Source: Phytoseiulus persimilis | Taxonomy: Eukaryota; Arthropoda; Arachnida; Mesostigmata; Phytoseiidae | Assembly: GCA_037576195.1 (NCBI GenBank) | Contig: CM075101.1 | Span: 47,988,001-48,052,000, forward strand | DNA length: 64,000 bases | Direction of reading: 5' to 3' | Notes under the pieces: model-generated | Database searches by the model: none | Told to the model about the DNA's origin: nothing | Seen by the model: only the letters and a program-made list of their open reading frames with translations | Made by a program: the position numbers and the translations under genes | In this document: positions 1-64,000 of the stretch, piece by piece | How positions within the stretch are numbered: the first letter of the stretch is position 1 | Layout: every line of letters starts with the position of its first letter

Positions 1-2349
1 GTCCGTAGTTGACGTGATAAATTGCGGCACCAGTCAGAACCATACTGATATCATTTAACCATTCGGACTCGTAATGCCATCGCTTGGTTTGATTGTTCCA
101 TACGTGAAGTCTAGAGGGAAAGCCCACAATGCGGTCGGCGTTCTCGCACCACACTTGGAACGCAAACTCGAGCTCATCCGGAGTCAGCATGAGGATGTCA
201 TCGTCCAGCGACAACACGGCCTCAGTCTCGATCTCCTTGTAAGGGTAGAACCTGTTCGTCAACTTGTTCTCCTTCGATTTGATAACGACGAGCGATTTCG
301 TGGTCTTCATCAAGGGCGTTGGCGGTTCAACGCTCGGATTGTTCCACACGACCACGATTCTCGAGAGGGACGGCACGCTTTGCAGGAGGCTGATGAGTTT
401 CCTGAGTGATTCCAAACGATTGTAGGTGAGAATGACTGCGGTGAATCCTCGACTTTTCTGAGCGAATCGAGAGATGCTGTCCAAGGCGTAAGTCGGAGCT
501 GAACGTTGAGCGAAGAGACGCTCATCTAGAATCTCCATCACTGTCGACATCACAGCGACCGGCGAGCTCATGTATTTTTCAAAAATCGAAACGAGCCTCT
601 CTCGGCGATAGCGAATTTCCGCCGCGCTGAATTTCTCCAGGTGCTTCATGATGTTCGGTCGTCGCTTTAGGTTGAATTGGACCGTGAGCTCTAACCAATC
701 GACTCGCTCGGGAAACGGAAGGATCATGCGGTCGTCGTTGTGGATGAGCACTGGAATACAGCCCGCGCTCACGACCTCGGTGAATGTCAACGCCGACTCG
801 ACACCTATGCCACTGAAGATCAGACAGAAGTCGGCGTTCTCCAGAGCCTTGGGGTAATCCATGACACTCCACTGAGTCATCGAGAACGTCTTGAAGGCGC
901 AGCGCTTGTCGCGGCGTTTGGTGCAGGGTTCTAGCAGAGTCACGGAGCTCTGGGTCAAGCTCAAGACTAGTTTTTCGGCCCAATCTGGGAGCTCCGTCCA
1001 ACGTGAGATCGCCAGGGACCACGCTCTACTGAACCTGGAAAAGTATGCGGGTTGACCTCTGATTCCACGATTTTCATGTCGGAGTTTTCGAAACTGCTGA
1101 ATACTGTGGCGTGTCCTGCTTTTGGTCAAGACGCATACCTGAGCTTGTCCCCTTTATCTTCGATTCTGTAGGACGACAGCGGCAGCATCGGTATACTGAT
1201 ATCGAATCCGGGTCGATAACTCTGATCGGTGAGCGCTGCTGAGACGTGAATGGCTCGGCCTGTTCGTGGCGTGCTTTGGAGTTGGTTGAATACGAGGTGG
1301 TTGGATCCGTCCCCCCAGCTGGAAAGAGGAGTTTCATTCATGCCACCTCAACTATGAAGATTACCACCGGACTCCTAGGAACGACGGACTCCGAGTAAGA
1401 ATCCCACTTACAAGGACAACGTAGTCAGTACATCCGGGGTCATGGGATGGTGGACGCCGAGCGTATCAACACTTGGGACGAAGAGACAGGCGTCGCTGGG
1501 GTCGGATACAAAGTAATGTGACTTTCTCAACCATTCGAGCATTCGCATGTATTCCGAACTGGTTTCTGGAACCACTTGATTGCCGTCGTCGTCAACATAT
1601 CTGCGGAGAATGAGATTTGCTAGATTTCGATTCCACGAAACTGTAACGGAATCCGGGAGGACCGGGTCAATTTCACAAATTTAGCCCTCATAATCATTGT
1701 CAATCATACATGTGAACTCACTTAGTTATAGGATAGATGTAGACGGTGACTCTTTCGGCGGTTTTCCCGCACCGATGAACGTCTACACATTTCCAGTGGG
1801 TGCAAATTTCAGTGGGGAGAGAATTTCCAGTGATAACGTCGTCTTCATAGTAGGTATCTTGAACCAGAAGCGGTTCAAATACTCTGAAAATGCTCTTATA
1901 GATGAGTTTCAAAGATCGAAGAGAAATAAGAACATAGCTCCATGTGAGGACGACATGTTCAGACAAGTGGGGTGAAGAGCGCATCGGAGCTGCGATTCTT
2001 CCGAGCCGACAATATAACACGAGGCCCAGAGGAGAGTTCACAGCCGAAACATGGTGAGCTCGTTTGACAGACTCCAGATGCGCACCCGCTGATCGAACAC
2101 AATTCGAACGGAGCGACCGAGGAACTCTATAGGTGACCACAGAGCCGCCCTTCAAGAGGGAAGAAGTCGAGGATTTTGCGTTCTGAGTTGATGAGCTGCG
2201 TACCTTTTATCGTATGTGGAGGCCGATCTGTTCTGGATGTACAGCCATACTGCATAACCCACGAGCAGCGCAATGGCGAGCTTCGGCAAAATGCGCCAGC
2301 GGTAGCTCGTGGTATCCAGGGTCAAGTTCTTCTCCGGAAGCAGATACAT
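1..2349 (-). CDS. EXT2: Exostosin-2 (EXT2), heparan sulfate co-polymerase, 3' end beyond window
   Basis: Golgi type II membrane glycosyltransferase that elongates heparan sulfate together with EXT1. Exons read on the minus strand: 2349-2204, 1883-1722, 1600-1412, 1318-1139 and 1058 to the window edge; all junctions are GT-AG and the phases agree. The first exon encodes a short cytosolic tail and one membrane anchor (ILPKLAIALLVGYAVWLY). The GT47 half follows (CVDVHRCG, KYVDDDG, WGDGSNHLVFN, AGCIPVLI). The GT64 half has FTAVILTYNR, VVVWNNPS and the DDD metal-binding motif in LSLDDDILML (about 197-205), then SMVLTGAAIYH at the edge. Sequences such as IDDD-type MLTPDEL match EXT2 better than EXT1 or EXTL3 from memory of the families. 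The start ATG at 2349 gives the usual short tail before the anchor. The last part of GT64 is outside the window. Confidence 0.9.
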
Positions 2350-3374
2350 CGTATCACATCTTAATGTCTCCCCGGTTCGGTGTGGAGCTTCGGTCACGCA
2401 ACTCCAACCAAGGCATTCTGACACCGATATTCGGAGTCTGCTTGAGCAAGACTGCGGTGCCACTATTCCGCTCTCGAATTTCCTCCTCGCCGCTCATGAG
2501 AGAGGCCTCTTTGTTTACACGATGTTGGCGCCCTCTTGTCAACCTCAGCAAGAGTTCCCTCGTTGCTTTCTCCTTCATCGAAATCCGGGAGCTTCCTCAT
2601 ATCCCGATCCGTCCGAGGAACAAGGTCTCCATAGATCTGGAAAACTCCCACATCAACCGTATCGTGGGTTGCGACTCGGCTGCGCGAGATCATGTTTTGC
2701 TTGGAGATTCGAAATGCATCCATTCTGGGCGGCGCCACGATCAGCAACGTTAGCTGAGCGCCAAAATCCCATGCGAAGTGAACGATTTCGATAGTATTTT
2801 GTAGGAGTGCATTGATTTTGATAGCTCCGTCGTTAACAATCAGGTGAGACAGAGAGTAATACCATCGGTGACCTCGATATCATTATTCGATGCGCTCGGG
2901 GCGACATTCATGCGCCCCTTTCGCAGCGGCGGCTCAGATCTCAGCAGAAAAGTCCAGCTCGGAGATTCCGACGTTCGGATACGAAAAGACAGTTTGACAC
3001 TCTAGTGAAATTCGGATGCTTTATCAATCCCTCCATGACGCGCTTACATTGCGGAAACTATAACACTGTTCAGCTGCTGACGTTCCCGGAAGTTTCCCCG
3101 CGAGTTCTCGAGCTGGGTTCTGACAGTTTCGCGCTCAGTAATGAACACAAGAGCATTGGAAATCCACGAGTTTCGTTCGAGTCTGTGGCTTCGAATGATC
3201 GAAAGGATTTCATTCCAAACTACGCAGGCTTCACTCACTCCACGGCCTTCGACAGGAAGCGGTGGCTGACCTTCTACGTTCCGATCCAGACTGGGGAAAA
3301 TAGCCCTATTTATTCCATGGCTTCATATGCTTTCCAGCTACTGAATCTACTCTCCGTGCAGTTGCAGATGAGCC
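2350..3374. promoter_or_regulatory. Divergent intergenic region between EXT2 and RIF1-A
   Basis: About 1 kb separates the start codons of EXT2 (minus) and RIF1 copy A (plus), so it should carry both 5' untranslated regions and either two promoters or one shared promoter. Open frames here are short and overlap on both strands, and none resembles a known protein. No clear TATA box was seen. Calling it regulatory is an inference from gene orientation. Confidence 0.5.
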
Positions 3375-6300
3375 ATGGAACTTACGGACGCGAAGTCTCT
3401 CACGGAGACTCAAATTTCGAAGAAGTTGGAAGAAATACGAGCTTGTCCCCCGGCTAAAAAACTACGAGACGTTTTCGAGTGGATTATCAAAGTGCCGAAA
3501 ATTCAGCCCAAGCTGTTTGCTGAAGTGGCTGCTACTCTCGGGATAATCCTGGAGCAAACTGAAGATGTGAACATTCTGGAAAAGATAATCCTGTTCTTCA
3601 GAGACAGTTTGGAAAAATGCGAGGGAGCCTGCGCAGAACATTTTCTATACGTTTCGTTCATGGTTCACGCGCATGATAACCCAGCTCTGGACAGTGTAGC
3701 CAGCGAAATCCTCCAGAAAGCACTAGAGAAATCCTCGGAGAGTGACGAAGTCTCCCAAGTAATGTCGTATCTTCTGAAAACAAGTATTGTGCCGAAGCTG
3801 AAACAAATGGCTGAAGCGAAGAACTACACGAGCTCTTTCGCTGTGTGGCGAGCCGTTGTGCGCACTACGAAACTGAAAATATCGACTCCAATCACAAATG
3901 ACGTACTCCAGGTTGCCACCATGGCGTTCAAAGAAAACAATCCGGAGTACCACACCCTTGCGTTCAGGAGCTGGAAAATACTCATAGAGAATCTCCCGCC
4001 CGACGTTTTGCGTAAACCCGCTTACATCCGACTGATTCTTAACCCTTTAAATAGAACTTACCGTGATACCGACGCGAACAGCGTCCTCCAGAAGTACATT
4101 GCGTGGTGGCAACACGTCGTGACTCTCGCTGAGGATGCCGAGCAAAACTTCGACGACGTGGTAGTTCCGCTTCTGCAAAGAGTTTTCTGTATGCCTTCCG
4201 CTAAGGCTCGTCAAGTGAATCCGACGGCTTTCGCGAACCCCACCAGAACCATTCCACAGTGCGCCTACACCATTTGGGTTTTTCTCTGGTACGACGGAGA
4301 CCCTGAGCTGCGAAAAGAGCTGCAGCAGCTCGGACACGCGAACTTTGGAATCAATGAGCACACATTCGGAGTTTCGTGCCTTGCGAAACATTCCGGCGTC
4401 CTCGAAGATGCCACTTCCCTCATCGTGAATAACATAGCGCAGAGGGTCTGCCCTCCTCCGAAAGACTACCCCTTCTTGCTGTGCCGAGTCCTGCTTTTGC
4501 GGATCAGATCTTTCTATGAGAACGATCTAAACGACATGGTGAGGTTGCTCCTGTCAGCCGTGTACAGCATCCTTCAAACGAAGTTGGAGCTCGAGCAGAC
4601 GCTGAGAATTTTCCGGGTTTTAGCCGAGAAGCTTCCATCGAGGGTGATGTCGTCCTCGCAATTCAACTTCAGAAGAGGAACGTTTAGCATGCACGAGTGT
4701 CCTTTGCTGACTCTGACAAGCTTCTACATTCGGCATGTGGCGGAGATAAGTCAGGCCGCTGGGGGCGAGAGCAATCGGAAGAAATTCAGACAAGGTCTCA
4801 AGACGCTCCTCGACAAGGGGAGGAACTGTATGGACGCCCTGCGCTTAGCAGACCACTCGATGCTCAGTCTCCAAGACGCCGATACGTTTGAGGTCGAGAC
4901 CTGGCAAGAAATTTCAGCGTTTCTGATCGAGCACATCGAGCGCACCACGAGCACCGGAGGCAAACTTGAGCATGATTCCGGAACCATTTCGAGCGCTCTG
5001 GCTTTCCCAATGCGGTAAGTTCGCGAGCTCATCGAGCTCGGGTCTTTCCTTCGTCGAAGTATCGTCCATCTCGGAACAGTTCTCCTCGAAATGGCGACCT
5101 TCCCAATCCTCTAACGAATTATCGGCACTTTCTCAGGGGTTCCTTCCCGTTGACCACAGGAGTGACCAAAAGTTGGATAGAACTTCTGCGCACAAACATG
5201 AAGGCCAATGCTCTTTCGGAGGGTCTTGCTCCGAATCAGCATTTGGCAGACATATGCAATTGTGCTCACGAGCAAATTTCGAAGTCCGTCTACGACCTGA
5301 ACCGCCTACTGCTGATCTCCCAGATGATGGAATCTCTTGTGAAGCACTGTGACCTCCACTCTTCCTCGACGCCGTCGGACTCCACTCCTACTCGACGAGC
5401 TCGAAAACTGGGTTACTTCGAGCCTTTCGTCAAATGCTTGATCGAGATAATTCGGAAAGGCTGCGAGCAACTCCAGAACGAGAAGCAACCCAAAGCCGCG
5501 TGTCAGTTTTATGTGAACGTCATGGAAATGGTTCACACGCTCCTACGAGACAGCAAGACAACGGATCTGTGTAGGGAATTTATCCTCAAACTCGTTCCAG
5601 AGTTGGCACCCATACTTAAGCTCACAGCGGATAAGACCACGATGAGGAGTTCTCCGCTTTCCCACGTTGAAAGTGCTCTACTCACAGCCGTGGACCACGT
5701 ACTTTACGCACTGAAAAAAAAGTCGAGCGATCTCCCCAAACGAGACGAGGTGCTATTGGCAGTGATTAGACTCGTCGTAAAAGAGTTAGCCAATCACTGG
5801 AGGGCGTCGATCAATGAGACCGTACAGGAATTGGGAAAAGCCTTTTCAATAACACCGGATAAGGGAGCACAATTAGAGCGGAGTTTGTTGGGATCCGCCG
5901 AGGCTCAGGCCTCAACACCGGTATCCTCGACGAAATCCCGCGATTCCTCCGTTCTGAGACAGCGAGTGGATTCTCAACCTGAGCGAAAGTTGACTAGGGC
6001 CACGTCAGATGTTTCAGCGCTCAGAAACGGCAGCGCACGAGATAAGGGAACTCCGAAACCTACCTCGGCCCCGAAACGCAAATCAAGGACCACACCCGAG
6101 GAAGAGTTCGTCCCCATCATCAGCACGAAAAAAAAGAGCGAAATTTTCACTGAGCATCAGTTGGAGAAGTTGAAGGAGCAGAAGATAATCCCGAGTATGT
6201 ACGAGGATCTTTCTCGAAGCTCCCAAGGGACTCTGATGGGTCCGCCGCCGAAGCCACCCGAGACGAAACCGCAGGCTCCAGACGTGAAAATTAACTTCGA

Positions 6301-7666
6301 GCCTTCGACGTCGAACGGTTCCGCCACCAGCAACGGCAGGCCTTCAACGAGAGAGTCGACCAGGAGATCGGCTGCTCCGAGTCGCAAGGCGAGTTCCAGG
6401 AAAGTCAGGGACTCCAGCTCGGACGATAATTTAGAATTCGCGTTCAGCGCAAACTCCCACGAGACATCCCCAGAAAATGATATGCCGTCGGGGAGGACAG
6501 CTGCCAAAGATCAGAACAGGGAGAACAAGGAGTTAAAGAATGAGGATAGTCTTTTGGGATCTCATTCGTCGGGGGTCACGCCAGGAAGCACAACTGCATC
6601 TCAGGAAGCAACATCGGAGGGAGTTACTGAGCCGCAACCCTCGACTGAGCGCGCAGTCGACAGCTCTGAAAAACCGAGAGGCGCATTGAAAAGGAAGTTG
6701 GGTGAGTTTTTCAGCTTCCTCTCGAGCCTTCGAAAGGAATACCGTAATCATCCGAATCGGGGGAATCTCCTTCAACGTGGTGCTCTCAAATGACTCATCT
6801 AATTTGTTCCTGAGTGGAATGTCAGGGCCCTCACTTCTCGGGGATACTGAGTGCGGCAATCCTATGGACCGGACGAAGGTCTTTGAGGGACTTAGGGCGA
6901 ATCGGCGCGTAAGCGATATTAGTCTATACTGGCGGACGCCCTGAAGGCGCCGCTGGGTCGTCACCCGGTGCCCCCTCTGGCTCAACTGCAGGGAAAACCC
7001 TCAATTTAGATTGAATACGGTATTTATGTGAGTCGGCGGTGTGGCTCGGTGTCTCATGAACGCCATCAATCCATAGAAAATCTTCCATCTCACGTGTCCA
7101 CCTAATTCTCAGGGAGACCGACGCACTCGCCTCTCGCTGCGAAGCTCAGACCGAAAAGATCCAGCTCTAGCACGGACAAGAAGAAGAGTAAACGTTTGCA
7201 GCTGAAATCGGATAACGGGCACTCTCTGGGAGCCGATAACGACTCCATGGCAGACGCCCACGAAAAGCCAGACGAGGCAGGTGACGCTCTCAAACCAAAA
7301 CTGTCGGAGAGCGCCCTTCCGACAGAAGAACCTGTCAACAATGGAAACGGAACCAATTTCGAATCTACCCCGGTCAACACTTCAACGCGGATTTTGTTGA
7401 TAGTTAAAAAGAAGCAGGAGTCCTCGACTGCTAAGCTCGGAGTTTTGGAAAAGGTGGACGACGACGCGCAATCCAGCTCTCCTTCTGAGGATAGAGAGAA
7501 TTCTCAGCAGTCACTGGTGAATCGGATCAAGGGCGCGGTGGGAGTCCAGAGAGAAGGAGTACTCAGATTTGTCTCCTCGCCAGAGTTCCTGAAAAGCATG
7601 TCGACCGACGAGCGACGATTATTTTTAGGGGCCTTCTTCAAGAATGTATCAGATTATATCCTGTGA
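3375..7666 (+). CDS. RIF1: RIF1 copy A (telomere-associated/replication-timing factor), PP1-docking pair absent
   Basis: Nuclear scaffold that in other animals controls replication timing and double-strand break repair, largely by recruiting protein phosphatase 1. Exons 3375-5014, 5137-6701 and 7113-7666 give 1252 residues with intron phases 2 and 1. Exon 1 encodes the RIF1 N-terminal HEAT-like helical repeat (SWKILIENLP, LNPLNRTYRDTD, VVVPLLQRVF). Exon 2 continues it and then becomes charged and disordered, with the conserved block IFTEHQLEK followed by IPSMYEDLSRSS near residue 880. Exon 3 ends in a helical C-terminal segment (SSPEFLKSMSTDERRLF). The SILK and RVSF motifs of copy B have no intact counterpart in exon 3. 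The start ATG (GCCATGG, good Kozak context) aligns with the N terminus of copy B. A poly(A) signal lies at 8005. Confidence 0.88.
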
Positions 7667-8004
7667 GGATCTCCTGGAATAATTTAGAGATTTGGAAACC
7701 TTTTTTCCTGCACGAGAAACCTTTTTTCCTTGGGCCGTGGGGGCCCAATCTGCATGGGAGAATAACACACCTGTTGTTGCGGCTTCGCAGATCTCGAAAA
7801 TGGAGAATTTCCTCCAAGTCATTGTGCTTATCGCCAGAACTCGTTCCAGCGGATTCCGTGGAACCTCGGTTGTGAATCAATCTATTGTGGAAACCGTGAC
7901 TTTATCGAGCTCAAAAGTTTATTTAATTAATATCGAAAGTTGATGTTTCTCAAGACCACATGAATGAAGAATGGAAAAGCTGACCTTCTTGTTCTGAAAT
8001 CTGT

Positions 8005-8010
8005 AATAAA
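8005..8010 (+). terminator. AATAAA poly(A) signal of RIF1-A
   Basis: Canonical AATAAA about 340 bases after the copy A stop codon on the same strand. It is the first such hexamer noticed downstream, so a 3' UTR of roughly 350 bases is inferred. Confidence 0.6.
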
Positions 8011-8689
8011 GAATGGATATCTTGCCTTTCGGACGTCTGACGCATCTCCTCCCGATAGCAGCACGGTCATGGATTGAACAACACTTCTAGGCAACGTGTA
8101 TGTAACGGAGCACCATCGTTCTGTACAGTGGTGCTCCGAGATAGCTCGATCGAAGATGCCCGCGAAGGCGAGAAGTATATTCTTGCAGGAATCACCCTCC
8201 TACAGCTCGACTCGAACTAGCTTACCTTGTTTCGAGATCTAAGTGGTCCGACATCACTTAATTCAGCCTCGGCAGAATTCGCGAAAACTCCGGAATCGAC
8301 GTGGGTCGAAATTCTACTGCATCACCATCATGAAACCCGCTGACAATGGTGGGATTCCGACCGGTAGAACGATGGCTGTATCAGTAGAAATTTCCTGAAT
8401 GATTGTCTCAGCCGCATACTTGGACCTCGAGGCTCCGTGGAACTTTCCGAAAACCGGTTGTGCAAGGGTTATCGCTCCCGGCATTCGAGTTAGAGCTTCC
8501 CGGTACCGTGGATTTTCGTTATCAGAGTACCATTCCTTGGAGAAGCAAAGCCCGATAGACCTTCCCGTATGCGACCGCGACAACCCGCCGGACTCTTCCG
8601 CTGGGAGCAGCGAATGGAACTGTTTCATTGCACCGTGTGTACATGCAGCCCTCCAACCACAGCGAAGTTTCCAGCAATGATGGATAAGA

Positions 8690-8860
8690 TTCGGGTTCGA
8701 CTATCCAAATCTAAATGTGACCATCCGACGATCCTCGAGTACGAATTTGAGTATTCACATTGGAGTTCGCGTTCGAGTCCAGATCTGACTCCAGTTTGGG
8801 ATGATCAAGCGGATTCGGATCTGAGTCGGTTCAGAATCCGGATTTGAATACGCATGCGTT
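8690..8860. repeat. Degenerate GGATTC/GAATCC hexamer-rich patch
   Basis: This stretch is dense in variants of GGATTCGGA, GAGTTCG and GAATCC in both orientations. A similar patch lies at 20088-20275. It looks like a diverged short-period satellite rather than coding sequence. Confidence 0.45.
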
Positions 8861-10779
8861 GTGAATGGTTTCGAAGGGAACCCGCGCTGAGAACCGGCTC
8901 GTGAAACCCGGTCCAGGGTCTGAGCTCCTAGTATCGATGGTGATCAGAATTACGTAATACGGTGGTTTCGAACTGAACAGATGTATGGTTCTTGTTTTGT
9001 CGTTGTCATCAGCGGAGGATGGGCCGAAGGCATCCAGCAAGTTATTGTTCCAAGAATCAATCTTTCAGAGCAGTCCCAACCAAGGAATACGATGCAAACA
9101 GTTCAAGCCGCCGCAATAATGCTGAAGATCGGCAACAACCTAGACCCTCAAGTCGCTCAGTGTCCGGAAGAACTTATCACGGCCACGGCCAAGTTTCCTC
9201 CAATCAGGCGCAGTCGAGCACTATTCGCTCGCTGCTGGGCGGAAGATTCCGAGGAAGCTCAGCCGAACTCCACAATTGAATATCGCCGCCCCCGGGAAAG
9301 AAAAGTCGTCCAAGTGCCTCTCATCTAGCCGTTCAAGCGTGCGTAAAGGCTTTCTTGGAGGTTTTGACTTCCAGTGCAAAAACTTCGAAGTTGAAAGCTT
9401 CAAGGAATTCGTGGGGAAGCTACCCTCGAAAATGAGAGTAACCATTTGAAAACTCGCGGATTTCAAACACGTCTCGTTCCTTGGAAGCATTTGGAAGCAA
9501 CCCACCACCAGGATCGAAGCATGAGAATAGCGAGCAAAAATCATGGACTCCTGGAAAAAAGGGGTCAGCGGCGATTCCCGGGCAGGGGAAGCGTGTTCGC
9601 GCTCCTTCTCGGTGGGTCCATGTGACAAGGAAGGTTTGAAACTCCTTCGCTAGAGAATCGTGCATATGCCTTAGAAGCACACGATTTCTTCACGATATGG
9701 ATGAGCGCTCGACTTTGAAATTGCCGCCGTTCTTGTTCCAATGCAGCTCACTGTTTTGATGTCGTCATTGCAGACGGCGCTACGGTCGTTTAAAGAGGCG
9801 CCATTCCTGTTGAAGCCGCCCGCCAAGAAGAGAACAGAACGCAGGGAGCTAGCGCTGGCGAGCTAACTTCGTTCCCGGCTGTTCGGTCACTGACTGGTTA
9901 CCTGATTGGTGATTGATAAGTTGTCTCTCACAGTGTAGCCTCATTGCTGATGAAGTCTCAAAGTCAGATTCAGTTAGCGGAGGAGGTGCACAACAATCTT
10001 TAACGTGTCAGACGTGATCTTCAGATGTGAGTAAAAAGTTTTGCTCCAGCGTTGGATGAGTCCTCGAGAAATCCACGAAATATTCTCGTTTTCGGCGGAC
10101 CCCTAGGAGTTGCTCCTCTATTTATGGTATACAGTCAGTTTTCCAAGGAGCGATTACACAGCGGGTGCCTACAGCTCTCTTGAAGAGGCTCTGGTATGCT
10201 AGGGGGTCTTGAGTGACAACAGCTTCGAGTAGAGAGCTGTCTTCTGGCTCTCCTCGAACGTGAGCCGCGGATTCACGGCTCTGCAAGTCTCTCTCAACGT
10301 CATGTCTCCGCTCTCTGTGTGCGTGACGGTCTCCCATTCTCGAACTCGAATCGAGGAGACCTCCTCTCGACCGGCGATTCTCAGCGATTTGGAATTCATG
10401 CGGGTGAAATTCCGGGATCGAAACCTTTCTGTTTCTCGCACTGGATCTGCTGAGGCTTCACGGAGGAATAGACCATGAACTAAGATATGGCATCTTGCAG
10501 CTTCTTAAGAGTTCAAGAGAGCGACCAGCACACCCCTCAATCTGTCACAGATGTAGCCCTAAGAATCAACCACTTCCGTTGCAGAGCAACTCAATCACAA
10601 TCGGAAGTTGTTCCACCCTCGATCTCTCCGGCTCTCCGGGAGATAGGCTAGCCGGGCTGGTTTATCCTCGCTGCATCCGCCATGATCTTAGAAAGTGATT
10701 CTTTCGGGGATTGCGATGCGTAAAAAACATGCTCGAACACATTTGGCAGCTTCTCTTTGGCTTTCCAGCAGATCAACCG

Positions 10780-13700
10780 ATGGACCAGGATCCGAAAAGT
10801 GAGGCTCAAGCGGAGGAAACGCTTCAGAAGTTGAAAGAGACGCCGGCAGATCGACATGAGAGACCGGATCAGGTTGTCAGCTGGCTCATTAATTCGACCA
10901 ACCGTTACGGAAACCTTTTCACGTCTGTGTCACCCATCCTTTCGGAAATGCTGCTCAAGAACTCGTTAGACGTTGGATCCACTCTGGACATTCTCGACTT
11001 TTACAAGAAACATTCTCAAAAATGCAAGGGGGACTGCGCACCTCAGTTTGTGATCGTTGGCTTAGTAGCGAACGTACAGTGTCACGAACGCGTGGCGACG
11101 GCATCGGAGTCGCTCATGACAGCGATTCGGCCTTCGATATACCTGCACCCCAATACTTTGACGAACATTATCGAAGCTATCAGGGAGGTCGTCATACCCA
11201 AAATGAAGAGCCTAGCCGAGGCGAAAAGTTACAGAGAAGCCTTAGCCATATGGAGGTCGATAGTGAGATTCACGCATTTCGAGAAGATTCCCACAAGCGT
11301 CACAAATAAAATCCTTCACGTTGCTTCCATGGCCTTCAAGGAAATCAACTCTGAGACTCAGATCGATGCGTTCCACTCTTGGAAGATCTTCATCGAGAGC
11401 CTGCCAGAATCCACCGTCAAGAAGTCCAATTACGTGGCCCTTTTACTCAACCCTCTAAACCGCGTGTATCGCGACACTGACTCCGAAACGAACCCTCACA
11501 AGTTTTCTGTTTGGTGGCAACTCGTTCGCTCCCTGCGGTCTCATGCAGAGAACCACTTCGATCAAGTCGTCGTGCCCCTCATCCAGAAGCTTTTCAACCT
11601 GTCGCGGCATCACACGAAGTCCACCACTGATGCCGTTCATATGAACCGTAACGTGTCCCAGGAGGCGTATGCCATCTTCGCCCTGCTGCTTTACATGGGC
11701 AACAATGAAATACTCAAAGAAATGAACGGTCTGCACGAGAAACTACCAGTCAACCAACACGTGTTCAAAGACGAACATTTTGTGAAGCACTGCGCCCTCG
11801 TCCAAGAAGCCCTTGATATAATCATGGCCAATATCCTCGGAGATACATCCCCCTCGCTGCCTCCGAAAGTTTATCCCTACCTCCTGCTGAAGATCTTGAT
11901 TTCGCGGGCGAGCTCATTATACCTCATGCCATCAGCGGACTTGAGTCGTGCGTTTGTTGGCTGCGCGATGAAACTCCTCCGGAAAACCCCGCTTGACGCT
12001 GAGCAGAGTCTGGGCATCTTCAGCGACCTGGCCAATGGTACACCTCAGAAACTGATGATGTCGCCCAACTTCATCGTCGAATTCCCTGGCACTCCCATCG
12101 CACACCTGACTGTTTTCTTCATCAACCGCATGAGTGCCGTCTGTTCTCAGGGGACTGAAAATCAGAGGAAGCGATTTCGAAGTTTACTCAGAGTTCTGCT
12201 GGAACGAGCGTCGTCTGATTTCCTCGCCTACACTGACCATGTCATAACGAATTTCGGCGAAGTGGCCTCGTCCTTGGGAATCCCTATTTGGTCGGAATTA
12301 GCTGAACGGCTGGCGGAGAACATAGCCCATACTCATGAGGTGAACCAGGGCTCCGACTCGGAACCCAACTTCAATGCCATCATAAAAACTCTTCAATACC
12401 CTTTCAAGTGAGTGCGAACTTTCTCTCTCCTCCTGCTCCTTCCGGTGGGTTTTCTCACAGAATCAGGGAGCGGGTCCCGAGATTCTGAAGAGCACAATAG
12501 TGGCTCGACAGGAATCAATAATCGCTCCTCTTCTTCTAGGAAAGCTTCGTTCCTGACCGTCGACACTGTGAAATTGTGGTCGAAGCTCTTCACGGTCTTC
12601 GCGGCTAATGCGGTCCTAGTGAAGAACGTTGCTCAGAACCAAGCGATAGAGGAAGTCTGCCGTGCCTTGCTCGACGACCTGCGACTTGCTGAACTGAGCC
12701 TACATCGTCTGCTGCTCCACAGTCGGGCTCTGGATTCTGTGGTGCGACAAATATCACCGGTAACTGTTGAGGACAAGAAGAGGCCGCTCGGCAACTTGGA
12801 TTCTTTGGTGAAGTGCTTGTCGTTCATCGGTAGGGAAAGTTTCCAATACATTTCGGACGTGAAGCAACCCAGAGGCGATTGTCAGTTCTTCGTCAACTTC
12901 GTCACGCTTTCCTATCACCTGTTACACACCGTCGAAGATACGCAACTCTTCAAGGAGCTCTGCAACGCTCTTCTCCCTGACCTCTTGCCTCTATACGAGT
13001 CCACGAAGAGCAGGAATATCATCCGAGAGACCTGCCTGAATCAAGTAGAAGCTCCGCTGACGAGCATCCTGGGTCAGCTGTCGGAGGAGCTCGTGTCCAA
13101 GGCTTCTTCTATCGACGACGACAGCGAGTTCGCGAGGAATATTAGGAGCGTTCTCAACGTAGCCACGGGTCACTGGAAACGAAGTATTCGCGACGCCTTC
13201 GTCGCCTACGCCAACTCGATATCGATGCCCGTCGGGGACGGTGATCAGTCATCGCAAAGTCTGTCGCAATACGTCAGCGTCTCCGATGCAGTCCCAATCA
13301 TCGTGTCCAAGGCTCCCGTCGCCCAGGAGAAGGAGGCCGCAGTTACGAAGCGCAGGAGTTCGCGGAAGGCTGCTAAGCCCATCGAGAACGAGGATTTCAC
13401 ACCTATCAAGAGTGCGAAGAAGAAGTCGATTTTCACGGAACACCAGCTTGAGAAGCAAGCGGAGTCCAAGGTCATCCCGAGCATGTACCAAGACCTCTCT
13501 CAGAGTGTTGATAAAAAACCCACGCTATCAACTGTACAATCTGGACCGAGTGCGACGATCGCGTCGAGCGCTCCCGTTGTGGATGAAGATGCGAATTTCG
13601 ATGTTGATTTCAAACCTAAAAAGGATGAAGAAGAGCCGGATGAGTATGGCTTATCGAACGGAAAACCCGTCAATGCCGGGCCTGATCAAGAACCGCTCGC

Positions 13701-15185
13701 GGAGACTACGAGCGGGAATTTGGAGATCGAAGGCATCCGACCTATTGAATCGCCCGAGGAGGTTGAAGCGGCTCTGCCTCCCGTCGCCGAAAGCGTCAAC
13801 AATGAGAACGACGAGCCACTGGCCAAGAAGAAAAAGCGCTTCTCCTACAATGAGAACGAGGATTTGTTAGATGCGGTTGCCATCGACCAGCAGCCGAGCT
13901 CGCTGATGAAAATGGCGGAGAAAATCCAACATCAACAGCTCCTCGACCGAGGCGAGATCGAAGCTGCCGTCTCTGAGTCCCCAATGCGGAATTTCGTTCC
14001 TCGGAAAAGGAAAATCGGTAAGGTCTCGGTCGTTTGAATAAGGTCGCCCCAGCTGACGAACCGATAATCTCGAGATCCCCCAGGTTTCGAGCCGTCAATC
14101 GTTCTCTGATTTCAACATGCTGACTCTTCTCAGTCGGGGAGTGATCGCGGTTTCTGGATTCTAACGGCAGCCTCTTTCTCTCTCTCTCTAAAGGTCAGAA
14201 TTTCGAGTCCCCCGTCCTGTCCCGGATGCCGCCGAAAAACACATTCCTCGTCCACTCGCCATCATCGAGATCTAGAAGAATGCTCGAAGCAGCTCAAGCG
14301 AAACAGACATGTCAAACTGACATGCGGCACATGCTCGCAGGCTCCACCCCGCGGCAGAACAATTTCTTCCCGATCTTCGATAATCCCCCTCAAACGCAGG
14401 TTTCGTCTACGGATGAGCGTCGTATGACCGTTGCCGCCGCGAATGGCGTCGGCGGTTCGATGTCGAGTCCTCCGTCAACTCGACGGAGTATCCTGAAGCG
14501 GTTTTCAACCGGAGCCTCGGTCAAAAGGGTGTCGTTTAGTAGATCCAACGAGGTTTGCCCATTCTTCAAGAACCGTACTTCAAAATCTCTATTCCCGCCC
14601 TTCACTGTCAACGATGATGAGGAGAATGCCACAGGCACCGGAGAGAATGAGGCGTCAGCAAAAGTCAACCTCTGTGAGAAATCGTTCCACGAAGATCCAG
14701 AGGAGGCTTCCGAATTCGCTGAGAATGGAGATGACACGAACGTCTCGTCTTACCACAGCGCCAACAACTCCGTTCGTCTCGAACTTTCTATTGACGACGA
14801 TTCACCCGAAGGGAAGGTCCAGTTTGAAACTGGTGGTTGCGACCGGGGCTCGAGAACTGGGCCTGACATCGCGGGAGCCGGGATCGGCGCTGACAACGAA
14901 AAGTTCAGCGATGCCCTGACTGACGCCCCCAGTGGGCTGGAACCCTCAGAGGTGTCCGAGGAAATCGCAACAAGCGGCCCCAGCTCCGCAGAAATCGGAG
15001 GAGGAGCGGCTCAGCCGACTCCAGAACTCAACTTGGTCGACTTAATTAAATCGGCGGACGGCGATCAACGCAAACAGATGTTGGCTCATGTTTCGTCCAT
15101 CGAGTTCTTGGCGAAGATGACAGCTGATGAGAGGAACGCTTTTGCGATAAGAGTTTTCACGAACATTGGATCTTATGTGCAGTGA
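10780..15185 (+). CDS. RIF1: RIF1 copy B, with SILK and RVSF PP1-docking motifs
   Basis: Second full RIF1 gene, in direct tandem with copy A. Exons 10780-12407, 12540-14017 and 14194-15185 give 1365 residues, with intron phases 2 and 1 as in copy A. The N-terminal HEAT-like domain contains SWKIFIESLP, LNPLNRVYRDTD and VVVPLIQKLF. The block IFTEHQLEK followed by IPSMYQDLSQS lies near residue 840. In exon 3, SILK (14487-14498, residues 1134-1137) is followed 9 residues later by RVSF (14526-14537, residues 1147-1150). In flies and vertebrates this pair binds protein phosphatase 1. The C-terminal helix block contains SSIEFLAKMTADERNAF. The start was set at 10780 because MDQDPKSEA aligns with the copy A N terminus; an in-frame ATG at 10729 is possible. 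Copy B is the likelier carrier of the conserved PP1-dependent role. Confidence 0.9.
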
Positions 15186-15979
15186 CCCATGAGTTTAATG
15201 TCCTCGATTCGACATGGTGTGTTCCTGGATGTGTTTCTCTTCGTATCCATGTGTCCATCCTCTTTTCTAAGATGTTCCCAAAGGAGGTGGGATTTGTAAA
15301 TAGGTTGATGTGTTCGTCTCTGTGTGACGAATGTACATGGCTTCCGATCGACATCGCACGCGGATAGATGATGGTTCAACGGCGCGATTCGGGTAGTTTC
15401 CGCATGCGAAAAAATGGGAGAGTAAGATGGAAAGAGTCAGATTTTATCAACGACGGATATTAGCTCAGCTGTATTTTGTTGTTGTTGCCGTTGTAATGTG
15501 GAGAAATTGACAATTCGATCCTTGTCTGTAGATATGCGAAAGCATTTGAGCATATCATGAGACTTCTGTTGAGACTTCGAGAAAAATGAGATTCGCTTCG
15601 ATAAATGGAAAAGGACATTTCATGTATTCATTTTCATTCAGAATCTTCGGATAGATTTAGGACAAGTCAGCGGTGCTCTGTCGCGGATTCCGCAGGGGCG
15701 GGGGGTATCGGCCCTGATTGAACCAAACTGGGGAATATCGGAACGAAGAACGTGAGGATCAGTCTATCTGAAATCTCACAAGAGGGGAGACTCATCTGAT
15801 GACCCGCCAGAGGCGACCCAATCGAAGGAAAGGATCCCCCCTCCGCTAGTCTTCGGAGTGAATCGTTCGGCCGCGCTGCGAGTTTCATCCAATTCCGAAG
15901 TAGAGAACTTGAGCATAAATGAGATCTTCATTCGATACCAATCGCTTTTCTGAGGGCCGTCTACATATATTAAACCACA
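15186..15979. other. Spacer after RIF1-B
   Basis: About 0.8 kb that should include the RIF1-B 3' UTR. No canonical AATAAA was noticed; an ATTAAA lies near 15969. No supported gene. Confidence 0.5.
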
Positions 15980-18238
15980 GGGTGGATGCAAAAGCCCTGT
16001 GCCCTTCGTTCCGATCGCTCATAGCTACGCTCCCATGAGACGCAGGAACACTTCCAACTTGACGAAATGTGCGGAATCATGTCAGCTTTTAGATGCGAAT
16101 TTCGAATATTCGAAAAGCGGCGTGTTACCGCGAGCGATTCCTCTGAGAAGGTCCGAAATCGAATGATCGGGATTTTACGATTCCGGCGAAACCAGCACCA
16201 TGATCCCCAATTTTCTGGTCAGAGTCATGAAGTTCGTCGAAAATGAGGCGGCTTCAGAGAAAGCTTGAGCAGTTCGGCCGCGGAGATATCGGCCCCGGAA
16301 AATCTGTTCTTGTAGTGATTTTTCTCTCGCCGATTGGACATTCTTATGGATGGGACAGGCTGGAGTTTCTCCGGGAACGCTCCGGAGCCTCTTGGTGTCA
16401 TTCAATGTCATTTCACCCAGAGTTATCGATATTTCTTCCCTCTGGGACAATGATCTCGATTGCTCCGGCAGAGAGGACTTGTAGGCTTTCCCACAAAATG
16501 TCAGGGTCTCGAATGTTATAGCTGGGAGGAGCAACGTCGGGAACGGGTAAGAAATTACTTTGGTTTTCGCTTAAGCAGACGAGAATGATCCCGATAATCC
16601 GACTCCCGATCTCGGGGTCACTTCTCGCAACGCGAACATTCTTGGGAGCCTTCTGGGTCTTTCCAGTCCATCAGACCGTTCAATCGGGGAGGGGGTAACA
16701 GAAAATCCGATCTAAAGGGACCAATATCTCCGCTTCGTGACGATCAAATCGCTCGAGTTTCTCTTTTTGAACCGCTCAATTTTCGACGAACTCGACGAAG
16801 GATTCTGAAGAGAGAATACGGGGTCACACAGTACGAACTCGGTTATTTCAACTAATCGATGCGAGAAACGGTTGGAATAATCGGGGCTGCACTGTATATC
16901 AAGTTTGAACAATCGAGGCTGAATCCCAACCGGTTAGAATATTCAAGGTTGGAATCCGGATGCTTAAAATAATTGAAGTTGTACTGAAATTCTAGTTTCG
17001 CACGAATCTCAAGATCGTGATTTTTCGGCTTTCGACGTTTTCAGTGGAATCGCTCGTGTGAGTTCGCCGCTCTTACAAACGCGTGTACAGGGTGGTCATC
17101 GTAAGTCGGGAATTTTCTTACTCTCTCTTCTTTTGCTCATAAATCGGTGAGAAATTGTCCGATTCTGGAATTTTTTTTTGCGTTCGATAGCTGGAAGGAT
17201 GGCGCATCTTTTCCCCCTCGAATTTCGTGAATCGGTAGAAAATTGAATTTCGCAAATCGGCTCAAATATTGCAATTATTTTTTTTCAACTTTTCTCAAAA
17301 AAACAGTCGACAAACTTCTGAAGTCGACCGATCGAATTCGAAAGTGTCAAGGTCGACGCAGGATAGGATGCTGCTCAAACGCCCGGCAACTCCAGGTTTC
17401 TAGCTCAGGATCTGTGGGAAGGACGAAAGATCGTTTCAACCTTGACCTCAAGATCGACCTCCTGACAAGATCGCGTCCTCTTTACATTTTGGCCCGTAAC
17501 TCCTCAGGGAAGCCGAATTCGGAAAATTTTCTGAGGGCAAAAAGTTCTTAGATTGGTCCAAACTACCCGACAAAGAAGTTTACGGGTCGATCCGACAACT
17601 TTTTTTTTCCCGCCGGAGATCCCGATTTTTGAATTTTTTGAAGAAGTTGTCGGATCGACCCGTAAACTTCTTTGTCAGGTAGTTTGGACCATTCTAAGAA
17701 CTTTTTGCCTCTGGAAAATTTTCCGAATTCGGCTTCCCTGAGGAGTTACGGGCCAAAATGCAGAGAGAACGCGATCTTGTCAGGAGGTCGATCTTGAGGT
17801 CAAGGTTGAAACGATCTTTCGTCCTTCTCACAGATCCTGAGCTAGAAACCTGGAGTTGCCGGGCGTTTGAGCAGCATCCTATCCTGCGTCGACCTTGGCA
17901 CTTTCGAATTCGATCGGTCGACTTCAGAAGTTTGTCGACTGTTTTTTTGAGAAAAGTTAAAAAAAAATAATTGCAATCTTTGGGCCGATTTGCGAAATTC
18001 AATTTTCTACCGAAATTTGAGATGATAAAGATGCGCCATCCTTCCAGCTACCGAACGCAAAGAAAAATTCCAGAATCGGACAATTTTTCACCGATTTATG
18101 AGCAAAAGAAGAGAGAGTGAGAAAATTCCCGACTTACGATGACCACCCTGTATTGTATATTTCATGATTCCCCCGCGCCTCTTGGGAGCGGAGTCATGAG
18201 CGATCGAGATTAGAGGGCCAGGACTTTTGCATCCACCC
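15980..18238. mobile_element. Non-autonomous TIR transposon (family 1, copy 1) carrying a nested palindromic element
   Basis: The left end GGGTGGATGCAAAAG at 15980 recurs inverted at the right end (CTTTTGCATCCACCC, to 18238). The subterminal GATCGCTCAT and CGCTCCCA blocks also match in inverted order. Subtracting the nested element at 17088-18150 leaves about 1.2 kb. The interior shares short blocks with the copy at 32918-34330. No transposase frame was found. The target duplication could not be resolved, so the superfamily is left open. Confidence 0.65.
17088..18150. mobile_element. 1063-bp near-perfect palindromic MITE with TA duplication, nested in a TIR element
   Basis: It begins CAGGGTGGTCATCGTAAG and ends with its reverse complement; TA lies directly outside both ends (17086-17087 and 18151-18152). 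The arms are about 500 bases each with only scattered differences, around a central loop of roughly 45 bases near 17617. The TA duplication and CAGGGTG end suggest a Tc1/mariner-type mobiliser. No transposase is encoded. A 267-bp relative with the same ends lies at 34856-35122. Confidence 0.85.
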
Positions 18239-18713
18239 AATATTTTTAGTAGAATGAACGGGTCGGAAAACGAGGGATCAACAGCCGCCTCAATGGGCTC
18301 CAGTAGGTTTTCCCTTCCACCAACCCTCCGTGAAGATCATGGCAAGCTCATTGAATCTTGTGGAAACAATTCTGGAAAGCAGAATTTCAGACCATGTGCG
18401 AGTATCAGACCTTCCAACTTCTTGATCCCCAAACGGAGTTCAGTGATCGGGAAGTTCCAATGATGATCAAATGGTGGAGCCATTTTCATCTTGGCTCTGA
18501 GGGTGATAGATAGGAGACTCTCCTCTGGAGAGCAATAATGATTGAATAAAACCACGCCGCTGGTACGCTGATCGTCGTTAAGGAAGCTTCTGTGCTCCAG
18601 GAGGAGTCAACGAAACCTTGAGAGGAAAACTGAGAAAAATGCATCAGAAAAACGACTGGTCTGTAATCCTGAAGGCAGCTCTAGCCTTGCACGAGCTCGT
18701 TGGCGAGTCATGA
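18239..18713. other. Short unannotated stretch
   Basis: About 475 bases between two transposons. No gene, repeat or signal was recognised. Confidence 0.5.
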
Positions 18714-18721
18714 CTGCCGAC

Positions 18722-19740
18722 TAGGCATCGCAAAGAACCGCAAATTTTTGGAACCGCGGTTCTCGGTTCTCTGAGAACCGCAATTAGGAACTGCGGTCCC
18801 AGAACCGCAAGTGTTAACCGCGAAGAACCGCGACCAACGGCCGAAATGATATGGGCTCGCTCAGAATTTGTCGCTCGATCCGTCGATGATGAGTCACGAG
18901 TCGGAAGTGGACTGTTTTCGTTCAATCCATGCTGTGTCCTCAAATGTTTGCTCAAAGCCCTCGTCGATCTTTCTGTCTTTAATTCCCGAGTTTCGAGATA
19001 CGAAAAGAATTACTCACTGGGTTTGGAACTCCGAACGCAAATGCAGCTACGGTCAGAGCTATATTTTTCGTTTCCCCCAGCTGCTGGGAGTCAGTTAGCT
19101 GGAGCATCCTATCGTGTGAAAACGTGTGAAATGTCTCGAACATTCCAGCTCCATTTAAATTCCCACGCTGGAACAGACTGTGCATTTGGCTTGTACGCCA
19201 CGTTTCAAAAACCATTTCCAGACCCAACTTTTTGGGTGCCCCACTTTAGCAAAACCACTCATCGCTGCGTCCCGTAGAGGGGAAAGATTCCTCGTGATAG
19301 AAAACGGGATACTCTCGGACAGAACCGGATCACAACAGCGAGCTCAGAGAGATCTCTTTGACGATTCGTGCAACGATCCGTACCATGCGACTTGCGCAGC
19401 GCAACGGTGCGACGTGGGACGAAGCAGAAAGCATGGTAATTTCAAAAATTTGGCGCTCTCGTTCCTTCGAGGTATGGCCGTGGTGTGCAATGGAGTAGCA
19501 TCGCCATCGTGGCAAGCTCCTCAGGGAGTGGGTCGGCCTGGCGGTGGCTTCAAATTATACTTCAGAACTTTCACTGAAATTTCGGCTCCCATTCTACCAT
19601 TTGAACTGAGGTCTACCAAGGCAGTGCACGGTGAAGGTCTTGGCTCGCTGATAAGGGCGCTAGATAAAAGCTTCTTCCGCGCGGCTTCTTGCGGTTCCTT
19701 GCGGTTCCGGAACCGCGGTTCGGAACCGCTGCGATGCCTA
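18722..19740 (-). mobile_element. hAT-like DNA transposon, 1019 bp, non-autonomous
   Basis: Terminal inverted repeats TAGGCATCGC and GCGATGCCTA are flanked by a perfect 8-bp direct repeat CTGCCGAC (18714-18721 and 19741-19748), the hallmark of hAT insertion. Both ends carry clustered GAACCGC/GCGGTTC motifs (18738-18835 and 19681-19730), as expected for subterminal transposase-binding sites. On the minus strand a short frame reads STRALSKHLRTQHG, which resembles the His half of a BED zinc finger at a hAT transposase N terminus. The Cys half and the catalytic domain were not found, so the element looks internally deleted. The perfect target duplication suggests a fairly recent insertion. Confidence 0.85.
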
Positions 19741-20087
19741 CTGCCGACAACGCCGACCTCAGTTGAGGCTCAGCCGAACTCGATAAGCAGCTGCTGTCCG
19801 AGGGAAAACAACAAGGGAATCAGCCTCTGAAAAGGAATCGAACATCAGCAAACCTCCAGCGCTGCCTGGATTTCCGCAGGGGAGATGAACAGAGTGCTGG
19901 AAGTCTTGCGAGAGATAACTCCGGAGGGAAAGAGATCCTCGGTCAGGAAGCTCCTCTCCAGGAATTCGCCGAGAGGTATCAAGGCTACGGGGGCGTCAAG
20001 ATGCCCCTGCCGCTTTGGGGCAGAGATGGGCAGGCATCGGCTCGGACGATCCGGCCCGAATCCAGCCTTACCAGAAGTTTCAAACAC

Positions 20088-20275
20088 GGATACGACTCCG
20101 ACCCTGATTCGGATTCAAGTACGGATCCGAGCCTGGATCCATTTCCAGATTCGGATGTCGATGTACACGCGGATTGAAATCCGATCGGATTTGGATTCAA
20201 CGAGCGGATTCGAGTCCGAATTCGCCAGGAAATCCATCCAAGGATTTGGATTCGGATCGTCGAATCCTGACCATA
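20088..20275. repeat. Degenerate GGATTCG/CGAATCC hexamer array
   Basis: Repeated variants of GGATTCGGAT, GGATCCGAG and GAATCCG fill this stretch in both orientations. They yield Ser/Glu/Asp-rich or Arg/Ile-rich frames on either strand. Same character as 8690-8860. Confidence 0.55.
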
Positions 20276-20350
20276 GCTATCTTTGCTTCGAAGTGTCGCC
20301 GGGAATGTCAGGGCGCATGCGCGCGCCCAATCACAAATTTCTGAACGCAA

Positions 20351-20400
20351 TCTATATATATAAAAGACACTGGCCGGTCTAACCTGTGATCCGAATAAAC
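20351..20400 (+). mobile_element. Possible Helitron-like 5' terminus
   Basis: TCTATATATATAAAAGAC resembles the 5' ends of many arthropod Helitrons (TCTATATATATAAAA). A similar TCTGTATATATAAAAATC occurs at about 27835. No CTRR hairpin end or Rep/helicase gene was located, so this is suggestive only. Confidence 0.25.
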
Positions 20401-21909
20401 GCTGGGGCAGCGGCTTGGAGCTCGACGAAACCTCGCATACTCACGCGGAATCGGCCCCGAATGGTTATAGGCCGCCTGATACTTTTCTTGAAAACCTCTG
20501 GGGGCCGGAATACGGAAGAAACTTGACAACTTCCTTGTCGCCGGCCGCAGTATCCTCCTTCGAAAGGGCGCGCCTTGCCCAGCCGCTTCGGCTGTGGCTG
20601 TGTTTTCCACAATTACTACAAACCGAGAAAACTCGGTAACTTTGTCGTTGCGTGTTGAAGAATTGCCCTGTCCGAAAGGCCTAGGGTCTGCACAGCGATT
20701 CGAGTGCGTTTGTTCGTTTATCGTGTCTGACGGCGCTCGCATCGAGCTGCTCGCTTCATGATGCTCGGCCGTCGCTTGACGCCCTAGAGCCCGTGACGAC
20801 ACGGTGCACAGCGAGGAAACTCGGACGGCTGCCCGCACGATACGAGGGGTGCTCAGGTCGCCTTGCTTCCAAGCACGGTAAGATTCACCTGCGACGGTCA
20901 CCTCCACGGCCCGACCGTCAACGCTCTTCCGCCGTTGCGGACATCCACACCATCTCATAACTTCGAGGTAAATGTTGACCGTGATTGATGTGAACCGCAC
21001 CGTGGATCTCATCGCGGTCAAGCCTGAACTAGTTGCAGTGCAATTGATCAACTGCCATGATGGGCGTCCCAGAAAAGAAAGCAACCTCTCTCAAGTACTC
21101 AGCTATTCCGAGAGACGGCAAATCCTGCTTCAGATCCTTCAAGTGCGAGAGATCAATCATAAGCTCATGTTATCAACGATGACAGATACAGTTGACGCTG
21201 TTGACAGCGATCATGACGCCCTGGGCTACCTGAACCGAGAGTTCGGAGGAGAGAGCGCCAATCATGGTTATGAAGAACTTCAAACATTGCGTCCATTCAG
21301 TTAGATCGAAGGCGCCCAAGCCCGAACCCCCGCAAAGAAGAGACCCTCGACCGAATAAATCGATACTAAAGCATTACTCCCTCCCTCCTTTCTTCCCAGG
21401 CATGGAAGGAGGTAAGTAGCACAACACTATCTGCTTCCGACTTACTAAATGAGAGTCTCTGCCACTCATGAGACCATTCCTGACCGAAGCTGGGGGAAGA
21501 CGAAATTTCTATAACTACGTTGCGGATAAAACCATATCGATCTGGTGCGAGATCCTCTGGGCGATCTGCATGGTGGTCGAACCTCCTTCCGTCGGAAAGG
21601 TCGTCGATGGACGAAACGCGAAATCCAGGAATGCTCAATTAAATCTAGAACGTCCCCAAACCTCATCCTGGATTTGCCCAGAGAACAATTCGAGACAAAT
21701 ACCTCGTACATGAAAGGGTCCCCCGAAGAGAATGATCGCGATAGGATAATGAAAGCATGATGATAGGGATGAGCCTCCTCTATCATGGAGACAGATACAT
21801 AATCTATTGAATGAATCACCTAGATGCCGCACATCAAGGGTCGACAAAGCCAGGGCCCCGGGACAAAATGGCTGGCGACCAGGGATCTGGCCCCGTGCTC
21901 AGGCAGGGA

Positions 21910-22290
21910 ATATCCGGGGTCGACCTCGGGATGGTTTTGGGACAGATTCGCGCCCGATCACAGAATCGATCTGATTTCAATTTTTAGGATCGATCGGGCC
22001 GAATTTTTGGGGGTATGTGGAAATGATTCCTGGGTCGATCTGACCATACTTTCCGGGATCCATGGGGGCGATTTCGGAGTGGATCTCGGCATATTTCTGA
22101 GGCTTCATGGAGGTGGTTCCTGGGTCGATCTGACCATACTTTTCGGCTCCATAGAGGTGATTCCGAGGTCGGTCTGACCATGTCTCTTGGGCCAAGATTC
22201 CAAGATCGACCTCGCAATCACCCCCATGGACCACAAAAAGTACGGTCAGATCGACCTCGGAATGACATGAAGCCTAAAAAGTATGGTCAG
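21910..22290. repeat. 45-bp tandem repeat array with an inversion
   Basis: The core GGTCGATCTGACCATAC occurs at 22033 and again 90 bases later, with diverged half-way copies, giving a unit of about 45 bases. Beyond about 22200 the same core appears in the opposite orientation (GGTCAGATCGACCTCG), so the array turns around near 22190. Several minus-strand frames stay open through the array because its period is divisible by three; this does not imply coding. Confidence 0.7.
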
Positions 22291-22299
22291 AGGAAAAAT

Positions 22300-23630
22300 A
22301 TGATTCAGACCGGGGCGAAATTATCTTCGAGAAGTCTCCGTGGGGCACGGATTCGAATACCTAGAGGAATTTCCATGATGCCAGGATAATCCGAATGGGG
22401 AGAGCAACTACGCTCAGATGCCATTCGTATCCGAAATCTGCCCCGGAAAGAGTTCTGGAGTTCAAAGATGAACTCCAGGTTGACCCAGAGGCACTCGAAG
22501 AAGAATCACCGAGAGAAGCGTTCCTTCTCCCGGCGCCATGATCTGGAGCGTATCGTTAGCCCCGTCGCCATGAACTGCGGCATATTTTGGGCCCGGAGCG
22601 GAGGAAGTTTGTCGACCCCCGCCGCGGACAAACTACCTCGGATGTCGCAGCGAAGCGCGATAGGGTACGCTAGTCGTAGATAAATCATCGTGGAAAGTGC
22701 TCAGAAAAAAGGGGAAGACGATGTGACAGCACTCCACCGGCTGGACAATCTCGTTTCGAAGTCTACATACCATCATCAATATCATTGTGGAAGAAGCTGA
22801 TCCTGTCGTTTCGGGGAGCTTCAGGAACTGGAAGCAACGAATCTCGAGCTCTTGGAGCTTCATAGCTGGGACTCCATTGAGCCGGGCATATGTGCCACAA
22901 GACACTTCCCCGGATAATCGTTCAGCAATGCAGCCTCGCTGCTCGAGGACACGCGAGTAAACTTATTCAGATCTCGCAGCTGTCACACTTCATCTCTGAA
23001 CTGGAAGTTTCACGTTATTCACGTTTTGTCCTCGAAAAACAGAGCAACCCATCTGACCGGCAGCTCGCTCACTCGTTTCCCGCAGAACTTGCCGTGATTT
23101 ATCCACGAATATGATCTTATCACAAGACGGTTTTTTCGCGATCGCCAACTAGTGAAGTCGACTCATGAATTGAAGATCAATCCGATTCCGAGTTCAACCC
23201 ACCCCTCTCACATTCACGTGTCTTCATTCCGCTTACACACATGGATGTGAAATACATTGTGATCATGCATCGTCAGGAATGCGACGTGTCACGCAAGCCC
23301 ACATGGGGCATCAGGCCGAGGGTCCTCCACGGGCATCGTCGAGGGTCGGTTCGCTACTGGTGGCGTTATTCGAGTTCCGGATGGAAGTCGGAAGAACCCC
23401 GTGCGAGCCTGCTGCGGCACATGAACCGTCTTCATCAGAGGAGCCCTCAGTCAAATGGTTCTTCGATAAAACGGGCTGCCGGCGCCGTCAAGTAACCTTG
23501 ATTGCGTTCGATGGTGTCGACCCAGGCGAGCGCCGTCGATAGAAGCATGCGGACATGAATTTTTGTGGAAATCAGGGATCTGGGGCGGAATCATGAGCCG
23601 AGTGCGCCGGGCACTCGTAGTTATACATGG
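22300..23630. other. Unannotated stretch
   Basis: About 1.3 kb between the tandem array and the R1-like LINE. Only short overlapping frames occur, none recognisable. Confidence 0.45.
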
Positions 23631-23639
23631 AACATCCGC

Positions 23640-25570
23640 TGTCGATTCGTCTCCCTTCTCATTTCCCTCTTACAGGGTTGCTTTCTCTTCCACTACGAGC
23701 GGCCAGGGGGTGGTCCTCGCTAGGACGAGTAGAGCGTCAGTCGACACGGTCCGGTAGCAACGGGTTATCCAAATCGCGGATGTGCGCTGTGTCCTCTCTA
23801 GGGTATTCTTGTCCTTCTGGAATCGAAGTGCCCCTGGTCCCAACATCTGAGCTGCGTAGAGGGCAAAAGCTTCGATGACCATTGTCAGCATACGTCTTTG
23901 AGCTTCGGAGGCGCCGTTCCCAGCCTCAGCGCAGACGGCAGCCACATGGTGGGCACCTCTCGCTCCTGCATGGAGTATTTGCCGATGTGTACTTAGTGGT
24001 CCTGCACGATGATGTTCGGTCGACGGTTCGTCCTCCTCTCGATGAGCATTCCTGCCTCCGTTTTTCCTGGAGCGAGCTCGAGGAAGTTGTCTTTTATCCA
24101 CCTCGCGATGATGCTGATTGAGAGTGCGGCCTCCGACTCAAGTTCTTCGACAGTTTGTGCCAGTATGGTGAGGGCCAGATCATCTGCGTATGCAGTTTGG
24201 GAGACTCCTCCGGGTAGCTCGAGGCGGACAACGTTGTTGTGCTCGAGGTTCCACGGGGTTGGTCCGAGGACCGAGCCTTGCGGTAGCCCTGCTGAAATAT
24301 GCTGCCTTCTCCCTTTTCCATCTATGATTCTCGTCATATGATGCTCCTGTTTCTGAGGTAGGAGGCGATAATCGAGAGGAGATACGGCGGAATACCCCCC
24401 TCCTCCAGAGCCTCGAGTGTTACGCTCCACTCTTCAGGGTTGAATGCAGTTTTATGTCGAGAGGGATGAGGACGCAGATTTTTCCCCTTCCACTTGGTAC
24501 TTTCCTCTCCTCGTCTACTATTTTATGAATACGCTCCATAGCTGCCAGGGTTGAGCGGCTCTTTCGGAACCCGAATTGTGCGTCGGAGAAATTCATGTTG
24601 TCCTCCAGCTCGTCCTGGAGGCGCGCGTCTTTGACGCTTCCCATTGCTGAGGCGATTTTGTGGAGTAGGCATCCTCCTTGATGTTTCCCATTCAATCGGG
24701 AACACGCCCTCTCCAAGGATTTCATTTATAAGTTTCGCAAATATCCCTGGCCATCGAGTCATCAGAGCTTTTGTGACAGCAGCCGGTACGCCGTCCTGCC
24801 CGGGGGCTTTTCGGGTGAGGATGCGCCTAGCGATGGATAAGATTTCACATGTTCTGACCTTGGGTATGTCGTCTTCTTGGATTAGGTATTCTTTGCGTAT
24901 GAATGGTACCCCTATAGGGGGGAGTTTCTTCATCGCATTATTCATAGTGTTCTCCGGGAGTTTCAGTCCGCTGTGCTCGTCTTTCTCACGGATGATTTTG
25001 AATGAGAGTCCCCAGACATCACCTCTTAGGGAGTCAATGAGTTCTCTCCACTTTGCTCTCTTGGCACTTTTAATCCTCCAATGGTACTGCTCCTTGGCTC
25101 CGCTGTACGCTAGGAGGATCGAATCAGCTTCGGCCGTTGGGTAGGTCTGGTTTCTGCGAGACCAGGTGTATCCCCGCCTGGCAGCAGTGCGGGTCTTCCT
25201 CAGCGCGGCGACCTCGGGCGTCCACCAGTGGGCAGACCTTCGATTCGTCCGATTCAGGGCGGTGCGAGGGGCTGCGCAGGAGCACGCCTCCTCCAGCAAT
25301 CCCTGGACAATTCGCAGATCAACGGGTAGGTCGTCGTCCGTGATGGTCTTCCATTTCTCATCGATGTTTTGTGAGGATGTAGCGGTTCTTGCCCGTGATC
25401 TTCCACGTCCCTTGTTGCTGGGAGCTGTCGTCGACCAGGGCAGAGGTGATGCTGAAGTCGATGTAGTTGTGGTCGCTGGACGGTTCTGTTCCTTCGTCGT
25501 CGCTCTATTTGAGAACCTCGCACGCCTCCCCAGGGCGAACGAAACCTGCCCTAGCCGAACCGGGTATTTC
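23640..25570 (-). mobile_element. Broken R1/I-group non-LTR retrotransposon (LINE)
   Basis: Read on the minus strand it contains, in order: the last part of an APE endonuclease (SDHNYIDFSI, near 25441-25480); a linker with RRSAHWWTPEVAALRK; reverse transcriptase blocks RKAPGQDGVPA, FGFRKSRST, AGLPQGSVLGP and the catalytic YADD (AYADDLALT, about 24180); and the post-RT block YRTVSTDALLVLAR. These are typical of R1-like arthropod LINEs. The pieces lie in several frames: the endonuclease end is out of frame with the linker, and there are further shifts in the RT region. The 5' part of the endonuclease is missing. It is a dead, 5'-truncated copy. Target duplications were not found. Confidence 0.85.
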
Positions 25571-27979
25571 ACCAACCTTCAGCGGATGATTACCAATCGC
25601 TTACCAGGAAATATCGGTCGGGGTCGGTACTGCGTTGATCCTCGCCAGGAGTTATATAGAGTTCAGATTGGGTTATTGCGGATCAGTTGCCCACTTTCTG
25701 TCAATAACGGCTAGATCGAGAAACGGGAGAACTGTTAACAGAACTTGAACTTTCCGCCTTAGAATCGATAACTTATGTCTGGGGTGCCCCTGTCCACGGT
25801 ACATTGAGTTTGCCTTGCGACGGGCTACCTTCCGATACTATGTTCGACCTTCTACGACCTTCTGGAGCGGAGCTCGCGGAAACACGTGCGCACTCTCCGA
25901 AGGTTGGGTGCGGACTCTTCCAAGCTCATTATCTGTCGATCTGGTCATAAAGAGAATTCGTTATCCGAGGAGCTCGTCACCGCCGTGATTTCCGTGTTTC
26001 CGACGTTTGGGCTTGGCCTCGATTGACGCCAGCGCCCGTTCGGAACCCCTCGCCATTTCTCAGCAGCGCTGAACAGCTTCACACCGAGTTCAGGCCAAAT
26101 CACAGACTATGTGATCGGAATTGCCACGAATGTCCTGGGATGGTATCGATGTGAGGCATTCAAAGTTGACGACTCAATGGCACCAGTTCATCCGCCTGCA
26201 TGTGGATTCGCGGCGTTGGAAGATAGCAACCGTGATCCGTTGCTCTAGCTGCAGAACGGCTCGTGAAGCAGACGTAGCAACTGCGGAGCCTGAGGATCTC
26301 AAGCTCCCGGATGAGTCGGTTCGAGGAGCGAAAGCTCACGGGCGTGTGGAAGTCGTCGCCATCCCAAGCTCGAGCCATGAACACCACCAGTGAACCATCG
26401 TCTCGAGTCGCTGCGAACGATTCTCCCATTCCTGGATGCGGAGTAAACAATTTCTGCTGAAGATTCGAATGTCATCTCTCTTAGAACGGAGAATTCCACT
26501 GCCGTAGGTTCGGCAGAACTCGGGAGTGCCGTTCCCGAACTGCTCGGTGACAGCGACCAGCGTCTGTAGGCTCTGATCGATCTTCCAGCTCGCTAACGGT
26601 GAGTTGAAGTTCGATTCCCGAGGAGCTTGGGTCAGCTGGTCACAACGTACATCTGGCAAGGAGAAACACGCCAACGCGCCGATGACCCCTTCTGGGAGCT
26701 TCTATCATCCTGTCGGCCTATCGATGCAGCGATGAGCTATTCGGCGAATCTCGGCTCGAAAATCTTACCACGTCGCAAGAAGCGAGCTCATCACGGTCCA
26801 TCTATCGGATCGAGATTGCTTCGAAGATGAGTCGATTACTTGCTAATCATGTATGGTCACGCCATCTGAGCCACAGTAATGGCGGATTGCTGAGTTCGTA
26901 TCCTCTCAAGAGCAGCGGTCTCGCGGCCATTTGATCCTCCGGGAGCACTCCGAAAGGGCACCCCTACACATCGATGTCTATTGCGTAACTGAGGAAGAGG
27001 GGCGATACGACTAGAATTCAGCACCGGAATGGTGCTCAGCAACTTAATCTCATCGTAAGGAGAGCAGCTCAGCTCTCCCGCACGCTGCGATGATGAGTCT
27101 TGACCTGAGTGGAACTCATTCTGATGCGAGTGTTTAGAACGTTGTTCGAGTCCTCGGTGAGTGCGTTCGATTGATACTGGAACTCTTTCCCAGCAACGGA
27201 TACCGTTCGGGAGCCTGCTCGGATATCGGATAGCAGTGTCGACGATTCGTTCAGTAGACTCGCTGAGCGGTGCGAAGTCATAGCTGGAAAGGATATTTTC
27301 ACAAGGACTATCTGGGCTGGAGCTCGAGATGAATCCTCAGAGATACAAATAGAGGTGGGCGGAGTAATTCGAGAGAGAGCCGCTCAGGAGAGGCACGACT
27401 GGGGTGGAGGGCGTGTCGCAAATGCTTGCCGCTACCCCGATCAGTTTGACTGCTGGAATCGCCCCGCCTACATAGATATGAGCAGTAATGAACTCTCCTA
27501 TTGGCAGATTCGCTCGTGGTCGGATCAGAAGTACGATCCACAACTAGCAGTGAGACATTCCGGAAGGTTCCCGTTCACCGCAATAACCATCACATCGACG
27601 GGTACTTATCAGATTAGATCAGGAACTGCTGGAAGCTGCATAATATAGGGTTCATCAGTTTTACACATGGAAACGTCCGATCGAGCCTGCCGGTTGATCT
27701 CGACGTGTGAGCTGAATACGCGTCGTTGAAGGAATATCGAGCCGGGTTCCCTCCCAGGATCGATTCTTGGGAACGGATTTCATAGACAAGAGAATACGGT
27801 GGAAACCTGCGACCGACGATCGTTGGTCATCTGCATCTGTATATATAAAAATCCAGGGTCTGATTGTTTGTTCGTCCTAATGAACTCCGCCGGTATTGAT
27901 AGGATCCACGTGGAACCAGCGGCATGTTGTAGGGCGGTTCACAAAGAAGGATATGGGCCGCCCACCCCCTCCATACTAT

Positions 27980-28220
27980 CACCTGTATGCGAATTCCGAC
28001 GATGAGGTGCACCGCCCCGATATGACGTCAGCTAGACTCCTTGGCCTCTCCTCGAGGTCACCGGATACCCTTTGCCAGAAACTGCCAGATTGTGTTTGCT
28101 CACATGTATGACCGGGATACGAATCTCAACCATGAAGCACACCGCTCCGATAATATGCTAGCGGGAATCGGTGGCCACTCCTCAAGCTGTCATGACACTA
28201 CATGTAAGGCGATGTGTATC
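27980..28220 (+). repeat. Diverged tandem duplication, about 115-bp unit
   Basis: Two successive blocks share CACCTGTATG/CACATGTATG, GTGCACCGCCCCGATA/GCACACCGCTCCGATA and GGCCTCTCCTCGAG/GGCCACTCCTCAAG in the same order. The copies are clearly diverged. Confidence 0.45.
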
Positions 28221-29362
28221 CGGCAGCAATGGACTCCCGAAGAGAGAGGGGCAGCCAGCGCAGTGAACTGAGATTTCTCTGCTTTCTTCGATCGCCCGTT
28301 CCTGACGTGCTCGGATCGCTCTCAGAAACCACCGGTTGTCAATCGCTGGAGCGCGCAACAATGTTCAGAGACCTCCGAACCCATCAGTATTTCCCTGTGA
28401 AAGGTATGGGATTTCCATAATTCCCAAGGGAGTGAATTCGAAGGGAGAAATTCGCGGGACTTTGGAACTTCGATATACAACGAAAGTTTTCTTAGCGGTT
28501 GTTAACTCCACTCAACCGATGGGCTAAACCGCTCCTGCGTCCTCTACGGTGGGCTTACATCTGGCCGACTGGAAATCCAACTCGGTCAATTTTCCTGCAG
28601 GGTACTTGTGATCCTCCTGATTCATTTCGAGCCAAACTAGTGAAATCCCGGTGCTCGTGCAGCAAGCTGCTCGGGCTCTGGAAAGTGGAACGATGATGAT
28701 CATTGATGGGCCTGGGAGTTCAATGATTGATTATTTCCCACCCATCGTCTGTCCATAGAGCTGTGTGAATGAATGAGTGTCTGACGGCTGAATTCCTTGA
28801 TAATCCTGGCAATAAGGCATAACTCGACTGTCCGTCCCTTCTCGCATCCATATACATCTACATGGAGTGAAGGAATGTGATGAGGAATGAATGATTCCTG
28901 AACCTCGAAGCTTCAATGACGACGGGAGTTGAGTGGTGGCGGAATGGCTGGAAGCGGCGATGTGAAGGTTCGTCATACTCGTAGCAACGGCAGCGAGTCT
29001 TTGAAGGAGCATGTATCTTCCTGTTCCGCCGAGCTTCGAGGCCTCGTATACCAGCCGGGGAGTGAATCCACGTCGTTGAAAAAAAAAACAATTGGTCTGG
29101 GACTCGTCAGATCTTGAGGATGGAGAATACCAATTGACACTCCAAAGTAATCCTCGTGGCCGAATGGTTTGGTTGACTGTCCTGGAACGACCAACGTCAA
29201 TGCTCCACACTCAGCACTTGACTCATCCACTCGATCACCATGCTGCTCCAGATGTTCCGATGCCGCCAGAGAGCAGGAATTCGGACGACGGTTGAGGCTA
29301 TGAAATTTGGTGTGTGTGCCGGGAGAGATCGGTCCATGGACCGACGAGGAGAAGCGACTTAC

Positions 29363-29520
29363 CTCTAACCAAGCGTCCCTGTCACTGAGCATGTGAATGA
29401 TGAGATTTTCATGCGTGATGGTCGCAAAGAATGAGGAGAAACGCTGGAGCTCCACCCTAAGGAACTTGGTTTCCGGGCACGATTTTGAGGCACGTTCTGC
29501 TGAGTCCTCTCCTAAGTTGC
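29363..29520 (-). other. Exon-like segment ending in a strong splice donor
   Basis: On the minus strand an open frame reads FFATITHENLIIHMLSDRD and ends DAWLE directly before GTAAGT. The family is not recognised. Neighbouring upstream frames (one with EICADELDEVTPTLVPEE) look protein-like but cannot be joined with confidence. It could be part of a fast-evolving or decaying host gene into which the 29718-32482 LINE inserted. Confidence 0.25.
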
Positions 29521-29702
29521 AAAGACGGGGTGTCTATCACGGAGCTCTGACATAATCTTCGGATTCGATTCCTCTGGTACAAGGGTGGGGGTGACTTCGT
29601 CGAGTTCATCGGCGCATATCTCGCGCGCTTTCCGAGAGTGATGGTCGCTTCCGTCGACCTCCTCCGGGAGGTGCGGCCGTACGGAAAGTGACCTGGGAAC
29701 CC

Positions 29703-29717
29703 TATATCCTCAGTGAC
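29703..29717. repeat. Left target-site duplication of LINE 2
   Basis: TATATCCTCAGTGAC here is repeated exactly at 32483-32497, directly flanking the LINE. The exact border is ambiguous because the LINE ends in an AT-rich tail. Confidence 0.8.
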
Positions 29718-32482
29718 AGATGTGGTGAAAAATACACAGAAAGGAACGACATGCAAGATTGGACTGTGGAATTGTGAAGGACTGCGGAACAAGAGGAAAA
29801 TATGGAACGAACATCAGATTGAATCATACGACGCATTTGTCTTCACAGAAACGTGGGAGACGACATATGAGCTGAAAATGAACTCCTTTTACACAGCACA
29901 TTCTCCAGCACGAAAGCATGAAGGACCAGGACGTCCCGCTGGTGGAGTAACAGTCATCTATAATTGCAAACTGAAGGATGCCAAATGCACAATGGCAGAG
30001 GATAATACTGTGATCATACGAGCAACTAACCTAGTCATTATACCAATGTATATGAGTCCCTCGGAATCCGTGGAAACGTTCGCACAAAGACTGACCAACA
30101 TTTCGCAACATATTCGTCATGACATCCCGACTGTGATATGTGGAGACTTCAATGCCCCAATCAAAAACCCGAAATCGGAACGCACTAAGATACTCACAGA
30201 GGCTCTCCACACATGGGGAGCCACACAACTCCGACTTTCCAATCGCATCAAGGGAGCTCGACGATCGATCTGTTCGCGACAAATAGACAAGTGACCTACG
30301 ATGGGATACAGGAACACTTGTTGTTCTATGGGCTCACGGCGCATCTCCCTACCGGAATTGTACTGCAGATTGACGCATCGGACGTCAAGACAAAGAAAAA
30401 GAAACTGGAAAAAACGATAAACCAAAATTTACTCCTGGAAGGCGTGAAAGAACTGAACGAGATGCAGAGCATGAGCGTACGGGATATGTGCATACATATG
30501 TCGGCCCTCATCAGGAAATCGGTAATAAACCCGGTGACAAGACGGTCGAAACAATGGTTCGACAGACAGTGCTATGCTACACAGAGAGAACTCCGGGTGG
30601 GCACATCCGAGCTGATCCAAGGGAACGAGGAAATGACAAGAGTTCAAGAGTTTAGAAACTGTCACAGAAAAATGATAAGGATGAAGAAGAGAAACTACGA
30701 ACTTGAGAAAGAGAGATTACTTATCGAGGAAGCGCTTCACAACCCATACAAATGGCTCAGGAGAGATCGAAGTCGTCAGAACTGTCTAATTCCCTCCTAT
30801 GAGCTGGCAGAACATTTCGCCACGCTGTTCAACGCTGAAAACACGATCCCGACAGAGCTACAGCTGTTCTCCTGGGTCAGAGAAGAAGAAGAACAGGCAG
30901 AGGCCGAACTCATGGAAGCGACATGGTCGATCTCCGAGGTGTTCGATGCGATTCGACTTTTGCCCAGAAGCAAAGCTCCTGGCCCCGACCAGATTCTCAA
31001 CGAGCACCTTCAACAGAGTGGACCGATCATCCCGCACATGACTTCACTCTTGAATGCATGCCTTGAGCGTGGCGAAATCCCTCCAGAATGGAGGTACTGT
31101 GATCTGACCATTATCCGAAAAGGCAAAGGAAACCCTACGGAACCGTCCTCTTGGAGGGGGATAGCTAAAAGAAACGTCCTTGGAAAATTGTTGTCAGCTC
31201 TAGTCACCAAAAGATTGACAAGATACCTCGATTTCAAAGATGTCATCCCAAATGAGCAATTTGGATTCAGAGAAGGGAAATCAACAATCCTAGCTTGCGA
31301 AACCCTCATGAACAAGATCGAAACCGCTATTAAGCCGAAGCAAGCGCCACTATATGCCATTTTTATAGATTATTAGGCCGCTTTCGATCTTTCCGCGCGG
31401 GACATCATCCTAAGGAAAGTCGCCGAAGCGGGGGTAACATGTAAGATGCTCAGACTGATCCACCAAATGCTTCAAGAAGGAGGAGTAACGATCGACGACG
31501 GAGTTGGAGAGCATCCGCAATGCGCACAGACTACAGGAGTTGCCCAGGGAGAAAACTCCAGTCCATTGTTTTTTTCGGTACTTCATGGCGATCTACCGAA
31601 ACAGATCAGCAGCAGGCACGACCTCGTATCGACGATTCTGTACGCAGACGATGCCGTCATTCACTCACGTAGCCGCAGGCAGCTCCAAAAAGCAATGGAG
31701 ACCCTGCAAAATCACTCGGCTGACAACAAACTCACAATCAATGTTGCAAAGACGAAATTCATGAAAGTAGGGAGGGGAGGACTCCCGGCCGAGAGTGATA
31801 TCTTCAAACTGTCAGGCATAACTATCGAAAAGGTGAACAGCTTCTGTTATCTTGGAATAGAGATCACTAGTCGGGGTACCAATTTCGCGAGACATGTCAA
31901 GCAACGTCTCAACAAAGCAAAGCTGGCGTTCTACGCGATTCCTAAACCACAGGAGTTGTCGATATCCACAGCGTTGGCACCACTCGAACTAAAGATAGCA
32001 CCGATAGCCTCATACGGAATTCAAATATTTTGGAGACACATCACAGAAACACAGATGGAACTCTAGAGAACGCAAGAGCTGGTGAGGAAATACGAACCTC
32101 CGCAGACCCCGACGTACAAGCGACACCTTGAACGATGGTACCAGAAGATAGCAGAATTGGACCCTGAGATTTTCAAATGCCCAGCGTTGACCACCGAAAA
32201 CTGGAAAGGGCCCAGATATAGAAACAGACATCGGATAACAAGAGGTGCGGCTCATGGTTTTCACCCCTTGATCTGCTCAAAGGAGAACAGACACGAGCCA
32301 GCGGAGGATTTTCTCTGCTCTTTATGTGGAAACCCTTGTTCCCTATATAATTTATATGAATGAACCGGATATGACGAATTTGATTGGTTGAGATGTACAT
32401 GATCCACAGAGGTAGCATCCTCATACATACATATACTACCAGACATTGGTAATAAAATTTTCATCTTGAAAAAATATATATA
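29718..32482 (+). mobile_element. Nearly intact non-LTR retrotransposon (LINE 2), clade undetermined
   Basis: A 2.77-kb insertion with an exact 15-bp target duplication and an AT-rich 3' tail after an AATAAA-containing end (about 32452). The first frame encodes an APE endonuclease (IGLWNCEGL, VFTETWE, VICGDFNAPI). It is out of frame near 30255 with the following part (GSSTIDLFATNR), then reverse transcriptase blocks SKAPGPDQI, NEQFGFREGKST, IFIDY, TGVAQGENSSPLFF and LYADDAVIH. Two in-frame stops lie in the second part (31374-31376 and 32064-32066). The C terminus has a Cys-rich piece (FLCSLCGNPC). No RNase H was seen. Few lesions plus the exact duplication imply a young but dead copy. Confidence 0.88.
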
Positions 32483-32497
32483 TATATCCTCAGTGAC
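32483..32497. repeat. Right target-site duplication of LINE 2
   Basis: TATATCCTCAGTGAC, identical to 29703-29717. Confidence 0.8.
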
Positions 32498-32917
32498 CTG
32501 AACGATGTCTGGGATGTCCGGATCTTCGGACTGTGGGACTACCCGAGGATCGCTGGAAAGTTTTGAAAATGAAAGAAATGGAGAGATGGCTTGGAAGTGG
32601 CTAGTGGCTAGTGGCCTACCACAAGTCTCCAGTCATCAAGTCCGTGGCACAGGCTGCAGAGTGATATAGTAGTGAGATTCGTGGTTGGAGATTCGCCCTC
32701 TGGTAGGTGAGCTCGGCGAGGGTCACCAGCAGGGAGTCATGATGTGCCCTCTGGGAGTTGAGCAGGTGGCCCTTGGTTTCAAATATTTCACCGATCCACA
32801 TTGTGTGAGCAGCGTTGAAGCCTCCCGCGACGAAGACCCCGCGGACGATCCTGGGTTTGCGGCGAAATATCCGACTGCTCCAGCCTCAAATCACGTCGCA
32901 TGCAGACTCCTGTTATG
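32498..32917. other. Short spacer between LINE 2 and a TIR element
   Basis: About 420 bases, the original right flank of the LINE insertion site. No gene recognised. Confidence 0.5.
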
Positions 32918-34330
32918 TTGGGTGCGTGCAAAAGCTCTAAGCGCTCAACTTTGACAGCTCATAACTCCGCTTCCACAAGTCGCAGAGAGATGATAACTTA
33001 GCAATTCATGAAACATAAAACACCCAAAGTCAGCTTTCAGATGCTGCGCAGATTCCCGATCCCGGCTATACTATGATTATGACCCCCTGTTTTCTCGTCG
33101 AAGTCCGTCGAAAATTTATATTTTCTACAAATTTGATCGATTCAGCCGCTGCAAAGCGGAGACATCGGCCTCGGAAGTTTAGATTTTTAGCCCCCTTGAC
33201 CTTTATGTCGAGTGAGCTGGAAGAATATGGGTGTTTTCAAAAATGCACCATCTCACCCGAAGAACGAGCCAATTCGAGATGCCGCATAGCAAATCTCATA
33301 GCCGGGTTCAAAGCTTCGGAAACATGTCCCGGCGAGGCGGACGGGGCCCTCGCGGTAGTCGTATGATTCAATTTTCGGCTCTCCACCTCAAATGAAAATG
33401 GAAAAAGAAAGTTTGCCGATTGAGACTCGGTTTTATACTTCTTTTGAGATCTGAGACAAGACACCACACCGAGTCACTCAGCCGGCAGATTTTTGAAATC
33501 TGGCATTCGTATGAACCCTATCAAAATCGGTGGAATTTCACCGAAAATCGCCCCTTTCGACGAACGGGGGAATTATGCTTGCGGGCATTTGCGAGCTACG
33601 GGGTTGGTACCATGTGTTAGCCCATCCTGGCCGGCTCCCAACCGCACCGGTACTTGGCTGCGGAATTTCGCGGAAATATGGGTTTTTCCCTCTGCAAAGT
33701 TGGTTACTTGAGCCTATCGAACGCTCCTCTGAGACAGCGGGGTCCCTCCCAATATTTCGCTGGCATCCACAAGCGCCCACTCACGGAGAACGCATGACGC
33801 CCACAGTCCATACAGACTGAGCATCAGATGGAACTTACGCCGAAGTCTCAGATGATCAAGGCCTGTACGTGTCAAGTTCAGAAGGAGAAGAAGATACTGA
33901 TCCGGAGGCACAATAGTTCTGCAGCTGTTCCATCTTCAACCATCCAAAATTCTGGGCTTGTGCTGTTGTGCTGGATAGAACAGATGAAGAAAACCTGGCA
34001 TCCCGTTTCCCGTGTTTTCCTGTCATCGCATCCATTCCTACACGAAATCGAGCTTCCTCCGTCGAAAAAATCCAAAATGGTCCCAAAACCGCGAAAAGAC
34101 CACTCGGACTCAAATTTGATGGTCGGAAATGAGTCCGGATATAGGTCTCGATTATTTTTGTCCACCTAGATCCCATTTTTGGTCACTGTGCGTCGGTGTT
34201 GGCAGGCCCTTCATTGGATCAATGAAAGTTCCGCGTATTTCGAGTTTTTTTCTATCATATATCTGCGCCTCCTGGAAGCGGAGTTATGAGCTGTCAAAGT
34301 TTGGCGCTCAGAACTTTCGCACGCACCCAA
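32918..34330. mobile_element. Non-autonomous TIR transposon (family 1, copy 2), 1.4 kb
   Basis: TTGGGTGCGTGCAAAAG at the left end pairs with CGCACCCAA at the right. The inverted similarity runs about 75 bases inward and includes GACAGCTCATAACTCCGCT on both sides. Interior blocks (GTCAGCTTT followed by AGATGC, and ATCGGCC followed by CGGAA) match the copy at 15980-18238, so both belong to one family. No transposase frame. Target duplication not resolved. Confidence 0.75.
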
Positions 34331-34855
34331 TAGAAGATGCGTCTTCTTGGTAAGGAGATTGCAAAAGGCGCTGAAGCCAACTTCGAAAGTGTACGACGAC
34401 GCTGAAGGCGCTCCTCTCATTCTTCGGCAGAGCTTCTCAGTCTGCTACAAAAAGACACTCAGAATTTTGAAGAGAGGTCTCACGGCGTGGTCTTGCTGGA
34501 TTTTGGCAGCCATGACTCCACAGGTTTTCAACCATTTCCTTGATGAACAAAGAAATGCACTGTGATGATTAGTTGATTCTCTGAGTCCGAGAAATTCTCC
34601 CCGCCTACCACACTGTGGTCCACGCGCGGCCCGTACGCAGCCCGCGGCCACCTTTCCCGAGCCTTTGAAGAAGTCACAATACTACGGAGAACGTTATCTC
34701 TTGGGATACACGGTAAGTCCGCATGGTTCCATTGGGTCGTTGCTCCAAGTTCGGCCGCAAAGCAGAGGGGAAGGAAGGCGCTCATCTTGCTCATCTGCAA
34801 TCGAGTTGAACTGCAGATAAGCAATGTCGAGCAGGTTTACATAGCACGAGCCATA
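34331..34855. other. Short spacer
   Basis: About 525 bases between two transposons. No supported feature. Confidence 0.45.
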
Positions 34856-35122
34856 CAGGGTGGTCAGCGTAAGTTGGGAATTTTCTTACCCTTCCTTTTC
34901 TTGCTCATATCTCGGTGAAAAATGGTCCGATTCAAGGAATTTTTTTCTTGGTGGATAGCTGAAAGGATGGCACGTCGATTGATGCGAATCAAACTGAATA
35001 AGATGTGCCATCCTCTCAGCTATCCACCGAAAAAAAGATTCCTCGAATCGGACCATTTTTTACCGAGATATGAGCAAGAAAAGGATGGGTAAGAAAATTC
35101 CCGACTTACGTTGACCACCCTG
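34856..35122. mobile_element. 267-bp palindromic MITE, same family as 17088-18150
   Basis: Begins CAGGGTGGTCAGCGTAAG and ends with the reverse complement of that end, flanked by TA on both sides (34854-34855 and 35123-35124). The arms are about 120 bases and meet near 34990. The outer sequence, with GGAATTTTCTTAC and GCTCATA, matches the larger relative. Confidence 0.85.
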
Positions 35123-35124
35123 TA

Positions 35125-38055
35125 GTGAGATAGATGAAAAAAAAAACACAACTTCTGGCGGGCTTAAGGAATCCTGAAGGTTGAACTCCACCAAATTCGT
35201 TGAGCATCATGGGCCATTGCGAGCTTCACGCTATTCGTTCGTCCTGGATCTATATTTTCCGTGGATTACATGGAATCACGGAAAAGTTTGATACAGAACG
35301 GTCTCCAGGGAAATGAAGACTGGAACATGCATTTTCTCGCCGCAGATCCAAGAGACAACTTTGAGGCCGGATTCGATTCCAGTTGACGACCTAGCGGAGA
35401 ATCGCATGGCTCGGGATATCTCCTCATTCTTCCAGAGCGCGGGGTTCCGTGGGAGTTTTCCTAGAAGGAACCACGAGGAATCGACGTGAGTGGAGAATGC
35501 AACCAGAGACTTTCTCAGCTCAGGGCGAAGAGGTTCCGGAATCGATGACGCCCAAGTTCAAGCTTTCCACTTGATCACGCGCTTCCGGAGGAACACAGGC
35601 TCCCCATGATAACGATGCCCCATGTTCTCCTTCCTCTACGCTGCAAACTCTCCACTCTGCTCGAAACTGCGATCGGGGTTCGCTCCTTTCTCTCTTGAAA
35701 TCAACAGGACATTCGTGACGAACTTGAATAAGGCGATTCATCTCGACGAGCTGATCGGAGGTCAGTACTCAGTCACGGACATTGTTCGTTCATCTCAATC
35801 AGGATCGTATAGACCGATCGATCGCATCTCCCATCCAAGATCAAGCGGGTTGTCGGAAGAGAAATGTTGGAGAACGATGGCACGTCTTCTAAGAGACTGT
35901 CCAAGCTGGCAACTGATCTTTGGGAGCCAGAGAGAATCAGCAAGTGATTTGGCAAAGTCGTGGTAAACAATAACAAAGACGAGAACTTTATTCATGACGG
36001 AACGCCAAACAATACATTTTGAAGGATTTTCAGCATCAGTCAACGCATCATGTCACATTCGGTTTCCCTTTCGCGAACGCAATAAAGTACTCAGTTCAAT
36101 TCGGCATCCGGAAGTCTTCCAGAGTCGAAAACGATTTAGTCAATCTTTCAATCGTCTCGGTCAGACCTCTCACAATAATCGATGACATCAGCTAGACCTC
36201 AGAAGTGATCTTCATCGCCTCAGCATTGATAACGAAGCAAGCGAGCTGATCTGATTATGATAACCATGATAACAGGTAAACATATCAGTCACCGATAACC
36301 GTTTTCAACGACTTCATGATCATTGTCCTCATTCATATATATTTCAATGATTTCATAATGATATTAAAATGATTTGTGAGTGTTCTAACAAGGAACTCCC
36401 ATTGGGGGTATAGCACGAGTCTACTTATTCCCTCGATCCTCAATCTCACTAGTCCCTAAACTCCGTTTTGATGTTCCCTATATCTTCCGATGGTTTCAGA
36501 GGGTGTCGAGGGATTTTTTTATATTGTAGGTATTCTCCATATTGGTTAGGAAGTCGTTCACGATTGAATTGTCCACCTAATCAATCGGTAGCATCTCTCA
36601 CCAATTTCGCTTCGCGCCCTGATTCTTCGCTCAGTTAGTAGTGCTGGAGATGATGTTACAGTGTGTGTCGGTACGCACAGGGTGGGCTGGACTCGATTTC
36701 GAGATTTTTAAGGAATGGATTTGACTGGGAGTTTGCCCATTCCTAGTCGCACGGGAAGCTGATAAGCTCCTCTCGAACTATTCCTCTATTTCACGCGCAC
36801 GAGAAGATAACATTCGATTCCGCCCATCCTGCAGAGGTTCATGAATCGTCTTGGAGGTATCCTCATTTTATATCTGATATCGGGAGCCGAGAGTGACTCA
36901 AGCAGTCGTTATCGCCTCCATCCCAGTCTCGGTTTATGTTTATATCATTCCCAATCATGTTATGTAGTTCAGTTTCACATGGTTTTCCGCTTAGCAACTC
37001 TGGTGGGAATATCGATGAAAGTAGTGATAATTATTATCAATAGTGGAGGTGTGGTATTCGCAGTAGTGTCGTGATCATTCCTATCATAGTATCGGTAATA
37101 ATTGGAGTTTCAATATTAGTAGAAGAGAACTTTGAACGAAATCACTCGCATCGCCCTCGAACACGTTGAGTGAAGGAGGATGCATATTCGCTAACGCGAC
37201 AACCGAGGCCCGGGCCGTGAGCTGTCCAACAATTGTCGAAATTGTACCTTGTCGTGGTGAGCTGCTCTTACTACAATTGAACCTATATGGTGTTGAAAGC
37301 CTTCAGTATTTGGATTGTGGTTGACCTTCCGATCAGACCCCCATCTCATCATATACTCTCTCAAATTCAATCAGGCTCTTGCCTGACTTCATTCAGCTAT
37401 CTTGAACATTTCAACGGCAACCCTGACTGCACCAACACAGCCAGTGATGTCGCGACCCATGGAAAGCACTGGTTTACGTACGAGATTCATGAAAGCTCAC
37501 TCAATCCTATCTGCCCCTTCCGAGCGGCCAACCGATCATCCATCGATTACTCAATCATCACTCTGACGTCGCATTTTACCTCCCTCGAACAGGCAGCCAA
37601 ACGAAGAGACAGCGCACGTCTCCGGCCAGGGATGAGGTGTACGGCCTACTGCGCTAGCGTTGCTTTTTCCTACATATAGTTTGTTTCGATAAGTGGGTGG
37701 GTGGCTGCGTAGGTGGGTCAGAAGGTGTACAGCTTTCTGTGTTCAACGTTCGTCTGTGGCAGAGAAAGCTGCTTCGCCCTATGGTGTTTGATTGCTGTAC
37801 GTGTCCGTTGTTTGTTGATTCGATCCACTGTAAAACGCTTTGTTAAGTAAAGAGTGATCAATGATAGTTCTTTCCATCGACGTCTTTTTCCTAGCAAAAA
37901 GTGCTAAATCCGGCGAATCGCAATGTTCCGCTGACTTCGATTGTTTGATTGATGTAGCTCAGGTCAGCAGTTCTATTCGGCAGCCGTGGCCCGGGACGAG
38001 CAGGGGTTCTAGTCTTTCAGTTTGCGCTAGAGCCGTCTTCGTGTTTCGTCAAAAG
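35125..38055. other. 2.9-kb region without a confirmed gene
   Basis: Part of it (about 36180-37120) is visibly richer in A/T, with many ATCATT/GATAAT-like words, unlike the flanks. Frames are short and unrecognised. It should include the SERINC 3' UTR just left of 38056; no AATAAA on the minus strand was noticed there. Confidence 0.4.
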
Positions 38056-40203
38056 TCAGACCGCGTAGCTGTCAGTGAACTGCGCGATCTTCGACTGTTT
38101 CACGGTGGTTTCGACAAGCGACCATAGGTACAGCACGGCGCAAACCCAAGACGCAACGACGTGCATCCACAGCAGCGGCGTTGCATGAGGGTCTGCAAAT
38201 GGCGGGCTGACCGCCGTAGAGTCTGCGTCCATTGCCAATAACTCATACCAGCTTGCCTGGAAGGGAGATCCGAAATCAGTCTCGCGTATTCGGCTGAAGC
38301 CCGGGAATGGCCCCTGAAGAGCATCGTCAATTGGAGAGATGACTACAGAGGGCCGAAACTGATCCGGTTGGTTAGCAGCATCAAAGAGTCAATGGGAACA
38401 CAAAGGTGATGAATTACCTTGGTACTCCTCTTGGGGTAGTAGAGATTAGTGAGTGTGAGCATGACGAAAAGTGCCGCCCCGCAGAGCACCAAATGGAAGA
38501 CGCACCATGAATACTGAAGTTGATCGACTTCATCAAAAATCTCATCGTAGTTCCGGAACTTTATCTGATCGACTTCGTTTGGTTGAACGTGGAGAGGACC
38601 CCTGAGGTAGATTCTACGGTAGAATCGACCCAAAGCCCCGGTCGAGGATGAGCATGGAGAGTGTTGGTCGTTGCGTCTGGAGGAACTGAGTATTAGAGTT
38701 GTGACGTAGCTTTTTCGCATATGACTTCGTTGGAAAGTCGCGTATCCTGGCTCCGAAGCAAGTCTTGCAACAAGTACTGGACTCACCTCACAAGCAGGTA
38801 GAGTAATGTACTGAAGCAGAGATACAAGCCTAAAATTAGTGTGAGTCCATCCCACTGATTCTTGTCGCCGAATTCTCCACAAATATTGCTTCTCGATATA
38901 AGGTGGGTGAGAAACGCGAGGAAATTGAGCGTCACTGCCCCCGGCAGCAAGTTGCGACAGGGTCTACTGTGCGCGTCCGGGAAGCCTGAGATGAGGGTCA
39001 TGGCAAGCACGATCAAGTAAAGCGCCGTGTTCAATTTCATCATGGAATCTTTGACGACGCATTTCGAAGCGGCTTCGGTCGTTGCCACCGTCGGCATCGA
39101 CTCCTGTTCGTTGTGTCCGAACCGTGTCCACATTATGCCACCCGAACATAATATAGCTAGCGCGCCCATCGTTATGATTTTTACATTGCGTCCATTACGT
39201 CCCAGGCAATCTTCGTATCTGCGAAAGAATGCGATTAACCATTTGAATTTTGAACGGAATCTCCGTTCACGAGTTTCGAGGGAAATTTCAGGCTCCAACA
39301 GTGTTTCCACGCAATTTCCGACCAAGATGTTCTCGGAAACAGCTCTGGTTAGGCGATCTTCCATATGATTGGCTGCTCTCGAATACATGGAGGAATGCTG
39401 CACAGTGAGCCCCTGAGGCCATTAAAATGTGTAGGACTTTCCGAGAAATTCGATATCGACCAGGGCGAGCTTGGTCGCGCACCAAACAAGTGGAACGCTG
39501 AGCCGAATTAAGAAGCTTTCGCGCTCCGCGTCCCGATCTATCAATCCTCCTCAGACAACCAGGATAGAGCTTTGGTAATCGGAAGTGCCTCTGCAAACAG
39601 ACGCGGGAGAGTCGAGGATTCTTGCGAAGCTTGATCCAGAGTTTCAGGCATTAATTTACTCACTTATAAGCACTCTCAAGCATCACAAGGTACGCGAAGA
39701 TCATAAAACCAAAACCTCCCCATATGCCAGCGTATTTAACAATGCCGATGAAAACTCCTGGCGGAAGGCGAACCCTTATCGACAGCATAATCATTCCAAC
39801 CAGGATGATGACCTGCGCGGGAGAGGGGAAGTAATTATTATGAAGACAAAACAAAGACGATTCCGAGAGGTGACATACAGCCAGATAGCATGGTTCTCGC
39901 TGATTCGTCTCTAGCATACCTTGAATGCCCAAAATCCCTGTTGTGCCCCTGACACGATGTCCCTGGAGTTTTGGACACCTATCGTCAAAACTGCCATGAC
40001 CAGATGGAAGAACGCGACGCACAGCATCGTCCGGTATACGAGGAGATACCCAGCATCCGAACCGCAGTTTAGAGGTCGGCACATATCGAAGCGATAGTCC
40101 GCCCACCGAACTACGGCGTTCGATAGCATGACGCAACACATGAACGATATCACCGTGAAGACGAAGATATACATCAGTCGCGTGGACGTCGAGCTCTTCC
40201 ATG
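38056..40203 (-). CDS. SERINC (serine incorporator/TMS1 family) membrane protein, first exon not located
   Basis: Multi-pass membrane protein; family members have lipid-scrambling activity and were proposed to help put serine into membrane lipids. Exons on the minus strand: 40203-39920, 39812-39664, 39218-38787, 38685-38418 and 38256-38056, GT-AG with matching phases, giving 443 residues to the TGA stop. Family landmarks appear in order: WKSSTSTRLMY, the Cys-containing first loop (RPLNCGS), QQGFWAFK, SRPCRNLLPGAVTLNF, SWCVFHLVLCGAALFVMLTL, TNLYYP and ASWVCAVLYLWSLV. At least eight hydrophobic segments are visible. The usual Cys-rich N-terminal 25-35 residues should lie in an exon right of 40203, ending in phase 1, but no convincing candidate was found. 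It cannot be assigned to a particular SERINC paralog. Confidence 0.88.
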
Positions 40204-41514
40204 CTGCAAATAGAACAGAGAATTTCAGATGATGCCTAGGAGGACGGGCGCCCTGGGTGCGGGAATATGTGAATTTATTCGTCTGTTAAGTTTCCGTCGG
40301 CGATGGGGCATGTCCTGGGAAGAGTGCTCTCGAATCGTTATTTGTGTTCTCGATCAACGGCCTCGGTGCGTGACCACGCTCGTTGATTGGCGACAGCTGT
40401 GATTTTGACATCGAGAGACGAATCGATCGCTTCGGAATCAAGAATCGATAACTCTCAAGCCTCACGTCGAGTGACCGTTCAGATCCAGAATGGTGATATT
40501 GCGGGAAACTTGGCTGATTCATCTTGCTCTATGTTGGGGTTCTCGCGAAACGAAACGTCCTCTCTCTCTCTCTCGTATAGGAAGTACCACACTGAGGTGA
40601 GCTCGCTCCATATTTTTTTTGACCACATAGAGCAGAAACATCGATCGCTCTCGGCCTCGCTCGGTCTCAGAAACATTGCGGGTGACCTCGCCAGCAGCAA
40701 CATCATCCCCATTCCGTGTTGTTCTCATCCTACACTTCTCCGCTCTCCGGCGGTGGACCCCGCTTCAGGCTCGTATACGGAGTACTCCGATGCGAGAGAG
40801 AGCTGGAGGACACTCGAATGAAAACCGAATCGGCAGGAAGCGCCAAACGGCCAGCAAAGATCACATCTTGCCAGAGGTCACGAGTCGTTTACAATCTAAG
40901 ATGGGATCGGGATTCTCCTCGTGTCGATTGGTGGCCCGATTTCTCTACTTTCCACGATCATGGAATGCGCAGCCGAAAGGAACCGGTGATCCTCATAACC
41001 TGTACGAGCTCGCTAACCCGGTTCAGCTCGATAGAAGCTTTCGATGAAGTCGCGCGATTCCTTCCGCTGACGATTCCTATCAAAAGATTCATCCCTGATC
41101 CCAGGGAACAAACGTCCTGCTGATAAGTGTCGAGCGGGACATGATGTGTCCTCGAGATCAGAAGCTGTCACTCAGGTGCGAGAGTATCAGGGGAGAGCAC
41201 AAAGTCTCTCTCCCTCCAGAGTCATATAACCCAGAACCGGTCTAATTCTCGTGGCTCGTGTCGGTAGTTTCGATGATGTTTGTACTAGCAGCAGCCGCAG
41301 CCCTAACAGCCGATCTTATGTGGTGTACGTTGAGGAGGTAGCACCCGAGAGAAAGAGCATCCAGGAAACTGCTCAGGTTTCTCCGGACTTCATACCTTGA
41401 AGGTTTCATTAAGATCGATGTTTTGGGGTCCCCTCACAGCCTGAGTGCGAAGCTAGCGCAAATGACAGCGAATGTCAACGTTTTCTAGTTCATGTGAACC
41501 AATCACTTTGAAAA
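40204..41514. other. Region upstream of SERINC exon 2
   Basis: Probably SERINC intron. It has a short TC microsatellite near 40560. Frames here overlap on both strands and were not accepted. Confidence 0.4.
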
Positions 41515-41599
41515 ATGTTCGAAAAGTTTTCCTCGGTTCTTATTTACGGTGCGTCTCTGACTGCGTCGCTTGTTCTCCTGATTCTGCTCATCGCCATAG
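41515..41599 (+). CDS. Candidate first exon encoding a signal/anchor peptide
   Basis: ATG at 41515 opens a frame MFEKFSSVLIYGASLTAS followed by LVLLILLIAI, then G at the exon edge and GTGAGT at 41600. The hydrophobic run and the good donor suggest a signal peptide or signal-anchor exon ending in phase 1. No downstream exon with a matching phase and recognisable family was established, so it remains a candidate. Confidence 0.3.
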
Positions 41600-43446
41600 G
41601 TGAGTGGTCATGTGGCGCCGCCAGCGTTCGGAGAGCATCATCCTCGACCGAAACTTCCCGGAGCTTCAGTGGTTTTCCGGCAGCGCTCTTGTTCCACTAT
41701 TCGTTCGGGAGGCCTCTCCGAATCCATGTGTCTCTGCTGTGCTCACCACAGCGAGAAAGCTGAGAATCCCCTCCGTCGTTTGTCGAAACACTCTGATCGA
41801 ATTGACCTTGGTGTTGGAAGTAGTTCTAATAATACGAAAATCTAGGCGTGTTCCAAAAGGAGTTCCTTGTGTTCCCATGTTGCGACTTGCGTGGTCATGC
41901 TGAGTGTCGTTGGAAAACCAGGGCGAGCGTCCAGCCAGTTGACAGCAAAATCTGTCATCGGGTTGTTTACAATACCTCACTCATCGAAACGTTCACAGCC
42001 GATACCCGATCAGTTGGGACTATATCTATATCTTGATCAAAGACGGGAGTTGAACGTTGAGAATTCCCCCCTCGAAGGTCGGCATCAAGCGAGCGTTGGC
42101 GCTTCGACCCGTACAATGCCACAACTCAACCGGTGGAGCGAACACCGGGTATCGTGGGATTTGACCAGAGTACAGATCTGTGTGAGCGCGAGGAGCCCAC
42201 TCCAGGGCGGAAATTCCCCCTTCTCATGACATCGGATAAAGCTGAAAAATCTCGTAATTGCCGACGTGAGGACTGACCACTCCGTACGGTCAGTCGGAGT
42301 CGGAGGGAGCTCACGCGTTCGACGGCCTAACTTGTTGGCTGCTCGTCCTTTCCAGTGCTCAAGGTACAACGTCTCAGATGAATTTTCTGTACGTGCCGCG
42401 AATCCTCTCCTATGTGATTCCAGCCTGTGCGCTCGTCCGGCTTGATTCGCAAAGTCGTTTGCAGGAGTTCTCTCTAGTATCCGATGCGGACACACCTACT
42501 TAGGAAATCTGTCTCGGCGAGTCATACCCTCTCGGTGGGCGAAGACTTACGGGAATTTTCAGATGTGCATTCTATTCTCCCGAGCTGTTCTCCGCCGCAG
42601 ATCGCCGCCTCGGCGAGAATATTCGTAGTGTGCGCGATAGAACTCAAGAACCCACGATACCTATCAGGGCCACGGGGGACCCGCTGGTTTTCTCACAAAA
42701 CTAACTTCCTCAGTGGCGGTCTCCGTGACATAGGAAGAGGTGGCGTGGCCTCACAATCTCAGAGAGCACATTGGATTCGGGCTGAAACGCTTGTGCGTTC
42801 TCGTCCTCGGATCATGATGAGGTGTCCTATACAGGTTCTGCAAAAGCTTCCTCATCCGTGCTATCGATGGACTTACAGTCAGAGGGAGGAAAGATGCGCG
42901 CCGCAGATGCACGCGGGGTAGCAGTTAAACGTTGTCAGAGCCTGTGCGGACATCAGCGACATGCATCCTAATCGCCCTCAAGATGTCCTACGGTGCTTCC
43001 TCAGAGAGTGACACGGCAGTTTTCAAATTCATCTCGCCTCAGTCTTGGAAGGATGGATCTTACGAGGCCATAAATTCGAGCTTCGCAGTCCGTCAGACCC
43101 GTGAAGGCGCTCTCGTTTGATCTCCTCGCATGTTCGGTGCCTCCTGTTGAAATAGCTTCGATTCGGTTTTCGGCGAATCCAGCGGTCAGGAACCGACTCA
43201 AGTCCGATCCTTGAGTCGGGTCCGGACTCAGTTGGGTGACTGCTTGACACTTTGATGATGTTTTGCGTCGAAGCGTGGAAGCAGAGGATGAAGCTTTTTC
43301 CCTCCTGATACGACACATCGGAGCAAGCTGGCGCTGCTGATTCTGAAATTTCCTTCGCGGCATCCTCTCGCCTGACTTCGGCATCGTTGCCTTCTCAGTG
43401 TCAGTCACTTTCGCTGGACGCGAAGCGTTTTTTTTTCTTATTTAAG
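41600..43446. other. Unassigned stretch between candidate plus-strand exons
   Basis: Overlapping short frames on both strands. One plus-strand frame at about 42982-43120 (from MSYGASSESDTAVFKFI) looks protein-like but ends without a splice donor. Nothing is recognised. Confidence 0.35.
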
Positions 43447-44107
43447 AGGGAAGGTCTTCCCGAGAGGAGGCAGGCCGTTAAGACAGATCCCAGTTTAGAG
43501 ATGCGGCTCCTTTGGACGCCTCTTAATAAAACCATGGCAGTATTCCCCGTACAGAGCTCTCTCAATTTTGAGTTATTTGCTGATCACCCAGCCGTTCCGC
43601 AGGTTCCCGGAGTGATCAACGTATGCAGATTCGTGGATGTGAGCGGAGAGAGGACGCATCTTAAAGGAAAATTCATATTGCAGGTTGGCTGTGCGTTTGG
43701 AAAATGTTCCTGTCACGGTTTAAGTTTGTACGAGAGCTCGTCGATGGTAATGGAAATACACCGCCCGACTCAGCGTTCAGCTCAGGCCCTGTGCGGCCGC
43801 CCCGAAGGAGGCAAAGAGTCGAACAGTAGTGTAAGATTCGCAACTCCATCCTCCCAATGTTCATCGCTCCATCGAGATCGGCCGCAGCCAAAATAGCGGA
43901 AAAGACTGTTTGTGGGCATCGCAGCTTAGATTGAAAAATCACCGCGAGACCGAAAGATCTGATCTGCTGAACTAGTTCTCTGCTCGTCCGGCTGAAGCGA
44001 AGACAATTTTGTGTGAGAACCAATGATCTGGTCTATAATTTCCAGCTGTCGGAGAAACCGCGAAGGATTCTCTTCGGAAAAGCTGTTTGTACGAATTTTC
44101 AAAGCAG
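43447..44107 (+). CDS. Two candidate exons of an unidentified plus-strand gene
   Basis: 43447-43683 follows a poly-T tract ending TTTAAG and is open in phase 0 for 79 codons, with SLNFELFADHPAVPQVPG and FVDVSGERTHLKGKFILQ just before the GTTGGC donor. 44046-44107 follows AATTTCCAG, is open in the same phase, reads LSEKPRRILFGKAVCTNF and ends before GTGCAT in phase 2. The join reads smoothly. The family is unknown. The 41515 and 46690 exons might belong to the same gene, but phases were not reconciled. Confidence 0.3.
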
Positions 44108-46689
44108 GTGCATCAGCTATTAAAATTTATTTATACTGTGATCTCGTTCTCAATTTTCAAGCTGGCACTTCCGCCAACGATATTTCAATTTTGGACTGTA
44201 TTGGATCGCCAGCTCGAATCGATCTGTAGTGGGTATAGAACCAAAGCGGGAACTAAAAACCACAGGACGGAATGGGTACCGTGGGGGACTGAGACTCTCT
44301 CGAGCCTCGATCGTTCGGATTTCGGACGTGCTTCATGTTCCGGACGCTCACCAGCGGACAGGACAGGAACATCATTACTCGAAAAACCCAGGGAGAACGT
44401 ACGACAGGTGATTCGTTCGTCGTTCTGGTTCTCGACGCCAGCAGCGGAATCGTCGAAATGCCGCCCCCAAAGGCCTGCTCAGAAGAGACCCTTTGCCCCA
44501 CTGAGATAGCGTTTTTCGGAAGGGGCCTTTCTCCAGACGATGGACTCGCCCGTTGAGCGCAGTAAGAACGAGAGTTCGCGTCAGATGTCGACCGCGAACG
44601 GGAAAATCTCACAGCTGGCGGGTTTTGTTCAACAAACCCCTCGCTGAAGGCCCTATGGCACCGAAGGCGCTTCTCTGTGTTAGCGTTGAGGACTGCGAGG
44701 AGTGAGCTCGCGTCCGTTGCGCGACACAGCCTTCTGAGACGTAATCAGACTGCTTTCAACCGCACGCTTCAGAGAACTACATTCGGGAACGACTCCGGAT
44801 CGACAAGAAGTCGAACAAAATTGAAATAAGCGAGAGCCACTGCGAAAAACTCCCAATTAGGAGAACGAACTCGAACGCCTGCTCTGAGGCTGGTTCATCT
44901 TTAGCAGGATGTGGAGGAATACGTCCTTCCCAGGGGTCTCTCGCGATTTTTCAAAGTTCATTTCCCGGCCAAGGTTCTCCTCATACAATGGCCCCTGGCC
45001 GGATATTGATCAGCATTGAATTCTGAGTCACTCTAAGCAGGTGTCACTCTTGAATGGAAAAGAAACCGCCCATTCTCTTGCCGTCGACTCCTTCGATTCC
45101 TGTAGAGTTCTCGCTCCCTCTGACCTTCTGCAGCAGCATTTATGAGCACCTCTGGGCGTCTCCTATTCCTTCCGGTATGTGTTGCACCTTCGGCGTGACT
45201 TCAACATCGCATTTCCCCTCATCGACACAAGGCTCTTCTCGGGGTGAGTTCCCCGAGTTCATGGACAGATCTCGTTGCTGGCGTTCCGGAAAGAAAATCA
45301 ACAAACTTTCGACCCGTTGGGCAAAAACTCGAGAACGGAGGCAACAAGCTAGGCTCGGATCCTCGTTACAGAGATCGGATCTCGCTTATTGGCTCGCAAG
45401 GCTGAATGATTCGTTCAGGAGAGATCTACCAAAAGGAAAAAGGGCGTGGGCTATGCGTGTTTCGTCCTCATAAATAATCGTAGAGATATCGCATGTCAAC
45501 GCACGACGAGAACGTGCGACCGCAAACAATGAACTCGTCTACGCGGAGCCTGTAAGTGGTTTTTGAAAGCGATTCGGCTGGGTGTTGGACGGGGGACATT
45601 CGCGCCAGAAACCAGAAACGGGGGCATCGCGTCGCAACCGGGTCCGGAGCTTTTTTGTATCAGTTCGAGCTCATGGAAGCTTCGGACGGGAGTCGAGTCG
45701 TCTCCTCCATTCTTTAAATAGTGCCGAATCGCTTCAGAGGAGCGAGCGTCGTTGGAAGCGACACCGACTTCGACGGCAACGTATTCTGAGACAGAGGACT
45801 CGCAAACCAATCGTAACGATCCGAACGACGGTGTTCTTGCGCGATGGTGGCACTTGCAACCAGGAGGGGAGTCGCACTCGCACAAAAACTCACCTGGCCA
45901 GGTTACGCAGCAGTGGGGTATCGAGGCGGGCCCAAAGAAGCATCGAATGCAAGGGTGAACCATAGCACTGGAGCTCACATGTCGAATGCTCCGCACGGCA
46001 CGATTCAGTCGAGTCTAGCTTAAGTCGTCATTAATGAAGGGCATCGGCACGCTCCTTTGGAGTAGTCGTCGACATTGGGGAGGCATGGTCAAAAATTTCT
46101 AGCATTGTTCTCATCTTGGAACACTAACAACAAGAGGAGGACTACCCGACCACTGTTAAGGATTCAGGAGTGGCGAGGATAACCAGGGGGCGCTCGCGAT
46201 TCGAGTTCTCTCCCCCTCGGCCAAGAGCAGAAGAACACGTAGAGCACACGATAAATGGAATCTTCAACAAGCTTATGGCTCCCGTTGATCCCTCCGTAAG
46301 TCAGATACGTTAACGCGAGTCGTCTTATTCCGGCTCCGCGGTTTTCAGCCTTTGCCCGCTGGACGAGTTCCCATAAATCCCGAGAACATCCTTCAGGAGG
46401 GCTTCGCGGGCGTGATCCGGTTCGGACGCCACGAAAACTTCAGAGCAGCCAAACTATTCGGCTCGGAGGTTAATGGAGTGTCCATCTGATCGACCATCGA
46501 GTCTGCTCCAGAGAGAAGTAAAACAAATTAATGCGTTCGAGACATCTCCCGTCATCGAGAGCCTGGAGGTGATGGCCATATTTCTCCCTGACTGAGAGCC
46601 TGTCACGAGCTGAACGAGGTCAGCTTCAGAATAACGTGTGGCAGAGAACTCTTCTTCCATCTATCTTCCTGACGGCTCCTGTTGTTCAG
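44108..46689. other. Region without a confirmed gene
   Basis: A plus-strand frame near 44335-44556 (with GDSFVVLVLDASSGIVEMPP) and one at 45054-45473 look loosely protein-like but lack clear splice context. Nothing recognised. Confidence 0.3.
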
Positions 46690-46848
46690 AAAAATGTTGC
46701 CTCCGAATCGGTTTTCAGCTCCTTGTTTCCGCGTCTCTGCGATCGCTCCCACAAGCGAAATGTAATGAGATTCCACGTCGCGGAATCGGGAATCCTGGGA
46801 CAAGACAAAGGAAAAATCATCAGGGGTTTCGTGGAGATGGGGACGACG
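46690..46848 (+). CDS. Candidate exon, unidentified gene
   Basis: After GTTGTTCAG, 53 codons are open in phase 0, including RNVMRFHVAESGILGQDKGK and IIRGFVEMGTT, ending exactly before GTGAGC. Good acceptor, donor and codon flow, but no family recognised. The opposite strand is also open over a longer stretch (46603-47250), which weakens the case. Confidence 0.3.
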
Positions 46849-49800
46849 GTGAGCTGAGCTTGTGCAAGGGCTCTCACCCGGAAAACTTGCTACCTGGCCC
46901 GCTTCGCGTTTTGCTCCACTTCCAATTTGTCTCATTATCGCTTCCTGCTCTAGTTTGGCGCCATTCGGACATTCCTGCTTCTTGGGATAATGTCTCAACA
47001 ATCGCGTCGAAGGAGACATGGTGGCGCAGAGGGACGAGAAAAATGCTGACCCGCACGCAAACCTCGAACTAGGAAAAGAGAGATCCTTGGAGATGGGTTC
47101 GAAAAACTGATAAATGAATCGTGCGACCATCATATACTCGGAACAAATCCACCTACGAAAATGCGCATCCAAAATAGAGAACCGATTTAGATATCGTTCG
47201 AACACCACCTGCCAAGTTTTCAGCACTATCCAGGGGCCATCTAGGAGCAAACTCGATACCGTAATTAGTGGAAGACATGCAGAAATCTAAAGATGAATGG
47301 AAAAGAACGACGAGAAAGGTCGAATGTATATTCCGGAAGAAAGATAGCCTACAAAGGCACCGCCAGGGTTGGCGAGGTGTTCCCGCGGCAAGGACCGCGA
47401 GCGGAACAGCCTAGAAAAGAGCCTGGAGAACAAAATGAAAGGATGACCAAGAAGTTGAGAAGAGCAAAGAACGTAGCTAGCGTACAGTAGTCCCGAAGAT
47501 CGCTGGCCTCGAGTTTCCTGGAAGTTATACCAAACGGAGAAACCTCTCTGAGTCCCCAGACACCCGAAGGCAGAGGAAGGAGTTTTAGAAGGTGCAAACC
47601 CTGGTCAGGAATGCTCCAGGATTCCTGGTGCGTGCGACAGGCATTTCTCTCTCGTCTATGAACATCGGAAAGAGAAGTTTTGAGCACCGTCTTGGGGCGT
47701 CTCATTTGAGCGATCGGTGCAAAATTGACACCGATGGACAGGATTTCAGCTGAAATCGAGCACGATGATGCCCGTCATGGAAGAGGCCGATCAGTGTAGA
47801 TTTCAACTTTTGATGAGGATGAAGTTTTATTGTTTAGAGCTCGAGCTTCCAGTACTCTCATGATGAACGGCTCATTCCTCCTCCTTTGTAAATTACATGT
47901 TTAGGCCAAGTTCACTCAACAATCACTCACTTAACCGGGACGTTTTCCGAGACTAAGGAACAACTGGGTGATCGGTTGGATGTTCGATACATAATCTTGA
48001 TATCTCGTTTTCTGATTCCTGCTCTCCGCCGGCTCGGCTGTGTTGCCATTCCTCGATTCCGCCAACTTATTCGTTTGACGCAGGCTCGAGTGAAGGTTCC
48101 CAGCACTGACTCCGACCGGAAGTTTCATACAGCCTCGGCTTGCGTCTCTTCCTACAAGGCCCGCCTCGCATTTTCCTTTACTTTCAATTAGTTTCATTTC
48201 CACCTCCTATACTCCCGTGTTGTGACCCCTCCCAAGCTTTCTGCCTCTTGATATCATGTCTTCTTCCACGATGTTGCAGTTTGTTCTCGGCTGGTCAACC
48301 TCTGGACCCCTGAGATATTCCACCTCAGAGAGTTCCAACAGAACCCAGCAATGCGCGATCGGGCACCGATATCCCCGCTCGTCGACCCCTTATTCGCATC
48401 GAACGTGGCTGGGGAGTGCGCTCGTCGTCATCGGGATCGATGAGAGTTGACGTTCGTCGAGAACCAGAGCTCCTCCATCGCCGATGATGAAAATCTTCAT
48501 CAGAATTATTGTCGTTGATGGATCTTTGCTCGGTCTCTTCATGTCCGGGGTCTCTCAGTGATCGGCCCACTCGAAACAGCGATAAGAATCAACAGCATCC
48601 TACTCATTCAACATCAACTCGGTTATTATTCCTTTAGTCATTATCCTGCATTATTCACTTTGAAAAGTGTCGTGGCCTCAAGTGCAAGCAAGACATTCCA
48701 AAACACCACCTTACAGCTAGTTATTAACCCAAGGTAGTTCGAGTCTTCAACGTGATCAACTCAGTTCCTCAGTTGTTCTAGTACTTTTCACGGTAGTACT
48801 CACTGCTCTAAATATATTGTTATCATCATCGGTACAGTAATCTCCAACATCATTATTACTTTCGCTTCGTTTATCATCCCGCGCGTAGGAGCATATGCGA
48901 GTGTGTGTTTGGATTTCCTGAGACTCGTTTCCTCCTCATCAATCTCTAGGTTCCCTATGTACATTAATATCAAGGGTCGGGAATCAGCTCCCCGAAATAT
49001 CTAGTGTGTACTAAGCCCTGGGAAGTTCCCGCTCTTCCCGATCTCCCCCGAAGCTACTCAATGTTTCGGTTCAGGGGCGCGCTCAAGATTAGCTCTGATT
49101 CATACTGTGTTGGGAACATCATTATAGCCATCAAGATTGGCGCGTTCACCGACGTCAGCAGTACTCTTCAGTCTGTGATAACGTTCGGATAATATTTTTA
49201 TCATCAGTGTAACTGTGGTGATCAACATCGTCAAAAGTCTACTTAATGAGGTACTTCATTCTTCGTCACTGGATACTTGGATCATTACCCTTCTGCCTAC
49301 TCTCATGAGAACTGATCTGGCTTCAATCGTCCGAATCATCTCTGTCTCGGCCAGTCATTCTCATCATCACTCCGCAGACCATTGAATTCAGTCCCATCAT
49401 TTGAAGCGTTCCATTCAACCTGACTTCAACAGCGGGTTCGGCCGGTGAACAAGCGATTTATTGGATGTCCGAGAAGAGGAATAAATCAGGTAGGTTGGTG
49501 GAACAGAACGATGTCAGGTACTCCACTGAGCATGCCGCACGCCCTTCTGTACCACCCGCGCAATCCTCCGGAAAACCGGTACATTCCCACATCGAGAGGC
49601 GTGAAAAAAGATGCCATTCCGTAGACGGACTCTCCGCGGAGTGCGCAACAAAGGCCGCACAATCGATCAGTGGAGTAATGCATGACGAGTGCTTGAACTA
49701 GCGCACAGAAGCTCGCAACTCAATCCCGGCCTCAACATTGCTCTTTCGGAACACGAGAGAGTCGCGAGTGAAAAAAAACGTCTCGATGAAGTCCAAACTC

Positions 49801-51396
49801 ATCCCAAATCCTCGAGCTTCGTCGCTCCCTCCCTTCACGGAACATTTAGAACTCGGAAGAGGTAAGAAAGTTCTCATTACGACTCCACAGCATTGGACCC
49901 GCTATGAATTTCTCGAACGAAGCGATGCTGGATGATTTCCAGGAGGAACTTTGGCGATTCGAGTCCGGAAACTCTGAGGGGGGGCTAGATAACGAATTCT
50001 TCTCGGAATGATTGCATCTGAAGTTTTCTCGTCATGCAAGATATATAATCAGGTGTTCTTGCTTCCCCGCCGGTCGCCCAGTGTTCTGTCAATTGATGTC
50101 TTAGCGGTGATCGATTCGTTCATTCTCCAATCACTCAATTCCTAGTCTTGATAATACCACTCTCGATATCAGTATGAGCTATGATTAAACCAATTATGTC
50201 GAGGTCATTCCATCTATGAATTGTTGAATACTCCTACGTTCGCAACATCGGAAATGTCTGCTCGAGGTCAAGTGTTGACCGAGCATCTCTATCGAGCAAT
50301 TGTTCGACTTGGCTTCAAAAATACTCCGAAGCCTCGATGATGTTCTCGTTTTTTCCCAGATACGGTCTGTCTGAATTCGAGCTCTAAATTATGGTCATTC
50401 AACGCAGCAGCCTTCGAGGGGTAAAAGCGAATTGGGCAATCTTGGGATCAATCTCACGAAAGAGCATCAAAGCTCTCATCAAACTCAAGTGAACGTTCAC
50501 TCGAATGTCGAATGCATCGCGGCCAGCATCAAACGCAAACGAAGCTGACAATCACGATGGATATTCGGACAAGGAACGCCCCGGCCGAATCATATCGAAC
50601 ATAGTTATTGCCAATAATCAAATGAGAACGTTATCCTTGTGTGAGCGGAGCTGCTGTATCCAGACGAAAAATATCACAAACTTTTAGCAGCAACAAGAAG
50701 CGTTGTTTCTGGGAAGGGCACCAAAACTGTCGTCTTCTTCTCGAAAACCTGCACAAAGAATCGACGGTCGCAGAGAATCGAATCTCATACAGCGAGTCGC
50801 GATAATGTTTTTCCGGAGAGAAGGCTGAGGTAGATATGGGAAGAGGAATGTCGAGAGGCCTGATCGAGTCTGGAAGACCCCGCTATGACTTTTTTGATTC
50901 CCCCAAACATTCGAGCTCAATCAGGACCTCTGGGGTGCGGTCTCGATGGGCCTATGGATCTTTCACTCGGGCGACGGTTCCGCCTGGAACGATGACCAGG
51001 GAATCGGAACGGAGAGAAAACGACGATGGAAGAAAATTAACAGTCGGCTGCTGCTTCCGCTACTCAGGTTGTGGCTGGCCGGAATCCGCTTCAGAGGCGA
51101 CGTGCGATCTCCCGGCGTAATGAGGAGGCCGCGTTTCCTGAGGAGATAGAGTCATCCAACGACTATAATTCGTAGGGAGTCAATAATGGCCGAAGGTGCG
51201 GTTCATGCACTTTGTCTCGGAGGTTCGCTCTTCCAAACTTTCGCAAATTTTCGCCTACTCTAAGTCGCTTCCTGTACGACTGCTTCAATCATTTGGGCTT
51301 AGTAGTACGGCTGCTTCCAGAGAAGAAGTCTAAATAATGGTTTTTACTGTCGTAGCTGCGGCTGCTGATGCTAGCTTTGGATGGAGACACGTAGAT
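46849..51396. other. 4.5-kb region without a confirmed gene
   Basis: A minus-strand frame at about 48325-48545 is acidic/Ser-rich (SINDNNSDEDFHHRRW) and could be a disordered exon, but its splice sites are unclear. The part near 48590-49330 is richer in A/T. No other feature was recognised. Confidence 0.3.
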
Positions 51397-52075
51397 CTAG
51401 GCGCTGCTGGAGTGATCTTCCGGATCGGTTTCTTCGCCTTTGCTGCGCGGAGACGACGGTACCTTGAGCAGCGCCGATGGTACAGCCATAGAGCCTGGGT
51501 CACTTGCCTTATGACTCCATCGAGGCACCCGGAGGGTCGTCCCTCCACAACTGTCTTCTGCAGCAACTTCTGCGTCCACCTGCAACGAAATCTCATCGGT
51601 GACCATTACCGCCGCCAGAGTCACAAACTTCGGCTTCGAGGTGCCGCGGATTACGCGGAGTGATCCGGTGGGGCGGTCGAGCGATTCAGGAAATATCGAG
51701 GAAACCATCGGGTTCTCTCACCGCAATGTACTCCGAACTGACGGAAGGCGACGAGAATGCGCTCTCGCCTTTCTCGGCCAGTTGTCCACACGCCGGATTC
51801 GCTCCACTTGCCACACTCGAAGCGTGATGAGGTGGAGTCAGCGAATGGAGGTCACTGGTTGAGTGCGAGTGTCGCCCACTGAACGCTGTGGAGGTCGCGT
51901 TTGCAGCGACGGAATCGTCATCTGACGCGGCCTCCGGCTTCGAACTGCTTTGGGCCGACTTGGCGCCTCGGCTACCACGTCGCTTCTGGGACTCGCGGAG
52001 GTCACAGGAGCTCCCTGGAACATAACCAGCAGTGGTACGTGAACGTCTGCCCGAAGGTCGGTGACGACGAGGCAT
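51397..52075 (-). CDS. Candidate two-exon gene for a small Ser-rich, probably disordered protein
   Basis: Minus-strand exons 52075-51722 and 51579-51397 join in phase 0 through a GCG|GTGAGA donor and a TTGCAG acceptor to give 178 residues. The first exon starts with an ATG (MPRRHRPSGRRSRTT) just after a pyrimidine-rich tract and is rich in Ser, Ala and Arg (HSHSTSDLHSLTPPHHA). The second ends KGEETDPEDHSSSA before TAG. No domain or family is recognised. It could instead be the 3' part of a larger gene extending right; a minus-strand frame near 52345-52539 (HVGYTTLVGRGMVLTGWF) is a possible further exon. Confidence 0.4.
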
Positions 52076-53538
52076 TCGGAGTGAATCGATCGAGGAGAGT
52101 CTCGAGGAGGGGGGGAGAGAGAGAAACAGAGAGATATATAAGCGCAAGTTCATGCGTCGGACCGATTCCGTTAGTTAACTCGGATCGATGGAATCGAATT
52201 CGGGCGCGAGTTCCCCTCACGTCGGGGATTCATGCGATGGATCTTCCGCGGAGTGCTACGGGATAGGATAATTCCGATTTGTGAGAGCTACAGAGTTTTC
52301 CCGAATCATAGCGACACGTGTGGAATCCCGTTTGACCACACGGCTCAGTGAATCGAAAAGAGATCGCGCATCTTCTCGTGGACGCTTGACTCGGGTTCGG
52401 TCTCAAAGGTCGCTGGATCTCGGACTCCGAAGATACGGACCCTGAACCACCCTGTCAACACCATGCCGCGACCCACTAATGTGGTATATCCAACGTGCCA
52501 TGATTCATCTTCCGGGTGTATACGCAGTCCGCTCTTCAAGGATGGAGTCTCCGGAATCGGCTCACGTTCGGTCAGGCGTTTCAGATATCTAGGACGCTAG
52601 AATGGCCAAAATGCCTAAAACTTGCAAATTTTCATTCATTTTTACATCGGACTGCGATGCGAGTTTTTCGTTAATGTAGTTTGACTTTGCAATGATGATC
52701 TGATTCGGTCTCCCGAGTTTGCGAACGCACGTCGTCTCAGGGTTTCACTCCAACTCGGGTTCGCAGGAGAACACTTTTCAGGAACCAGTTGCGACTCTGA
52801 GCCATGGCTTCCTCGAGAAAATGACTCAACTGCTCTCGGAATCCAAGAGAACGATCTTTACCGAGTGAAGTTCGGGATCTGTTTGTGCTTCCTGAAGAAT
52901 TTCTGCCACGTACGCCACGTGCATCTCGCACGAAAGTTCGATGGTTCGTTCAGGTAGTCAAGCTCACCGAGGAGAACATTCATTTTTTCGTTGGAGAGCA
53001 TGCGAGTAAAGAAGGTGATAGTCCGGTGGCAGACCAATGGGGAGGGTTCAAACGACGAGGCTTTGCGCGACTTTCAGTCAGACATCTCCGGAGCGACAAT
53101 CTAGAGACAATGCTGCTATTGGAAGGCGTGCGAGGCGAAAATCTCCAGAATTGCTCACGAAGCGAAGACTGAAGTTACCTGAGAGCCTTCTTGAAGGCTG
53201 GTTCGTTGCCTGCCTTCCGGAGGGCTGGTTATTGGTGCTTGTTAAGGGTGGTTGCTGTTGTGATTCAGTGACTGTGCTGCACTGACGAGGCGGACATGAA
53301 CAGACTAGCGGACCTACAGACCAATCTCGTGTTCATTGTCATCGTACGACAGCAAGAGAAGCTTCACTGAGATGGAGGTTCGAAATTCCAGCGGCAGAAA
53401 ATTATTTGCGAGTTCGGGCCTCTCTTAGTAGAGATGTCTGTTTAGAACGGAGGTGCCGCATTCCCTGAACCCGGACGTCTGTGATCAAGCTGTCCCCCCC
53501 CCTCACTCAGAGTAATGCTCGGTGCTCGATCTCTAAGC
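52076..53538. other. Spacer between the Ser-rich candidate and the RGS gene
   Basis: Short frames only. The minus-strand segment at 52345-52539 is noted under the Ser-rich candidate. It should include the RGS 3' UTR. Confidence 0.35.
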
Positions 53539-56500
53539 TCAACAAGAAGCATCGAAAGTTCTGCTAAGGGATCTGGTGCTGGTCCACATCCGTGAACTAC
53601 TTGCATCATGTGACCTACTGTTTCTAGGGTATACAGAAAGCATTGGCTCTTGTGACGAATACGCACCTGAGGCTTTGTTGTATAGAACCAGAGCGCCCGT
53701 GGCTGGCTGCAGCGTCGTAGCCTGCTGAGGAGTGGACGGTCTCTGATCCGGCTTTTTGCGCGTTGATGCCCCAAAATGGAAGAACCGTTTTCGGTGGCCC
53801 TGGATCTGGAATTGGAAAATGGAAATCAACTTTCATTCCCACTTGATTCCAGGCTGCTCGGCCTGCTTCGGAACTTATCGCGACCGTTGGCTGTTTATTG
53901 GAACTCACCTGTAGGAGAGAGGCTTTATGCAGCAAATTATTGAAGTGTTCGCTCCTGAGAAAGCGTGGATACGTGTCGGTCTGCATGAGCGTGTACGCGT
54001 GTTGTTGAGCGTGCTCAAACGTGTATCGCGTCGGCTTTTTCATCGCTTCCATCGTGATCTCCATCGTCGCTGAGTCGAGATTGACTTCACAAGCCGCGCC
54101 CGAGGCGAGATACTCTCTGCGGAACATCAAGCCCCATTCAATTGAGGATTCTCATACTCGATAGATCCGGAGCTGCGCTCAGATCGGTGTGCGGTTTGAG
54201 CTCGATTCATCGAAGACTCCAAAGATTCTGATTCTTCATTAGTTCTGAAACGGGACGTCTTCACCTTCCAATCTGGCTTGAACTCACTCGTGTATAGCTT
54301 GTACTTTCTGAGCAATGTTGGACGGTGATCCTTTCTTCAGGTTCTGAACGGCTTTCCAGAAGAGGATATTCTCGTGCGAGTATTCTTTCCGGAGATAAAT
54401 CTCAAATTCCCGGAAGCCCCTGGGGTCCGACAGCAACTCTTCGATGCTGAGCGTCCACCGTTTGAGCCGACGCTCCGTTGGAGTCTCACATCTAGACACA
54501 TTGTGAATAATTTAGAGATTAGCGCTATTGGATACCGCGGAACCTCAGTGAATGACTCCGATTGAGAGAACTCCCCGTCACGTCCCCCGAGTTCGTCAGT
54601 CCGCGGATTCCGTGGACATCTTTCTTCCCGATATCCACTTCAGAGGAACGGACGGACACGGAAACGATAACAATGGATGCTGTGCGTACTCAACGAGGCC
54701 CTGATAGGAGATATCTCTACCGAAATGAACTCACTGTGAGCTTTCGATTTGCCAGAATGAGTGATCGTCTGAAATCCACGGATTTGAGGGCAGTGTCGTC
54801 GAGAGGAAGGCGTCGAATTCTCGATAATCGTCACAGCGTTGCCATAACGTGCTTTTGTTCCGAGACTTGATGAGATTTCGTTTCATTATATCAATCTGGC
54901 GTTTAAGCTGTTCCATGGTCTTCTTGCGTGGGCCTCGCTTGCTGGGGACAGGACAGCGTTCCAGACAGCTCTGTATTCCAGGCGGCGGCCGATGGATCCG
55001 CCAATACGCTCTCTCTTGAGACGAACTTATCACTTTATCGTGCTTTTTGCGATCCTTCGCTTGCCTGCAACGAAGAGGTCTGTTTTCAGCTTGCTCGGAC
55101 TATCGGACAGCTCCGGTTTCAGGATGGGCTCGGATGGGAGAAGCGTTCGCCCACTCGATCGGACGCGAAGTTGAGCTACTTACGCGATGGAATCTTCTGC
55201 TTGCTGGCAGAGATTATCCCATTTCGCGGCTAGGAGCTTCTTCATCCGTTGTAGCGCTTCTTGCTCATAGTCCTCGAGGGAGCTTTTCTGTTTGTTCTTC
55301 AAACAACGTTTCAACAGGTATAAAGCATAATCCGTGTTGTCAGGTGTGCTCCTCGATGGCCAGAACATTGGAGACTGGAATCTGCGAGGGCGGAGATGAC
55401 GAGCTCGTTAGCTGGAATGATGACGCCACGGAAAGACCGCCCGCCACACCTCGCCGCGAGTGCCCCGGTTTCGTCCTCGTAACGTACCTGTACAGGGTTG
55501 AATCGTCTTTGATGGTATATGTTTTCGCGTTGTCGCCAACTGGAAAAAAGTAGCCGTACTGGCACAGCAGATTCGCGAGATGCAGGGCCTCTTGTGCCAC
55601 AGGTCCCGTTTGATCTTCGATGTCCAGGTTGTCCATGATCCACTCCACGACGTCGTATCCCACGAACGCGCTCGGGATGGATGTGAGGAAAAGTTTTTGA
55701 GAGCGCAGGGGAACGCCAAGATCAGGGTGCTGCATCTCCTGGATGAGCTTCTCCATCTGTAAGCAGCGAACGAATGCTCCGAGATAGGTTCTATCGGTAT
55801 GTGCTGGTTTGACAACAGGAGCAAAAACTGTCCTGGATTCGCCTCGTAGAGTTCCGCTCTCAGAGCTGCTAGCTGTCTGCGACGGGTAAACGGAGGGAAT
55901 GAACATGTTCCGAGGCTTGAACTCACTTTTGTGTAACATGGCTCAATGTAACACTCGTCGACGGTGTAGGAGTTGGAAGATGAGGAAAGATTCGGGGAAT
56001 TCGGAGGTCGCAGAGGGGGCTGCGCTGAGGTGGGCGATGGGGACCGTCTACTCCCAGCGCTCTGCGGAGGAAAAAAGTCTCATTAGACGCGACAAAAACC
56101 TCGAGACAGCTGTTGAATCAAGAAAAGACTGCGCTTGCGTTAAATCGCTGTTTCCAAGCTCTTTTCGGGGCGTCGTTACCCGAGGTTCCGAGTGGGGGAA
56201 AATTAATTCTCGTTCAGGATAAGAGTAAAGAATCGAGTTCCAGGTCGGCGGAGTGATATCGTAGCCTGAAGACGACCAGCTGGGAAGGCATTGATCTTTC
56301 GTGTCCGTGGTCTCGGTTGCAGGTCATGGATGGACTTGTTCTCGCTCCACGCGGTCATGTTCCCGCTCACGGCGATATTCATGTGTCCCTCCCCGCTAGT
56401 TTTGAACGATCCTTGCGATTCCGCCCGAAGCCGAACGCATCGTTAAACGCGTGCGAGCTGAGCTCCAGGAGGGTGTCCATCTCGCATCTAAGACGGCAGA

Positions 56501-57898
56501 TCGGTATTGATTGTTCGAGCAGATAGTAGAGAATGCAACGAAGCCGCTCCGACTGGCTCTGGTGATCCGTGAAGATCAGGAGTTCTGCTCGTCCGCCGAG
56601 CGAAATCGATCGAAGACCGGACTGTTTCAATTCGGAGAGCTCATTGCAAACTGTAGCCGCAACTTCCAAATGATCGCCGGTGGATATCGAACAGGAAAAA
56701 CAGAGGGAACAAACAAGCTGTCGCACTTGGAGCTCACGGAGATCGCACAGTCGAAGTCCCCCGGCGGGATCATTGGACATGTAGCAACGACTCTCCCTGG
56801 CTGAGCTTGAATCCTCTTGATGAAGGGTCGATTCCGAATTGAGTTCGTTTCGCGAGAAGCAAAACAGATCCCGAGAGCTGAATTCTCGGCTCTATCGGAT
56901 CCTGTTCGGCAGCGGATGTCAGCGAGCTCCCCCAATGCCAGAAGAGGGGATTGAGCTCATCAGAGAGACGAAAAAACGCGTATTTGGCCCTTCGTTCATG
57001 AAAATCAGGTTTCTTCGAATGTAGATCCTAACAAAATGGGGGGTTTCTCGCGGTAAGCAAATCACCGCTTCTGCTTCTTCCACGATCGGGAGCTCATACG
57101 ACATGAGCCCGGGTGTGGGCAGTTCAGAGTACAAACCTGGAGAGTAGGATCGAACAGTAGAGCGACTCCTTCGAAAATCGAAAATTCACTGTCAGTGAAG
57201 GGACTCGCCAGAAAAGGATCCATTGCACCACGCGAACATTCGGAGAAGCGATTCCTGAACAGCGGGCAGGTCGGACCCACGCTGACGGGGCACTTGAACT
57301 TGATGGCAAACAAACGGGCGGTGGAGCCGGGGCACGATTGACCAGACCGAGCGACCTGACAGGGGCACCAAGGGAGCAACGGCGAGACCACTGACGTAGG
57401 ATCCCGTGTCTGCCTTGCTTGCTTGTCTGCCTGCCTGTCTAGCTGGCTGGCTGGCCAGCCGCGGTCAGGCAAACTCTCAAACAATCGCTCGCTGGTGTGA
57501 CATGGAGTATCTGCGGGCGACTCGCCGAGTGGGAATGCCGTCGCAGGGCGGTCTCACAAGTGAACTGTCGGTCAATATATGCTAATTTGATAGCGGTGTA
57601 ACCGAAAATACCCTCGGGCAGACGGGCCTCCTGGAGACCAGATGCGCGACGTTCGATCGTTGGTAACTATGCACTCTCTCCGTGCCAGTCAGGCGCTACA
57701 GGACAGTCCGATGTGACCGATTCTGACTTGCGTCGATTGATGACGGTGATACGCGTCACGTAGCTCACTCACCTCAGGTCGAGATGTGTCCTTAGTGCTG
57801 TCTTCGAGGGCTAATTCGGAGCCCGACGTCCGAGGCGATGATCGTTTCGCGTTAGCGTCGGACGTCGGTTCCATGTTCAGTGATAGTCCCCTGCGCAT
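53539..57898 (-). CDS. R7-family RGS protein, RGS9/11-like (DEP-DHEX-GGL-RGS)
   Basis: GTPase-activating protein for Gi/o alpha subunits, normally obligately bound to Gbeta5 through its GGL domain. Minus-strand exons: 57898-57773, 56061-55927, 55756-55488, 55381-55184, 55064-54735, 54491-54288, 54116-53909 and 53805-53667, all GT-AG with consistent phases (about 535 residues; reading on to the stop at 53539 instead of splicing gives about 578). Residues 1-87 are a Ser/Pro-rich extension. The DEP domain (MEKLIQEMQHPD, VGYDVVEWI, YGYFFPVGD) spans about 88-177. The R7 helical region has RFQSPMFWPS and NTDYALYLLKR. The GGL domain ends with LPSNPWISDD. The RGS domain (about 360-487) has SHENILFWKAV, VNLDSATME and DTYPRFLRSEHF. 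LPSNPWI and the RGS sequence favour RGS9/11 over RGS6/7. An in-frame stop precedes the ATG. The C-terminal exon end is uncertain. Confidence 0.88.
57137..57223 (-). CDS. Possible alternative first exon of the RGS gene
   Basis: Inside the first RGS intron, ATG at 57223 opens 29 codons (MDPFLASPFTDSEFSIFEG, then VALLFDPTLQ) ending in phase 0 before GTTTGT. It would splice in frame to the exon at 56061. The donor is weak and there is no independent support, so it may be a chance frame. Confidence 0.25.
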
Positions 57899-60411
57899 GG
57901 AATCATCAGGCAAGGGGCCCAGTTCTGAGCTTGCTCAGTTCTTCACTCAGTCCACAGATTCCACTGTTGTCTGTCCATAGACATTGTTTACATTCTCATC
58001 CTTGCTCCGCCATCAGGCCCTCAACTGTGCTCGCGGAACTAGCGCCACTGTTGGGGGGCTCGTGCACTAAGGACCTCAGTGCGGTCTTTGTATAGATTTC
58101 CCGTAGGACGCCTCCGCTTGCGTAAAGCAACACCTACGCAAAACCTCGACTTGACGAACCTGCAGTTCCGTCGGCTAGTCACCGGCCCGGTTGGCCTGCA
58201 ACCTGCTCTCGCTGCCCTCAGCGGGGCCGGATGTGTCGGTGCAACCATGACATTGCGAGGAACTGGGAGTATCGTCGTTCTCCCGCTCGTGCTCGAAGCG
58301 GGGCGCCAGAAGCTATGAATTCGCCAATCCTCGTGGTCGATCTCATACTCTCGGGGTTTTGCGCCCGCTTCCCATTCCGGTTGGACCCAGCTCTTCTACA
58401 ACGAGCCCAGTCACCCTGTTGAGAATCCGACTCTGAAGACGGAAACTTTGCACAGAATCCAAGCGATGCTGAATCCATTGTCCAGGTTGGATCCGTGTCT
58501 GGAGACTCTTGCGAGTTCCTTCCGAGGTTTGGCGAGGATTCTCCCTTTGGCGACCCTCTGATTCGGGCCACGAGCAACCCCGGCGAGAAACCTTCACAGT
58601 TGTGAGTGGTTGAACACCGTCTACCCTCCGACTGGTCGCGGTGCGTATCAGTGACGGAATAACGGGTCGTGATCATCGCACTACTCAGTGATCAAGGAGG
58701 AGGCAGGATCCGCATCCCTTCAGGATGGAGCTCGATGGTAGATCGCCTCGGATAATCATCTGAGCTTCACAAGATTGTTGTGGTTCCTCGGAGCTGAAGC
58801 GGGTTTTGCCGAAACTGGGGCTCTCGTCAGCCCTGCGACGGAGTGTGACTGGCATTCCAAGGTGGACCCATAGGCGTATGCGGTGATTCATTGGCGTCTA
58901 TGGGGTTCATAAAGAGATTTCAGCGTTCCATGAGCCCTGGCCCCACCGAAGATTGTGCCACTTCGTGGGAGTGATGCTTCTCCATGCGATCGTCCCTTCA
59001 AAGTTGAGCCAACATTCCGTCATTCGGAGGCCCCATTACCTATTAGAGTCAGGAGAGGAAGATGATCAGTTGAGCAGACAACCAATGAGACATACCGATG
59101 AGATAAACGGATCCATTCCCCCCCCCCCCCTCTTTCTGTGCGGATGATGAGCTCTGGCTCATTCATCCCTATCAAGGCTGTGTCCTCGGAAACTGCTATG
59201 CAGCATTTCCACTGATTTACCTCGACTGCCCCGGTATTCGCTCCCTGCGTTGAGCAGCGATTCAATAACCTCAGTTCGAGTTCATCTCGATACGTGTAGA
59301 CATCCAGCTCCCATCCTCGGAGGAGGAAAGCGAATAATCTTTCCGCTCCACTCGGTGTTTCCGATTGAGACGTACATCTATCCTTGAGAATTTTGACTTT
59401 TCTCTAGGGAAAAAACGAGAAGTCATCCTCCTCTGGTCCCGAAGCTCCAAAGGATGCAGGCAAACGGATTTGGTCCGCTATTCGTTTCTGACTTCCCAGA
59501 GGTATTAGATGGGAGACGATGGAAAAAACGATTCTCACGTCCTGATTCCTTTTGTGCGAAGCTCATGAGCCATCTCCTGGCTGGCTCTCATCTACTTCTT
59601 TGTTTTCCGGCTGAGCCTCTCAGCCAGCCCTCAGAAGCGTCCCGGGATCACCTTTCGGTATTGCTTCAGTAACACTCCCTATCGCCTCGCAAATCCCATT
59701 GCGGGCGGTGGGGTTGGGTCTTAAGATGGTTCAGATTTGATTCTGATATAAATTAAATCCTCTTTTTACCACACAAGAAATTTTTGTTGTCGGCCGGGGA
59801 TCGAACCCGCAATTGCTACCTTAGCGTGGCACCCAAGGCTCTCATCTACTTGCCGGTGGCTCCATCTCCAACCAGAAGGTTCGCCCCGGCTTCGCTCCTC
59901 TCGTTCTTTTTATTCAGCACGTTTGTGAGAATCTGAGCTGGCAGAGGACAGCCCCTCGTTCCAAAGAATTATCCTTTTCTTCACCGCGTTGAATGCTCCG
60001 AGCGATGCCCTCCCGGATTGAAGTGGGTTGAAGGGAATAATCATACCGGCACTGGTTCATCGATCCTCCAGGCGATTGATCCGAGTCGATGTGCAGTTTC
60101 GGGAGCTGTGGCCTACAGCTGCCAGAGGGCACTCCAGCTGTCACATGGGGGCGCCCCCGAGTCCGCGGACCGTCAGTCAGAGATCATCTCATCAGCTTCT
60201 CTGTTGTTGTTGTGGTGGAACGAGGCTCGGTCGCCGATGGCGGCAGCACAGGGTGCTGAAGTCGCAAGGATTGAAGTCAATAAAAGCGGATGTTCGTCCT
60301 GAACAGAGGCAGTTGTGTGCTGAGAGCCAATCAGAGAGTTGATTGATCCGCGAGCCAAAGGAATCTGCAACCTAGAGGCCCTCCCAAGACGCTGTGCAAT
60401 CTCAAACCATC
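57899..60411. promoter_or_regulatory. Divergent intergenic region between the RGS gene and MED16
   Basis: 2.5 kb separates the RGS start (minus) from the MED16 start (plus). It contains a 13-base C tract (59118-59130) and a tRNA-derived SINE-like sequence near 59760-59890. No gene was supported. The promoter role is inferred from orientation. Confidence 0.45.
59700..59890 (-). mobile_element. tRNA-derived SINE-like sequence
   Basis: On the minus strand an exact pol III B-box GGTTCGATCCC (59807-59797) sits in a tRNA T-arm-like context (GCGGGTTCGATCCCCGGCC). A less clear A-box-like region lies 40-60 bases upstream. Downstream comes a non-tRNA tail (ACAACAAAAATTTCTTG). The anticodon arm does not fold convincingly as a true tRNA, so a SINE or tRNA relic is the better reading. 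Ends are approximate. Confidence 0.5.
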
Positions 60412-62796
60412 ATGGAGCAGGTTTACTCCGTGTTTCGGAAACCATCTGTGTTCCCGAACGCCGAATGGCGAGAACGGGTTCTAAAGTGCTCAGTTTCTTC
60501 TCGGAACACATTGGCGTTCACAGCTGACTCTCTCGATGGACCTGGAAGAGTCTCGTCGTTCAGAGTCTACGTGGTCGACCTGAATACACCGTGGCAACCG
60601 AGTTTCGTCGTCAATCACACGGAGGAAATCACATGCATCGAGTGGGATCCGAGTGGAACTCGGTTGATGGTTGCCGATGCTACAGGCACGATTCTCATGT
60701 TCCAGATGCGGAACTTCCTCCTGAACGATTGGACTCTGATCTCCAAGACCGAGTTCCCTGGAGAACATATCATCGCGGGTGCCTGGTTCCATAGCGGCAA
60801 GAAAGTCGCTGTGCATCCCGAGAAGAAAGAGAGTCCTCTGTACCTCGAGAAGTACGCTCATCTAAAATTCGGACCATCAATGAGACGCATGGGGGGCAAA
60901 CCGTGTGAAGGCTGTTTGACAGTTAGCGCGTCGGGTCTCGTCTGTGTGGTGGTCATATGCGGAGAGGAGTCGGTAGTGTCAGCATCGCAACCGTTGACAA
61001 AGTTCCGACATCGTCTCCAACTTGTGGATCTCTGCTACGGCAAGAACGGTGATTTCCTTGTGGTCACCAGCGACGGGCTGGTGCAGTCGGCCGTGCATTT
61101 CTTCCGGATAGCTCTGAAGATGAATCAGGACAAGTGTGAGATCAGTTGCCAGCCGTTCTCGAGTTTGTACCTTGATTCGCAGAGAGAAGAAGCGTACCAG
61201 CGCGTGACCCACTTGCGTTTCATACTCAAGGAGGCTGCCGATGGAGTCGTCGTGTCCGTGACCAACGGTCAGCAGAGCATCGTCGAGCTGTGGGAACTCC
61301 GAGAGAAGACGGTCAGCGTTCATCCCAAACTCGGGGACGCTGACAACAAGCTCACCGTCGGGTGGCAGTTGCACGCAATCTCTACTCACAGCTCCGCTGT
61401 CACAGCTATGGCCACCCCCCGACTGTGTCTCTTCGAATTGAGTCCTCCGCCGTCCTATATCCTGATCGCTTTCAAAGATCACACAGTGAAGTGCTTCGCT
61501 CGTGATAAGCTCGCCTGCATCCAAAGTATACCCACTCTTTCCAGTCCCCACACGGTCAAGAACCAGCAGCACGCTCAGATGGGCGATATGTGCCTCAGCC
61601 ATACGGGATGTGTTCTCATAACCGTTGACAGCCTCTCGCAGATCTCCCTGTACAGACTCTCCCCGATCACTGAGCCGGGGGCGCCTATGAGCGCACTTTA
61701 CGCGGCCACCGTGCTCGAGTATTGCCTTATTACCGGTGTAGATTGGTGGGACGTCCTAATCAGCTTGAGGCCGGGCCTAATCGAAAAAGTTTCCGAGAAA
61801 CTCTGTGAAGTGTTCGAGAAGCAGCCGGACGGTGTTCAACAATTTTTCCAGAGCCGATTCCTGGCTCTGAAAGGCAGTCTCTATCGACTGTTGAATACGG
61901 GTTTCGTGAAAGCCGGTGACTGTCATGCGCAGATGATGTTGGCCGCGGTCAGCTGTGTCATCAAGGGGCTCCTCCGACCTCGCGAAACAAAGCCCGATGG
62001 AGCACCAACCGACACTCTGTCTGGCCTCATCAACGACAGAGCGCAGGTGACCAACAATATAGAAAGGGCTCTCACGACCTTGGACACCAAAGAGTTTTTC
62101 GTTGAACCCGCTATACTGCCATCGGTGCAACACCATGTTCAGTGGGTTACAGACCTGGCTCTCCATCTCATGGCCTCCTTCCCGCTCCAAGTCTACCAGC
62201 ATCAACGATTCCCTGGCGGCGGATTGATTTCGGACGCCAAGAGCATCAATGCCATCCGGGAGTTGCTGGTGATTTTCCGAATCTGGGGATTGATCAGTGA
62301 AAGCTGTCTACCTGTCTACACGAAGATGGCCGACAACTGCGACGTCCTCGGAACGCTGTTCCGACTTCTGACAAAGACGCTCATGAATCACGGGTCAGAG
62401 CCGGACGCGTCGCTGCTAGAAGAATGTAGTGTGCTTCCGTCGCAAATTCTCATCCCGTCGCTGGACCTCGGGAGCACTTCGCCCGAAGGAATATGCGGGC
62501 CGGCTTTGTTCGTGCAACCTCTACCGCTCGCGCTGGAATTCCACGCTTTCCCAGACTATGTGCGAACTCACAACCATAAATCTGCGAACACCGTCGAAGG
62601 ATGTGTACGAACATCGTCGCATACGGACATAGTGAGGCACATCTCTCTCGGGAAGCACGTGGAGAAGGTGCGTAAATGCACAAGATGCTTCAGTTTGTCG
62701 ATGCTTCGATCCAGTGTAAAACTGAGCGCTATGAGGGCGTGGGAACAACGCTGGCTGCGGAGTTGCCCATGCGGAGGTCAATGGGTGCTTTGTTAA
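60412..62796 (+). CDS. MED16: Mediator complex subunit 16 (MED16), intronless
   Basis: Subunit of the Mediator tail module, which links transcription activators to RNA polymerase II in the nucleus. One uninterrupted exon of 794 residues from ATG at 60412 (MEQVYSVFRKPS), close to the usual length of the family. The N-terminal half is a WD40-type propeller (ITCIEWDPSGTRLMVADATG; DLCYGKNGDFLVVTSDG; YILIAFKDHTVKCFARD). The C-terminal half is helical (FFQSRFLALKGSLYRLL; TDLALHLMASFPLQVYQHQ). It ends with the family's Cys-rich tail, CTRCFS and EQRWLRSCPCGGQW. A GTG 18 bases upstream is in frame but the ATG is the natural start. A poly(A) signal lies at 63045. Animal MED16 genes usually have many introns, so the single exon suggests intron loss or retroposition. 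Confidence 0.93.
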   Translation: MEQVYSVFRKPSVFPNAEWRERVLKCSVSSRNTLAFTADSLDGPGRVSSFRVYVVDLNTPWQPSFVVNHTEEITCIEWDPSGTRLMVADATGTILMFQMRNFLLNDWTLISKTEFPGEHIIAGAWFHSGKKVAVHPEKKESPLYLEKYAHLKFGPSMRRMGGKPCEGCLTVSASGLVCVVVICGEESVVSASQPLTKFRHRLQLVDLCYGKNGDFLVVTSDGLVQSAVHFFRIALKMNQDKCEISCQPFSSLYLDSQREEAYQRVTHLRFILKEAADGVVVSVTNGQQSIVELWELREKTVSVHPKLGDADNKLTVGWQLHAISTHSSAVTAMATPRLCLFELSPPPSYILIAFKDHTVKCFARDKLACIQSIPTLSSPHTVKNQQHAQMGDMCLSHTGCVLITVDSLSQISLYRLSPITEPGAPMSALYAATVLEYCLITGVDWWDVLISLRPGLIEKVSEKLCEVFEKQPDGVQQFFQSRFLALKGSLYRLLNTGFVKAGDCHAQMMLAAVSCVIKGLLRPRETKPDGAPTDTLSGLINDRAQVTNNIERALTTLDTKEFFVEPAILPSVQHHVQWVTDLALHLMASFPLQVYQHQRFPGGGLISDAKSINAIRELLVIFRIWGLISESCLPVYTKMADNCDVLGTLFRLLTKTLMNHGSEPDASLLEECSVLPSQILIPSLDLGSTSPEGICGPALFVQPLPLALEFHAFPDYVRTHNHKSANTVEGCVRTSSHTDIVRHISLGKHVEKVRKCTRCFSLSMLRSSVKLSAMRAWEQRWLRSCPCGGQWVLC

Positions 62797-63044
62797 CGTC
62801 AATCGCGAGCGACGCTCTTTAACGTCTGACTTCCGGATGCCACCGCTGGAAGGAGAGGATTCCGAAGCAGAGAGAAGCCGCGTCTGAAGGGCCAGCATAC
62901 ACGAGGAGCTGACGACTCATCAAGTATCACTCTGTCTTCCGCCCTTGTAAATAGTCCCATTTTGTAAAGCCTCTCTTCGACGTGTCTCATTAATTAACTG
63001 TGACCATTGGACGATATCGGCGAACGACGATGAAGTTGTGATCG

Positions 63045-63050
63045 AATAAA
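63045..63050 (+). terminator. AATAAA poly(A) signal of MED16
   Basis: Canonical hexamer about 250 bases after the MED16 stop codon, on the same strand. Confidence 0.65.
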
Positions 63051-63398
63051 GTAGTTTCCAGCTCGAAAACGGATCGTCAAAATACGTATCTTTCTTCATG
63101 AGCAAATATTCCGTCGGATTCTGTGAGCAACTCAACACGCTTCTTACAAGCTTCCAGGTTCACATTTTTCACTCCGTCAGGTGATGGACTTGTTTAAGCA
63201 GTAGAATACGTTTCCTCCGCTCAAGGGCCAGGAAAGCGGTGAACTATTGTCATCGCCGTCAGACTCGGAGGAAAAGGGAACGAATTCTTTATGACTCTGC
63301 GTTGAAGATTTTGGACCTCTTCCTCAAGTGCTTCGCTGTGGCATAGGAACGGAAGTTCAAGACCCCGGCATTCTTCCAATTAAAATGAGAGCCTTGGC

Positions 63399-63404
63399 TT
63401 TATT
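63399..63404 (-). terminator. AATAAA poly(A) signal of the right-edge gene
   Basis: TTTATT on the plus strand reads AATAAA on the minus strand, about 245 bases past the stop of the gene at 63649. MED16 and this gene are therefore tail to tail, their signals about 350 bases apart. Confidence 0.6.
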
Positions 63405-63648
63405 AGTGGAAACAACTTGTTATATTCATGTGTTCTTCGATTGTACAGGGTGAAAATGAACTACACCACGCACCGGTCCCCGAATATTTTCGTTCGCGAG
63501 GATTCCCGGCGACCTAGGAGACTCCATGAGACTCGGTGGACTCAGCCACTGGCACAGCTATCTTGAAGTTATCCGTCTCTGTTCACCAGAGTCGCGATCA
63601 GCTGATCCTTTTTCTCTCCAATGTGTTCTGTCTGTATTTTACAACGAC

Positions 63649-64000
63649 CTAATCTCTCGGCAAATACTCGGGATACTCATCAGACAATCTTCTGAACTCC
63701 TGAGCGACTGTGTCCTCCGGTAGAGGCAACGTGCGTAGGAGTTGGAACACGGCGCGGACGGCGCTATTTTTCAAATGGGGATCGGACGCAATCTTGGAAG
63801 TCAGCACGTTCTTATAGGCCGCGTAGGTGGTTTTGGCCATCTCGATCTGACAGAGCCTCTGCTCGACAGAGTCTCTCGGCAGACGGGACAGCTTCGAAGA
63901 CAGAGAAGCTAAAACTCCTTCGAGATACTTCCCTTCCAAGATTCGTTCGATAGCCTCTTCATCTTCTTTCACGTCGAGGATGTCCTTGAGGATGCTCCTC
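63649..64000 (-). CDS. 3'-terminal exon of an unidentified gene, runs off the right edge
   Basis: Open on the minus strand from the window edge to TAG at 63649. It encodes a helical, charged C terminus of about 116 residues: ILEGKYLEGVLASLSSKLSR, IEMAKTTYAAYKNVL, NSAVRAVFQLLRTLPLPED, then a tail ending EYPEYLPRD. Codon flow, the absence of stops and a downstream poly(A) signal support a real gene. The family is not recognised. The pattern resembles an all-alpha repeat or adaptor protein, but no function is proposed. Confidence 0.7.
   Translation of the reverse strand, partial: RSILKDILDVKEDEEAIERILEGKYLEGVLASLSSKLSRLPRDSVEQRLCQIEMAKTTYAAYKNVLTSKIASDPHLKNSAVRAVFQLLRTLPLPEDTVAQEFRRLSDEYPEYLPRD

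Follow-up and report, generated by a model that had tools for sequence, protein, structure and literature searches.

Two tandem RIF1 genes in Phytoseiulus persimilis, one with and one without the paired SILK and RVSF motifs for PP1 docking

RIF1 performs work of two kinds: it delivers PP1 to replication origins, and it carries out work reported to be independent of PP1, such as the protection of DNA ends in yeast. In the species treated in the papers cited here, one RIF1 protein does both. A stretch of 64,000 nucleotides from Phytoseiulus persimilis, in the following called the window, holds two neighbouring RIF1-like genes, copy A and copy B. An earlier note on this DNA had proposed that copy B keeps the SILK and RVSF motifs by which PP1 is docked, that copy A has lost them, and that the functions are split accordingly. 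The locus hence raises the question of whether the two kinds of work could be divided between two genes.

Both genes were rebuilt from open frames and GT-AG sites (Table 1), and at each junction we picked the splice site most like the consensus that also fitted the alignment of A with B. The search for in-frame splice alternatives within short ranges gave 8 for copy A (GT or GC donors) and 14 for copy B (GT donors); all 14 listed combinations for copy B retain SILK and RVSF. The resulting model agrees with the earlier note on the position of the third exon of copy A. Both proteins pass the cut-off of 23 bits for the Rif1_N profile PF12231, copy A with 34.1 bits (E 2e-8; aa 112-259 correspond to 197-370 of the 374 profile positions) and copy B with 38.9 bits (E 6.8e-10; aa 133-264 correspond to 228-374 of 374). 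Together with the two introns, which match between the copies in position and phase, this bears out the claim that two RIF1 genes stand here in tandem.

Table 1. Coordinates of the two RIF1 copies and their motifs, given as positions in the window.
Feature	Position	Strand	Remarks
Copy A gene	3375-7666	+	3 exons, 1252 aa
Copy A exon 1, helical (HEAT-type) region, Rif1_N	3375-5014	+	open frame, GT donor at 5015
Copy A exon 2, remaining helical region, EHQ/MYxDLS motif, start of low-complexity tail	5137-6701	+	AG/GT flanked
KINF, lone RVxF-like, copy A aa 931-934	6287-6298	+	DVDF at the aligned place in B
Copy A exon 3, short tail lacking the SILK/RVxF pair, followed by the conserved C-terminal domain	7113-7666	+	
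Copy A C-terminal domain, aa 1201-1252	7508-7663	+	44% identical to B, predicted helical
Copy B gene	10780-15185	+	3 exons, 1365 aa
Copy B exon 1, helical (HEAT-type) region, Rif1_N	10780-12407	+	
Copy B exon 2, remaining helical region, EHQ/MYxDLS motif, tail	12540-14017	+	
Copy B exon 3, tail carrying PP1 module and C-terminal domain	14194-15185	+	
SILK motif, copy B aa 1134-1137	14487-14498	+	
RVSF motif, copy B aa 1147-1150	14526-14537	+	
FF, eight residues past RVSF	14562-14567	+	copy B
Copy B C-terminal domain, aa 1314-1365	15027-15182	+	
FTEHQLEK...IPSMYxDLS segment, beyond the helical part of exon 1	6146-6214 (A), 13432-13500 (B)		

The surroundings of the pair are mixed. Upstream of copy A, an Exostosin-type glycosyltransferase gene on the minus strand (2-1680) reaches the window edge, with GT64 and GT47 domains in 2-1153 and an extra GT47 match below the cut-off at 1411-1680. 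Downstream of copy B, 17086-18152 is a long inverted repeat of the foldback-element type, whose arms are complementary at 96% over 373 nt and at 94% over 142 nt, with 36 nt in the middle. A tandem array of period 45 (3.5 copies, 69% matches) lies at 22024-22181. Reverse-transcriptase domains were seen at 23996-24433 (-) and at 30189-32063 (+); the latter consists of two open stretches in one frame with a stop between them at 31374-31376 and is therefore probably a broken retroelement. Stretches with an RGS and a DEP domain (53627-54151 and 55343-55942, both minus strand) perhaps form one R7-type RGS gene, and the Mediator subunit Med16 occupies one long open frame at 60376-62793. A tRNA search of the window found none.

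Over exon 1 the two copies share 186 of 528 aligned residues (35%), and 65 of 147 (44%) in the core at aa 112-259. Identity amounts to 28% over aa 547-800 and 30% over aa 801-883 of copy A, is highest among the segments compared at aa 884-920 around FTEHQLEK...PSMYxDLS (23/37, 62%), and is 20% in the remainder of exon 2; the exon 2 tails taken whole show a weak likeness (Z 2.7; 2 of 200 shuffles). We take the FTEHQLEK...IPSMYxDLS segment to resemble a segment of vertebrate RIF1. The NG86 method gave a dN of 0.69 and a saturated dS of 3.3 for exon 1, with 25 of 76 four-fold sites identical; in two shorter segments dS was not computable. Because the silent sites are saturated between A and B, the duplication is old. 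The sequences speak for an old tandem RIF1 duplication under protein-level constraint, where the pairwise dN/dS averages both copies and is compatible with relaxed constraint on copy A alone. Relatives of exon 1 were found neither in viral contigs (64 pattern stretches) nor in bacterial and archaeal genomes (130), which are not where orthologs are expected. Judged by titles, the open-access literature yielded no report of duplicated RIF1 genes. In the excerpts available, PMC8820739 mentions paralogues of Rap1, PMC4811881 has no RIF1 paralog or duplication, and PMC3410773 has no duplication; a RIF1 duplication may be described elsewhere or be visible in public annotations.

For copy A exon 1 we computed an AlphaFold2 model from a two-row alignment with copy B as the second row. 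It is almost all-helical and of low confidence (mean pLDDT 63). Among the 1105 Foldseek matches to this model, four had an E value <=0.001, at a query TM of 0.12-0.24: two HEAT chains of the PP2A scaffold and two designed repeat proteins. Yeast Rif1 is not among the best 50 of the 1105 matches to this low-confidence model, and we read the search as neither proving nor disproving a RIF1 fold. In sequence searches of the PDB, which copy A entered only as a row of the A/B alignments, the alignments of exon 1 and of the C-terminal domain gave no match, and copy B exon 3 gave none either; copy B aa 1-771 gave one weak match (E 0.15), a TBPIP-family protein. In overall layout the pair resembles animal RIF1 (mouse, Drosophila), with a helical Rif1_N body and a long tail between it and the C-terminal end, but differs in comprising two tandem genes, of which copy A is without the SILK/RVxF pair. 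Yeast Rif1 shares the Rif1_N region (Pfam), a PP1 module and a C-terminal domain, whereas its PP1 module is N-terminal (PMC6035837) and its solved chains show no sequence match to copy B aa 1-771 or to the exon 1 profile of A and B.

Does copy B carry a PP1 module that can be trusted? Translation confirmed the reported SILK-then-RVSF arrangement at 14487-14537, with nine residues between the motifs (RFSTGASVK) in one open exon. We take KRVSF to fit the strict RVxF pattern as well, and the FF past RVSF is a possible PhiPhi-type extension. Consensus forms of both motifs are given in PMC6035837; for the statistics we used the degenerate patterns [GS]IL[RK] for SILK and [RK]x0-1[VI]{P}[FW] for RVxF-like motifs. 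Such a pair, within 30 aa and in either order, arises in 0.15% of 20,000 shuffles of the copy B tail (aa 830-1365) and in 0.8% of 8,000 shuffles of full-length copy B. With a spacing of up to 60 aa and all six frames of the window, it appears at two further, unrelated open-frame sites, near 17788 (+) and 57405 (-), so that by itself the degenerate pair is no rarity across 64 kb. Judging from the sequence, the pair rises above chance because both motifs are exact, because they follow the order and the C-terminal placement seen in mouse Rif1, and because the protein is independently a RIF1. A second RVxF-like match in copy B, KVQF at aa 1243, was set aside because such matches arise in 36% of the tail shuffles. 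Near the module, aa 1034-1153 hold a cluster of four serine-proline sites where 5000 shuffles average 1.4 (p 0.048); this, too, was judged too weak to count as evidence.

Mouse Rif1 has SILK at residues 2128-2131 and RVSF at 2150-2153, C-terminal like the motifs of copy B, and the nine intervening residues of copy B are half of the 18 in mouse (PMC5437018). These numbers place SILK first, as in copy B, in contrast to the order RVxF-SILK that is given for multicellular organisms in PMC3410773. A literature search for SILK-RVxF spacing gave no paper. Bipartite docking by SILK and RVxF, as in copy B, is also known from KNL1, Inhibitor-2 and Inhibitor-3, to which copy B is not known to be similar elsewhere along the protein, and in the Inhibitor-3 crystal the two pockets are bridged by 8 residues (PMC10066265), so that a spacing of nine is feasible. 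Basic residues precede both motif serines in copy B (RRS, RVS); in KNL1, phosphorylation of the SILK and RVSF motifs by Aurora B blocks PP1 (PMC6715587). The RVSA mutant of mouse Rif1 has less than 0.1% of the PP1 affinity, SAAA brings a loss of about 20-fold, and the double mutant shows no detectable binding (PMC5437018). In Drosophila, a phospho-site-mutant Rif1 disrupts the cell cycle, and no longer does so once its RVSF is mutated (PMC5963817). From these mutant effects, copy B should bring PP1 to chromatin, and by analogy its recruitment of PP1 is most likely.

Copy A offers a different picture. As had been claimed, it is without SILK/RVSF: its 1252 aa contain no match to [GS]IL[RK]. The claim would fall if a hidden exon near copy A supplied both motifs, and no such exon was found: the three plus-strand frames of 2300-10700 hold no [GS]IL[RK] match, in a scan blind to motifs that an intron interrupts, and since the window has no N, no sequence gap hides an exon. 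A tblastn search of copy B exon 3 against 5001-10700 clearly recovered only the C-terminal domain (E 1.3e-8); the next-best match (E 0.047) is antisense in copy A intron 2. The part of exon 3 before this domain aligns with B no better than shuffles do (Z 1.2; reached by 28 of 200), although a forced global alignment makes 37 of 132 residues (28%) identical. Because this stretch is at chance, the whole region differs between the copies, and not just two point-mutated motifs. For the same reason, the alignment lends no support to STRILLIVKKKQ, which had been put forward as the decayed position of the motifs in A; it includes LIVK (7397-7408), with no RVxF after it. The copy B motif segment finds its best match to the copy A tail in exon 2, again at chance (68/200), and STRRSAAPSRKASSRKVRD in exon 2 was rejected as an alternative remnant, its alignment being at chance. 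Rejected as well were GALK (6680-6691), which misfits [GS]IL[RK] and aligns with VPRK in B, and two candidate docking motifs inside predicted helices, KIILF (aa 70) and KYIAW (aa 240), the model being of low confidence around the latter.

The SILK/RVxF PP1 module, as the mark of membership, is thus present in copy B and absent from copy A, and canonical PP1 docking has likely been lost by copy A. That it was lost we infer from the reported universality of the module, found in all Rif1 homologues analysed with plant relatives set aside (PMC3410773); the absence of the pair may be specific to this genome. The same report would fit a decaying copy A, with its tail partly gone and on its way to a pseudogene. 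We regard this as very improbable, given that A runs through 1252 codons without a stop between intact GT-AG sites, that the pairwise dN is well below the saturated dS, and that the C-terminal domain is conserved. The open codons and the conserved end instead argue that copy A is a working gene.

Could copy A still recruit PP1 by a weak or non-canonical site, either KINF with other residues or LIVK, so that the copies differ in affinity and not in kind? The lone KINF in exon 2 does exist and fits the RVxF-like pattern, in the tail of A, with its position corrected from about 6283-6297 to that in Table 1; the meaning attached to it did not hold up. An RVxF-like match arises by chance in 18% of the shuffles of the copy A tail and in 73% of those of full-length A, and no PP1 binding was seen for the HEAT fragment of mouse Rif1, which has a solitary KIAF (PMC5437018). 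LIVK could be compared to the non-canonical LTIK that sits in the SILK pocket in Inhibitor-3, but LTIK adds almost nothing to the affinity of the full protein (PMC10066265), and 229 residues separate KINF from LIVK. Recruitment by such a site therefore seems unlikely to us.

Within exon 3, clear conservation is confined to the C-terminal domain, in which 23 of 52 residues (44%) are identical between A and B (Z 21.9; reached by 0 of 200 shuffles). Its model is helical (mean pLDDT 72.9). The C-terminal domain of yeast Rif1 tetramerises (4BJS) and is partly conserved to human (PMC6035837), so A and B might join through this domain, and we hypothesise an A-B oligomer of this kind. Copy A could then work with B in mixed oligomers, obtaining PP1 in trans or diluting it, which would set the PP1 load of each RIF1 assembly. 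The conservation of the domain, where all else in exon 3 is at chance, agrees with this, but neither by sequence nor by fold did the searches match the domain to the yeast one or to any other solved structure; its kinship with the yeast CTD or with vertebrate CTD-II/III is conjectural. We consider mixed oligomers an unlikely account, which overlaps with the last part of the explanation that we prefer.

That preferred explanation, which we hold to be reasonably probable, is an old tandem duplication of RIF1 after which copy B recruits PP1 while copy A acts independently of PP1 or joins B. Copy B keeps the animal-type C-terminal PP1 module and, with RVSF as the main and SILK as the second anchor, most likely brings PP1 to chromatin, where DDK phosphorylation would be reversed and origins delayed. 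Copy A keeps the helical body, the EHQ/MYxDLS motif and the C-terminal domain, without the region that bears the module, and most likely binds no PP1 by itself. It may act via PP1-independent RIF1 functions, for instance by protecting ends or by binding DNA or chromatin, or alternatively join copy B through the common C-terminal domain. In yeast, end protection is a matter of the N-terminal domain for which the PP1 module is apparently not required (PMC6035837), which makes it plausible that a RIF1 without PP1 has work to do. The nearest precedent for copy A are plant RIF1-like proteins, which have a RIF1-type HEAT core without the SILK/PP1 domain and were judged too diverged for further analysis (PMC3410773); unlike these, copy A adjoins a full RIF1, to which it is 35% identical in exon 1. 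At stalled forks, human RIF1 and PP1 act jointly to protect nascent DNA (PMC6547018), so not every protective role is PP1-free, which speaks against a clean split. The tails of A and B each hold 9 S/T-P sites, with 21 DDK-like sites in A and 12 in B; cell-cycle regulation of A may thus persist.

More speculatively, and at long odds, the copies could form a natural separation-of-function pair, in which PP1-free A assembles with B and the A:B ratio sets the amount of phosphatase per RIF1 assembly. In a variant, read-through splicing may join the helical body of A to the PP1 module of B: the exon 2 donor of A and the exon 3 acceptor of B have equal phase, and their in-frame join gives an open chimera of 1398 aa. 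Two points weaken the variant: paralogs would be expected to agree in phase anyway, and an AATAAA at 8005, between the copies, suggests that A ends before B.

In summary, the difference in motifs suggests a division of work between the copies. The split that had been predicted, with B in replication timing and A acting through its HEAT region independently of PP1, is our reading by analogy with known RIF1 proteins. If it is true, the presence in one genome of a RIF1 without PP1 and another with it would mean that evolution can separate the two jobs, and the pair would be a ready-made test of which RIF1 functions need the phosphatase.
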